A DNA stretch of 49,671 bases from Gammaproteobacteria bacterium (GTDB taxonomy: Bacteria; Pseudomonadota; Gammaproteobacteria; Steroidobacterales; Steroidobacteraceae): NCBI GenBank assembly GCA_020029535.1, contig JAIBJM010000032.1, positions 1 to 49,671 on the forward strand. The letters are read 5' to 3'. A program made the position numbers and the translations under genes. This document shows positions 1 through 49,671 of this stretch, piece after piece. Within the stretch, counting starts at the first letter, position 1, and every line of letters starts with the position of its first letter. The notes beneath the pieces are model-generated. The model searched no databases. It had not been told where the DNA came from and worked only from the letters and a program-made list of their open reading frames with translations.

Positions 1-774
1 CTGACGGCGCAGCGTCAGTGGGTAGCCCGCATCCTTGCAGGCCTGCTCGAGCCGCTCCGGCATCAGCTGCTGTTCGAGGAACTGGTCCGACAGGCCCTGG
101 TCGACGAGCAAGGGCGGCCGGTCGGTCACCGTGGTCAATGCGCGTATCAATTCGCAGGCGTCATGAGCGCGCCAAAGCTCACGATCGGCACCGAGATAGC
201 CGGTGAACGCCTTCTGGCCCCAGGGACAATGCATCGGCGCCGCGATTGGTGCGAAAGCGGAGATGGAGCGATAGCGCTCCGGGTTCTTGAGGCCGATGGT
301 CAGCGCGCCATGCCCGCCCATCGAATGACCGAAAATGCCCTGTCGCCGCGGATCGACAGGAAAATTCTGCTCGACGAGTGCCGGCAGCTCCCGCGTGACG
401 TATGAATACATCCGGTAGTGCCTTGACCAGGGCTCCTCGGTCGCGTCGAGATAGAATCCGGCCCCGACCCCGAAATCCCATGAATCGCTGTCGCCCGGCA
501 GCGGCACGCCGCGCGCGCTCGTGTCCGGCGCAACGAGCGCAATGCCGAGCTCGGCAGCGAGGCGCTGCGCACCCGACTTGATCATGAAGGTCTCTTCGGT
601 GCAGGTGAGTCCGGCGAGATACCAGAGCACGGGTACCCGCTGCTTCTCCGCCTGCGGGGGCAGGTAGACGGCAAACTTCATCGCGCAGCCGGTTTCCTGC
701 GCGTCGTGGCGGTGAAAACTCACGGCGCCGCCGAAGGCGCCGTGGCGGGAGATCAATTCTGGCGCGGCGGTCAT
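1..774 (-). CDS. fghA: S-formylglutathione hydrolase (partial, 3' end outside window)
   Basis: Hydrolyses S-formylglutathione to formate and glutathione, the step before formate dehydrogenase in glutathione-dependent formaldehyde detoxification. The 258 visible residues carry the esterase-D fold signature: a WYLAGLTCTEE segment near residues 51-61, the nucleophile elbow GHSMGG with Ser151, and the acid in the QGLSDQFL segment around Asp230. The catalytic His expected about 25-30 residues further on lies beyond the window edge, so the gene is cut by the window and not necessarily broken. The ATG at 774-772 overlaps the TGA of the formate dehydrogenase gene (ATGA), which points to translational coupling. 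The family assignment is secure; the C-terminus cannot be judged. Confidence 0.93.
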   Translation of the reverse strand, partial: MTAAPELISRHGAFGGAVSFHRHDAQETGCAMKFAVYLPPQAEKQRVPVLWYLAGLTCTEETFMIKSGAQRLAAELGIALVAPDTSARGVPLPGDSDSWDFGVGAGFYLDATEEPWSRHYRMYSYVTRELPALVEQNFPVDPRRQGIFGHSMGGHGALTIGLKNPERYRSISAFAPIAAPMHCPWGQKAFTGYLGADRELWRAHDACELIRALTTVTDRPPLLVDQGLSDQFLEQQLMPERLEQACKDAGYPLTLRRQ

Positions 775-2030
775 CGGGTCTTCTTTTTCCGTGCCTTCGG
801 CTTCTTCTTCGCAGCCGGCGCCGATGCGGGCGCTGCCTTGAACTTCGCCGCTTCCTCGGAGCCGCGCGTCGCGTTGCCCGCGCTGTACGAGTGCTTGCCG
901 GTTCCCGCGAGCTGGCCGCGGTCGACGATGAGGTACTCGCTGCGGATCGGGCGCCGGTCGAAATAGCACTCCAGGATCTCGCGCGTGCCGGCTGCGTATC
1001 GCGACTGGGCGGACAGCGAGGAGCCCGAGATATGCGGTGTCATGCCCTCGTGCGGCATCGTGCGCCACGGATGGTTGCGCGGCGGCGGCTGCGGGAACCA
1101 GACGTCGCCTGCGTAGCCGGCGAGCTGCCCACTCTTGAGCGCGCGGACGATCGCGTCCCGATCGCAGATCTTGCCCCGCGCCGTATTCACGATGTAGGCG
1201 CCCCGCTTCATCTTCGCTATCAGCGCGTCGTTGAACATGCCCTCCGTTTCCGGATGCAGCGGGCAGTTGATCGTTACGACATCGCAGACCCGGACCATCG
1301 ACTCGACGCTCTGGTGAAACGTCAGCCCAAGCTCCTGCTCCACTGATTCCGGCAGGCGATGCCGGTCGGTGTAATGCAGCTTGACGTCGAACGGCTTCAT
1401 GCGGCGGAGGACCGCGAGCCCGATGCGGCCCGCGGCGACGGTGCCGACGTTCATGCCTTCAACATCGTACGACCGCTCGACGCAGTCCGCGATGTTCCAG
1501 CCCCCTTTCACGACCCAGTCGTGCGACGGGATGTAGTTGCGGACCAGCGACAGGATCATCATCACGACGTGCTCGGAAACGCTGATGCTGTTGCAGTACG
1601 TGACTTCAGCGACCGTGATGCCGCGGTTCATCGCCGCCTGCAGGTCCGTATGATCGGACCCGATGCCGGCGGTGACGATCAGCTTCAGCTTCGGCGCCTT
1701 CCCGATCAGGTCGGCGGTTGCATACGCGGGCCAGAACGGCTGAGAGATCAGGATTTCGGCATCGACGATTTCTTTTGCGAGGCGGCTTTTCGGACCGTCC
1801 TTGTCGGAGGTCACGACCAGTTTGTGACCGCGCGACTCGAGAAACTTGCGCAGTCCCAGCTCGCCCGACACGGAGCCGAGCAGCGCCCCGGGCTTGAAGT
1901 CGATCCCCTGCGGTGTCGGCAATGACTGGCCGTCCGGGTAGTGCGTGAGTTTCGGCAGGTCGTCACGCGCATATTTCTTCGGATACCCGGTTACCGGGTC
2001 GTCGTACAGCACACAGACTACTTTGCTCAT
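771..2030 (-). CDS. fdh: NAD-dependent formate dehydrogenase
   Basis: Oxidises formate to CO2 with reduction of NAD+, soluble and metal-independent, D-2-hydroxyacid dehydrogenase superfamily. The protein aligns from memory almost end to end with the Pseudomonas sp. 101 enzyme. It has the NAD-binding AAGRIG loop (199-204) followed by Asp222, which sets NAD preference, and catalytic Asn147, Arg285 (NTARGK), Gln314 and His333 (TPHISG). I start at the ATG at 2030 because the product begins MSKVVCVLYDDP as in the family; the open frame extends further upstream without homology. After about residue 400 a Lys/Arg-rich tail (AAKKKPKARKKKTR) is added, making 419 residues against about 400. It is coupled to fghA and preceded by a gfa remnant on the same strand. 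Confidence 0.96.
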   Translation of the reverse strand: MSKVVCVLYDDPVTGYPKKYARDDLPKLTHYPDGQSLPTPQGIDFKPGALLGSVSGELGLRKFLESRGHKLVVTSDKDGPKSRLAKEIVDAEILISQPFWPAYATADLIGKAPKLKLIVTAGIGSDHTDLQAAMNRGITVAEVTYCNSISVSEHVVMMILSLVRNYIPSHDWVVKGGWNIADCVERSYDVEGMNVGTVAAGRIGLAVLRRMKPFDVKLHYTDRHRLPESVEQELGLTFHQSVESMVRVCDVVTINCPLHPETEGMFNDALIAKMKRGAYIVNTARGKICDRDAIVRALKSGQLAGYAGDVWFPQPPPRNHPWRTMPHEGMTPHISGSSLSAQSRYAAGTREILECYFDRRPIRSEYLIVDRGQLAGTGKHSYSAGNATRGSEEAAKFKAAPASAPAAKKKPKARKKKTR

Positions 2031-2046
2031 GACTTTTTCCTTAGTT

Positions 2047-2139
2047 TCAGGCGGCCAGCACGTCCTTCGCCTTCGCGGTAGGCGTGGCAATGGCGTCCAT
2101 CAATGCGGGATTCAGGCAGTCGTACGGCTCGAGGCGGAA
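2047..2139 (-). pseudogene. gfa: C-terminal remnant of S-(hydroxymethyl)glutathione synthase (Gfa)
   Basis: Thirty in-frame codons ending in TGA, 16 bases before the fdh start. They encode LEPYDCLNPALMDAIAT followed by a short Ala/Lys tail. This closely resembles the C-terminus of glutathione-dependent formaldehyde-activating enzyme as I remember the Paracoccus protein (LEPYDALSPPLMDAIAT). The frame is closed by an in-frame TGA at 2142-2140, and no upstream Gfa sequence with its zinc cysteines is present. Order and strand (gfa-fdh-fghA) match a formaldehyde oxidation operon, so I infer that the operon's 5' gene and promoter were lost in a deletion or rearrangement. The short length limits confidence. 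Confidence 0.65.
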
Positions 2140-2252
2140 TCAGGCCTTATGTCCGGCCGCAGACTACCGTCGATTAACTGTAACGATCAACTTTGAGATG
2201 GCGGCCGTTGCCGCCAGGTAACGCGCGCCGCCATGAGTGATCATCGGGTCAG

Positions 2253-2503
2253 CTATTCCGCGACCGGCAGGCCGCGCGGGATGGCGCCGAAGGCGCTGCC
2301 CAGCGTAGCCACGCCCGGCAAGTGCAGCAGCGCCAGCAACTTGTCGAAGAAATGCTCCAGACCCGCCACAATGGCCGTGAACAGGCCATTCTCCGGACGT
2401 GCGCCGCTGGCAATCGCGAAGGCCATGGGCGGTGGCAGGGCCTGCCATCACGTCAGCGGCGATGTCGCGACCCCAAACCATCAGCGGGAAAGCCGGCTGC
2501 TCG
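2253..2503 (-). pseudogene. SulP-family sulfate/anion permease remnant
   Basis: Reading the minus strand, one frame gives WGRDIAADVMAG and the next gives LPPPMAFAIASGARPENG followed by LFTAIVAG. This is the first-helix signature of SulP anion transporters, split by a frameshift. The same frame then jumps to LPGVATLGSAFGAIPRGLP, a segment that in intact SulP proteins lies well over 100 residues downstream, and stops at TAG 2255-2253. So at least one frameshift, a large internal deletion and loss of the STAS half are visible. No start or membrane core remains. It abuts leuS on the opposite strand. Confidence 0.7.
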
Positions 2504-2508
2504 TGTAA

Positions 2509-5121
<2,613 letters not shown>

Positions 5122-5132
5122 GGAGGCAACGC

Positions 5133-5627
5133 ATGCCGCAACAGATGACGCGATGGTTTGCATGCAGCCTGCTGCTGGCGCTGTCGGCCTGCGGGTTCCA
5201 TCTGCAGGGCCGCGAGAAGTTGCCGGCCTCGCTGGCCGCGGTGCGCATCGAGGCCATCGACCCGCAGTCCGATTTCCATATCGGCCTGCGCAATGCGCTG
5301 CGCGGTTCCGGCGCCACGCTGGTCGAGGGCGGTGGCAATCCGGCAGTCATTCGCATCCTGGCCGATGGCACCAGCGAGAAGGTGCTGACGGTGTCCAGCC
5401 TGAACATTCCCACTGCCTACCAGCTGGACTACACCATCCGGATTTCAGTCAGCGTCGGTGGTCAGGAGCTGATGGCTCCGGAGTCACATACGCTGTCACG
5501 CGAATACAGCTTTGATGAAAAGAAACTGCTGGCCAAGGAGCGCGAACGCGAGTTGCTGAGCGCGGGGCTGTCCGATGATCTGGTGACGCTGGTGATGCGA
5601 CGGCTGGCGAATCTGCCGCCGCCGTGA
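5133..5627 (+). CDS. lptE: LPS-assembly lipoprotein LptE
   Basis: Outer-membrane lipoprotein that plugs and matures the LptD barrel for lipopolysaccharide export. The 164-residue product has a lipoprotein signal with lipobox LSAC (Cys20), directly followed by GFHLQG, the family hallmark. The remainder shows the alternating strand pattern ending in a helix rich in Arg/Leu. The ATG at 5133 is chosen because AGGAGG at 5121-5126 lies six bases upstream; a GTG at 5118 is possible but would place that site inside the gene. It follows leuS directly, the usual gammaproteobacterial order. The usual next gene holA is absent; a small HExxH protein gene follows instead. Confidence 0.94.
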   Translation: MPQQMTRWFACSLLLALSACGFHLQGREKLPASLAAVRIEAIDPQSDFHIGLRNALRGSGATLVEGGGNPAVIRILADGTSEKVLTVSSLNIPTAYQLDYTIRISVSVGGQELMAPESHTLSREYSFDEKKLLAKERERELLSAGLSDDLVTLVMRRLANLPPP

Positions 5628-6112
5628 GCGTGCTGCACATCGCGGGGGTCGACCGGCCCGCCGTGGCGCTGCTGCTGGCGCGATACGGCATGGACCTGCG
5701 GCTGCTGTCCAACGACACCGACATTCCGGGTTCCTACTGGGGCGACAGCGAAGCGGGCCTTGCCGGCAATACGCTGTATGCGCGCCCGGATACTCCATTG
5801 CATTCCATCCTGCATGAGGCTGCGCATTACATCTGCATGAGCCCCGAGCGGCGCGCCGGGCTGTTCCGCGATGCCGGTGGCGATGATGCCGAGGAAAATG
5901 CGGTCTGCTACCTGCAGATCCTGCTGGCCGACGCGCTGCCCGGCATCGGCCGCGAGCGGCTGTGCCGCGATATGGACGAATGGGGTTACAGCTTCAGACT
6001 TGGTTCGGCGCGGGTGTGGTTCGAGACGGATGCCGAGGATGCGCGGCTGTGGTTGATCGATGAGGGCATCATCGATGCGGACGGTGGCATCACCGGGCAG
6101 CTGCGCGGCTGA
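5624..6112 (+). CDS. Uncharacterised HExxH-motif protein
   Basis: A 162-residue protein of unknown role whose GTG start overlaps the lptE stop (GTGA), so it should be co-translated with lptE. It contains HEAAH at 64-68 with Glu90/Glu91 about 22 residues later in DDAEENAVCYLQ, the geometry of a zincin metallopeptidase with an HExxH plus distal Glu. No signal peptide or membrane segment is visible, so it is probably cytoplasmic. The C-terminal half is acidic and Trp/Arg-containing (DEWGYSFRLGSARVWFETD). The peptidase idea is inference from the motif only. Coding quality is supported by gammaproteobacteria-like codon usage and by the coupled start. Confidence 0.8.
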   Translation: MSVLHIAGVDRPAVALLLARYGMDLRLLSNDTDIPGSYWGDSEAGLAGNTLYARPDTPLHSILHEAAHYICMSPERRAGLFRDAGGDDAEENAVCYLQILLADALPGIGRERLCRDMDEWGYSFRLGSARVWFETDAEDARLWLIDEGIIDADGGITGQLRG

Positions 6113-6124
6113 AGAGGGCGGCGA

Positions 6125-6296
6125 TCAATCAAATGGATTGAGTATCGGGACACCTCTGCCTTGCGCAGTTCGTCGAGGAACTCGATGATCCGCGGATACT
6201 TGCATGCGGCCATCTGCGATTTGCAGTAGTCGATCAGTTCCCGTCCGGACGCGGTTGCTTCGGACTTGGGCACGACGCAAGCGTTCGTATTCTCAG
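6125..6296 (-). pseudogene. C-terminal remnant of an AMP-dependent acyl-CoA synthetase
   Basis: On the minus strand an open stretch reads NACVVPKSEATASGREL then IDYCKSQMAACKYPRIIEFL then DELRKAEVSRYS. This follows the AMP-binding enzyme C-terminal domain pattern (AfVvl, eElidyC, lA.yKyPr.ieFvdeLPk). The catalytic-lysine segment expected next (tGKilRreL) is replaced by EVSRYSIHLI, and everything upstream of the domain is missing. It lies downstream of the DUF6152 gene on the same strand and converges on the lptE operon. I read it as a decayed gene end left at a rearrangement border. Confidence 0.6.
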
Positions 6297-6668
6297 TCAG
6301 GGCGAGAAGCCGACACTTCTGCCATCTGCAAAGATCACTTTCTCCAGCAGGCCGAACGGTGAACCATCGCGCGCCGGATTGGCCCTTATGGTCACCTCGC
6401 GGCCGATGCCTTCCCTGAATTCGGACTGCTTGACGCCAGCCTTTCTGAACCAGCCGGGAGGGGGGCCTTCGAATGTCCAGGTGACCGTCTTGCCGTTCGC
6501 GTCCCTGGCTTCCAGATGGAATTGCGCGTGTGGATTGATGAATTCCACTCCTTTCAGGATGCCCTTTACATCGACCTTCCTGTTTGTATCGACGTGGCTG
6601 GTGGAATGATGCGCCAACGCCGTCACGGACACGACGCAGAGCGCAACCGTTGGAAATACTGTTCTCAT
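6297..6668 (-). CDS. DUF6152-type small secreted protein
   Basis: A 123-residue exported protein of unknown function. It has an N-terminal signal (residues 1-19, ending ALAHH), then the family pattern HSTSHVDTNRKVDVKGILKG and VEFINPHAQFHLEA, a central TWTFEGPPPGWF, and a closing KVIFADGRSVG. I recognise this layout as DUF6152, proteins commonly found next to TonB receptors in proteobacteria that degrade complex organics. It is the last gene of a same-strand run with the 276-residue secreted protein and the TonB receptor, 27 bases after the former. Function is unknown; small-molecule binding in the periplasm is a guess. Confidence 0.8.
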   Translation of the reverse strand: MRTVFPTVALCVVSVTALAHHSTSHVDTNRKVDVKGILKGVEFINPHAQFHLEARDANGKTVTWTFEGPPPGWFRKAGVKQSEFREGIGREVTIRANPARDGSPFGLLEKVIFADGRSVGFSP

Positions 6669-6695
6669 TTTGGAAGCCTCGAGAAAAATGCGTGC

Positions 6696-7526
6696 TTACT
6701 TGCCGCGCTGATCGTGACGGCCAGTGTCGAAGCTGACGCGAGCCACCTGTGGATCGCACGGATACGGCTCTTCCAGGGGCCGGTCGCTTTTCGTCAGGAT
6801 GCGCGCAGGTTTTACCCACGGCTGCGCCAGCACGCCCGGATCTTCGACCGTGACGTTGTATTCGATGGTGTCGCCCACGCGGCGGAAACGTTCGATGACG
6901 CGCATCTGCTCGCTGTGGAAAAAGCCTTCTTCGCCCATCCAGGTATCGGTCACGAAGTTGCGCGAATCCACCACCAGCGTGTCGCCTTCCCAATGCCCCA
7001 CACCGACGCCATAGAAGCTCGGATCCGTGTCGCGATGCGGCCGTCCATCGAGCGGGACGACACGAAACGCCATGCCCGCGAGATCGGTGTTGAGAAACAC
7101 GACCTGCCCGGCCGTCTGGCTGATCTGCTCGGGTGGTCCCACGCGCGGCAAGCCTGCTTGTCCGCAGACGAAGGTGTTGTCCTGGCGATTCAGATTGCCC
7201 GCTTGTATTTCCTTGAGCCGCGCCTGAAATTCCGGCTTGTATTGCGGCGGATTCGCATAGGGCATGAACGAAGACTTGAACACCTGCATGGTGTTCGAGT
7301 CTTTCCTGAAAGTAGTGGCGATCGATCCGTCCGCTGACTTTTTGGTGTCGAACTCGAAGGGCAGGGTACCGCCCGTGCTGAACCAGATGCCGGTGAGATC
7401 CGGCCGCCCGTCCGGAGTTTTCGGCGTGGGCTGAGACGTGGGCGATTGTGCGCCCGCCGGAAGACACAACCAGGACAAGCACGAAGTGGCCAATGCGATG
7501 CCAAATCCACGCGTTCGAATTTTCAT
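6696..7526 (-). CDS. Secreted protein of unknown function, TonB-receptor associated
   Basis: A 276-residue exported protein. The signal peptide ends at PAGAQ, and the mature part opens with TPDGRPDLTGIWFSTGG, a recurrent start in periplasmic proteins of TonB-linked loci. Two cysteines (TFVCGQAG and EPYPCDP) could form a disulfide. The middle holds a beta-rich stretch with GHWEGDTLVVDSRNF and a later ERFRRVGDTIEYNVTVEDPG, which resembles other uncharacterised secreted proteins of these loci. The start at 7526 is chosen for GAGGGG five bases upstream; the open frame extends five codons further. It sits between the TonB receptor and the DUF6152 gene on the same strand, probably one transcript. 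Confidence 0.8.
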   Translation of the reverse strand: MKIRTRGFGIALATSCLSWLCLPAGAQSPTSQPTPKTPDGRPDLTGIWFSTGGTLPFEFDTKKSADGSIATTFRKDSNTMQVFKSSFMPYANPPQYKPEFQARLKEIQAGNLNRQDNTFVCGQAGLPRVGPPEQISQTAGQVVFLNTDLAGMAFRVVPLDGRPHRDTDPSFYGVGVGHWEGDTLVVDSRNFVTDTWMGEEGFFHSEQMRVIERFRRVGDTIEYNVTVEDPGVLAQPWVKPARILTKSDRPLEEPYPCDPQVARVSFDTGRHDQRGK

Positions 7527-7633
7527 GACGCCCCTCAACATACTCGGTGGATCAGGCGGCAGCCGCGGCTCCGGGCAAAGGCGAGCGCGGCAGGACCCGC
7601 CACGGCGGATGCTTCATTGGCCCCCCTCGTGAT

Positions 7634-10369
7634 CTAGAACGAAGCCCGCAGACGCAGCCCGTAGGTACGCGGCGGTGACAGGCTGGCACCGACCGTCGAG
7701 GGCAGGCCGTTGTACAGCATGCTGGTTGCGACGCGCTTGTCCTCGATGTTTTCGACGTAGGCAGTCAGGGACCAGCGATCGTCCTGGGAAGCAAGTGCCA
7801 GCGATGCGTCGCTCATCCAGTAGCTGCCCGGCGCAAAGGCCGACAGCTGCTCGAACAGCTGCACAGTGCTGCTCTGATAGTGCGTGCCGGCATCGGCTAC
7901 CAGCTTCAGATTGTTCGGAATGGGAATGGTCTGCTGCACACCGAAGTTCATGGTCCATTCGGGAGAGAACTGCGCCGGAAAGCCTGAACAGTCGACGATC
8001 CAGTTGCCGGCAGTGCTGTCGAACTGCGTCGGGCAACCCGTCACCGGCGCGATCGTGCCAGGCTGACCGGTCGGGCTGTTGTCGAGGTCGCTGTAGATGA
8101 AGCGATCGTATTCCGCATCGAGATACTGGACGTCGGCACGCAGCAGCGTGTTGGGCAGCGGCTTGACCAGCAGCTCGACTTCGATGCCCTTGTTGGTCGA
8201 TTCGCCGATGTTCTCCGTCACCAGCTCGACCTCGCCATTGGCACCTCGCCCGAAATGGGTGTTCTGCTGGTCCTTGTACTTCCAGAAGAAACCTTCAACG
8301 TTGAGCTGAACACGGTTGTCCCAGAACCGGTTCTTGGAACCCACCGTGTATGCGGTAATCGACTCGGGATTGACCGTCGGCTTCAGCGATGAAAACGAGA
8401 AGCCGCCGGAACGATAGCCTGTCTCCACGCTTGCATAGAGCAGCGAGCTGGGCCCCACATCGAACTCGACACCCGCGCGCCAGGTGAACTTCGACGTGCT
8501 GAGCGACTGATTCACCGGCGTGACGGTCAGCTGGTAAAGCACGTACAGCGGATTGGTGGGATCGACATAGACCGGACGACCGCTGGGGTCTGTGGAAAGG
8601 ACGTAGCCAATATCCGCCATGGCCTGCGCAACGGAAGTGAAGTTTGCGGGGAGGCGACGGATATCAGGACACACCGCATTCGGATTGCCGAGCACGGTCC
8701 GCTGAAAGCAGACCGCCTGCAAAGTCTCGGCCCTGCCGTCGAAGTCCTTCCGGTCATCGGTATAGCGCCCCGCCCCCGTCAGGCGCATGCGATCGGTCAG
8801 GTTCCAGGTCAACCGTCCGAAACCCGCCCAGGAATCGTTCTGCGAATCGATGTACTGAACGCCGCCCTGAATACGGTTGTCGACCACGAAGGTCGACTTG
8901 ACCGATTCGTCGAAGTAGAAGGCGCCGCCAAGCCAGTCGATCGATCCGGCCGTGCCCGACAGACGCGCCTCGATGCTGTACTGCTCGTCGGTTTCATCGG
9001 AGGTTAGTGCGAACGCGGAGGGATTGAAGGTTTCATCGCGGTCCGCGCGCCGCCAGGCTGGCAGAACCACAAGGTCGCCAACGCCCAGGTCCGCCTTGAA
9101 CTCCGCGTGTACGCCGTAGTAGTTGTTGTCGAGACCCGGACGGGTCGCATTGGGCCCGAAGACCGCTCCCGAGACATCGACGAACGCGGCGCTGCTGGAG
9201 AGAAAGGCATCGGTACGCGGATCGTGCAGACCCACGTCCCGACCATAAGGCGCTGCCACCAACGATCCGGTGGGCGTGATGGCGCCCAATATGGTGCCGG
9301 ATGGCCCGGTGCCGCCCAGATGGAAATAGTCGCTGCTCAGGCGGAGGTTCCAACTCGTGCCCGGATCGACCAGCAACTGGATGCGCCCGCCCCTGCCTCT
9401 CTCCGAATAGGTGCCATCGCTCATATAGCCGCTGTGGGAATAGGCGCTGCTGGCCAGGCGCAGTGCGACCGCATCGGAAAGTGCCAGGTTGAGAGCGGCC
9501 TGGGCATTGACCGCATCGAAATTGCCGGCGGACAGGGTGGCATCCATGGAATTACTGCCCAACACCGGCCTGGCAGGCAGGATGTTCATCGCGCCGCCGG
9601 TGGAGTTGCGGCCATAGAGCGTGCCCTGGGGTCCCTTGAGGACTTCGATGCGCTCCATGTCGTAATACAGACCGGAGATGGACGACGGACGGCCGAGATA
9701 GATGCCGTCGTAGTTCACCGCCACCGCCGCATCCGTGTAGGGATTTCCGGACAATGTGCCTACCCCGCGCACGTAGATCAGCGGACTGGTGCCGGTGGCG
9801 CTGATCTGCACGGCTGGAACGAGCTTGGTCAGTTGCTCGGGCGCGGTGACCGACAGCAGGGCCTCCGGTTCGACCACCGAAATGGCAATGGCCGCCTTCT
9901 GTGCGCTTTCCTCGCGCTTCTGCGCAGTGACCAGAACCTCTGCCAGCTCCACATTCCCCTCTCCTTCCCTGGAAAGGGGCACCGTCTGTTCGCTGCCGGA
10001 TTCGCCAGATTCGTCCTGCGCCCTCGCGAGCACGAGAATCGTGTCATCGGCCGTCACGCGGTAGCCGAGGCCGCTGCCGCGAAGGAGTTGGCTCAGTGCC
10101 GCTTCCGGTTCGAGCTCTCCCTTGATGCCCTCGGTGCGCCTGGCGTCGACCACGGTGGTCGAAAACAGGATCTGCCGGTCGCTCTGGCGGGCAAATTCGC
10201 CCAACGCCGTGGAAAGCGCCTGCGTGGCGATGTCGAAGTGCCTGGGAGTGGCGGCGGCGCTGACCGGAACCAGGGCGACAAGCGCCAGCAGCGCGGCTGC
10301 CAGCGGGATTGAGCTCAGCCGGCCGGGAGCATTGTTGTTTCGGACAGCCACCGCTGTGAATTGGCGCAT
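7634..10369 (-). CDS. TonB-dependent receptor with N-terminal secretin/TonB (STN) signalling domain
   Basis: Outer-membrane active transporter, 911 residues. After a signal peptide it has an STN domain (PRHFDIATQALSTALGEFAR, about 40-110) of the FecA type that talks to a FecR regulator. A TonB-box-like segment EVLVTAQKREES is followed by the plug (from TKLVPAVQISATGTSPLIYV with RGVG to the GTLYGRNSTGGAMNI motif) and the 22-strand barrel closing with PRTYGLRLRASF. The start at 10369 is preferred because AGGGG lies seven bases before it; 10384 is the alternative. fecR-fecI precede it on the same strand, so it is likely an auto-inducing transducer. The substrate cannot be told from sequence; the neighbourhood suggests an organic ligand rather than iron. 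Confidence 0.93.
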   Translation of the reverse strand: MRQFTAVAVRNNNAPGRLSSIPLAAALLALVALVPVSAAATPRHFDIATQALSTALGEFARQSDRQILFSTTVVDARRTEGIKGELEPEAALSQLLRGSGLGYRVTADDTILVLARAQDESGESGSEQTVPLSREGEGNVELAEVLVTAQKREESAQKAAIAISVVEPEALLSVTAPEQLTKLVPAVQISATGTSPLIYVRGVGTLSGNPYTDAAVAVNYDGIYLGRPSSISGLYYDMERIEVLKGPQGTLYGRNSTGGAMNILPARPVLGSNSMDATLSAGNFDAVNAQAALNLALSDAVALRLASSAYSHSGYMSDGTYSERGRGGRIQLLVDPGTSWNLRLSSDYFHLGGTGPSGTILGAITPTGSLVAAPYGRDVGLHDPRTDAFLSSSAAFVDVSGAVFGPNATRPGLDNNYYGVHAEFKADLGVGDLVVLPAWRRADRDETFNPSAFALTSDETDEQYSIEARLSGTAGSIDWLGGAFYFDESVKSTFVVDNRIQGGVQYIDSQNDSWAGFGRLTWNLTDRMRLTGAGRYTDDRKDFDGRAETLQAVCFQRTVLGNPNAVCPDIRRLPANFTSVAQAMADIGYVLSTDPSGRPVYVDPTNPLYVLYQLTVTPVNQSLSTSKFTWRAGVEFDVGPSSLLYASVETGYRSGGFSFSSLKPTVNPESITAYTVGSKNRFWDNRVQLNVEGFFWKYKDQQNTHFGRGANGEVELVTENIGESTNKGIEVELLVKPLPNTLLRADVQYLDAEYDRFIYSDLDNSPTGQPGTIAPVTGCPTQFDSTAGNWIVDCSGFPAQFSPEWTMNFGVQQTIPIPNNLKLVADAGTHYQSSTVQLFEQLSAFAPGSYWMSDASLALASQDDRWSLTAYVENIEDKRVATSMLYNGLPSTVGASLSPPRTYGLRLRASF

Positions 10370-10474
10370 CTCGAATCCCCTCATGGCCCCGGTTGATTGA
10401 AATTTATGGGCCTTGCATGTGATTAACGCAGCTCGGAGTGCAACCCGCCTGTCCGGGGCGAAAAGATCGGGCCC

Positions 10475-11461
10475 CTATTCCAGATGCCGGGCGGTGAGGC
10501 TGATTGTCTGGCCGCCGCGGTGTTGCACCGCTACGGGAAAGTATTCTTCGAGAGCATTGACGAAGGCTTCCTGTCCCCCTGCCCTGAACATGCCGCTGAC
10601 GCGCCACTGCGCCAGCGCCGGATCGTCGACGATGATCTGCACGGCGCTGTGTTTGTTCATTTCCGCAACGGCCTCCGCAAGCGGCAGATCGTCGAGGAAG
10701 ATGCGCCCATCGTGCCAGCCGGTAACCTTGGCGACATCGATGCTGCGAACCGAGGGAGCGCGGCCGCTTCTTGCCAGCAATTGCTTGCCGGGCGTCAGCA
10801 GGACCGCGTCCTGCCGCTGCGCGGACTGCTGCTCGACGCGGACTTTGCCCTCGATCAGGGTGACCTGTACCGAACCGGGATCCAGCCGCACGTCAAACCG
10901 CGTGCCGACGGCAACGATATTGCGATTGCCGGCGCGTACGACGAAAGGCCGGCTCGTGTTCTTCGCGACGTTGAACAGCACCTGCCCCTTGACCAGCTCG
11001 ACACGGCGCTGGGACTCGCTGTAGTGCACCTGGATTCGCGATTGTGCATTGAGCTCGACCGTCGAACCGTCTGCCAGCGTAAAGGTGGATCGCTCGCCGA
11101 TGCCGGTCGCGTAGATCTCGGCACCGGCAAACCTCACGGCGAGAGCCGCGCCAACAACCATGACGCTGGCGACCGCGGCGGCCCATGCCATTCGGTGTCG
11201 GCGGCGTGTGCCCATGGCGTGCAAGGCTTCGTCGCGCAGCGCGCGCACATCGGCACGACTGCGATCATGGCGGAGCGTCGCGACAATGGTCTGCAACCGT
11301 TCGAAGGCTGCGCGATGCAACGGATCGGCATCGCACCAGGCCGCAAAGTCTGCGCGCTCGGCAGCCGTGCAGTCGGGCGCACGCAGACGCGCGTCCCAGC
11401 GGCCGGCTTCATCCGCAGTCTTCGCCGTGAGTGTCTGCAGATGGTTTGCCGGGATATTCAT
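10475..11461 (-). CDS. fecR: FecR-family anti-sigma/transducer protein
   Basis: Inner-membrane regulator that carries the TonB receptor signal to the FecI-type sigma factor. The 328 residues contain an N-terminal cytoplasmic part (DUF4880-like, with DFAAWCDADPLHRAAFERL), a single membrane helix around 91-108 (MAWAAAVASVMVVGAALAV), and the periplasmic FecR domain (TGIGERSTFTLADGSTVELN through VGTRFDVRLDPGSVQVTLIE). The C-terminal STN-contacting region includes DLPLAEAVAEMNKHSAVQI. The ATG overlaps the sigma-factor stop by four bases (ATGA), so the two are translationally coupled. The TonB receptor starts about 105 bases downstream. Confidence 0.93.
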   Translation of the reverse strand: MNIPANHLQTLTAKTADEAGRWDARLRAPDCTAAERADFAAWCDADPLHRAAFERLQTIVATLRHDRSRADVRALRDEALHAMGTRRRHRMAWAAAVASVMVVGAALAVRFAGAEIYATGIGERSTFTLADGSTVELNAQSRIQVHYSESQRRVELVKGQVLFNVAKNTSRPFVVRAGNRNIVAVGTRFDVRLDPGSVQVTLIEGKVRVEQQSAQRQDAVLLTPGKQLLARSGRAPSVRSIDVAKVTGWHDGRIFLDDLPLAEAVAEMNKHSAVQIIVDDPALAQWRVSGMFRAGGQEAFVNALEEYFPVAVQHRGGQTISLTARHLE

Positions 11462-12006
11462 GGTCCTTCCAGCTTTCTGATGAGATGGGCGTGCGCACGT
11501 CCCATGTGTTTCTCGATCGTGCTCACTGCAATGCCAAGACGTTGAGCGATCTGCCGGTGCGGCAAATCTTCCAGGTGGTAGAGCGTGAAGATCACGCGCG
11601 TCCGTTCCGGCAGTTCGCGGAGTCCCGCGATGAGCTGCTCGACCATCTGCACGCCGAGCAGGGCCCGGTCCGGACCGGGCATCTGCTGCAGGCCGCCGTG
11701 AATGCCTTCCTCGTACGGTTCATGGCCTCCGGCAGCGTGGCTCGTCAGGCGCCGATGGCGGTCGCGCAGCAGGTTCGAAGCGGTGGCGAACAGATACGCC
11801 TCAAGCCGTTCCATGGATTCGATGCCGTCCCGGTTGACGAGCCTGGCAAATACTTCCTGTACGAGATCGTCGACCTCATCCCGCGGTACCCCGCGCTTCC
11901 CGAAATAATTGCGCAGCGGTGCGCGAAAGCGCGCGGACAGCGTCTGGATGACCCCACCGCGGGCGGGCATGTGCCGGTTCATGTGTGTCGGTGCCCCCAT
12001 GATCAT
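11458..12006 (-). CDS. fecI: ECF RNA polymerase sigma factor, FecI type
   Basis: Group IV sigma-70 factor of 182 residues. Region 2 is seen in RNYFGKRGVPRDEVDDLVQE, VFARLVN and AYLFATASNLLRDRHRR; region 4 in LRELPERTRVIFTLYHLEDL followed by PHRQIAQRLGIAVSTIEKHM. Order fecI-fecR-receptor is the classic cell-surface signalling arrangement. The 5' end is uncertain: ATGs occur at 12006, 12000, 11982 and 11970, and none has a good ribosome site. An AT-rich stretch (TAATAT on the minus strand, 12054-12049) upstream is a possible -10. It probably directs transcription of the receptor operon. Confidence 0.9.
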   Translation of the reverse strand: MIMGAPTHMNRHMPARGGVIQTLSARFRAPLRNYFGKRGVPRDEVDDLVQEVFARLVNRDGIESMERLEAYLFATASNLLRDRHRRLTSHAAGGHEPYEEGIHGGLQQMPGPDRALLGVQMVEQLIAGLRELPERTRVIFTLYHLEDLPHRQIAQRLGIAVSTIEKHMGRAHAHLIRKLEGP

Positions 12007-12073
12007 TGAAACGCAGGATGCGGGCCAACCCGCCTGGCAAAGTCGAATATATTATTTGCGGACAGCGAGGCAC

Positions 12074-12156
12074 AGCCCGATCCCGGGCAGCATCGCGATT
12101 TTTGGCGCGAGCGGCCACATCGGCGGCCCGATGGCCCGGTACATCCGCAAGCGCCG
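12074..12156 (+). pseudogene. 5' fragment of an NmrA-like gene (third paralog)
   Basis: The plus strand reads SPIPGSIAIFGASGHIGGPM and then ARYIRK, almost the same as the N-termini of the two intact NmrA-like proteins on the minus strand at 18.7 and 20.0 kb (IPSSVAIFGASGHIGGPMAR). Only the first Rossmann strand and GxxGxxG loop survive. After ARYIRK the reading frame runs into the 3' end of the convergent AraC gene and stops at 12172. The remaining 300 or so codons are gone. No convincing start codon or ribosome site remains. It documents a former third copy in the opposite orientation. Confidence 0.7.
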
Positions 12157-13101
12157 TCAGTCCGCCGCGTAGCGCGACGGTGGCATGCCGTAGCGGCGCT
12201 TGAAGGCATCCCGAAATGCAGCATCAGACGTGTAGCCGAGCTCGAAGGCCAGCTGCGTCAGATTGGGCTTGTCGCGCGCGATGCGCTGCGTCGCGAGGTG
12301 CATGCGCAAGTTGGTCAGGTATTCGATCGGCGACTGTTCGACCAGATCGGTGAATCGGGTCGCGAAGGTGGTGCGCGACAGACACGCTTGCTCCGCCAGC
12401 GAGCCGACCGACCAGTCGCGGCCCGGCGTCGTGTGCATCGCGGCCAGCGCCCGCGCGATGCTGGGATCGGACAGGCCGCGAATCCACCCCCTGGTTCCGT
12501 GCGGCTCCATCAGCATGTGCGAGCGCACTGCGCTGACCAGCATGAGGTCAGCCAGCAAGCGGGCCGTGGCGGCGAATCCTGGCACGCCGGCCGCGTCCTC
12601 CGACGACAGGAACGCGATCGCCGGCGCTACCCATGGAAATGCATGTTCCCGCCCGGCATCGAGCGCGATCATGTCCGGCATTGCATCGAGCAGCGGATTG
12701 CGGTTGCCCAGTGCCAGGCCGAAGGCCAGCCCGAGCAGCCGGGTCTCGGGCCCGGATCCTCCCCAGGTGAATCGCACCGGTGCGTTCGGTTCCTTGCCCA
12801 GGCTGAAGTCCGGCAGCCCGTGGGCCAGCCAGGCTTGGTCCCAACCGTCGCAGGGGCCGTCGGGCGACGATGCGATGCGATAGTCCGCGCCGCGCACGAA
12901 CAACACCGTGTCGCCGCGTTCGACGCGAAAAGGCGGCCTGCCGCGCATGCGCACCCAGAATGCATCGCCGTCGATCAGGCTCAGTGCCGAGGGCGGCGCG
13001 AAGCCCTCCACCGACAGCCCCCACGGCGCGCGCAACTGCATCGTACCCACGGCGCAGTACTGCACACGCAACGACTTCAGGATCTCACTCAATGCATCCA
13101 T
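12157..13101 (-). CDS. AraC-family transcriptional regulator with cupin-type sensor domain
   Basis: A 314-residue regulator with an N-terminal effector-binding domain of the cupin_6 type (SVEGFAPPSALSLIDGDAFW, then PPFRVERGDTVLFVRGADYR) and a C-terminal double helix-turn-helix DNA-binding region. The latter shows WSVGSLAEQACLSRTTFATR and the AraC signature LAFELGYTSDAAFRDAFKRR followed by YGMPPSRY. The start MDALSEILKSLRVQY at 13101 fits the family N-terminus; the frame stays open upstream without homology. It is divergent from the FAD/Fe-S/FAD trio that begins 137 bases away, and is the likely regulator of that operon. Confidence 0.9.
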   Translation of the reverse strand: MDALSEILKSLRVQYCAVGTMQLRAPWGLSVEGFAPPSALSLIDGDAFWVRMRGRPPFRVERGDTVLFVRGADYRIASSPDGPCDGWDQAWLAHGLPDFSLGKEPNAPVRFTWGGSGPETRLLGLAFGLALGNRNPLLDAMPDMIALDAGREHAFPWVAPAIAFLSSEDAAGVPGFAATARLLADLMLVSAVRSHMLMEPHGTRGWIRGLSDPSIARALAAMHTTPGRDWSVGSLAEQACLSRTTFATRFTDLVEQSPIEYLTNLRMHLATQRIARDKPNLTQLAFELGYTSDAAFRDAFKRRYGMPPSRYAAD

Positions 13102-13238
13102 AGAACGATGACGGCGGTCGAGCGAACTCTCGCCCGGGGCGGATTGATGTGCTTGTCGGGATGATCGCCCCGATCCCAAGAATTAGCCATCCGCCTCGCC
13201 CCTCGGCAACAGCGGGCCCAACGATCGAGGAGACCTGC

Positions 13239-14726
13239 ATGGCGGCCGCGCCGTCCAGCATCCCATCTGCTTCCACGCCGCGCCCGCCCGCGGGCATCGC
13301 CTGCGACAGGTCCGTATCGATCTGCCAGGCGTTCGCGCACGATACCGACACGCCGGCCGATCCGGATCGGCAACCGCCGTGGGCCGTTCTGGCACCACGT
13401 AACATCGAAGAGGTTCAGGCCGTGATCTGCTGGGCCAATGACAATGGCACCGGCCTGATCCCGGTGTCGTCGAGCGGTCGACGCCGCCGCGGCGACACCG
13501 TGCCCGCACGCAACGGTACGGTGATCGTCGACCTGTCGGGCATGAAGAGGCTGGTGCATGTCGACGCGCGCGACAAGATCGCCATCATCGAGCCCGGCGT
13601 CGACTTCGGCAGCATCGACGCCATGCTGCAACCGCACGGTCTGCGCGTCTACCGTCCACTGGCGCCGCGCGCCGGCAAGTCGGTGTTGGCCAGTTACCTC
13701 GAGCGCGAACCGATTCTCGCGGCCAACGACCATTGGGACGTCGGTGACCCGTTCGGCGGCACGGGCGTCATGCTCGGCAACGGCCGCTACGCACCGACCG
13801 GCGGTGCTGCCATCGAAGGTACGTTGCCCGAGCATCTGGCGCGCGGCCACCGGCAGATGGTGCCGGTCGGTCCGATGAACCTGGACATCCTGCGCGTCAT
13901 GCAGGGTGCGCAGGGCAGCCTCGGGGTGATGGGCTGGGGTGCCGTCTATTGCGAGCGCATCCCGCTGCAGGAGCAGACCTTCTTCGGCAGCGCTGCACAG
14001 CTCGAGCCGGTGATCGACATGGCGCGCGACCTGCTGCATCGCCGGCTGGGCAACGCGCTGTTCATCGTCGACCGCGTTCAGCTCGCGATGTTGCTGGCCG
14101 ACGACGCCAACAGTTTCGCGGCGCTGCAGAGCGCGCTGCCCGCCTGGATCCTGTTCGCCAGCATCGCGGCCGACCGGTACCGCACGCAAGAGAAGATGGC
14201 GTGGCAGCTCGCCGATCTGCGGCATCGCGCGCAGGCCCGCGGCGTAAACCTCGATGAGGTGCTCGCCGGTACCAGGGCCAGCGAACTGTCGCAGCGGCTG
14301 CGGCGCGCGGATGCGAGCTCGTTCCGCGACAACCTGCAGGGCGCGCATCGCGAACTTTTTTTCCTGCAGCAGCTCGATCGCGCGGGCTCGTTTCTGCCAC
14401 TGGTGCAAGGCTGCCTGGCGCAGGCCGGCCTCGGCGGCGCGCCGCTGGGCGTGTACATCCAGCCGACGACGCAGGGCGTGAACTGCCATGTCGAATTCAC
14501 GCTGTCCTACGACCCGCGCAAGGACGACGAGGCGCGACGCTCGCAGTCCGCATGGACGCAGGCGGCGCAGCACTGCGCGCAGGCCGGCGCCTTCTTCAGC
14601 CGGCCCTACGGCGCATGGAGCGATATCGCGTTCAAACGCGACCGCGCGATTCTGCCGATGCTGACGATCGCCAAATCGGTGTTCGATCCGCTCGGCGTCA
14701 TGAACCCCGGCCGACTGCCCTACTGA
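13239..14726 (+). CDS. FAD-binding oxidoreductase, VAO/PCMH family
   Basis: Flavoprotein of 495 residues. The FAD_binding_4 domain is visible in AVLAPRNIEEVQAVICWAND, GTVIVDLSGMKRLVHVD, IIEPGVDFGSIDAMLQPHGL and GAQGSLGVMGWGAVYCERIP. The C-terminal substrate cap closes with the family ending VFDPLGVMNPGRLPY. The ATG at 13239 follows AGGAGA by five bases. First gene of a three-gene operon with an iron-sulfur protein and a second FAD oxidase, an arrangement like GlcD/GlcF/GlcE or cresol/vanillyl-alcohol-type dehydrogenases. I infer a substrate dehydrogenase that feeds electrons through the Fe-S partner to the quinone pool. The substrate is unknown. Confidence 0.88.
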   Translation: MAAAPSSIPSASTPRPPAGIACDRSVSICQAFAHDTDTPADPDRQPPWAVLAPRNIEEVQAVICWANDNGTGLIPVSSSGRRRRGDTVPARNGTVIVDLSGMKRLVHVDARDKIAIIEPGVDFGSIDAMLQPHGLRVYRPLAPRAGKSVLASYLEREPILAANDHWDVGDPFGGTGVMLGNGRYAPTGGAAIEGTLPEHLARGHRQMVPVGPMNLDILRVMQGAQGSLGVMGWGAVYCERIPLQEQTFFGSAAQLEPVIDMARDLLHRRLGNALFIVDRVQLAMLLADDANSFAALQSALPAWILFASIAADRYRTQEKMAWQLADLRHRAQARGVNLDEVLAGTRASELSQRLRRADASSFRDNLQGAHRELFFLQQLDRAGSFLPLVQGCLAQAGLGGAPLGVYIQPTTQGVNCHVEFTLSYDPRKDDEARRSQSAWTQAAQHCAQAGAFFSRPYGAWSDIAFKRDRAILPMLTIAKSVFDPLGVMNPGRLPY

Positions 14727-14737
14727 ACATCCTACCC

Positions 14738-16036
14738 ATGAACTCACCGCAAACCCTCGAAGAGCGCAGCGACTTTCTGGCGCGCTGTGTCCGTTGCTCC
14801 CAATGCAAGTTCGTGCCGGCGCCCAAGAGCAAGGCTTACGCATCGATCTGCCCCAGCATCGACTACGGCAACTTCCACGCCTACAGCGCCAGCGGCCAGC
14901 TCATCAACGGCCTCGGCCTGCTGGAAGACAAGATCCAGTACACGGAGGAGTTTCTCCACAGTGTCCAGAGCTGCACGATGTGCGGTGGCTGCGACAGTTC
15001 GTGCAAGGTGAACTATGCGGAGCTGGTGCAGCCGCTGGATTCTCTCTACGCATTGCGCGCCAGGATCGTCCGTGACGGGCACGCTCCGGCCACATATCGC
15101 ACGCTGATCGACAACCTGCGCAACCACGGCAACAAGCTCGGTCGTCCGCGCGCGGAGCGCTCGCGCTGGGCCGACGGGCTGAGCCTGGCGGTAGCCGGCG
15201 CGGGCCAGCCCGCCGCCGAGGTACTGCTGCACGTCGGCGCCGATCTCGCGTACGCGCAGGATCGCTGGCCGGGTCTGCGGTCGATCGTGCAGGTGCTGCT
15301 CAACGCCGGCGAGTCGCTGGTGCACGGCGGCACCGACGAAGCCCCGTCAGGCAGCCTCGCCTTCGACCTCGGCTACACGGAAGAGTCACGCGCCTTCGCG
15401 AGTGCCACCGTGGAACAGGTGCGCCGAAGCGGTGCCCGCACGCTGGTCACGTTCTCGGCCTCGGCATTGGCCGCATTCCGCGCCGTGTATCCGCGCTTCG
15501 GACTGTCGTTCGGGTCGGTCCGCGTGCTGCACATCACCGAGTACGTGCACGAGCTGGTCGCGAAGGGACGCCTGACGCTTCGAGTCGTGACCACGGACTC
15601 GGCGGCCTACCATGACCCTTGCAAGCTCGGCCGCCTGGCCGAGCCCTTGCAGCCGCACGACACCACGCTGGACGTCAAGATGAACGCCATCTACGTCACG
15701 CGCACACCGCAAGCGCTGCGCTTTGGCAACGATGGCTGCTACGAAGCGCCGCGCGCGCTGATGGGCGGCATGGGCATGCCGGTGGTCGAACTCGAACGCA
15801 ACCGCTCTGCCAGCTATTGCTGCGGCGCCGGCGGCGGCACGAGGGAGGCTGTGCCAGAGGCGGCGCGTCTGGCGGCCAGGAACCGGCTCGCGGAGGTGCA
15901 GTCTTGCGGCACGCCGACGCTGGTCACCGCGTGCAGCGGATGCGCCGCGCATCTGAGCGAGACGGCCCGTGCCGAGGGCATTCAGGTCCAGGTGCTGGAC
16001 CTGCTGGATCTGCTGGCGCAGGCGCTGCAGCCATGA
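14738..16036 (+). CDS. Iron-sulfur protein with two 4Fe-4S motifs and CCG domains (GlcF/HdrD-like)
   Basis: Electron-transfer subunit of 432 residues. The second ferredoxin motif is canonical: Cys79-xx-Cys82-xx-Cys85-xxx-Cys89 (CTMCGGCDSSC). The first is unusual: Cys17-xx-Cys20-xx-Cys23, then 14 residues before Cys38-Pro. Two cysteine-rich CCG segments follow: YHDPCKLGR with downstream YCCGAGGGTRE, and TACSGCAAHL. This is the make-up of glycolate oxidase GlcF and heterodisulfide reductase HdrD. It sits between two FAD oxidases and its stop overlaps the next start (ATGA). The start at 14738 gives a compact N-terminus; the ribosome site is weak (11-base gap from the preceding stop). Confidence 0.88.
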   Translation: MNSPQTLEERSDFLARCVRCSQCKFVPAPKSKAYASICPSIDYGNFHAYSASGQLINGLGLLEDKIQYTEEFLHSVQSCTMCGGCDSSCKVNYAELVQPLDSLYALRARIVRDGHAPATYRTLIDNLRNHGNKLGRPRAERSRWADGLSLAVAGAGQPAAEVLLHVGADLAYAQDRWPGLRSIVQVLLNAGESLVHGGTDEAPSGSLAFDLGYTEESRAFASATVEQVRRSGARTLVTFSASALAAFRAVYPRFGLSFGSVRVLHITEYVHELVAKGRLTLRVVTTDSAAYHDPCKLGRLAEPLQPHDTTLDVKMNAIYVTRTPQALRFGNDGCYEAPRALMGGMGMPVVELERNRSASYCCGAGGGTREAVPEAARLAARNRLAEVQSCGTPTLVTACSGCAAHLSETARAEGIQVQVLDLLDLLAQALQP

Positions 16037-17712
16037 CGACACCAGGAATGGAACTGCCCGCCGCCGTACGCGCCGAGTTTGAGCGCATCGTCGGGCCGCG
16101 CAACGTCAGCGCCGACCCCGCGATGCTCAGCGGTTACGCCTGGAACACCGGCATTGGCTCGGTGCCTCCCTCGGGCAGGAAGTTCGCCGATGTCTGGCCG
16201 ATCGCCGTCGTGCTGCCGGGCAACACCGAAGAGGTGGCTGCGTTGGTCAAGTGTTGCCTGCGCCACAAGCTGACCTTCAAGGCGCACTCGACCGGATACG
16301 GTTCGATGAGCCGGGTGGCCAGCCCGGACACGGTCGCCGTCGATCTGCGCCGCATGGACACGCTGGAGATCGACGCCAGCAATCGCATGGCGATCATCGG
16401 ACCGTACGTGACGGCCGGCAAACTGCAAGCCGAGGCGCTCAAGCATGGACTGACCTGTCACATCGTCGGTGCCGGTCCGGCGCATTCGCCGCTCGCGTCG
16501 GCCACGTCACTGATCGGCGTGGGTATCACCTCGCAGAGCACGAGCATGAATGCGCGCAACCTGCTCTCATGGGAGTGGGTGACGCCGCAGGGTGACATCG
16601 TGCGCGGCGGCTCCGCCGGCAGCGACTGCGGCTGGTTCACCGGCGATGGACCTGGCCCCGGCGTTCGTGGGCTGCTGCGCGGCTTCGTCGGGGCCTCCGG
16701 CGGACTGGGCATCTTCACCAGGATCGGCTACAAGCTTTATCCGGTCCCGCTGCAGGGCCCGCCCGCGAACACCGGCCGGCCGCCGCAGATCGGCATGGCC
16801 GTCCCGCCGAACTATGCGTTGATGCACGCAGTCTGGCCCGACTGGGAACGGCAGCGTGACGCATCGTTCGAGCTGACCGATGCCGGCGTCGCCAACATCA
16901 TGCTGCGCATCCCGCCGGACGAGATCGGCTGGATGCTGACTGCCACCAATGCCGAGTACGTGGAGCTGGCCACTGGCGGGCGCCTCCCGCCGGTGGCGCG
17001 GGAGGAGAACGGCAAGCATTGGGCCATCGTGACCGCATCGCGTTCGGCGGCGGAGCACGCCTGGCGCACCTCGGTCGTGCGCGACATCGTGCAACGCACT
17101 GGCGGGCGCATGCTGGAGCTCGCGCCCGAGCAGGCCGAGGTGCTGCTGCGCAACCTCGTGACTTCGATCTACATCCCCCGGGTGCTACGCCCGTCCGGCG
17201 GGATCATGACGACGTTCGGTGTGCTGGACTCGTTCCACTTTCTGCCGGGCGCGATCGAGGCCGCCGAAGAGACGCTGGCGGGGGAAACCAGACCCGGTGG
17301 CAAGCTGGTCGAGGGCGGCCGCGAAGAGCACTGGATCTGGCCGCACGAAGGCCGCTACTTCTGGGCCGAGAACATCGTCGACTTCGACACGACGAACGAG
17401 GCGTCGTGTCATGCCGCGGTCTACGCGCTGCTGTCGCACTTCGCGATCAGCTTCCGCAATCCGGTGGGGGTGCTGACGCTCGGGATGGGTCCGGTCATGG
17501 ACCTGCAAGGCGACAAGATCGGCGCGCCGCAAGAGTACGTGCGCGGCGTGAAGAACCGTCTCGACCCCGAGGATGCCTCGCGCACGGGCGACTTCATCAT
17601 CGTGAAGATGCCCAAGCTGGTGAAGATGCTGCTGCCGTTGGCGCGGCCGCTGATCCTGTCGCGCGCCGGATTATCCTTCCTGGCGCGCGCTATCGTGAAG
17701 AAGGGTTTGTAA
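16033..17712 (+). CDS. Second FAD-binding oxidoreductase of the trio
   Basis: A 559-residue flavoprotein of the FAD_binding_4 superfamily: PIAVVLPGNTEEVAALVKCC, KAHSTGYGSMSR, TVAVDLRRMDTLEIDASNRM, VTAGKLQAEALKHGLTC and VGASGGLGIFTRIGYKLYPV. Translation is coupled to the iron-sulfur gene (ATGA overlap). It is longer than GlcE and distinct from the first FAD protein, so the complex may have two different flavin sites. The last 60 residues contain a hydrophobic, basic segment (LVKMLLPLARPLILSRAGLS) that could anchor the complex to the membrane. Its 3' end overlaps the convergent NmrA-like gene by 23 bases. The substrate is unknown. Confidence 0.88.
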   Translation: MTTPGMELPAAVRAEFERIVGPRNVSADPAMLSGYAWNTGIGSVPPSGRKFADVWPIAVVLPGNTEEVAALVKCCLRHKLTFKAHSTGYGSMSRVASPDTVAVDLRRMDTLEIDASNRMAIIGPYVTAGKLQAEALKHGLTCHIVGAGPAHSPLASATSLIGVGITSQSTSMNARNLLSWEWVTPQGDIVRGGSAGSDCGWFTGDGPGPGVRGLLRGFVGASGGLGIFTRIGYKLYPVPLQGPPANTGRPPQIGMAVPPNYALMHAVWPDWERQRDASFELTDAGVANIMLRIPPDEIGWMLTATNAEYVELATGGRLPPVAREENGKHWAIVTASRSAAEHAWRTSVVRDIVQRTGGRMLELAPEQAEVLLRNLVTSIYIPRVLRPSGGIMTTFGVLDSFHFLPGAIEAAEETLAGETRPGGKLVEGGREEHWIWPHEGRYFWAENIVDFDTTNEASCHAAVYALLSHFAISFRNPVGVLTLGMGPVMDLQGDKIGAPQEYVRGVKNRLDPEDASRTGDFIIVKMPKLVKMLLPLARPLILSRAGLSFLARAIVKKGL

Positions 17713-18718
17713 GCGCAGCGCCCGACAGCCGCGCCGGCTCGGTCTCGTCGCCGAAGAAGCGGCGGTGCTCCTGCAGCCAGGCGCGCATCGTCGTGGGCTG
17801 GTGCCCCAGCACACTCTCGAGGAACTGGTTGGGCACCCACATGTGCGCATTCGCTTCTTCAAGCTCAAACATGTTCCAGAGGTATTCGGGAACGGCCGCA
17901 GGTACGGCCCCCATGTCGATCAGCGGCTGGAAGAACTTGAACAGCCCCTCGCGGCTGCCGTCGTGCCGAATCGGCCGCAAGAACACGTCGGTCATCATGC
18001 GTGCGACGTCCGATGAGCGCAGGCCCGGCTGGCCGTTGTTCAAGGTGTAGAACTGATACAGGTGGCGCGCATCGTTGGACAGCAGGATGCGTGCCGCGGC
18101 TTCGCCGACCTCGCGCGGATCGATGTAAGGTACCCGCCGGTCGTGCCAGCGCAGGACGCCTTCTTCCCGGATCATGCCGGCCAGGCGCAGGTAGTTGTCC
18201 ATGTAGCTGGAGCCGATGTTGAAATAGGTCGCCGGCATCTGCGCGTCGTCGAGCACCTGGCGCGCGATCGGGTGCTGGATCTCGAGGCCCATGCCGAAGT
18301 CGCGAAGGGCCTGCGGGATGCGCGCGAGGTTGAAGTCGGGAAACATGCCCACCAGGCGGATCATGTGGATCAGGCTGCCCGACTTGCGCACTGCGGCTAC
18401 CAGGTTCGACATTGCCGGCGCTTCGTCGGTACCGGTGGTGGTGATGACCAGCAGGCCCTGGATGCCGGCAAGTGCCGCGTCGAGGCTGGACGGTTCGTAG
18501 TAGTTGGCCTGCACGGCCTCGGCATACGGATGCTGCCGGCGCAGCTGCTCCACCTTTTCAGCGCTCGAGCCGATCAGGCGGAGCCGGACATTGGGTGCAT
18601 GGAACCGCAGGAAGCGCGCCATCGGACCGCCGATGTGGCCGTTCGCACCGAAGATGGCCACACTGTCTGGAATGGGTTTGATGAAAGTCGAGTGCGGCAC
18701 TGCTCGACGTTCACGCAT
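17690..18718 (-). CDS. NmrA-like NAD(P)-binding protein (copy 1)
   Basis: A 342-residue atypical short-chain dehydrogenase/NmrA-family protein. The N-terminal Rossmann loop reads SVAIFGANGHIGGPMARFL, followed by the characteristic Asn/Tyr-rich substitution of the SDR active site (GSSYMDNYLRLAGM) and the conserved HDRRVPYIDPREVGEAAARI. Such proteins act as redox sensors or as quinone/nitroreductase-like enzymes, and a role here is not evident. The ATG overlaps the stop of the second copy (ATGA), and the two are clearly tandem duplicates differing in length: this one lacks the C-terminal extra domain of its neighbour. It converges with and overlaps the FAD oxidase gene by 23 bases. Confidence 0.88.
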   Translation of the reverse strand: MRERRAVPHSTFIKPIPDSVAIFGANGHIGGPMARFLRFHAPNVRLRLIGSSAEKVEQLRRQHPYAEAVQANYYEPSSLDAALAGIQGLLVITTTGTDEAPAMSNLVAAVRKSGSLIHMIRLVGMFPDFNLARIPQALRDFGMGLEIQHPIARQVLDDAQMPATYFNIGSSYMDNYLRLAGMIREEGVLRWHDRRVPYIDPREVGEAAARILLSNDARHLYQFYTLNNGQPGLRSSDVARMMTDVFLRPIRHDGSREGLFKFFQPLIDMGAVPAAVPEYLWNMFELEEANAHMWVPNQFLESVLGHQPTTMRAWLQEHRRFFGDETEPARLSGAALTNPSSR

Positions 18719-20022
18719 CAGGCGCGCCTGATGCCTTCGATGGCCGTCTTGCCCATCATGCCGGCCTTGGCATGTCCGGCGAGCTGATTGCCGTTCACCT
18801 GAACCTCGACCTTCAGTGTCAGCTTGATCGGCTCGAGCATCTGCATGGTCCAGGTGAACACGTTGCCGTTGAACTTGCCGTCCTGCAAAGGCAGTGACGT
18901 TCCCGTCCTGACGCTCTTCATCTCGCCTTCGAGCCGTCCGTCCGGCGTGCTGCGCACGGTGAGCTCGTTCGGCTCCTTGCCCATCGGCGTGGCCACCGTG
19001 CAGTCCCAGACGCCGTCGATCGACGCGGCGCCAGCCGTCGGCGCCTCGCGTATCAGAGCCGGCCGCGTGACATCGCCAAAGTGATGGAGGTGTTCCATCA
19101 GCCATGCCCGCAGCGTGTTGGGCTTGCGGCCCAGCAGGGTCTCGAGGAACTTGTTCGGCACCCATACATGCTCGTTCGCGTTTTCGTATTCGAAGAAGTT
19201 CCAGAGGTATTCGGGAACGGAGGCGGGCGCCAGCCCGGCATCGATGAGCGGCTGGAAGAACCTGAACAGCCCCTCGCGGCTGCCGTCGTGGGCGATCGTT
19301 CGCCCGAGCATTCCGCTGAGCATCTGCGCCACTTCGGAAGGCCGCAGACCGGATTCGCCGTTGTTCAACGTGTAGAACTGGCCGACATGGCGCGAATCGT
19401 CGGACAGCAGCAGGCGCGCCGCGGCTTCGCCGATCTCGCGCGGATCGAGGTACGGCACGCGCCGGTCGTGCCAGCACAGCAACCCTTCATGAATCATGCC
19501 CGCCATGCGCAGGTAGTTGTCCATGAAGCTGGCACCACAGTTGAGGTAGGTGACCGGCATGTCCGCGTCGTCGAGGATCTGCCGCGCGATCGGATGCTGG
19601 ATCTCGAGGCCGAGCCCGAAGTCGCGCAACGCCTTGGGAATGCGCTTCGGGTTGGTGTCGGGCTGTATGCCGGTGATGCGGATCATGTGGATCAGCGCGC
19701 CCGACTTGCGCAGGGCAGCCACCAGGTTCGACATCGCCGGACGTTCGTCGAGCAGCGAGGTGGTGATCACGAACACGCCCTGGATGCCGACCATCGCAGC
19801 GTCGAGGCTCGATTGATCGAAGTAGTTGGCCAGCACGACTTCGGCGCCGGGATGCTGCTGCCGCAGCTCGCCGAGCTTGTCGGCGCTGGAGCTGATGAGC
19901 CGCAGCCGGATGTGGGGCGCATGGAATCGCAGGAAGCGCGCCATCGGGCCGCCGATGTGGCCACTGGCGCCGAAAATCGCCACGCTGCTGGGGATCGGTT
20001 TGATAAAGGCGCTGGGAGTCAT
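18718..20022 (-). CDS. NmrA-like protein with C-terminal beta-rich domain (copy 2)
   Basis: Residues 1 to about 330 are a paralog of the downstream gene: SSVAIFGASGHIGGPMARFL, MDNYLRMAGM, HDRRVPYLDPREIGEAAARL. Residues about 336-434 form an added domain that begins DGVWDCTVATPMGKEPNELT and alternates short strands (LEGEMKSVRTGTSLPLQDGK, FNGNVFTWTMQM, LKVEVQVNGNQLAGHA). I know this pattern as a small stand-alone domain of proteobacterial catabolic clusters with no assigned activity. Its fusion to NmrA suggests binding of a hydrophobic ligand, which is inference. AGAGG lies seven bases before the ATG. First gene of a two-gene coupled unit. Confidence 0.88.
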   Translation of the reverse strand: MTPSAFIKPIPSSVAIFGASGHIGGPMARFLRFHAPHIRLRLISSSADKLGELRQQHPGAEVVLANYFDQSSLDAAMVGIQGVFVITTSLLDERPAMSNLVAALRKSGALIHMIRITGIQPDTNPKRIPKALRDFGLGLEIQHPIARQILDDADMPVTYLNCGASFMDNYLRMAGMIHEGLLCWHDRRVPYLDPREIGEAAARLLLSDDSRHVGQFYTLNNGESGLRPSEVAQMLSGMLGRTIAHDGSREGLFRFFQPLIDAGLAPASVPEYLWNFFEYENANEHVWVPNKFLETLLGRKPNTLRAWLMEHLHHFGDVTRPALIREAPTAGAASIDGVWDCTVATPMGKEPNELTVRSTPDGRLEGEMKSVRTGTSLPLQDGKFNGNVFTWTMQMLEPIKLTLKVEVQVNGNQLAGHAKAGMMGKTAIEGIRRA

Positions 20023-20139
20023 GCTGGGGCCTCTGAGTGAAGCTGGGCAGGCCGCGGCAGTGTTGCAAGCGAGGAGCTTGCGGGTCCGCCTCGACCGTTC
20101 GAATATCCGATGCCGCCGTTCGTCCTGCGTTTGAAAGAT

Positions 20140-22290
20140 TCAGTGAATACTGCCCGCGCCGGGTTCATCCAGGCGCTGTCCGCGCTGACCGGCTATCGCT
20201 CGGGCGTGTTCCGCGATGGTGTCCAGGGCGGCCCGGGTTTCGGAGAGGAAGTCGAACAGTGCGAAGCTGTGCACGCTGTCCGTAACCAGCGTCAACGTAG
20301 CGGCGACACCGGCCGCGCGGGCCCTGGCGACCAGGGCCCGCGCGTCACCTGCGAGTGCCTCGTCTGCAGCCGCAAAGACCAGCAGTGGCGGCAGCTTCGA
20401 CAGATCGGCATGCAGCGGCGAATGGAGCGGTGCAGCGGGATCGTCTCCCTGAGTCCAGGCTCCGGCCATCGTCAGCAGGCGCGAGCGCGACAGCCATGGG
20501 TCCGACTTTTCGTTGGTGTCGATGGATGGAGAAGAAAGCGTGGCATCGACGAAGGGCGAGTGCAGGTAGAGCGCAAGAGGCCGGCGCACTTCGCGCTCGG
20601 CCCGCACACGCAGCGCAAGGCTGACCGCGAGGCCGGCACCCGAGCACTCTCCGCTCACAAAGGCCAGCGCGGCGCGCTGTTGCAGCCAGCGCCACGCTGT
20701 TGCCACCTGATCGAGCGTTGCTGACGCCGCTTGCTCGGGAATCGGGCCGAAGTCGGGCACCAGTGCCCAACCGCCGACGGCGCGCGCGTGCGCCGCGGCG
20801 ATCGCAATCGAAGTTGCTGCGGAACCGTACAGATACCCACCGCCGTGCAGATGCAGAATCGCCGGCCCGTCTGCCTGTCCGGCAGGCGTAACCTTCAGCG
20901 CCGGCACCCCGTGGCAGTCGATCGCTTCGACCTGCGTATCGGCAGGCCGCGGGCATTGCGCAGACATGGCCCTTTCATACGCCGCGCGCTCGCTGATCCA
21001 GCCGTGCAGCAGGTCATCGCCGCTGAAAAGATCGCGCCAGAAGGTGAAGGCACGTTTCGCTTCGGGACGCCGCGGCATGCGCACGCTTTCCGCCAGGATT
21101 TCCGCGAACGGCCGGACTGCAGCCTTCACCTCATCGTGCTGGTATTGCCAGGCCATACGCGCGTAGCCGGTCGGGTCGAGCCGCATCACGCCGCGGTTCA
21201 TGCGGCCGCGAACGGCAATTCGTCCGGAATCGGTCTCGTGGAAGCTTTGCAGATCGACCCGTGAGGAATGCAGTACGCGTGTAGTGCGCGGCCAGCGCCG
21301 TGCCTGGAACTCGGCGAAGGCGTTCTGATGGTCGCCGCCGTGGCGTGCCAGGCAACCGGCCAGGCACACCGAATCCTCCAGAGCCATGCCGGCACCGGTA
21401 CCCGAGGTGGGCAGCACCGGATGCGCCGCATCGCCCACCAGCACGACGCGGCCCCGATGCCAGGTCTCGATCGGCGACCGATAGTAGATACCGGTTATGA
21501 AGGCCTGCTCGACGCCTGCGGCGATCTCGCGAACATCGGCGCAGGCATCCGCAAACGAGCGACGCAGTTCTTCGAGATCGCCGGTCATCGACCAGTCCTC
21601 ACGATGAATTTCGGCCGCCGGCACGTAGAAGCTCGCGTAGATCTGCGCGCCGCGCCGGATCGGATAGCTGACGACGTGCCGGCCCGAACCGAGCCACAGC
21701 AGCGCCTCGCGCGTGAACTGACGGCTGTAGTTGGCGGTCGGCACGACTGAGCGCCATGCCAGATAGCCGGTGAAACTGGCCGCACTCTCGCCGAACAGTG
21801 CCTTGCGTACGGTCGAGCGCAGACCATCCGCACCGATGAGCAGATCGCCCTCGATCGAACGGCCCCGGGCGAGTTGCAGCGTCACACCGGCTGCGTCCTG
21901 CGCGACATCGATGATCGGACTCTCCAGCAACATCGTGACGCCGCTCAACTGGCCCGCGAGCGCATCGATCAGATCGCGCCGATGGGTCATGCAGGTTTCG
22001 ATGCCGTACAGCTTGCGGCCGGTCTCGCCCAGCTCGTTGGCGACGCGCAGTGTTCCGTCGTCGATGTTGTGGAACTTGATCCGCTCGGGCGGCAGGTTGA
22101 TGTGGCGCACGTGCCCGGCGGCGCCGAGGGACTCCATCACGCGCATGGCATGCGGGCCGAGTACCACGCCGGCACCGACTTCCGACAGCGCCGGCGCGCG
22201 TTCGACGATCGTGATCTCGTGACCCGAGCGGCGCAGCGCGATCGCCGTCGCCAGACCGCTCACGCCGCTACCTGCTATCAGTATCCGCAT
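20140..22290 (-). CDS. Fusion: FAD aromatic monooxygenase + alpha/beta hydrolase with Cys nucleophile
   Basis: A 716-residue two-domain enzyme. Residues 1 to about 400 are a class A flavin monooxygenase of the salicylate/3-hydroxybenzoate hydroxylase type: GSGVSGLATAIALRRSG at 7-23, the DG motif LLIGADGLRSTVR, and the GD motif RVVLVGDAAHPVLPTSGTGA at 281-300. Residues about 440-700 are a hormone-sensitive-lipase-like hydrolase: oxyanion HGGG at 482-485, acid Asp643, His674. The elbow is GECSG (547-551), so the usual Ser is Cys549, as in dienelactone hydrolases. It is the last gene of the operon headed by the gentisate-type dioxygenase. A reaction combining ring hydroxylation with ester or lactone cleavage is plausible; the exact substrate is unknown. 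Confidence 0.9.
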   Translation of the reverse strand: MRILIAGSGVSGLATAIALRRSGHEITIVERAPALSEVGAGVVLGPHAMRVMESLGAAGHVRHINLPPERIKFHNIDDGTLRVANELGETGRKLYGIETCMTHRRDLIDALAGQLSGVTMLLESPIIDVAQDAAGVTLQLARGRSIEGDLLIGADGLRSTVRKALFGESAASFTGYLAWRSVVPTANYSRQFTREALLWLGSGRHVVSYPIRRGAQIYASFYVPAAEIHREDWSMTGDLEELRRSFADACADVREIAAGVEQAFITGIYYRSPIETWHRGRVVLVGDAAHPVLPTSGTGAGMALEDSVCLAGCLARHGGDHQNAFAEFQARRWPRTTRVLHSSRVDLQSFHETDSGRIAVRGRMNRGVMRLDPTGYARMAWQYQHDEVKAAVRPFAEILAESVRMPRRPEAKRAFTFWRDLFSGDDLLHGWISERAAYERAMSAQCPRPADTQVEAIDCHGVPALKVTPAGQADGPAILHLHGGGYLYGSAATSIAIAAAHARAVGGWALVPDFGPIPEQAASATLDQVATAWRWLQQRAALAFVSGECSGAGLAVSLALRVRAEREVRRPLALYLHSPFVDATLSSPSIDTNEKSDPWLSRSRLLTMAGAWTQGDDPAAPLHSPLHADLSKLPPLLVFAAADEALAGDARALVARARAAGVAATLTLVTDSVHSFALFDFLSETRAALDTIAEHARAIAGQRGQRLDEPGAGSIH

Positions 22291-22302
22291 GGGAGCGATG
22301 GG

Positions 22303-23058
22303 CTACTGGTATGCGCGTCCGCCATCGACTACGCAGGTGCTGCCGATGACGCACGACGCGTCGCTGCTGAGCAGGAAAGCAATCACCGCGGCGATCTCTT
22401 CGGGTCGCGCGAGGCGACCCAATGCATAGCGCGCGATGAAGCCATCACGAACGTTCCTGGGCTTGCCCTCGAGAAAATCGCTGGTCATCGGCGTATCGAC
22501 GGCGCCGGGACAGACGGCATTCACGCGGATGGAGGGTGCGAGCTCGGCCGCGATGGTGCGGCTGAACTGCAATAACCCGGCTTTGGCGGCCGAGTAGGCC
22601 GCACTGCTGACGCCCGGGCGCAATGCGGCGAGCGCAGCGACGTTGACGATTGCTGCGCTGTTGCCCTGCTGGGCCGCATGGCGCAGGTGCGGAAGCGCCG
22701 CGCGACAGACAAAGAACGGTGCCGTGAGGTTGATGAGCAGACTCTCGTTCCACTGTGCTGCATCGAGCTCTTCGAGCTTGCCGATGCCGAGCACACCGGC
22801 GCTGTTGACGACGCCGTCGAGCCCATCCATGCGCTGCGCGCATTCGTCTACCGCGCGCGCCGCTGCGTGCTCGTCACGCAAGTCGGCGCACACCGGGATG
22901 CCTCCCGTGACCGACGCAACTTCCACCAGCGGTTCGCTGCGGCGGCCGACCACCGCGACACGCGCGCCTTCCTGCGCGCAACGCAGCGCCACGGCGCGGC
23001 CGATGCCGCTGCCTCCACCGGTGACCAGGATGCGGCGTCCCTGCAGCCGTGCGTTCAC
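22303..23058 (-). CDS. SDR-family oxidoreductase lacking the usual catalytic Ser
   Basis: Classical short-chain dehydrogenase of 251 residues: cofactor loop TGGGSGIG (13-20), NSAGVLGIG, Asn110, and Tyr155-xxx-Lys159 (YSAAK). Arg39-Arg40 after the second strand (VVGRRSEPL) favour NADP. The residue 13 before the Tyr, normally the catalytic Ser, is Ala142 in VNVAALAALRPG. Ser151/Ser152 are nearby but not in the standard place, so activity may be altered. The start is GTG and overlaps the upstream gene's TGA (GTGA). Within the operon it probably acts on a hydroxyl or keto side chain of the aromatic substrate; this is inference. Confidence 0.9.
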   Translation of the reverse strand: MNARLQGRRILVTGGGSGIGRAVALRCAQEGARVAVVGRRSEPLVEVASVTGGIPVCADLRDEHAAARAVDECAQRMDGLDGVVNSAGVLGIGKLEELDAAQWNESLLINLTAPFFVCRAALPHLRHAAQQGNSAAIVNVAALAALRPGVSSAAYSAAKAGLLQFSRTIAAELAPSIRVNAVCPGAVDTPMTSDFLEGKPRNVRDGFIARYALGRLARPEEIAAVIAFLLSSDASCVIGSTCVVDGGRAYQ

Positions 23059-24029
23059 CTGACCTCCAGCAGAACCTTGCCCAGTTGCGCGTTGCTCCGC
23101 ACATGCGCCAGCGCGGCCTGCGCTTCCGCGAACGGGAACACGCTGTCGATCGGCGGAGTAATCCGGTGCTCGGCGATTGCGGACAGCACGTCAGCCGCAA
23201 AGGCACGGGCAATCTCGGCCTTCTCGTCGATGCTGCGCGTACGGAATGTGACGCCGATCAGCCGGATGCGCTTGTAGGCCAGCAGCGCGATGTCGAGCGT
23301 GTCGCTGGGGCCACCGAGCCGTCCGACTGCCACGATACGGCCGCAGATCGCGGCGGCATCGACATTCCCCGCGAGCGCGCCGCGGCCCACCATATCGATG
23401 ATCAGGTCGACGCCCCGCCCCGCGCTGGCATCCCGGACCGACTGCGGCCACGCCGAGTCAGCAGTGAACACATGGTTGAACCCGTATTGGTCAAGGCGAC
23501 GCAGTCTGGCAGCGGAGCGAGCGACACCGATCACCGTGCGGGCACCAAAAAGCCGCGCGAGCTGTGCTGCCGCGATACCGACGCCCGATGTGGCGCCCTG
23601 GATCAACACCGCCTCGCCGGCCTGTAGCCCGCCCTCGCCAACCAGTGCGTTGTGCGCAGTCATGTACCAGGCCGGCAGCGCGGTGGCGCTGCGCCAGTCC
23701 ATGCCGGCCGGTATGCGGACAGCGAGCCGGTGATCGACGCTTGCGAATTGCGCAAAGCAGGCAGGCGATAGCGCCATCACGCGATCGCCGGCCTCGAACC
23801 CGCGACATTCGGCCCCGACGGCGACCACCTCGCCCGAGAGCTCGCTGCCGGCGACGCCCGCAGGATTCTCCGCGTAGTGCGTCTTCGACAACGCAAGGTC
23901 GGCGCGATTGATGCCGACCATTGCGACGCGCACCAGCAGATCGCTGGGGCCGGCAATGGGCACCTCCAGTTCACGCAGTACCAGGCGCGCAGTGCCCGGG
24001 TCGGCGTCATCGATCACCAGCGCTTTCAT
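23055..24029 (-). CDS. Zinc-independent MDR / quinone oxidoreductase-like protein
   Basis: Medium-chain reductase of 324 residues, quinone oxidoreductase/enoyl reductase branch. The GroES-like N-terminal half has VAMVGINRADLALSKTHYAE and AGSELSGEVVAVGAECRGFE. The nucleotide-binding half has the signature VLIQGATSGVGIAAAQLARL. The Cys/His zinc ligands of alcohol dehydrogenases are not present. The ATG at 24029 overlaps the upstream stop (ATGA); the frame is open for 50 more codons without homology, so I reject the longer start. It is one of four genes in this operon joined by 4-base overlaps or zero spacing, so it should be made with the ring-cleavage enzymes. The substrate is unknown. Confidence 0.9.
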   Translation of the reverse strand: MKALVIDDADPGTARLVLRELEVPIAGPSDLLVRVAMVGINRADLALSKTHYAENPAGVAGSELSGEVVAVGAECRGFEAGDRVMALSPACFAQFASVDHRLAVRIPAGMDWRSATALPAWYMTAHNALVGEGGLQAGEAVLIQGATSGVGIAAAQLARLFGARTVIGVARSAARLRRLDQYGFNHVFTADSAWPQSVRDASAGRGVDLIIDMVGRGALAGNVDAAAICGRIVAVGRLGGPSDTLDIALLAYKRIRLIGVTFRTRSIDEKAEIARAFAADVLSAIAEHRITPPIDSVFPFAEAQAALAHVRSNAQLGKVLLEVR

Positions 24030-24895
24030 GAGGTCTCGCCGATGCCTTGCCAGCGCGACAGCTCGACCGCGTCGGTCAGTATCTTCAGCGCGCCGGTCGC
24101 ATCTGCCAACGGTGGAGGCGAGGCGCCGGTGCGGGCTGCATCCTGCAGTGCGGTGAGCGTGTCGGCGAACAGCCTGCACATCGGCAACAGCAGCACGAGC
24201 GGATACACGATCAGCGTATATCCCATCGCATGCAGTTCGCGCACGGAGAGCGCGTCGTCTCCACCCTGCATCACGACAGCAAGAGGCGTTCCCTTGAACG
24301 AGCGGCCGATACGCGCGAGATGCCCGGGGTCGCGGACGCCTGCGACGAACAGGCCGTCGACGCCGCAGCGCAGGAACAGCTCCGCCCGACGCTGGGCCGC
24401 GTCGATGCCGAGTGCGCCATAAGCATCGGTTCGGCCAACGATCCAGAAATCACGATCGTCGCGCGTCGCGACGGCCACGCGCAGCTTGGCTGCAATGTCA
24501 TCCTCCGGCACGACGGCGAGCGCAGCGGTCTGCCCGGGCCGCTTGACCTGGCGCGCCTGGTCCTCGATTACCAGCGCACCGATACCCATCGACTCATTGC
24601 TGCGCACCGTCCGCGCCACCGACTTCACATCGCCGTAGCCGTCATCGCCGTCGGCCATGCAGGCGAGGCCCTGGGCGGCCATGATGTCGCGCGCTGCGGC
24701 CGAGAAGTCCGCCAGGCCTGCGATGCCAAGATCCGGCATCGCATAGCGCGCGGCCAGAACGCCGGAGCCGCTGATTGCCATGGCCGGGAATTGCGCACGC
24801 TCAATCAGGCGGGCGGAGAGTGCGTCATGCGCCGCCGGCATCACCAGCGGCGCGCCGCGACCGAGCAGCTCGCGGAAGGTGGCCCGCCGGGCCAT
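24026..24895 (-). CDS. Isocitrate lyase/PEP mutase superfamily enzyme
   Basis: TIM-barrel lyase of 289 residues. It shows the family start RATFRELLGRGAPLVMPAAHDALSA in two adjoining blocks, the metal-site loop MADGDDGYGD, the VIEDQARQVKRPG segment and VGRTDAY. The KKCGH active-site loop of isocitrate and methylisocitrate lyases is not seen, so it is better compared with oxaloacetate decarboxylase, dimethylmalate lyase or carboxyphosphonoenolpyruvate-mutase-like members. The ATG directly follows the TAG of the FAH gene. In this operon it could split a branched dicarboxylate formed after ring cleavage; this is inference. Confidence 0.88.
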   Translation of the reverse strand: MARRATFRELLGRGAPLVMPAAHDALSARLIERAQFPAMAISGSGVLAARYAMPDLGIAGLADFSAAARDIMAAQGLACMADGDDGYGDVKSVARTVRSNESMGIGALVIEDQARQVKRPGQTAALAVVPEDDIAAKLRVAVATRDDRDFWIVGRTDAYGALGIDAAQRRAELFLRCGVDGLFVAGVRDPGHLARIGRSFKGTPLAVVMQGGDDALSVRELHAMGYTLIVYPLVLLLPMCRLFADTLTALQDAARTGASPPPLADATGALKILTDAVELSRWQGIGETS

Positions 24896-25783
24896 CTACG
24901 ATCCCGCGCCGATGTGCCGGACAATTTCGTGCGGGCGCACCTTGACCGTCATCGAGCCGATGCCGGCGATCGATGCCGTCATCACATCGCCCGGATAGAC
25001 GCGCGAAACGCCCGCCGGGGTACCCGACATCACGATGTCGCCCGGATGCAGGGTGTACCAGCGCGAGACCCATGCAATCTGTTCGGCGATGCCAGAGATC
25101 ATCCGGCCCGTGTTCGTCTGTTGCCGCGTCTGACCGTTCACCTGGAAGCTCAGCTCGAGGTCTTGTGGATCGGTGATCTCGTCCGCGGTGACGAGCCATG
25201 GCCCCAGCACTGAATAGCTGTCGATCGACTTGCGCAGGCTCCGGTCCTGCGTGCCGCGTACCACCATGTCCAACCCGATCGCATAGCCGGCTATGTGATC
25301 GAGCGCCTCGGCTTCGGGAATGTCGCTGCCACCCTTGCCGATTACATACGCGAGCTCGGCCTCGTGGTCGGTGCGCAGCTCGGGGAACCGGATCGCGACC
25401 CCTTGCGACGGACCGATCAGCGACGAGGTTGCCTTCAGAAACAGGCCATCCACATACACCGGCCGGATCTCGCGCCTGGCGCGCAGCTCTTCGTCGCGCA
25501 GGCCCTCGTCGGCGTGGTCCTGGTAGTTGACCGGTACGCCGATGATCTTGCCCGGGTTCGCGACCGGCGACAGCAGGCGCACCTCGGCAACGGGTCTGGT
25601 TGCAACCTTGCCGACCAGGAACTGCATTCGCGGGCGAAGTCGCTCCAGATGCGCGATGAGCTGATCGCCAGGCGGAAACGGATATCCTGACCGCGGAATC
25701 CCTTCAAGCAGCGTGGTCACGTCGTGGATGATGTCGCCCTCGACCACGCCGAGCCGGTTGTCGTCATAGCGGCAATATTTCAA
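24896..25783 (-). CDS. Fumarylacetoacetate hydrolase-family protein (maleyl-/fumarylpyruvate hydrolase type)
   Basis: Hydrolase cleaving a C-C bond of a ring-fission beta-diketo acid, 295 residues. Metal ligands Glu141, Glu143 (DHEAELAYVIGK) and Asp172 (GLDMVVRGTQD) and the Lys185 region are all in place; MSGTPAGVSRVYPGD is the C-terminal family loop. The start is most likely TTG at 25783, one base after the dioxygenase stop, giving KYCRYDDNRLGVVEGD from residue 2. A longer open frame upstream overlaps the dioxygenase in another frame and is rejected. Directly downstream of a gentisate-type dioxygenase, the natural role is hydrolysis of maleyl- or fumarylpyruvate to pyruvate plus a C4 dicarboxylate. 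No maleylpyruvate isomerase is present. Confidence 0.9.
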   Translation of the reverse strand: MKYCRYDDNRLGVVEGDIIHDVTTLLEGIPRSGYPFPPGDQLIAHLERLRPRMQFLVGKVATRPVAEVRLLSPVANPGKIIGVPVNYQDHADEGLRDEELRARREIRPVYVDGLFLKATSSLIGPSQGVAIRFPELRTDHEAELAYVIGKGGSDIPEAEALDHIAGYAIGLDMVVRGTQDRSLRKSIDSYSVLGPWLVTADEITDPQDLELSFQVNGQTRQQTNTGRMISGIAEQIAWVSRWYTLHPGDIVMSGTPAGVSRVYPGDVMTASIAGIGSMTVKVRPHEIVRHIGAGS

Positions 25784-25784
25784 T

Positions 25785-26825
25785 TCAGGCGCTCTCGTGG
25801 CGAAGCAAACCGAGACGCCGCTGGACATCGGCGTCACTGACGATGAAGAGCACGGCATGGTCGGATTCAGCGCGGTGACTGGTCCAGGTCCAGTGCGGCA
25901 AGGTGAATATGTCGTTCTCGCTCCAGCGCAGTTGCTGGCCGCCAAAACTCGATACACCCGAACCGGCACCGACGATGCAGATCCCGCTGGCGGTGCTGCG
26001 GACCGCGCGCGTGGGTTGGCGCGATATGCGGACCATGCAGCAGTCCATGCCCGGCATTGCAGCGCCGTCACCGGCGGGGTTGGTCAGGCGCACCGCAACG
26101 GAGCCGTCAGGCTGCGGTGGCGCGGCGTCGAGTGCGGCGAGCGTCGCTTGCCAGGCAAAGCGGAATCGTGGCGAATAACCCGAAGCGACTGCATCCGGCA
26201 AGAGCGGCGCGTAACCTGGCTCGACGAATGCCGCATCGGCGACTGTGCAAGGCATCGCACCGTCGAGCTTCGATGCGGGATCGAAGAAACCGGCATCGAG
26301 GTAGTTGCACAGCTGGGAGTCCAGGACGTCGACCCAGACGCTGCGCGACGCGCCTCGATGGAAGTGGCCGTGCCAGGTGTAAGCGGGCGTCAGGATGACG
26401 TCGCCGCGCTCCATGCGGCATGGTTTGCCGTCAACCTCGGTGCAGGTATCGCCGCCGTCCTCGATCACGAAGCGCAACGCATTCGGCGTGTGACGATGCG
26501 GCCGGGCCGATTCGCCCGGCATCAGCATCTGCAGGCCGGCCTGCAGTACGGGCGTGACGTGCGGGTCCCGGGCGGCGTTCGCGAAGGCCGGGTCGCCGAG
26601 CAACAGCACACGGCGCTCGGCATTGCGCAGGGTGGTTTCGCGGACGGCCTGATCCAGCAGTGGCTGCAGCGCTGACCACGGCCAGTGACAGGCCGGCGCG
26701 GTTTGCGGCTCGCCGGTCTGGTGCAGCGTCGTCATCTCCCACAGCGCGTAGAGATGGTGTGACGCTGCACTCCGGGCGAAGTCATCGGTGCGGGTGATTT
26801 CGGTGGTCGACACGGGACATCGCAT
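25785..26825 (-). CDS. Gentisate 1,2-dioxygenase-like bicupin
   Basis: Ring-cleaving Fe(II) bicupin, 346 residues. The N-terminal cupin has the gentisate dioxygenase pattern LMPGESARPHRHTPNALRFV with His110 and His112, and His152 in TPAYTWHGHFH. A second cupin (IFTLPHWTWTSHRAESDHAVL) closes the protein. Members open gentisate, 1-hydroxy-2-naphthoate or salicylate to pyruvate-bearing products. It is the first gene of a six-gene minus-strand operon. Start options are ATG 26825 and GTG 26813; neither has a Shine-Dalgarno, and the predicted transcript starts only about ten bases before the ATG. Exact substrate not determinable. Confidence 0.9.
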   Translation of the reverse strand: MRCPVSTTEITRTDDFARSAASHHLYALWEMTTLHQTGEPQTAPACHWPWSALQPLLDQAVRETTLRNAERRVLLLGDPAFANAARDPHVTPVLQAGLQMLMPGESARPHRHTPNALRFVIEDGGDTCTEVDGKPCRMERGDVILTPAYTWHGHFHRGASRSVWVDVLDSQLCNYLDAGFFDPASKLDGAMPCTVADAAFVEPGYAPLLPDAVASGYSPRFRFAWQATLAALDAAPPQPDGSVAVRLTNPAGDGAAMPGMDCCMVRISRQPTRAVRSTASGICIVGAGSGVSSFGGQQLRWSENDIFTLPHWTWTSHRAESDHAVLFIVSDADVQRRLGLLRHESA

Positions 26826-26833
26826 TTTACAGA

Positions 26834-26869
26834 TTGGTGAATGTATTCACCAAAAAAATAAATAGTCAA
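26834..26869 (-). promoter_or_regulatory. Promoter of the dioxygenase operon overlapped by a perfect 20-bp palindrome
   Basis: On the minus strand TTGACT (26869-26864) and TACATT (26845-26840) are spaced 18 bases, a good -35/-10 pair. A perfect palindrome, TTGGTGAAT-GT-ATTCACCAA (26834-26853, 9-base arms, 2-base centre), covers the -10 box and likely start. A regulator bound there would block polymerase, so repression is expected. The IclR gene immediately upstream on the same strand is the natural candidate, although this site is shorter and tighter than many IclR operators and a GntR/TetR-type protein from elsewhere is possible. Confidence 0.72.
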
Positions 26870-26881
26870 GCGGCAGTGCTG

Positions 26882-27802
26882 TCAGCTTCCGGCCGCGTAG
26901 CCCAGCTTGCGCGAGGCCGCGCGCGCCGTCTCGACGATCCGGTCGATGCGATGGTTGTCGCCCAGCAGACTGAATTGACTGGTGCCGAATACCGTCAGAG
27001 CGATCGGCATTCGGCCCTGATGGTCGAATATCGGCACGGCGACCGTCTCGAGGCCAAAATGGTCGGGGCGGGGGAATACGGCCCTGAGCCCAAGCCGCTG
27101 GTGGTCGCCGGTCGCGGTCGTCGCCGAAAACCCGCGCTTGCGCACGGCCGTCAGCAAAGTCCCGATCTGGTCACGATCGATCGGCTTTGCCGGATGCTCG
27201 GCGTTCCAGGCCTTGATCTCGGCCTTCAGCAGGGGAGCGAGTTCGGATGCCTCACGGTGCGAGGCCATCAGCCGTCCGGTGGCCGACCACAGCACCGGCA
27301 GTACGCGCCCTTCTTCGATCTTGAGTTGCTGGCCGAGCCGGCCGGCCTGCCAGCGAACCACGGTAGGGCCATGGGTGCCCCAGACCGACAGATGACAGTC
27401 CAGACCGGAGCGCTCGCTGTAGGCCTGCAGCGCATCGATGCCGACGCGCAGGGCGTCGAGTTGCCCGAGTGCCTGCAGACCGATTTCGATTGCTGCCTCA
27501 CCGAGCCAGTAGTCGCCGGAGTTCGGATCCTGTTGAACAAAGCCGGCGGCGAGCAGGCTGGAGAGATAACGGTGGACACGATTGGCGGTGAGCCCGCTAT
27601 TCGCGGCAATCTCGCGCAATGGCTGCGGACGTCTGGCACTGCCGATTGCACGCAGCACCGAGAGCCCGACGAACATTGCCCGGACACCGTTCCCGGCACC
27701 GTCCCCGGCGTCTTCGCCGATCGGTTTGCTGCGCGGCCGCCCGCGCCTGCGCGGCAGGGCAGCAGCCGATTGGGTGACGGAAAGTGGTGACGGATGCTTC
27801 AC
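26882..27802 (-). CDS. IclR-family transcriptional regulator with basic AT-hook-like N-terminus
   Basis: Regulator of about 306 residues. The winged helix-turn-helix is in MFVGLSVLRAIGSARRPQPL and REIAANSGLTANRVHRYLSS; the IclR effector domain follows, with HLSVWGTHGPTVVRWQAGRL, VLPVLWSATGRLMAS and VAVPIFDHQGRMPIALTVFG. Before the HTH lies a tail with PRRRGRPRSKP, an AT-hook-like RGRP core that is not typical of the family. I chose GTG 27802 (AGGA eight bases upstream; about 40 bases after a GATAAT box). A TTG at 27862 or GTG at 27832 would lengthen the tail. It is encoded just upstream of the dioxygenase operon and probably controls it. Confidence 0.85.
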   Translation of the reverse strand: MKHPSPLSVTQSAAALPRRRGRPRSKPIGEDAGDGAGNGVRAMFVGLSVLRAIGSARRPQPLREIAANSGLTANRVHRYLSSLLAAGFVQQDPNSGDYWLGEAAIEIGLQALGQLDALRVGIDALQAYSERSGLDCHLSVWGTHGPTVVRWQAGRLGQQLKIEEGRVLPVLWSATGRLMASHREASELAPLLKAEIKAWNAEHPAKPIDRDQIGTLLTAVRKRGFSATTATGDHQRLGLRAVFPRPDHFGLETVAVPIFDHQGRMPIALTVFGTSQFSLLGDNHRIDRIVETARAASRKLGYAAGS

Positions 27803-27845
27803 GGCGGAGTTCCTGATGCGGGGTGAGACCACATGCTTTCTGTAT

Positions 27846-27863
27846 ATTATCGTTGCATGCAAC
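27846..27863. promoter_or_regulatory. Palindrome and -10-like box between iclR and the carotenoid oxygenase gene
   Basis: The divergent intergenic region holds a perfect 12-bp palindrome GTTGCATGCAAC (27852-27863). On the minus strand it is followed immediately by GATAAT (27851-27846), five of six matches to a -10 box reading toward iclR. No strong -35 was found. The palindrome could be an operator for iclR autoregulation or for the oxygenase gene; its sequence differs from the 20-bp palindrome at 26834-26853, so a second protein may be involved. Confidence 0.5.
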
Positions 27864-27902
27864 CGGCGAACTGACCTTCACTGATACGACGGATTAATCG
27901 CG

Positions 27903-29217
27903 ATGGGCACAGAAAGCAATATTTTCCTCAACGGACCGCATGCGCCGAGCGCGGTCGAAGGCCGCTTCGACGATCTGCCCGTCATCGGTTCGCTGCCGTC
28001 CGGCCTGTCAGGCGCCTGGTACACGATGAGCAGCAATCCGCTGTTCCCGCCGCAGATGCCGGAGCGCTATCACTGGTTCGAGGGCGACGGAATGATTTGC
28101 GCCCTGACTCTTGCCAACGGACGAGCATCGGTGGCGACGCGCTGGGTGGAGTCGGTCAGTCTGCTGGCCGAGCGACGCGCCGGCAGGGCGCTGTACGGGC
28201 CATTCGTGAATGGCAGCGTCATTCCGATGCCACCGCCGGCGGAAGGGCCACCCACGAAGAGCCCGGCGAACACGACGGCAATGATGTTCGCCGACCGGCT
28301 GTTCGTTTTCAGTGAAGAGGGCCTGCCGCATGTGCTCGATCCGGAAACGCTGCAAACCCTGGGACAGTTCGATTTCGGCAGCATTCAGGGGCCGGTGAGC
28401 GCGCATGGCAGGGTGGACCCGGACAATGGCGATCTGCTCTTTTATGGCGCCGTGGGGCCACAGCTGATCTGGTACCGGGCTGACCGGAATGCCCGTCTGC
28501 TCGAGAGCCAGGCGTTCGCAACTGGGCAGCCCTACGTTGTTCATGATTTCGCCGTGACGCCCGGCTATGCGATCTTTTTCACGACACCGACCATCGTCGA
28601 TATCGAGGGTGTCCAGCGCGGCGGCGCCGGAATGGTCTGGGAAGATGGACTTCCCGCGACCATCTGGTTGCTGGAGCGTGGTACCGGCAAGGTCACCTCC
28701 ATCGTCATGCCGGAGCGCTTTGCCATTACCCATTTTCTCAACGCCTGGCAGGAGGGCAACGAGATCGTGGTTCACGGCAATCGTACGCATCAATGGGCGG
28801 TGGCACGCGCCGATATCGACAAGCCACTGAAGCCGGGATTCTTTTATCCCGCGTTCCCGTGGGAATGGCGGATCGACTCGCGCGCCGGAACCGTCCGGGA
28901 GCGCCAGATCAGCACTGTCAATTGCGAATTTGCCCGCCACGATCCGCGACGCGTGGGCAGGCGGGTCCGTTACGGTTATTACGCTGCGACCGGAAACGAA
29001 GGATTCGGCCACAACTGGCTTTTCGATCGAATCATGAAGCTCGATATCGATTCAGGCGCTGCCGTCTTCTCCCGGCCCGAGGGCCTGACGGCGCCGAGCG
29101 AGACGATCTTCGTGCCGCGGCCGGGCGGAGTTAAGGAAGATGACGGCTGGACCATGACCCTGTGGTGGAATCCAGCCGTCGATCGCACCGCCACGGCAAC
29201 TGGCACCCGCGCGCTGC
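27903..29217 (+). pseudogene. Carotenoid/lignostilbene oxygenase, C-terminally truncated
   Basis: Retinal pigment/carotenoid cleavage oxygenase family, Fe(II) beta-propeller. It is well preserved up to about residue 425, with LPSGLSGAWYTMSSNPLFPP, WFEGDGMICALTL and three of the four iron-binding histidines: His168 (SAHGRVDPDNG), His214 (VVHDFAVTPGYAIFF) and His277 (ITHFLNAWQEGNEIVVHG). After DDGWTMTLWWNPAVDRTATA homology stops and the frame crosses into the antisense of a TonB receptor 3' end, staying open until 29408. The C-terminal FGFHGxW segment with the fourth histidine is missing, so iron binding should fail. It would have cleaved a stilbene- or carotenoid-type double bond. Divergent from iclR. 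Confidence 0.85.
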
Positions 29218-29620
29218 CTAGAAGTTCACCCGCAGGCGCGCGCCGCAGGTACGCGGCGCTACCTTGCCGTTCGGTGTGGTGTAGGACACATGGTGAAGGT
29301 TGGCTGCGTGTATTCGGACGAATCGTATCGGGCATGCACATACCCGGCTGCTACCCGGAACTGATCCGACTTCAGTGGCGCCATGTCACATCAATGCTGC
29401 CGCCATAGGATGTGGCATCGCCGGCATTGACTATGAACGCGCCCGTCCTGCCGCTCAAATTTGAATGGCGGGGCAATTGCCTGGTTGATGCCGCCCGCCT
29501 TGAACCCGCTGGCCACCGTTGCAAACAGCATGCTTTGCGGCGCGAGGTTGTATTCGACGCCGGCGCGATAATTGGTGGCGCTGTCTTTGTACCGACAACG
29601 CTTGCTGTTTGTTGCGAGCT
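29218..29620 (-). pseudogene. Decayed 3' end of a TonB-dependent receptor
   Basis: The minus strand carries receptor C-terminal motifs in several frames. KDSATNYRAGVEYNLAPQSM and LFATVASGFKAGGINQ lie in one frame, then AFIVNAGDATSYGGSIDVTW and KSDQFRVAAGYVHARYDSSE in others. The terminal PNGKVAPRTCGARLRVNF, in a frame ending TAG at 29220-29218, carries the final aromatic residue of outer-membrane barrels. At least three frame changes are needed, and nothing of the plug or most of the barrel remains. It lies immediately downstream of the Rieske gene on the same strand, so it was probably the transporter of that cluster. Confidence 0.78.
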
Positions 29621-29629
29621 CTCGATTGG

Positions 29630-30604
29630 TCAGTCGAGCGGGGTTCCACGCGGCAGGCGATCGTAATAGTCGAGCATGATGGCCAGCGCCCGGTCTTCCT
29701 TGACAAGCTTTGCCTGCCCATGAGGGCGAAAGCGTATGGTGCGCACGATCTGGGAATCCTCCTCATTCAGCTTGCGCAGGTAGCCGGCGAGACCGATGAG
29801 CGCTGCTTCCGCCTGCGGCGGGCCGGCCGGACAGGCGGACTTGAGTACGCCTACCACACCGAACTGGTGATGCCAGCTGGGAAATGGCGAGTTGGAGGTC
29901 GGCATGATGAAATGCCCTGGCGGAAAGGGCTGCATGTCGCGCATCGAGAAGGTGTTCTGGAAGAAGACCTTGCCGCCACCCGTCGGATGCACCACGTCGA
30001 GGTCGAACGAGATCGATGTCGGGTTGACGGTCAGGTTGAGCGGTTCCGAATTGTGCGGAAAGCCGTGCACGGTCTTCACATGCTGGATATCCAGCGCGTT
30101 GGTGATCGGGATCCAGCTCTCGACGTTGTGCAGCCCCATGTCCAGCGCCTGGAAGTAGACATCGTCCTCGGTGACACCGAGCAGGGTCGGCACCTCGCCC
30201 ATCGGTTCACGTCCGTTGAAGACCCAGATGATTCCCCACCTTTCGGCGACTGGATAATTCTGGATACTGGCGGTCGGCAGACCCCTGCCGAGCGACGGAA
30301 CGTGCGCGCAGGCACCACCGGCGTCGAAGCGCCAGTAGTGGTAGGGGCAACGGACTTGTCCTTCCACCAATTGCCCGTACGACAGATCGGCCCCCAGATG
30401 CGGGCAATAGGCCGATTGCACTATCGCCGCGCCATCCGGCCCGCGATAGGCGATGATGCGCGAGTTCACGAAGTCGATGCCCTTGATTGCGCCGGGGGCC
30501 AGCTCGGTCGACAGGCAGACCGGGTACCAGGACTTGAAGTAGGCGCCGTCCTGCCAATAGCGCAGGTTGATTCCCTCGGTCACCGTTTTCGCATTAGTGG
30601 CCAT
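29630..30604 (-). CDS. Rieske non-haem iron oxygenase, alpha subunit
   Basis: Terminal oxygenase of 324 residues. The Rieske 2Fe-2S site is Cys67-x-His69 (AYCPHLGADL) and Cys86-xx-His89 (RCPYHYWRF, with Tyr where Gly is common). The mononuclear iron site is NALDIQHVKTVHG with bridging Asp172 and ligands His175 and His180. The fold is that of the ketosteroid-hydroxylase/vanillate-demethylase type. No ferredoxin or reductase gene is adjacent, so electrons must come from elsewhere. A GGGGG-containing ribosome site precedes the ATG. Divergent from padR; likely regulated by it. Substrate is an aromatic or steroid-like ring or an aryl methyl ether, not resolvable from sequence. Confidence 0.92.
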   Translation of the reverse strand: MATNAKTVTEGINLRYWQDGAYFKSWYPVCLSTELAPGAIKGIDFVNSRIIAYRGPDGAAIVQSAYCPHLGADLSYGQLVEGQVRCPYHYWRFDAGGACAHVPSLGRGLPTASIQNYPVAERWGIIWVFNGREPMGEVPTLLGVTEDDVYFQALDMGLHNVESWIPITNALDIQHVKTVHGFPHNSEPLNLTVNPTSISFDLDVVHPTGGGKVFFQNTFSMRDMQPFPPGHFIMPTSNSPFPSWHHQFGVVGVLKSACPAGPPQAEAALIGLAGYLRKLNEEDSQIVRTIRFRPHGQAKLVKEDRALAIMLDYYDRLPRGTPLD

Positions 30605-30638
30605 CGTTTATCCCCCGTAATTTTTTCAGTTGCTTAGT

Positions 30639-30681
30639 AGAGTAGTGCCGCCTCATCAGCTCAGTCAAATCTTTCATATGT
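30639..30681 (-). promoter_or_regulatory. Rieske gene promoter with upstream TTTCATATGT box
   Basis: Reading the minus strand, TTGACT (30668-30663) and TACTCT (30644-30639) are 18 bases apart, about 35 bases before the Rieske ATG. Three bases upstream of the -35 lies TTTCATATGT (30672-30681, plus-strand reading) with the self-complementary core CATATG. The same ten bases occur between the divergent monooxygenase and VOC genes at 34509-34518, also just outside the -35. The box is 13 bases before the padR ATG, so binding there could also repress padR itself. Confidence 0.6.
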
Positions 30682-30693
30682 CGAGTTTTACAC

Positions 30694-31320
30694 ATGACCG
30701 AATCTTCCGAACCTGAAGACGTAAGTGAAACCAGCAGCAGCGATCCACCGATTTCGGTTCTCGGCTACGGTCTCATGGCCCGCCTGGCGCAAATCGAATG
30801 CACCGGCTATGAACTTTCGCTGGTGATGGGACCGCCCCGCAACTTCCTGTGGGAAGCGAAGCACAGCCAGATCTATCCAGTGCTCGCCGAACTCAAGCGA
30901 GCCGGTTGCGTGACTTATTCGCGCATCACACAGGAGACCAGACCCGACAAGAAGATCTATCGGCTCACGGACAGAGGTTGGGAACGACTCAGGCAGTGGG
31001 CCCGGCAGGGTCCGACACGCACACCCGTCAGGAACGAGTTTTTCATGAAATTGACAGCGCTATGGACGCTGCAACCGCCGGATGCGCTGGAAATGCTCGA
31101 GCGGCAGGTCGAAATGTTGAGTGCGGAAATCGACATGATGGACACGCATCTGCGCGATCTGGAAGTTCGTACCGACATGCGTCCGCCGTTTCCGCCGCAT
31201 CACGAATACTTTGGTATCTATGCGGCTGTCGCGCTGACCAAGCAGACCACTGAAGCGACACTGGCAACCTGTCGGGAACTGATTGCGCGGATTCAGGGCA
31301 CGATGCCGGCGTCTGAATGA
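30694..31320 (+). CDS. PadR-family transcriptional regulator
   Basis: Regulator of 208 residues. The PadR winged helix is clear: ISVLGYGLMARLAQIECTGY, ELSLVMG, HSQIYPVLAELKRAGCVTYS, then KKIYRLTDRGWERLRQWARQ in the wing. The C-terminal Vir-type dimerisation coiled coil contains EMLERQVEMLSAEIDMMDTH. The N-terminus begins with about 18 acidic/Ser residues before the HTH. PadR proteins usually repress phenolic-acid genes and are released by the phenolic compound. Located between the Rieske gene (divergent) and the aldehyde dehydrogenase (convergent), it probably controls both promoters carrying the CATATG box. Confidence 0.93.
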   Translation: MTESSEPEDVSETSSSDPPISVLGYGLMARLAQIECTGYELSLVMGPPRNFLWEAKHSQIYPVLAELKRAGCVTYSRITQETRPDKKIYRLTDRGWERLRQWARQGPTRTPVRNEFFMKLTALWTLQPPDALEMLERQVEMLSAEIDMMDTHLRDLEVRTDMRPPFPPHHEYFGIYAAVALTKQTTEATLATCRELIARIQGTMPASE

Positions 31321-31322
31321 AT

Positions 31323-32798
31323 CTATGCCGGCAGGTAGATCGTCTTCAGCTCCAGGTAGGGCTGCAGGCCTTCGGGTCCACCCTCGCGACCCATGCCCGA
31401 TTGCTTGTAGCCGCCGAACGGGCAGCAGGGATCGATCTGCAGTCCGTTGATGCTGATGTTGCCGGTGCGGATGCGGCGGGCAATTCGTTCCGCACGATCC
31501 GGATCCGATGAGAACACCGTGCCACTCAGTCCGTAGACACTGTCGTTGGCGATGCGGATCGCCTCTTCATCGTTCTCGTAGCTGATCACCGAAACCACCG
31601 GCCCGAAGATTTCCTCCTGGGCAATCTTCATGTCGTTCGTCACCCGGTCAAAGACTGTCGGTGCGACGAAGTAGCCGCGATCGAGGCCTGGAACACCGCC
31701 GCCGCCCAGGACGACGCGAGCGCCTTCCTTCTTGCCTGCTTCGATGTAGCCCATGACGCGATCCCGCTGGCGGGCCATTGAGACGGGGCCAATGTGGGTG
31801 GTTTGCTGCCACGGATCGCCCACTGTCATGCCGCCGATGGCAGTCGTGAAGGCATCCAGCACCTCATCGTGCCGTTTCTTCGGGACCAGAACCCGGCTCT
31901 GGGAAAAGCAGATCTGTCCGCTGAACGGCATGGTGAACGCGGCGGTGGTGTTCAGCCATTGCTGAAGATCCGCATCGTCACAGATGATGGAGGCTGACTT
32001 GCCGCCGAGTTCCAGGCTGACCCGAGCCAGTCGATCGGCGCACACGGACGCGATGTGCTTACCCGCAGCGGTGGAGCCGGTGAAACTCACCTTGTCCACG
32101 GCAGGTTGGCGGATCAGCCAGTCGCCTGTCTCGCGGCCGCTGGGCACGACATTGATGACTCCGGGCGGCAGGCCGGCGGCATCGGCGCATTCGGCAAGCA
32201 GCAGTGCATCCAGCGGCGTTTCCGGGCTCGGCTTGATCACCGTCGTGCAGCCTGCCAACAGGGCAGGGCCCAGCTTCTGGGTAAGAAGTATCAAGGGCGT
32301 ATTCCAGGGAACGATCAGTGCCGCCACGCCCACCGGTTCCTTCACCACCTTGGCCCGCCCCATCGCAACCTTGCGCTCGGTTTCGAATTCGTAGGTGTTG
32401 GCCATGGCGCCGTAGTAATCCAGGTAGACGGCGCCGAGGCCGGTGAATGCGTCGGCGAACCAACGCGGCACGCCGACCTGGGCAATCCAGAGCCGCCGCA
32501 AGATGTCTTCGCGTTTCCTGAGTTCCCCGGCCAGGCGCTCGAGACAGGCGCCCCGTTGCTGCGGCGACAGGCGCGGCCACTCGCCGCGATCGAATGCCTG
32601 TCGAGCTGCCTTGACAGCCGCGTCCATGTCGGCGGGCATGCCTGCCGGAACGCGCAACGTGATTTCTTCGGTAACAGGCGAAACGAGCTCGAGCGTCTCG
32701 CGCGAAGCGGGTGTACGCCACTGACCGCCGATGTAGAACTTCGTTCTCACGTTATCGGACAGTTCCGCCACTGGATCGAAACGACTGATTGCGCTCAT
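31323..32798 (-). CDS. Aldehyde dehydrogenase
   Basis: NAD(P)-dependent aldehyde dehydrogenase of 491 residues with all key residues: Asn166 (VPWNTPLILL), Lys189 (IKPSPETP), Glu263 (LELGGKSA), and nucleophile Cys297 in SGQICFSQSR, where the usual NxGQ is SGQ. EEIFGPVVSVISY and PFGGYKQSGMGREGG are the C-terminal signatures. Transcribed with the upstream FAD monooxygenase (37 bases apart). It likely oxidises an aromatic or ring-fission-derived aldehyde (vanillin-like or a muconic semialdehyde) to the acid; the substrate is inference. Convergent with padR, which ends two bases away. Confidence 0.94.
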   Translation of the reverse strand: MSAISRFDPVAELSDNVRTKFYIGGQWRTPASRETLELVSPVTEEITLRVPAGMPADMDAAVKAARQAFDRGEWPRLSPQQRGACLERLAGELRKREDILRRLWIAQVGVPRWFADAFTGLGAVYLDYYGAMANTYEFETERKVAMGRAKVVKEPVGVAALIVPWNTPLILLTQKLGPALLAGCTTVIKPSPETPLDALLLAECADAAGLPPGVINVVPSGRETGDWLIRQPAVDKVSFTGSTAAGKHIASVCADRLARVSLELGGKSASIICDDADLQQWLNTTAAFTMPFSGQICFSQSRVLVPKKRHDEVLDAFTTAIGGMTVGDPWQQTTHIGPVSMARQRDRVMGYIEAGKKEGARVVLGGGGVPGLDRGYFVAPTVFDRVTNDMKIAQEEIFGPVVSVISYENDEEAIRIANDSVYGLSGTVFSSDPDRAERIARRIRTGNISINGLQIDPCCPFGGYKQSGMGREGGPEGLQPYLELKTIYLPA

Positions 32799-32835
32799 GG
32801 AGCACCTCCCTGGAAAGAGTTTCGACGCTGCCGTC

Positions 32836-34440
32836 TCAGGCCCCCGTCACCGTGTCTGCAATCCGGTCGGGTTGCCCGGGATCATCGTCGCCTCTCCAGG
32901 CCGTGTGACCGTCAGGCCGCACCAGAACGAGGTTTCGCTCGTATGCGGCAATCATCTCCGGCATCCGTGTTCTGAGTACGTCGATGGGGATATGTCGGGT
33001 GCGGAATGCCTTTTCGAGAGTGGTTTCCGCGGCATCGGCGCGACAATCGACCAGCGTCCAGCCGCGCTGAAAGTGGTCGAGGGTCGAGCAACCCGCGGCA
33101 AGCCACACATGCGGCGCGCGGCTGCCGGTCCAGGTGGTTGGACGATAGACCTGCGGATCGTCGGGTGGCTCGGGCGTGTCATCTGGCACGACGATGGGTG
33201 AATTGGCGTATCGATAGCCCAGCTGAATCCCCTGGGTCTGGTACTCGCGTCCGCGGGCCTCGCTGATGAGAGTGGCCGCGTCGGCCCGCGCCCGTTCGCC
33301 CTGCAGACCTTCTGCCTCAAGCAGCGGATCGCATTTGACCAGCTTGTCGCGCTGCCAGTTTGCGGCGGCCTCGGCGGTATTGCGCACGGCGATCGGACGG
33401 CGCTCCGCTTCGTAACTGTCGAGCAGCCGCGTTCCGCCCCAGCCTTGCAATCGCGCTGCCAGTTTCCAGCCCAGATCAACGGCATCGCCAATGCCGGTAT
33501 TGGCACCGAAACCGCCTTTGGGCCAGCGCAAATGCGCTGCGTCGCCGGCAAGGAATATGCGGCCGCGTTGATAGCGTTCGGCCACTACCTGATGGCCGGA
33601 CCATGGCTGGGCACGGAGAATCTCAATTTCGGTGAGCCCCTCGAGCGCGGCTCGCACCTCTTCGAGCGGATCGACTGTCTCGCCTTCTTCGATATACATC
33701 GAGAACCGCCAAAGGGTTCTGCCATCGACGGCCGTGACGTACGGTTTGCGCGGTGCGTTGATGGCGTGCAGTTGTACGATGGGATGGCCGAATCGTCGTT
33801 CCAGTACTGACAGCAATTCCGGTGCGCGAAAGTAGACCGCAAAGTTGCTGCCTTGACCGAAGGTTCCCCGGTATTCGATATCAAGGGCCTTGCGTATGTT
33901 GCTGCGCGCGCCGTCGCAGGCGGCGACATACTGGGCGTTCACCGTCCGCGTGCTTTGCGACTGAAGATCCAGGAGCGTGACCTCGACATGATGCGTACGC
34001 TCCCGACAGGAAGCCACCCGGGTGCGATAAGCGATTTGTCCGCCTCGATCCAGCACGGTTTCGCGCAGCACACGATCGAATATCCGCTTCGGACTGAAGC
34101 ACGGTCCTTCGGGTGAGATATCGGACGCCGCAGTCGGGATCGCAGCGTTACTTGATCCCTTGAACATCGATATCAGTCGGCCACCGAAAGTGGTGCAAAA
34201 GCCGACATTGAGGGGAAACGAATCCGGAAAATCATGGTGATGACGCACGACAGCCGAGATACCCCAGCGCCGCAGATGTTCCATCGTCCGGGAGAACATG
34301 CCCTCGGCCGCCGGAAAGACGACCTCGCCCTCTCCCTCATCCACCAACAAATAGTCAATTTTCCGGTAGGTCAGTTCGTTCGCCAGAGCGAGCCCGACGG
34401 GGCCGGCTCCAACGATCAGGACCGCGACTTCACTCTTCAC
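32836..34440 (-). CDS. FAD-dependent aromatic monooxygenase (phenol hydroxylase / PheA-TfdB type)
   Basis: Class A flavoprotein monooxygenase of 534 residues. It has FAD-binding VLIVGAGPVGLALANEL (8-24), the DG motif YVAACDGARSNIRKALDIEY, and the GD motif RIFLAGDAAHLRWPKGGFGA followed by NTGIGDAVDLGWKLAARL. A C-terminal thioredoxin-like domain as in phenol hydroxylase is suggested by WTLVDCRADAAETTLEKAF and LVRPDGHTAWRG. It hydroxylates a phenolic ring ortho to the hydroxyl, preparing it for extradiol cleavage. Divergent from the VOC gene, sharing the intergenic CATATG box; followed by the aldehyde dehydrogenase. Confidence 0.93.
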   Translation of the reverse strand: MKSEVAVLIVGAGPVGLALANELTYRKIDYLLVDEGEGEVVFPAAEGMFSRTMEHLRRWGISAVVRHHHDFPDSFPLNVGFCTTFGGRLISMFKGSSNAAIPTAASDISPEGPCFSPKRIFDRVLRETVLDRGGQIAYRTRVASCRERTHHVEVTLLDLQSQSTRTVNAQYVAACDGARSNIRKALDIEYRGTFGQGSNFAVYFRAPELLSVLERRFGHPIVQLHAINAPRKPYVTAVDGRTLWRFSMYIEEGETVDPLEEVRAALEGLTEIEILRAQPWSGHQVVAERYQRGRIFLAGDAAHLRWPKGGFGANTGIGDAVDLGWKLAARLQGWGGTRLLDSYEAERRPIAVRNTAEAAANWQRDKLVKCDPLLEAEGLQGERARADAATLISEARGREYQTQGIQLGYRYANSPIVVPDDTPEPPDDPQVYRPTTWTGSRAPHVWLAAGCSTLDHFQRGWTLVDCRADAAETTLEKAFRTRHIPIDVLRTRMPEMIAAYERNLVLVRPDGHTAWRGDDDPGQPDRIADTVTGA

Positions 34441-34475
34441 CGCCCCTACCTCTGAAGTTCCAATCGGGCGCGGGG

Positions 34476-34552
34476 ATCATAAGTTCCGTGCCGTCAGTAT
34501 GTAAATGTTTTCATATGTAATGCTTGACGGCCAAATCGACTCCGCTTACAAA
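34476..34552. promoter_or_regulatory. Divergent promoters sharing one TTTCATATGT box
   Basis: Minus-strand promoter toward the monooxygenase: TTTACA (34505-34500), 18-base spacer, TATGAT (34481-34476). Plus-strand promoter toward the VOC gene: TTGACG (34524-34529), 17-base spacer, TACAAA (34547-34552). The ten-base box TTTCATATGT at 34509-34518 lies exactly between the two -35 elements, three bases from one and five from the other. One bound regulator could therefore switch both operons. The same box lies at the Rieske promoter near padR. Confidence 0.68.
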
Positions 34553-34596
34553 GCCGGCAGCATGCTTCGGTAAACCCTGTCCGTGGAGACGCGCCC

Positions 34597-35235
34597 GTGA
34601 GTGATGTGCCCCTGGATGCCATTGAGCGCCTGAAGCCACAGACCGCGCGGCTCCCATCGATACGGTGTTCGGAAATCGTCCTGCAGACGGCTAAGTACCA
34701 GCAGATGTGCGACTGGTATCAGGCGGTGCTCGGGTTGCCGTGGGCGGTCAGCAACGAGTCTCCCCAGTACAGCGGTACCAGCTATCCGGGTTCACCCAAG
34801 CAGGTTCGCGCCTCGGACGTCCGGGCCAGCTTCATGTTTCTCGATCCGGACATCCATACCGGCCAGACACTGGGGATCTTTGAGGTGCCCGGCGTATCGA
34901 GCTCGTTGTCGGGAGATCCCGGATTGAATCATTTTCAATTCAAGCACAGGGATATCCATGCGCTGATGGCGCGAATTGAACTGCTGCTGGCAGCCGGCAT
35001 CAAGCCGCACAGGGCCGCGAACCACGGGCCGATTACGAGCTTCTATTTCTGCGATCCGGATCTGAATGTGGTTGAACTGGCTGTCAACAACTTCCCGGAT
35101 CGGGAAGCATTCAATGCCTTCGTCAGGTCCGAGCAATTTCGTCGCAACCCTTCCGGAGTCGAGATCGAACCGGACGATTTCATACGGCGGTACAAATCCG
35201 GGGAGTCGACGGATCAGCTGCTGGGGCTGCCGTAG
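34597..35235 (+). CDS. VOC-superfamily protein (extradiol dioxygenase/glyoxalase-like)
   Basis: A 212-residue protein built from two beta-alpha-beta-beta-beta modules. Module 1: IRCSEIVLQTAKYQQMCDWY, QAVLGLPWA. Module 2: GLNHFQFKHRDIHALMARIE with His, and DPDLNVVELAVNNFPD with Glu, the expected metal ligands. The first-module His ligand position appears to be Glu (SEIVL) rather than His, so metal content is uncertain. The GTG start has GGAG ten bases upstream. First gene of a plus-strand operon with a SnoaL-like protein and a FAH hydrolase: with the divergent phenol hydroxylase this fits a meta-cleavage scheme. It is either the ring-cleaving enzyme or an accessory isomerase. Confidence 0.85.
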   Translation: MSDVPLDAIERLKPQTARLPSIRCSEIVLQTAKYQQMCDWYQAVLGLPWAVSNESPQYSGTSYPGSPKQVRASDVRASFMFLDPDIHTGQTLGIFEVPGVSSSLSGDPGLNHFQFKHRDIHALMARIELLLAAGIKPHRAANHGPITSFYFCDPDLNVVELAVNNFPDREAFNAFVRSEQFRRNPSGVEIEPDDFIRRYKSGESTDQLLGLP

Positions 35236-35237
35236 GA

Positions 35238-35714
35238 ATGGATGCTGTGTCAGGTGTTTCTGCGGCGCTGTCGCAAGAAGTATTGATCGCGGCGGCCTGT
35301 ACGTCCGTCGCCACGCGGTTCATGGCGCACTTCGATGCCAATGACGGCGCGGGCATGGCGGAGCTGTTCACGGCAGATGGTGAGTGGACCCGGATCGATG
35401 GCGTGGTGAGAGGGCGAGCAGCGCTGCTGGAAATGATGGCGCGACGCCCGGGCAGCATTCTGCTGCAGCACATTCTGACCAACTTCGTCGTGGACGTGCG
35501 GGGACCCGATCGAGCCGTCGTGAAATCGGTCGTGACCGTCTATCGCCACGACTTCATGGGCGAGCGCAGGCAGCTGCCGGCGCCGCTGGACGGTGTACAT
35601 GCGGTCGGCCGCTATGTTGACGAGCTGGTGCTTACGGAAATGGGCTGGAAGATTGCGCGCAAGAGCAGCGAGTCCGTGTTCGTGCGCACTGAAGCACCCG
35701 GAGGCCGCACATGA
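35238..35714 (+). CDS. SnoaL/NTF2-like protein
   Basis: A 158-residue cone-shaped alpha+beta barrel protein. Family pattern: three N-terminal helices (CTSVATRFMAHFDANDGAGM), then AELFTADGEWTRIDGVVRGR, a strand pair with HILTNFVVDVRGPDRAVVKS, and terminal GWKIARKSSESVFVR. Members are hydratases, isomerases, or small-subunit-like partners of ring hydroxylases. The ATG begins two bases after the VOC stop, and its own stop overlaps the FAH start, so the three are one transcript. It could be a beta-subunit-like partner for the solitary Rieske protein, but no direct sequence support for that exists. Confidence 0.85.
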   Translation: MDAVSGVSAALSQEVLIAAACTSVATRFMAHFDANDGAGMAELFTADGEWTRIDGVVRGRAALLEMMARRPGSILLQHILTNFVVDVRGPDRAVVKSVVTVYRHDFMGERRQLPAPLDGVHAVGRYVDELVLTEMGWKIARKSSESVFVRTEAPGGRT

Positions 35715-36556
35715 GGCTCGCAAAGGTCCAGCACAATGGCCGGATCGCAGCGGCAAACATCTCTGCGGATCGGGTGCGCATTCTCGGCGATTGGAGTTCC
35801 AGCCCGGAGGAACTCGCGCCGTTCGAGCTGCCGACATTGTCGACTTCGGAGCTGGCAACACGGATTCGGACGGCGGACGAAAACTTTGCCCTCGACGACG
35901 TACGCCTGTTGCCGCCAATACCGCCACTCGCCAAGCTGATCTGCCTGGGGTTCAATTATCGCGAACATATCGAGGAGACCCGCAACGATGTTGCCGAGAA
36001 TCCGGCGTTGTTCATCAAGCTGCCGGATGCACTGGTCGGACAGGATGAACCGATCCTGCGGCCGCGTGTTTCCGGGCATTTCGACTATGAAGGGGAAATC
36101 AGCGTCGTCATTGGCAAGGCCGGACGGCACATTGCGCGCGAGGAGGCGTTATCCCATGTCTTCGGTTACACGATCATGCTCGACGGCAGCGTACGCGACT
36201 ATCAGAAGCACTCGCCTTCCGCTGGCAAGAACTTCTGGCGTTCGGGATCTCTCGGACCGTGGATCGTCACGGCCGACGAAATACCGGATCCCTCCCGCCT
36301 ATCGCTGCAGACCCGGCTCAACGGCGAGACCGTACAGTCCGGGACCGCAGACCTGATGGTTCATGACATTCCGACGATGATTGCCTATATCTCGCGTTGG
36401 ACACCGCTTGCACCCGGCGACATCATCGCCACGGGGACGCCGGGCGGCGTGGGATCGCGCCGCAGCCCGCCGCTGTGGATGAAGCACGGCGATACGATAG
36501 AAGTCGAGGTAGCGGGCATCGGCACACTGCGCAATCCTGTACGGGACGAGGGCTGA
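35711..36556 (+). CDS. Fumarylacetoacetate hydrolase-family protein (second copy)
   Basis: A 281-residue FAH-fold hydrolase. Metal ligands Glu127 and Glu129 (FDYEGEISVVIGK) and Asp158 (IMLDGSVRDYQ), the LICLGFNYREHIEET entry, and ATGTPGGVGSRRSPP near the end are all present. This branch includes 2-hydroxyhepta-diene-dioate isomerases/decarboxylases and 2-oxo-hydroxy-acid hydrolases of meta-cleavage routes, plus acylpyruvases. The start overlaps the SnoaL stop (ATGA). Its place after a VOC protein and phenol hydroxylase suggests action on the ring-fission product. It is not a recent duplicate of the FAH gene at 24.9 kb: the N-terminal domains differ. Confidence 0.92.
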   Translation: MRLAKVQHNGRIAAANISADRVRILGDWSSSPEELAPFELPTLSTSELATRIRTADENFALDDVRLLPPIPPLAKLICLGFNYREHIEETRNDVAENPALFIKLPDALVGQDEPILRPRVSGHFDYEGEISVVIGKAGRHIAREEALSHVFGYTIMLDGSVRDYQKHSPSAGKNFWRSGSLGPWIVTADEIPDPSRLSLQTRLNGETVQSGTADLMVHDIPTMIAYISRWTPLAPGDIIATGTPGGVGSRRSPPLWMKHGDTIEVEVAGIGTLRNPVRDEG

Positions 36557-36557
36557 C

Positions 36558-36585
36558 GCCCGTCGGCGAGCGCGTCGCCGCGGGC
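36558..36585. terminator. GC-rich hairpin between convergent genes
   Basis: GCCCG-T-CGGCGA pairs with TCGCCG-CGGGC around a GCGCG loop, giving an 11-pair stem with one bulged T just after the FAH stop and before the convergent secreted-protein gene. There is no T run, so it is not a classic intrinsic terminator; it may stabilise mRNA ends or act with Rho. Confidence 0.4.
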
Positions 36586-36614
36586 GCTTGCGAGCGAGAG
36601 CCTCCCGGTATCGG

Positions 36615-37211
36615 CTATTTCTGCGTGACTTCCATGGCCAATACCGAGGTCTTGCCGTCGACCATCCGGGATGCGGCAACCACTTCGTCTCCAGGTTTGA
36701 CCTGGCTCAGTTCCATGGGCGCGCCCTTTCCGACCTTGGCCGAGAGAGGCACGGCGATACGCTGCTCGCCATCCTTGTAGGAGATGGTCAGCTCCAGATC
36801 CTTCGCTGGATCACCCTTCACCGAAGTAACGTTACCCACGGTCCGCGTGGTTCCCGGGGAAACCGGGAAGTGACCGGAATTAACCATTTTCGTATCTGCC
36901 GGGATGATGGTGCAGCGGGTAGCCTGCAGCTGCTGGCCGGAAACGCCCGTTGCATTGCAATTAACAAGCTTGGCGGCGGCCAGCTCCGCGCGTGGTGCGT
37001 CCACCGTGCGCCCGACCCGTGCGTCCGCAGGTACCACGACTTCGATCGTCTCGCCCTTTTCCGAGACAACGGTCAATTTGTCCCCCGATACGCTTTGCAC
37101 GGTGCCGGCGACGCGCTTTATCCCCGGCGGAGGACCGGCGGCGGGTGACTGTGCCAGTGCATGGCTGCCCAGCAATACGAGCGCGCTGAATGTACAGATG
37201 GAAGAACGCAT
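36615..37211 (-). CDS. Secreted protein of unknown function
   Basis: A 198-residue exported protein. The signal peptide (MRSSICTFSALVLLGSHALAQ) is followed by a Pro-rich linker and two repeats of a small beta-barrel pattern: VAGTVQSVSGDKLTVVSEKG with later VGNVTSVKGDPAKDLELTIS. This resembles OB-like DUF5666-type periplasmic domains. Two Cys (NCNAT and TRCTI) may pair. The start at 37211 is chosen for GGGGG six bases upstream. Lone gene, convergent with the FAH operon. Function unknown. Confidence 0.78.
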   Translation of the reverse strand: MRSSICTFSALVLLGSHALAQSPAAGPPPGIKRVAGTVQSVSGDKLTVVSEKGETIEVVVPADARVGRTVDAPRAELAAAKLVNCNATGVSGQQLQATRCTIIPADTKMVNSGHFPVSPGTTRTVGNVTSVKGDPAKDLELTISYKDGEQRIAVPLSAKVGKGAPMELSQVKPGDEVVAASRMVDGKTSVLAMEVTQK

Positions 37212-37315
37212 GATGGCCCCCTTAAGTGAAGTTGCGCGCATGTTAAGGAACTTGGGATATGGCCGCCAGATGGGCTGACCGGGTGGCGCGCCGACAGGAG
37301 GAATCGGGCCGCGGG

Positions 37316-37600
37316 CTACTTCGTGGTGTCGGACTTGCTGCTGGCGATCTTCTGTTTGGCGTCGCGCGCGCCTTCAGCCACCGCGTGTGCCGCCTTCCTG
37401 GTGTCTTGCTTGATCGACTGGCCGGCGGCCCTGGATTCCCGGGCGACGGTTTGCGCGGCCTTCTTCACTTCGTGGCCGAATTCGACCGCGTCGCGCTTGA
37501 TGGTCTCCTTCACGCCCGGCTCGTCGGCCGCGCCGGCGGGAGTCGTGCCCAGCAGCGCTACGGCGAGCGCGCCCAATGTAAGGCTTACGATGGTATTCAT
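37316..37600 (-). CDS. Small exported amphipathic-helix protein
   Basis: A 94-residue protein: signal peptide (MNTIVSLTLGALAVALLGTT through AGA), then a charged mature chain made of one long amphipathic helix with repeating Lys/Ala/Glu heptads (KETIKRDAVEFGHEVKKAAQ, SIKQDTRKAAHAVAEGARDA). Such LEA/YtxH-like proteins are often stress or envelope proteins; no activity can be given. AGAGGA lies eight bases before the ATG. The start of a longer open frame upstream runs through the promoter region and is rejected. Divergent from the MFS transporter gene with a shared inverted repeat. Confidence 0.75.
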   Translation of the reverse strand: MNTIVSLTLGALAVALLGTTPAGAADEPGVKETIKRDAVEFGHEVKKAAQTVARESRAAGQSIKQDTRKAAHAVAEGARDAKQKIASSKSDTTK

Positions 37601-37619
37601 GTGCTCATTCCTCTGCTGC

Positions 37620-37653
37620 CCTATAGTTGGCCCTGTCTGAGCGCAACTATAAA
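37620..37653. promoter_or_regulatory. Symmetric divergent promoter with TATAGTTG inverted repeat
   Basis: TATAGTTG (37622-37629) and its exact complement CAACTATA (37644-37651) flank a 14-base spacer. Each arm supplies a -10-like TATA for one direction and the TTG of a -35 for the other: TTGGCC/TATAAA toward the MFS gene, TTGCGC/TATAGG toward the small protein, each with a short 15-base spacing. A dimeric regulator at this repeat could gate both genes. Spacing is below the optimum, so promoter strength may depend on an activator. Confidence 0.5.
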
Positions 37654-37673
37654 TCTCGCTTTGGGGGAATGAA

Positions 37674-39236
37674 ATGACGCAAGACGCGCAGCAAGCACCC
37701 GTTGCCCATCGCACAGACGGGTATGCGTGGTATGCGCTCGGTCTGCTGTGTTTCGTTTACATGATCAACTTCATCGATCGACAGATCCTGTCTATTCTGG
37801 CTGAAGACATCAAAGCCGATCTGCAACTGACGGATGCCCAGCTCGGCTTCCTCTATGGCACCGCGTTCGCGATCTTCTACACGCTGTTTGGCATACCGCT
37901 CGGGCGGCTCGCCGACAGCTGGTATCGAGGGCGTCTGATGGCGTTGGGTCTGGCAGTGTGGTCATCGATGACCGCGCTGTCGGGATTTGCGGGTTCCTAT
38001 CTGCAGCTGGCGGCCGCGCGCATTGGCGTCGGTGTCGGAGAAGCGAGCGCTTCGCCCGCCGCGTTCTCCATGCTGGCCGACTACTTCCCGAAAAAACGCC
38101 GGGCACTTGCGATGGCCATCTATTCGGCCGGGCTCTATATCGGCATGGGCATCAGTTTGCCCTTGGGAGGATGGGTCGCGTCGACCTGGGAGCATCGCTA
38201 CGCGGCGGGTGGTGCGCCATTGGACCTGGCGGGCTGGCAGGCCGCGTTTCTCGCGGTGGGTATTCCCGGACTGCTGGTTGCGCTGCTCGTCGCAGCGTTG
38301 AAGGAACCTCTCCGCGGCGCATCCGATGGCCGGCCCTCCGCAATTGCGAAGCCCGGAGCATGGAGAGATTTCTTCAGTGAGTTCGCAGCGTTGGTGCCGC
38401 CCATCACCCTGTGGCGGGTCAGCCGGATTCCGGGCGGGCTGCAGCGCAATCTGATGACGGCCGCGGTCATCGCCGCCGCAGTCACCGGTCTTGTCCTGCT
38501 TACCGGCGACCTTTTGCAATGGTGCGCTTACGGCGTTGGCATTTACTCGGTGATGTCCTGGGTCCAGGTACTGCGCACCAGGGATCCAGCGACTCACGAG
38601 CTGATCTGGGCCACACCGACGGTGCTGTTGTGCATCCTGGGTTTCGGTGCGCTGGCTTTCTTCATCTACGCCTACAGTTTCTGGGTTACACCCTACGCCA
38701 TTCGCACGTTCGCCATCGCCAAGGATGCTGCCGGCCTCTATCTGGGAATACCGGGCGCGATTGCATCGGCCCTCGGCGTCATTCTGGGCGGCAGATTGTC
38801 GGACTGGTGGAAGGAGCGCGATGCACGCGGCCGCCTGTTCGTCGGCATGCTGTCCGCGGCATTGCCGGTGCCCTTCGTGCTGGTCATGTTTACTTCCGGG
38901 AGTTTTTCGCTGTATGCGCAGCTCAGTCCCGTGGTCTATTTCCTCAGTTCGTTGTGGGTCGGATCGGCCGTCGCGGCATATCAGGATTTCGTGCTGCCGC
39001 GCATGCGCGGCATCGTTGGCGCCACCTACATTCTGGGTTCGACCATGGTCGGTCTGGCGCTCGGTCCCTACGTCACCGGCAAGGTGGCGACGCTCACCGG
39101 TTCGCTTTCGCTCGGCATCTTCGCACTGCTGGCCGCCATACCGGTCGCACTCATCGCGCTGTGGGTCGCGAGCCGCAGCACGGCACGGACCGAGGCGACG
39201 AAGTTCGCGCGTGCGGCTGCGGTCGGGGAGATTTAG
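37674..39236 (+). CDS. MFS transporter, spinster-like family
   Basis: Twelve-helix major facilitator of 520 residues: helix 1 YALGLLCFVYMINFIDRQIL, the loop 2-3 signature GRLADSWYRGRLMALGLAVW, and helix 4 ARIGVGVGEASASPAAFSML. A long central loop lies near residues 205-260 (KEPLRGASDGRPS and AWRDFFSEFAALVPP). The NFIDRQILSILAEDIKADL start is typical of the spinster branch often found next to aromatic, bile-acid or terpenoid catabolic genes. GGGGGA precedes the ATG. It probably imports or exports the substrate of the neighbouring oxygenase cluster; the specificity is not known. Confidence 0.93.
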   Translation: MTQDAQQAPVAHRTDGYAWYALGLLCFVYMINFIDRQILSILAEDIKADLQLTDAQLGFLYGTAFAIFYTLFGIPLGRLADSWYRGRLMALGLAVWSSMTALSGFAGSYLQLAAARIGVGVGEASASPAAFSMLADYFPKKRRALAMAIYSAGLYIGMGISLPLGGWVASTWEHRYAAGGAPLDLAGWQAAFLAVGIPGLLVALLVAALKEPLRGASDGRPSAIAKPGAWRDFFSEFAALVPPITLWRVSRIPGGLQRNLMTAAVIAAAVTGLVLLTGDLLQWCAYGVGIYSVMSWVQVLRTRDPATHELIWATPTVLLCILGFGALAFFIYAYSFWVTPYAIRTFAIAKDAAGLYLGIPGAIASALGVILGGRLSDWWKERDARGRLFVGMLSAALPVPFVLVMFTSGSFSLYAQLSPVVYFLSSLWVGSAVAAYQDFVLPRMRGIVGATYILGSTMVGLALGPYVTGKVATLTGSLSLGIFALLAAIPVALIALWVASRSTARTEATKFARAAAVGEI

Positions 39237-39281
39237 GCAGGCAGACAATGAAAGCGGTGCTGGCTGCCAGGCTGCGCCGAT

Positions 39282-39695
39282 TCAGCGCCCGTGCTCTGCT
39301 CGGGTGTCCGATAGCGACAATGTGTGCTTGGGAAATGCTTTCAGAAGCTTGCCATCCATCGTCACCAGCTTGACGCCCAGCTGCATAGCCAGCGCCGCGT
39401 ATTCGCAATCATAGGCAGAGCAGTCGCTGCTGCGCGCGAGTTCCAGGACTTCTTGTGACTTCACGTCATGCTCGGCGCTGGCCATGAAGTGTTCAGCTTC
39501 CGCCTGCAGGACGCAGGCTTCGTCGAACGACAGCGCCTTGCGGCGCATGTAGCCGGCCAGAACATTGCGGAACTCGCTCCTCCAAAGCATCGGCGCCACC
39601 CAGTCGGAGTCCTTCCGCAGCAGCGCCTCTGCCATCGGTGTCTGCGATGTCGGCAGGAACAGATACACCAGTATGTTGGTGTCGACGACGATCAA
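39282..39695 (-). CDS. vapC: PIN-domain ribonuclease toxin VapC
   Basis: Type II toxin of 137 residues. The acidic PIN site is complete: Asp5 in VVDTNILVYLF, Glu in LWRSEFRNVLAGYM, Asp in SAYDCEYAALA and Asp in TMDGKLLKAFP. It cleaves RNA and is neutralised by VapB. The start is a TTG at 39695 whose last two bases form the TGA of vapB (TTGA overlap), so toxin synthesis depends on antitoxin translation. Longer frames upstream overlap vapB and show no homology. Its 3' end faces the MFS gene 45 bases away. Confidence 0.9.
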   Translation of the reverse strand: MIVVDTNILVYLFLPTSQTPMAEALLRKDSDWVAPMLWRSEFRNVLAGYMRRKALSFDEACVLQAEAEHFMASAEHDVKSQEVLELARSSDCSAYDCEYAALAMQLGVKLVTMDGKLLKAFPKHTLSLSDTRAEHGR

Positions 39696-39937
39696 GGACG
39701 GCCGGCGCGCTTCAGTGCGTCGATGTCGCGAGCCGCGAAGCGGCCCTTCGGCAGGGTTGCGCGCAGGGTTTTGATGCGCGCAAGGCGTTCCTCCGGATCC
39801 ATCCGGCCAGGTAGCAGCACGGCTTCGAGACACATGATCGCCTCGCTGTTGAGGCTGCGCCGGTGGGTTGCGGCCGAAGACTTGAGCCGTTCATAGACTT
39901 CGTTGGGAATGTTCTTGAGCGTGAGCGTCGTGGCCAT
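39692..39937 (-). CDS. vapB: Antitoxin VapB, Arc/FitA-type ribbon-helix-helix
   Basis: An 81-residue antitoxin. The N-terminus MATTLTLKNIPNEVYERLKS is a ribbon-helix-helix DNA-binding fold (AATHRRSLNSEAIMCLEAVL is its second helix pair). The C-terminal ARIKTLRATLPKGRF segment wraps the toxin. It represses its own operon. The ATG at 39937 has GGAGG-like sequence (ACGGAGGCGG) upstream, about ten bases away. The matching operator lies 19-55 bases before the start. Confidence 0.9.
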   Translation of the reverse strand: MATTLTLKNIPNEVYERLKSSAATHRRSLNSEAIMCLEAVLLPGRMDPEERLARIKTLRATLPKGRFAARDIDALKRAGRP

Positions 39938-39955
39938 GGGGTGCCGCCTCCGTGT

Positions 39956-39991
39956 CGAAACCATTATGGTTCCATTATGGTTTCGGAGCAA
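39956..39991 (-). promoter_or_regulatory. vapBC promoter and operator
   Basis: Two exact 11-base copies CCATTATGGTT lie head to tail at 39961-39971 and 39972-39982, each containing the odd palindrome CCAT-T-ATGG. The whole is framed by CGAAACCAT (39956-39964) and its complement ATGGTTTCG (39977-39985). On the minus strand TTGCTC (39991-39986) and CATAAT (39968-39963) are 17 bases apart, so the repeats cover the promoter. This is the layout expected for VapB autorepression through paired RHH dimers. Confidence 0.78.
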
Positions 39992-40125
39992 TGTGGGCAC
40001 GACTTTTGGCACAAGCCGGACAATATCGGCTCGATCACGCCAGGCAGATCTGGAAATTGATCGGATTTGTATCAATAAACAGGAGGGTAGCGGTAAATCT
40101 AGATTTCCATTTATGGAGCCGGCAT

Positions 40126-40632
40126 TCAAACCGTATCAAGGATGAATTCGGGCACCACGCCCAGCCGGCGATAGCGCGCCAGCGTCACCGCAGGCAGCTT
40201 CGCGATGTTTCGCACGGTGCCGCGGCAGACTTGCTCGCCGCAGTTGCAGCGCATGGTCCAGACATCATCGGCGCCCAGCAGCGTGGAGTAGTCGTGCGTT
40301 ACTTCAGTACCCGCGGAGATGGTTGCAATCGCCTTGAGAATGAGGGTGCGTCCACGCCGGACAATGCCGGTGTTGGGATGGCAGGAGTGATTGGCGAAGG
40401 CGCCCAGCTGTCCGGCCGGATCCAGGTAGCGATCGGCGTCGTAACGAAAGCAGTTGGCGCCTGATTTCGGGTCCTTTTCCCAATAACGCCAGACTTCGTC
40501 GGCAGTCACCAGTTTGCCCATGATGGGCATGACCCCTTGCCCGGCCCGGAACGGCCGCAGGGCCACCAGGCCGCGACCGTTCTTCACCTTCTGCACCTGA
40601 ATCCATCCGCGCGGGTCAGTGGGAATCGCCAT
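40126..40632 (-). CDS. SET-domain protein (putative protein lysine methyltransferase)
   Basis: A 168-residue stand-alone SET protein. It has the N-terminal GRGLVALRPFRAGQGV strand pair, the cofactor/active-site motif NHSCHPNTG at 81-89, and the second motif EVTHDYSTL (Glu110-Tyr115). A post-SET cysteine cluster Cys129-x-Cys131-xxxx-Cys136 (RCNCGEQVCRG) is also present. These match S-adenosylmethionine-dependent lysine methyltransferases, which are common in eukaryotes and sporadic in bacteria. The target is unknown. It is divergent from cysA; the 89 bases between hold only a small hairpin. It could have come by horizontal transfer, but codon use is not visibly different. Confidence 0.88.
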   Translation of the reverse strand: MAIPTDPRGWIQVQKVKNGRGLVALRPFRAGQGVMPIMGKLVTADEVWRYWEKDPKSGANCFRYDADRYLDPAGQLGAFANHSCHPNTGIVRRGRTLILKAIATISAGTEVTHDYSTLLGADDVWTMRCNCGEQVCRGTVRNIAKLPAVTLARYRRLGVVPEFILDTV

Positions 40633-40672
40633 ATCGTCGGCAATGTAACCACTTTGTCACCGAGCCGCGACT

Positions 40673-40690
40673 GCGGCCGTTACTGGCCGC
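40673..40690. repeat. Short inverted repeat before cysA
   Basis: GCGGCC and GGCCGC flank a six-base loop (GTTACT) 32 bases before the cysA ATG. It lies in the 89-base gap between the SET gene and cysA and could be a leader hairpin or binding site; no clear -35/-10 pair was recognised in the gap. Confidence 0.3.
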
Positions 40691-40721
40691 GGGGCAGCAT
40701 GCGCTCACTAAAGGGGCGCGC

Positions 40722-42539
40722 ATGTCCATTGACTTCGAACGCATCTCCAAACGCTACGGCGAACTGACCGTCGTCAACGACGTGTCGCTGCACATTGCCA
40801 GCGGCGAGTTCTTCGTGCTGCTGGGCCCCAGTGGCAGCGGCAAGAGCACGCTGCTGCGTGCGGCGGCCGGCCTCACCGGCATCGAGGATGGTCGCATCCT
40901 GTTCGACCGCCGCGATGTCACGCATGTGCCGGCGCGACAGCGCGGCGTGGGTCTGGTGTTCCAGCACTACGCGCTGTTCCGTCACATGACAGTGGGCGAG
41001 AACGTCGAGTTCGCGCTGCGGGTGCGCGGTGTGAAGCACGCCGATCGCGCCCGCCGGCGCAACGAACTGCTGCAGCTGGTGGCGCTGGATGACTTCACCA
41101 ACCGCATGCCGGGGCAGCTGTCGGGCGGCCAGCAGCAGCGCGTGGCGGTGGCGCGTGCGCTGGCGCATGAGCCGGCGGTGCTGCTGCTGGACGAACCCTT
41201 CGGCGCGCTGGATGCGCAGATCCGCGTCGAGCTGCGCGAGACCATCCGCCAGGTACAGCGTCGCCTGGGCATGACCACGATTCTCGTGACGCATGATCAG
41301 GAGGAAGCCTTCGCGCTGGGCGATCGCATCGGCGTGATGCACAACGGCCGACTGCTCGAGACCGGCAAGCCCGAGATGCTGTACCGGCATCCGGCGACAC
41401 GTTTTGTCGCTACCTTCCTCGGCGCGGCCAATCTGTTTCTCGGCGAGCTGTCGGCTGGTGGGCTGAAGCTGGGCCAGGCACAGATCGCCGCCGCCGACAG
41501 CCAGCGCGCGTCCGGTCATGGCGAGGCCGTGACGGTGGTGCGTCCCGAGGACATCGAACTGGCCGACAGCGAGGCGCGCCTGCACAGCACGCCGTTGTGC
41601 AGTGGCCATGTGCAGTCGCTGAGCTTTGCCGGCGGCGTGCAGAGGCTGCGCGTGCAACTGCCCGGCGACAGTGCCGTGCAGTCGGCCGTGAATCTGGCCA
41701 ATGCCGCGCCGCTGGTGCTGGAAGTGACCCGCAACAGCAGCGAGCAACTGCAGCTGGCACTGAATGCCGGACAGCGCGTGGCGGTGGGCGTGCGCCGCGT
41801 GCATCTGCTGCCGACGCCGATCTCCAGTTTCCGCATCCTGGCCGACTCGGCGCAGGACGCCTCGCAGCTGCGCAACAGTCCGCTGCTGAACCAGCTGGCT
41901 ACCAGCATGCGGGCCCGCATCATCGACAGCACCGCCTCGAGCGGCGAGGGCAATGTTACGCAGGGCGTGGCCGTGCTGGCCGCGGATTCCCGCGCCATTC
42001 CGACCATTGCCGCGGCGCTGGCGCGTGGCACGCAACGGCTGTTGTGCATTCCGGCCGGCGCGCCGTTGCCGCGGCGGGTCGTGATCTGCACCGACAGCGA
42101 TGCTGCGCGTCCGGCGGCGCTGGCGCTGGTGGCCAGCGTGATGCGCCATCTGCACGCCGAGGCCACCTTCGTCAGCGTGCAGAGTCCGGCCGCACCACGT
42201 GGCGATGTGGCCGGTTCATTCCGCCGCCTGCTCGACACCCGTGCCGAACTGCTGGAATCGCATGGTCTTGATGTGCGCACCGATCTGCAGGTGGGTGCGC
42301 TGGACGACTGGCTGGCGCGTCTGGCCGCCAGCGAAGAGCAGACGCTGATCGTGCTGGGCGTCGCCGGCGATGCAGCGCAGATCGAAGCCACGCTGACACA
42401 ACGCTTCCAGCCGCTGCTCGGCGGACGCTGCCCGGTGCTGCTGTCGTGTAGTCACGCGCCAGTCGCCACTCTGGGCGCGGCCGGCGCGATGGCAAGTGCA
42501 CAGGAACCGGATCAACAACTCATTGATGGAGCTGAATAA
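40722..42539 (+). CDS. cysA: Sulfate ABC transporter ATP-binding protein CysA with C-terminal USP-like extension
   Basis: ATPase of the sulfate/thiosulfate importer, 605 residues against about 350 normally. The ABC domain is complete: Walker A GPSGSGKST (35-43), Q-loop Gln81, signature LSGGQ (133-137), Walker B LLLDEP (154-159), switch His191. A TOBE region spans roughly 265-362. The extra 240 residues hold a universal-stress-protein-like alpha/beta domain at about 450-575: RRVVICTDSDAARPAALALV, EATFVSVQ, ELLESHGLDVRTDLQVGALD, LIVLGVAGD. This may sense nucleotide or regulate uptake. GGGG lies seven bases before the ATG. It heads a five-gene uptake unit; the porin ATG overlaps its stop (TAATG). 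Confidence 0.93.
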   Translation: MSIDFERISKRYGELTVVNDVSLHIASGEFFVLLGPSGSGKSTLLRAAAGLTGIEDGRILFDRRDVTHVPARQRGVGLVFQHYALFRHMTVGENVEFALRVRGVKHADRARRRNELLQLVALDDFTNRMPGQLSGGQQQRVAVARALAHEPAVLLLDEPFGALDAQIRVELRETIRQVQRRLGMTTILVTHDQEEAFALGDRIGVMHNGRLLETGKPEMLYRHPATRFVATFLGAANLFLGELSAGGLKLGQAQIAAADSQRASGHGEAVTVVRPEDIELADSEARLHSTPLCSGHVQSLSFAGGVQRLRVQLPGDSAVQSAVNLANAAPLVLEVTRNSSEQLQLALNAGQRVAVGVRRVHLLPTPISSFRILADSAQDASQLRNSPLLNQLATSMRARIIDSTASSGEGNVTQGVAVLAADSRAIPTIAAALARGTQRLLCIPAGAPLPRRVVICTDSDAARPAALALVASVMRHLHAEATFVSVQSPAAPRGDVAGSFRRLLDTRAELLESHGLDVRTDLQVGALDDWLARLAASEEQTLIVLGVAGDAAQIEATLTQRFQPLLGGRCPVLLSCSHAPVATLGAAGAMASAQEPDQQLIDGAE

Positions 42540-43996
42540 TGGATCGCAAGTTGAATCGCCGCTGGACGCCGGTGTTGGCCGGCCTGCTGCTGGCGCCGCT
42601 GGTCGCTGCGGCGGCTGAATCGAATGAAGCCGCGGATGCGGTGGCGCTGCGCGCGCAGATTGAAGAACTGGATCAGAAGCTGAAGATCATCGAGCGTCGC
42701 CTCGAGCTGCAGCAGGAGACGGCGGCCACCGCGGCCACCGCCGCACCGGTGGTGCGTGCCGGCGGCGACCGTTTCTCGCTGGCGTCCACCAATGGCGCCA
42801 ACACCATCCGCTTCCGCGCCGTGCTGAATGTCGATAACCGTCTGTACAGCAATGATCTGGCGCCCAATGGTTCGCCGCTGGCGCCTGGCGCGAACGGCTT
42901 TCTGCTGCGTCAGGTGCGCCCGTTCATCGAGGGTACGTTGGGCGGCTTCGTCGACTACCGCATCATGCCGGACTTCGCCGGCGGTCGTACCGTGCTGCAG
43001 GACGGCTACATCGTGGCGCGCTTCAAGCCGTGGTTCGCGGTGACGGCCGGCAAGTTCAAGTCGCCGCTGGGACTGGAACGTCTGCAGGGGGACACCGACA
43101 CGCGCTTCATCGAGCGCGGGTTGCCGGACAAGCTGATCCCCAACCGCGACATCGGCCTGCAGTTCGGCGGCGATCTCGGCGGTGGCAAGCTCAGCTGGCA
43201 GCTGGCGTACCTGAACGGCGCGCCGGACGGCGGCAGCTCGGACGGCAACACCAGCGCCGATGCCGACAGCAACGACGACAAGGATGTGGTCGCGCGCGTG
43301 TTCACGCTGCCGTTCCGCGATTCGCAGCTGTTCCGGCTGCGCGGTCTCGGCGTGGGTGTGGGCGCCAGCTGGGTGGAGTCCAATGGCCAGCTCGATGGCA
43401 CCGGCGCCGCGACGCAGTCGCTACTGCCCAGTCTGCGCACCAACGGTCAGCAGACTTTCTTCAGCTATCGCGGTGGCACCACGCCGACCATTGCCTGGGG
43501 CAAGCGTGAGCGCATTTCACCGCAGGCCTACTACTACTACGGTCCGTTCGGCTTGCTGAGCGAGTACGTCACCGTCAAGCAGGACGTGCGGCGCGTCAAC
43601 GGTGCCACGGTGCGCGGGGACTCGCTGAACCACAGCGCCTGGCAGGTGGCCGCGTCCTGGTTCCTCACCGGTGAGGACAACGGCTATCGCGTGCCGGCGC
43701 CGAAGAATCCCTACGTCGTCGGCGGCAAGGGCTGGGGTTCGCTGGAACTCACCGCGCGCATCGCCGAACTGGATCTTGACGACGACAGCTTTGCCGGTGG
43801 CGCCGATTCGTTCGCCAATCCGGTCGGTTCGGCCAGCAGGGCGACGGCGTGGACCGTCGGCGCCAACTGGGGTCTGACGCAGAACTTCAAGCTGCTGCTG
43901 GACTACGAAGAAACGAAATTCACCGGCGGCGGCGCGGGCGGCGCTGACGCACCCACCGAGAAAGTGCTGCTGTCGCGCTTTCAGTTCCAGTACTGA
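42539..43996 (+). CDS. OprO/OprP-type outer-membrane porin
   Basis: Anion-selective type porin of 485 residues. The signal peptide ends VAAAA, followed by a coiled-coil trimerisation segment (LRAQIEELDQKLKIIERRLE). The barrel shows the family pattern RFRAVLNVDNRLY, FLLRQVRPFIEGTLGGFVDY and AGKFKSPLGLERLQGDTDTR, and ends KVLLSRFQFQY with terminal aromatic residue. OprP-family porins usually carry phosphate or pyrophosphate; inside a sulfate operon, sulfate uptake across the outer membrane is the likely role. It is translationally coupled to cysA. Confidence 0.9.
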   Translation: MDRKLNRRWTPVLAGLLLAPLVAAAAESNEAADAVALRAQIEELDQKLKIIERRLELQQETAATAATAAPVVRAGGDRFSLASTNGANTIRFRAVLNVDNRLYSNDLAPNGSPLAPGANGFLLRQVRPFIEGTLGGFVDYRIMPDFAGGRTVLQDGYIVARFKPWFAVTAGKFKSPLGLERLQGDTDTRFIERGLPDKLIPNRDIGLQFGGDLGGGKLSWQLAYLNGAPDGGSSDGNTSADADSNDDKDVVARVFTLPFRDSQLFRLRGLGVGVGASWVESNGQLDGTGAATQSLLPSLRTNGQQTFFSYRGGTTPTIAWGKRERISPQAYYYYGPFGLLSEYVTVKQDVRRVNGATVRGDSLNHSAWQVAASWFLTGEDNGYRVPAPKNPYVVGGKGWGSLELTARIAELDLDDDSFAGGADSFANPVGSASRATAWTVGANWGLTQNFKLLLDYEETKFTGGGAGGADAPTEKVLLSRFQFQY

Positions 43997-44017
43997 GTAC
44001 TGATGGAGCAAATGAAC

Positions 44018-45046
44018 ATGAACACCTCTTTTTCACGTCGCATGCTGGTGGCCTTGGCCAGCGTAATTACCGCAGGCGCAGTCACGCTGCCGGTTCTGGC
44101 CGCCGCGCCGGCGCCGGTGACGCTGCTGAATGTGTCCTACGATCCGACCCGCGAACTGTATGAAGCCGTCAACAAGGCCTTCGCCGCCGAGTGGCTGAAG
44201 AGCACCGGCCAGACCGTCACCATCCGCCAGAGTCATGGTGGCTCGGGCGGCCAGGCCCGCGCCGTGGCCAACGGACTCGAGGCCGATGTGGTCACGCTGG
44301 CGCTGGCCTTCGATGTGGACGCGCTCTACAAGCAGGGCAAGCTGATTCCGCAGAACTGGGCCGCGCGTCTGCCCAACAACAGCGCGCCCTATACCTCGAC
44401 GATTGTTTTTCTGGTGCGCAAGGGCAATCCGAAGAACATCCGTGACTGGGGCGATCTGGCCCGCGCCGGCGTGTCGGTGATCACGCCGAATCCGAAGACC
44501 TCGGGCGGCGCGCGCTGGAACTATCTCGCTGCCTGGCAGTGGGCCAAGCGTCAGCCTGGCGGCAGCGATGCGAGTGCCGAAGCTTTCATCAAGAAGGTGT
44601 ACGCCAATGTGCCGGTGCTGGATTCGGGTGCGCGCGGATCGACGGTGACATTCGTCGAGCGCGGCATTGGCGACGTGCTGCTGGCCTGGGAAAACGAAGC
44701 GCTGCTGGCCAAGAAACAACCGGGCGGCGACAAGTTCGACATCGTGCTGCCCTCGCTCAGCATCCTGGCCGAGCCGCCGGTGACGGTGGTGGACAAGGTG
44801 GCCAGCCGCCGCGGCACCACCAGAGTGGCGAATGCCTATCTGCAGTTCCTGTACACGAAGCAGGGCCAGGAGATCGCGGCGCAGAACTTCTACCGCCCGC
44901 GCGATGCCGGGGTTGCGGCGAAGTACGCGGCGCAGTTCCCCAAGATATCGCTGTTCACGATCGATGAGGCCTTCGGCGGCTGGGACAAGGCGCAGGCCAG
45001 CCACTTTGCCGATCGCGGCAGCTTCGATCGCATCTACACGCGCTGA
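44018..45046 (+). CDS. sbp: Periplasmic sulfate-binding protein
   Basis: Captures sulfate for the CysTWA importer. The 342-residue product has a signal peptide (ending VLAAAPAP) and the Sbp/CysP hallmarks [66 protein letters not shown] and [17 protein letters not shown]. The SYDPTRE and GGSGGQ segments supply the anion-binding main-chain amides. Three ATGs compete (44003, 44012, 44018); I chose 44018 because GGAG at 44005-44008 lies nine bases upstream. The last codon overlaps the next start (TGATG). Confidence 0.95.
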
Positions 45047-45879
45047 TGACTGCGCGGCACTTCAGGGTGCTGCCCGGCTTCGGCCTGACCATGGGTTACA
45101 CGTTGCTGTATCTGTCGCTGATCGTGCTGATTCCGCTGTCGGCCGCCTTCCTGCGCAGCGCCGAGCTCGGACCGGAACGGTTCTGGGCCGTCGTGACCAC
45201 CCCGCGCGTACTGTCCGCGCTGCGGCTCAGTTTTGGCGCGGCGTTGCTGGCGGCGCTGGTCAATGCCGTGTTCGGCTTCATCATTGCCTGGTCGCTGGTG
45301 CGGCTGCGCTTCCCGGGCCGTCGCATTGTCGATGCCATCATTGATCTGCCGTTTGCGCTGCCCACTGCGGTGGCGGGCATTGCGCTGACGGCGCTGTACA
45401 GCGCCAACGGCTGGATCGGCCGCATCATCGAGCCGCTGGGTTTCAAGGTGGCCTACACGCCGACGGGCGTGGTGCTGGCGCTGATGTTTGTCGGATTGCC
45501 GTTCATCGTGCGCACGCTGCAACCGGTGATCGCGGATCTGGATCGTGAACTGGAAGGCGCTGCCGAAACGCTGGGTGCCTCGCGGTTGCAGACCTTCCGC
45601 TGGGTGGTGCTGCCGGCGATCTGGCCGGCGTTGCTGACCGGCTGCGCGCTGGCCTTTTCGCGCGCGGTGGGCGAGTACGGTTCGGTGATCTTCATCGCCG
45701 GCAATATTCCGCTGCAGTCGGAAATCGCGCCGCTGGTGATCATGACCAAGCTGGAGGAATTCGAGTACGGCGAAGCCACGGCCATTGCCGTGGCCATGCT
45801 GCTGATCTCGTTCACGCTGATGCTGGCCATCAACGGTCTGCAGCTGTGGGGGCAGAGGCGGCAGCGGAGTCGCACATGA
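45046..45879 (+). CDS. cysT: Sulfate ABC transporter permease CysT
   Basis: Inner-membrane permease of 277 residues with six predicted helices: [60 protein letters not shown] and others. The cytoplasmic EAA loop contacting CysA reads [20 protein letters not shown] followed by [12 protein letters not shown]. It pairs with CysW to form the sulfate channel. The ATG overlaps the binding-protein stop (TGATG) and its own stop overlaps cysW (ATGA). Confidence 0.95.
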
Positions 45880-46718
45880 AACCCTCGCGCGTGCCGGCCA
45901 ATCTGGGTGCCATGCTGCTGCTGGGCGTGGCGCTGGCCTATGTGGGCGTGCTGGTGCTGCTGCCGCTGCTGGTGGTGTTCGTCGAAGCGCTGCGCAGCGG
46001 TGTCGGCGCCTATCTGGAAGCGCTGTCCGATCCGTACGCGCATTCGGCCATCCGCCTGACGCTGATGACCGCGGCCATCAGCGTGCCACTGAACCTGGTG
46101 TTCGGCGTAGCCGCTTCCTGGGCCATCACCAAATTCGACTTCCGCGGCAAGAATGCGCTGATCACCTTGATCGATCTGCCGTTCGCGGTGTCGCCGGTGA
46201 TCTCGGGCCTGATCTATCTGCTGGTGTTCGGCGCGCAGGGCTGGCTGGGTCCCTGGCTGCTGGAGCATGACATCCGCGTGGTGTTCGCCGTGCCTGGCAT
46301 CATCCTGGCCACCACCTTCGTCACCTTTCCGTTCGTGGCACGCGAACTGATTCCGCTGATGCAGGCGCAGGGCACCGATGAAGAAGTTACCGCACTGTCG
46401 CTCGGCGCCTCCGGCTGGCAGACCTTCTGGCTGGTGACGTTGCCGAACATACGCTGGGGCCTGCTGTACGGCGTGCTGCTGTGTAATGCCCGCGCCATGG
46501 GTGAGTTCGGCGCGGTGTCGGTGGTCTCGGGCCATATCCGCGGTCTGACCAACACGCTGCCGCTGCACATCGAGATCCTGCACAAGGAATACAACCCGGT
46601 GGGCGCCTTTGCCACCGCCGCGCTGCTGGCCATGCTGGCGCTGGTGACGCTGATCACCAAGTCCTTGCTCGAGATGCGGCATCCCGAGCTGCGGCAGGGT
46701 GTGGCGCGGCAACGCTGA
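45876..46718 (+). CDS. cysW: Sulfate ABC transporter permease CysW
   Basis: Second permease, 280 residues, six helices including [20 protein letters not shown] and [20 protein letters not shown]. The EAA loop is [20 protein letters not shown] followed by [12 protein letters not shown]. The [19 protein letters not shown] stretch is characteristic of CysW. I take the ATG at 45876 coupled to cysT (ATGA) over the longer frame from 45846. The histidine kinase starts only 33 bases after its stop, so the sensor genes probably share the transcript. Confidence 0.95.
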
Positions 46719-46751
46719 GTGGTCCTCATTCCAGGTGGTAGGCTGGCGACA

Positions 46752-48836
46752 ATGAGTGCTCGGGCACCCAAGTCCGCACCGCAGATTGGTCTGGCCTCCT
46801 GGCTGGGCGGCGGCAGCGTGTTCGTGGTGCTGATCGCGGTGGCAGCCATGTCCATCGCCTGCGCACTGCTGCTGGAGCGCGTGGTGCGGCAGCAGGCGCT
46901 GGTGCGGGTGCAGCTGGCCGCCACCAGTGCGCGCGAGCTGCTGCGACGCGCGGGCGAGGATGTGCTCACCGATACACAGGTGCTGGCCGACCGGCCGACA
47001 CTGTTGCGGTTGCTGCAGGAGGGCTCGGAAGCCGAGTTGTTGCCGTTCATCACGCGCTACTGCGAATCCAGCGACAACGATGTCTGCCTGTTGTACGGAC
47101 CCGCCGGACAACTGATCAGCAATCGCCCGGCGCTGGCCTGGGAATCGATCGCCGCCGCCAATCGCGAGCAGGGCGAGCGTTTCCTGTTGGCCCCGAAGGA
47201 TGGTCAGGCGCCGTGGTGGGGTGCCACGTTGCGCGTCACCGGTCTCGATGGCTGGCAGGTGGTGGTGCTGCGGCAGGCCAGTGCCGCGCTGGTCGAGGAT
47301 CTCGGCCGCCAGGTCAGCGCCACGGTGCAGCTGATCAACTTCCCCGGTTACAAGGCACCGCCCGATGATCCGCTGACGCCATTGCATACGGCGACGCTGG
47401 CCAATGGCCGCGTCAGCGCGCTGTATCTGGAGAACGGCGCACAGTTTGCCGCCAGCGTGGCAGTGACAGCAGTGACCGGCGAAGTGATCGCACTGCTGGA
47501 TGCACGCATTCCGGCCAGCGAGTTCAGCGCGGCAATTGCCGGCTTCAACCAGCTGTTGGCACTGGTGGCCGTGATCGTTGCAGTGATCGCCGGCGTCAGC
47601 GGTGTGCTGTATGGCCGCTGGCTGGCACGCCCGGTGGTGGCGCTGCGCGATGTGGCGCAGCGCATCGGTCGCGGCGATCTCACCGCGTCGGTGCCGCCGG
47701 TGGCACCGCTGGAAGTGGGCGCGCTGGCGCAGTCGATGGAGGAGATGCGCGCCAACCTCAATGCGCTGACGCAATCGCTGCGGCGTCGCGAGGCCGAGGC
47801 GCAGGCGCTGCTGGGCGGCATTGTCGAGGGCGTATACGCCGTCGATGCCGAGCGCATCATCCGCCATGTGAATCCGCAGGTGGGCAAGCTGCTGCACAAG
47901 AGCGACGCCGACATCGTCGGCCACTTCTGCGGCGACGTGCTGCAGCCCGAACGTGTCAACGGCGTGCGGCCCTGCGAGCGCAGCTGTCCAATCGTAGCGG
48001 CGCGCGGCAGCGGCCAGGCCAGCAACCCCGAAACGCTGTGTCTGGCTGACGGCAGCCGGCGTTCCACCATCATCGTCAGTGCGGCGCCGGTGGCGGGTCT
48101 GCAGGTGCAGGTGCTGCGCGATGAAACCGAACTGGAAGCCGTGCGGCGCGCACGCGACGGCGTGCTGGGCAATATCTCGCATGAGTTCCGCACGCCGCTG
48201 GCGGCGCAACTGGCCTCCATCGAACTGCTGCGCGACGGTCTGACCCACATGCAGCCGGAGGCGGCACGCGAGCTGCTGGCCAACGTCGAGCGCGGCGTGC
48301 TGCGGCTGATGCGGCTGATCGACAATCTGCTGGAGAGCGTGCGCATCGAAGCCGGCCAGTTGTCCATCCGTCAGCAGCAGGTGGATCTGGGCGAGGTGCT
48401 GCATGAGGCTGCCGATCTGATGGCGCCTCTGCTGTCGCAGCGTGGACTGCGGCTGGACGTGCAGCTCGATGCCATCGATGTCGCGGTGCCCGGCGACAGC
48501 CAGCGTCTGCTGCAGGTGTTCATCAACCTGCTGTCCAACGCTGCCAAATTTGCGCCAGAAAACAGCACCATACGGGTCGGCGGTGCGAAGTTGCCCGATG
48601 CCGTCGAACTGTGGGTGGACGATGCCGGTGAAGAGCCGGCGGGCGGACATAGCGCCGCCATCTTCGAGCGCTTCCGGCGCGCCGAGGGCGCTGAGCCGGA
48701 TGCGCCGGGGCTGGGGCTGGGGCTGTGGATCGTCAAATCCATCGTTGATCGTCATCACGGCAGCATTGCGGTGACGCGTACCGCAGACCATCACACGCGC
48801 TTCCTGCTCAAGCTACCGCTCGAGGTGCAGGCATGA
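46752..48836 (+). CDS. Sensor histidine kinase with periplasmic domain, HAMP and Cys-bearing PAS
   Basis: Membrane sensor of 694 residues. Helix 1 (about 22-42) and helix 2 (about 266-287) enclose a periplasmic sensor of roughly 220 residues. HAMP follows (LARPVVALRDVAQRIGRGDL), then a PAS domain (about 350-465) with Cys393, Cys408 and Cys412 in HFCGDVLQP and RPCERSCPIV. The HisKA box is NISHEFRTPLA with phospho-acceptor His477; the HATPase has INLLSNAAKFAPE and GLGLGLWIVKSI. The ATG at 46752 is preferred to a GTG at 46719 without homology. It is coupled to the response regulator (ATGA) and downstream of cysW, so it may sense sulfate or sulfur status; inference. Confidence 0.92.
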   Translation: MSARAPKSAPQIGLASWLGGGSVFVVLIAVAAMSIACALLLERVVRQQALVRVQLAATSARELLRRAGEDVLTDTQVLADRPTLLRLLQEGSEAELLPFITRYCESSDNDVCLLYGPAGQLISNRPALAWESIAAANREQGERFLLAPKDGQAPWWGATLRVTGLDGWQVVVLRQASAALVEDLGRQVSATVQLINFPGYKAPPDDPLTPLHTATLANGRVSALYLENGAQFAASVAVTAVTGEVIALLDARIPASEFSAAIAGFNQLLALVAVIVAVIAGVSGVLYGRWLARPVVALRDVAQRIGRGDLTASVPPVAPLEVGALAQSMEEMRANLNALTQSLRRREAEAQALLGGIVEGVYAVDAERIIRHVNPQVGKLLHKSDADIVGHFCGDVLQPERVNGVRPCERSCPIVAARGSGQASNPETLCLADGSRRSTIIVSAAPVAGLQVQVLRDETELEAVRRARDGVLGNISHEFRTPLAAQLASIELLRDGLTHMQPEAARELLANVERGVLRLMRLIDNLLESVRIEAGQLSIRQQQVDLGEVLHEAADLMAPLLSQRGLRLDVQLDAIDVAVPGDSQRLLQVFINLLSNAAKFAPENSTIRVGGAKLPDAVELWVDDAGEEPAGGHSAAIFERFRRAEGAEPDAPGLGLGLWIVKSIVDRHHGSIAVTRTADHHTRFLLKLPLEVQA

Positions 48837-49519
48837 AGGTGCTGGTGGTCGATGACGATGCCGATCTGCTGGCGGTGGTCAGCTTTGCACTGCGCCAGGC
48901 CGGCTTTCCGGTGGTGCAGGCCAACAGTTATGGCAGCGCGTTGGCCGAGTACCGCAACGAACAGCCCACGCTGGCCATTCTCGACATCAATCTGCCCGGC
49001 GGCTCGGGCTTCGATCTGTGCGAAGTCATCCGGCGCGAATCGGCGATGCCCATCATGATGCTGACCGCGCGCGGCGAGGAAGCCGATCTGGTGCGCGCGC
49101 TGGAGCTGGGCGCCGACGACTACCTGACCAAGCCGTTCAGTCCGCGCACGCTGATTGCGCGCGTCAAGGCACTGCTGCGCCGCGCGGGTCTGGAGGGCAG
49201 TGCGCAGCCGGCACCCAGCCAGGTCGGCGCGCTGAAACTCGAGGCCGAATCGCTGACGCTGACCATCGATGGGCAGCGCGAGCTGCGGCTGACGCCGCTG
49301 GAAGTGCGACTGCTGCAGCTGATGTTCGCCAACGCCGGCCAGGTGGTGCAGGCCGACCGGCTGATGGCGCATGTGTGGGGGCGGCGCGGTGGCGGCGACC
49401 GTCAGCTGTTGAAGCAGCTGGTGCACCGGCTGCGCGTCAAGCTGGGCGATGATGCCGAGCAGCCGCGCTGGCTGGAGACCATTCCGAATGCGGGCTATCG
49501 GTTGCGTGCTTCTGAGTAG
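48833..49519 (+). CDS. OmpR/PhoB-family response regulator
   Basis: DNA-binding regulator of 228 residues. Receiver: acidic DDD at 7-9, phospho-Asp51 (LAILDINLPGGSG), Thr78 (MLTARG), Lys100 (YLTKPF). The winged-helix output domain spans about 135-226 (RLTPLEVRLLQLMFANAGQV, LKQLVHRLRVKLGDD, ETIPNAGYRLR). Its start overlaps the kinase stop by four bases. It is the cognate partner of the kinase. Targets are unknown; the upstream sulfate uptake genes are the obvious candidates. A strong terminator lies 67 bases after the stop. Confidence 0.95.
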   Translation: MKVLVVDDDADLLAVVSFALRQAGFPVVQANSYGSALAEYRNEQPTLAILDINLPGGSGFDLCEVIRRESAMPIMMLTARGEEADLVRALELGADDYLTKPFSPRTLIARVKALLRRAGLEGSAQPAPSQVGALKLEAESLTLTIDGQRELRLTPLEVRLLQLMFANAGQVVQADRLMAHVWGRRGGGDRQLLKQLVHRLRVKLGDDAEQPRWLETIPNAGYRLRASE

Positions 49520-49585
49520 ATCACAGTCTTGCCCGCATCGGTGCTGAGGAAGCAGTCTTCGGCACAGGACGGGTCGGGCGCGCTT

Positions 49586-49611
49586 GATAAAAAGCCGGAC
49601 GGCTTTTTATC
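49586..49611 (+). terminator. Intrinsic terminator after the response regulator gene
   Basis: Perfect inverted repeat GATAAAAAGCCG / CGGCTTTTTATC with a two-base centre (GA). The stem has a GC base followed by a T5 run on the plus strand and an A5 run on the other side, so it can work in both directions. It closes the cysA-to-regulator transcription unit. Confidence 0.88.
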
Positions 49612-49617
49612 GCGTTC

Positions 49618-49644
49618 CCTCGCGCCGGCCGGCGGCTCGCGAGG
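49618..49644. repeat. GC-rich inverted repeat at the window end
   Basis: CCTCGCG (49618-49624) and CGCGAGG (49638-49644) flank a 13-base GC-rich centre containing CCGGCCGG. It lies directly after the intrinsic terminator. No gene is visible in the last 150 bases of the window. It may be a second hairpin or a dispersed element. Confidence 0.35.
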
Positions 49645-49671
49645 CTAAAGCATCGCTCGCCGCTGATCGGC

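Follow-up and report, generated by a model that had tools for sequence, protein, structure and literature searches.

Each half of the protein described here comes from a well-known family. On the hydrolase side, the alpha/beta-hydrolase fold is found in the broad esterases E40, EstD11 and Est8, in dienelactone hydrolase (PF01738), which has a Cys at its nucleophile elbow, and in proteins such as ABHD5 that lack a nucleophile and are non-catalytic. On the monooxygenase side, the enzyme to compare is 3-hydroxybenzoate 6-hydroxylase (3HB6H) from Rhodococcus jostii RHA1 (PDB access codes 4bjy and 4bk3), and a passage of PMC5472690 presents His213 and Tyr217 as important residues of its active site. 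For the bacterial HSL family, a passage of PMC10385968 gives the motifs (E/D)XL and HXF and assigns to esterase EstD04 the triad Ser160-Glu253-His283, with 30 residues between Glu and His.

The window, which is the whole stretch of 49,671 nucleotides analysed, has no N letters and codes on its minus strand (20140..22290) for a protein of 716 amino acids, from ATG to stop, composed of a class A flavin monooxygenase (residues 1-~390), a linker and an HSL-type alpha/beta hydrolase (~431-700), as assigned from Pfam, NCBIfam and its relatives. Pfam places FAD_binding_3 at residues 3-338 (2.7e-28) and Abhydrolase_3 at residues 478-677 (1.5e-32) of this single uninterrupted frame. The first-pass annotation had proposed a complete class A monooxygenase joined to a hydrolase in one 716-residue frame, in agreement with the Pfam domains, and its motif positions (HGGG at 482-485, GECSG at 547-551 with Cys549, Asp643 and His674) are exact. 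Searches of an open-access library of papers showed no description of the fusion, and in the seven annotated Bradyrhizobium records the name given (alpha/beta hydrolase fold domain-containing protein) covers one half only. These plasmid-encoded Bradyrhizobium relatives (for example WP_164933583.1) share with the window's protein the order of the two domains, 57% identity, the elbow Cys and a related gene cluster, but differ by a Gly at the position of Asp643 and by LeuC/LeuD-like genes nearby.

Recurrence of the fusion

A search for proteins with the same two-domain order returned full-length relatives in Bradyrhizobium and in the window's own family. In a tblastn comparison with 72,556 plasmid records, 929 had a match and eight covered 80% or more of the query. 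Seven of the eight are Bradyrhizobium plasmids with the same domain order (97% of the query covered, 56.6% identity, residues 1-696). The eighth is a plasmid of Paraburkholderia sp. PGU19 whose copy (L025:12001-14117, where the record has no annotation) is of the Ser type (GESSG) and frameshifted, the change of frame after the nucleophile motif putting Glu and His in another frame. Full-length matches were also present in 25 of 242 Bradyrhizobium genomes (the genus of genome G1230), some of them on complete plasmids. This genus is taken to be Bradyrhizobium because the match lies, in several of its genomes, at almost the coordinates that it has on the named plasmids. An assembly chimera is ruled out by the same fusion on complete plasmid records, and the recurrence of the same order on Bradyrhizobium plasmids and in these 25 genomes shows that the join is not a misassembly.

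In the genome searches at most the five best candidates per genome were scored, except in the genus of genome G129. In the window's family (E <= 0.001) full-length matches occur, among the matches listed, in two of 200 genomes, the window's own and G129, which has four copies. The other six genome searches used E <= 1e-70. They gave, besides the Bradyrhizobium result, one of 14 genomes in the genus of G129 (G129 itself), one of 369 in the window's class (its own), two of 398 in its phylum (its own and G1230), one of 397 in the order of G566 (the same locus as in G1230) and one of 240 in the class of G1230 (G1230 itself). The class, phylum, G566-order and G1230-class searches, with up to five candidates scored per genome, thus showed no lineage beyond Bradyrhizobium and the window's family. 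A contig scan with the fused protein alone had a sole match, of 25% identity, in Chelatococcus.

The four paralogues of G129, two of them in direct tandem (L026:10050-14389, L027:7696-15227), differ in their nucleophile residue, which is Asp in one, Gly in another and Cys in the remaining two. Collapsing 32 records left 26 distinct fused proteins, a count that excludes the frameshifted L025 copy and takes L031 and L032 as one locus, represented by L032. Nineteen of them have Ser at the nucleophile position and seven do not (hereafter Ser and non-Ser proteins).

An ORF of 591 amino acids in G015 (L075:514-2286) has a Ser-type HSL domain at its carboxyl terminus behind a part of ~330 residues without assigned domain. 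It is possibly another fusion, or an ORF whose start was called too early.

The two halves and their active-site residues

The amino-terminal half (residues 1-390; 21121..22290, minus strand) features an FAD_binding_3 domain with the GxGxxG, DG and GD motifs of class A flavin monooxygenases (GSGVSG at 7-12, GADG at 153-156 and GDAAHP at 286-291). Its best NCBIfam match is 3-hydroxybenzoate 6-monooxygenase (NF006021, 3e-72); the earlier claim that the half is a complete class A monooxygenase agrees with both results. The NF006021 score of 243.9 bits lies below the cut-off of 459, and the half is consequently termed 3HB6H-like rather than filed as 3HB6H. Among its solved relatives are vanillate 1-hydroxylase, tropone 2-monooxygenase and the R. 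jostii 3HB6H, the last of which matches it over its full length (residues 2-388 with 8-398, 1.4e-47).

In this alignment H205 (21676-21678, minus strand) and Y209 (21664-21666, minus strand) correspond to His213 and Tyr217. Together with the best NCBIfam match, this correspondence supports hydroxylation of a hydroxybenzoate-type ring. Column 205 is His in five of the seven non-Ser proteins (the three from gentisate-type clusters, namely the window's, L024 and L039, as well as L005 and L059), Phe in L058 and Ala in L060, while the 19 Ser proteins have Thr (17) or Met (2). All of the 26 fused proteins but one have Tyr at column 209, the exception being L005 with Phe. 3HB6H is unlike the window's protein in covering the amino-terminal half only and in having Gln at position 301 of its chain (our count), where the fused protein has Pro294.

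The carboxyl-terminal half (residues 431-700; 20191..21000, minus strand), an Abhydrolase_3 domain of bacterial HSL / family IV esterase type, shares with E40 (4xvc), EstD11 (7at0) and EstD04 the fold family, the oxyanion motif HGGG (20836..20847, minus strand), and the motifs (E/D)XL, here EAL, and HXF, here HSF. It departs from these esterases by the monooxygenase fused ahead of it, by a degenerate YRLAPEHPFPA motif and by the replacement of the Ser of GXSXG with Cys549 (codon TGC, 20644-20646, minus strand) in the elbow GECSG (20638..20652, minus strand). Its score with the NCBIfam model GESAG_HSLs is 156.7 bits, below the cut-off of 430.

The HGGG motif is invariant in the 26 fused proteins, as are Glu644 (20359..20361, minus strand) of the EXL motif and His674 (20269..20271, minus strand) of the HXF motif. 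Column 643 varies (19 Gly, 3 Asp, and one each of Gln, Ser, Arg and Thr). Unfused HSL relatives have Ser at 549, Glu at 644 and His at 674 in all nine loci aligned, out of 11 fetched with L075 and L078 excluded, and a PDB search paired Glu644 with a Glu in E40 and Cys549 with the Ser in the GDSAG motif of that esterase. The probable triad acid is Glu644, since column 644 is invariant, column 643 is variable, and the (E/D)XL and HXF motifs fit, as does the Glu644-His674 spacing of 30 residues, equal to that in EstD04. Asp643, which the first-pass annotation had proposed for the triad, is rejected as its acid on account of the variable column next to an invariant Glu. Two other statements held. 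In the sequence alignment Cys549 does fall where solved HSL-type esterases have their nucleophile Ser, and Ser is indeed the normal residue there, in the nine aligned unfused relatives and in all 17 readable loci of a second set (30 loci, of which 12 were unreadable and one was the window).

The likeness to dienelactone hydrolase that had been drawn from the Cys extends, by alignment, to the elbow residue but not to family membership. The half has no Pfam DLH match (PF01738) up to E = 5, which places it outside this family; two relatives give weak matches (0.18 and 0.055), below the cut-off.

Gene neighbourhood and a proposed two-step reaction

The fused gene is the last in a run of genes on the same strand. 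Next to it are genes for a short-chain dehydrogenase (SDR, 22303..23058), a zinc-type quinone/enoyl reductase of the PIG3 family (23055..24179), a protein of the PEP mutase / methylisocitrate-lyase family (24026..24895), a fumarylacetoacetate-hydrolase (FAAH) family protein identified by Pfam and NCBIfam (24896..26071) and a gentisate 1,2-dioxygenase (GDO)-like cupin (25785..26825), with an IclR-type regulator upstream (26882..27862), all on the minus strand. The true start of the FAAH-family gene is probably downstream of the listed GTG, as the Pfam domain is matched from residue 175 onwards. The cupin scores 194.6 bits against an NCBIfam cut-off of 442.1; the NCBIfam matches of this protein and of both fused halves are thus far under cut-off.

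Parts of this arrangement recur. The Bradyrhizobium plasmid locus L024, whose fused protein has Cys, codes for counterparts of the IclR regulator (58%), the FAAH-family protein, the SDR (58%), the cupin (32-33%) and the PEP-mutase-family protein (43%), and has LeuC/LeuD-like genes in addition; no quinone reductase was seen there. In L062/L086 (G1383, Gly) are found an IclR regulator (53%, L086), a weak FAAH match, an SDR (51%, L062), a quinone reductase (55%, L062) and a cupin (55% to L062), and no PEP-mutase-family protein was seen in either. In L062 the cupin and fused genes are divergently oriented, which makes the arrangement there a cluster and not a single operon. On a plasmid of Streptomyces atratus, a flavin monooxygenase that is not fused is encoded beside a GDO-like cupin, an FAAH-family protein and an IclR regulator, which indicates that the fused gene occupies the place of the ordinary hydroxylase of a gentisate-type pathway. 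A GDO-like partner gene is a further likeness to 3HB6H.

The reading we favour, with a probability of about 0.45, is that one half of the protein is a hydroxylase supplying a gentisate-type ring cleavage and the other an alpha/beta-hydrolase domain working on the same aromatic; that the two halves would share this compound is suggested by the fusion and the gene cluster. The flavin half would add a second hydroxyl to a 3-hydroxybenzoate-type ring, para to the one already there, and the resulting gentisate-type hydroquinone would be opened by the cupin. An acyl derivative of this aromatic, whether an ester, a lactone or a thioester, would be the substrate of the carboxyl-terminal half, and the free carboxylate that the dioxygenase requires would thereby be released within the one protein. 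Support for the gentisate-type part comes from the partly shared cluster (GDO-like cupin, FAAH, SDR and IclR in L024 and L062/L086), and for a catalytic second half from its HSL fold family and intact HGGG, E644 and H674. Against this reading count the NCBIfam scores far under cut-off, the divergent cupin gene of L062 and, as described below, the Gly of L039 at column 549 and the features of the carboxyl-terminal half in the window's subclade. Through such proteins, root-nodule and other bacteria might prove to have an unrecognised way of bringing aryl esters or lactones into gentisate-type catabolism.

It is very improbable that two unrelated activities were fused for co-regulation only, the carboxyl-terminal half being a general Cys carboxylesterase for imported esters. 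The closest solved relatives of this half do include E40, EstD11 and Est8, and L072, the sole Ser-clade locus whose neighbours were scanned, is flanked by a TetR gene and a gene for a periplasmic binding protein. Such a loose association is opposed by the maintenance of the fusion in 26 distinct proteins of two groups, one of which lacks Ser and partly lacks any nucleophile. The fused copies of G129 have TonB-receptor and MFS genes as neighbours.

Two further possibilities were considered. One is an alkylated-gentisate route, in which an alkylmaleate would be hydrated by LeuC/LeuD-like proteins and then cleaved by the PEP-mutase-family lyase; besides the LeuC/LeuD-like genes of L024, a LeuC-like and a PEP-mutase-like ORF are present ~7 kb from the Ser-type fused gene of L065, and no paper on this route was found in a literature search. 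The other is a stilbene as source compound, considered because of a carotenoid-cleavage-type oxygenase gene at 27903-29408. No copy of this gene was seen in L024, L062 or L086; seven Bradyrhizobium plasmid records have some match to the oxygenase, none of them among the best 60 of 91 records.

The flanks of the run contain further oxidoreductase genes. A Rieske-type oxygenase gene (29630-30604, minus strand) is overlapped by an antisense ORF of 372 amino acids (29519-30637, plus strand); a G129 relative (L026:14988-15959, minus strand), 56% identical via the antisense frame, lies near two fused copies. A second flavin monooxygenase (32836-34440, minus strand), above the cut-off for the PRK06126 subfamily, is divergent from a VOC-type protein (34597-35235, plus strand), and the pair is also present in L086 (51% and 49%), ~18 kb from the fused gene of G1383. 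On the other side, two FAD_binding_4 oxidase-type proteins flank a 4Fe-4S/cysteine-rich-domain protein (13149-17712, plus strand), followed by two tandem ORFs, alike by eye, of NmrA type (17690-20022, minus strand; the domain scan covered 18718-20022 alone).

Variation at residue 549 and conservation of the hydrolase half

The nucleophile column of the 26 distinct fused proteins contains Ser in 19, Cys in four, Gly in two and Asp in one. The seven non-Ser proteins are those of the window (Cys), L024 (Cys), L039 (Gly), L005 (Asp), L058 (Gly), L059 (Cys) and L060 (Cys). In a maximum-likelihood tree a branch supported by 100/100 splits them from the 19 Ser proteins; the tree is midpoint-rooted and the tool warned of long branches, so the inner branching order is unsure. 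Ser is likely the ancestral state, since unfused relatives carry it. Across the non-Ser proteins, three residue types occur at column 549, and at least three types are found in 54% of the 265 C-domain columns: it varies like the average column, with no clear constraint. HGGG, Glu644, Asp649 and His674 show no variation in the same seven proteins.

The three non-Ser proteins with related gentisate-type clusters (the window's, L024 and L039) have Cys, Cys and Gly. As L039 combines Gly with neighbours like those of the window, a gentisate-type pathway there needs no Cys nucleophile. In the favoured two-step reading, Cys549-His674-Glu644 would form the triad of the window's protein, and in part of the clade the covalent step would probably be weak, have been replaced or have become dispensable. 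The part kept by the whole non-Ser clade is the His-Glu pair with the oxyanion hole, because relatives have Gly or Asp at 549, and the half may catalyse a reaction different from ordinary ester cleavage. The first-pass proposal of a Cys hydrolase survives as to the place of Cys549 at the elbow in the alignment and is weakened by the occurrence of Gly (twice) and Asp (once) among the seven non-Ser proteins, one Gly being in a related cluster. Cys is kept in four of the seven, but a relative with a similar cluster has Gly, and Cys549 may be either a working nucleophile or a relic.

These data bear on two alternatives, each unlikely and about equally so. According to the first, the fusion family gave up an obligatory nucleophile: His674-Glu644 as general base and the HGGG oxyanion hole would act non-covalently, across the non-Ser clade, on the short-lived product of the hydroxylase, Cys549 being tolerated and not used. 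Activated water might hydrolyse a C-C bond or a lactone; tautomerisation and control of the hydroxylated intermediate are the other candidate functions. The three residue types at column 549, compared with Ser in the nine aligned unfused relatives, are in its favour, as is the retention of E644 and H674 on three tips without nucleophile. Were both residues free there, the chance of keeping them would be exp(-2L) = 0.014, for tip lengths of 0.55, 0.67 and 0.92, an estimate that presumes average rates and loss of the nucleophile at the base of each tip. Conservation of Cys in four of seven proteins over long branches speaks rather for some use of the Cys.

According to the second, the half is a retired esterase, folded and non-catalytic like ABHD5, which would serve to stabilise, dimerise or gate the hydroxylase. 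Three different non-Ser residues without clear constraint at 549 speak for it, as does the degenerate state of the HSL motif at 514-525 in the window's protein, L024 and L039. The score with GESAG_HSLs, 255 bits for the Ser protein L040, falls to 157 for the window's. The unaltered HGGG, E644, H674 and D649 in all seven non-Ser proteins do not fit a retired domain.

Relative conservation of the two halves points both ways. The carboxyl-terminal half is the more conserved in the G129 pairs L005-L058 (Asp and Gly; 55.5 versus 45.2% identity) and L059-L060 (57.4 versus 45.4%), and likewise between the window's protein and the four G129 copies (45.6-47.1 versus 36.9-43.6%). The G129 pairs count for the gentisate-type two-step reading and against a retired esterase, and the Asp/Gly pair L005-L058 also agrees with nucleophile-independent chemistry. 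In the window's subclade the carboxyl-terminal half is the less conserved (window-L024, 56.4 versus 61.1%; window-L039, 51.1 versus 59.7%; L024-L039, 51.9 versus 63.1%). Together with the degenerate 514-525 motif this is expected if the domain is being lost, and the low values around L039 (Gly) weigh against chemistry without a nucleophile. Median dN/dS in the Ser clade is 0.13 for the amino-terminal and 0.106 for the carboxyl-terminal half (113 pairs past the dS filter), showing purifying selection on both; the ratio was taken for this clade only, because synonymous sites are saturated or nearly so between non-Ser proteins.

The fusion family is a natural mutational series (Ser, Cys, Gly, Asp) at an alpha/beta-hydrolase nucleophile within one architecture and partly within one type of gene cluster. 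It makes testable whether a His-acid pair and an oxyanion hole can do useful chemistry without a covalent nucleophile, and how an esterase switches reaction type.

Near the start of the carboxyl-terminal half, residue 459 is Cys in all seven non-Ser proteins, while the 19 Ser proteins have Leu (17), Ile (1) or Val (1).
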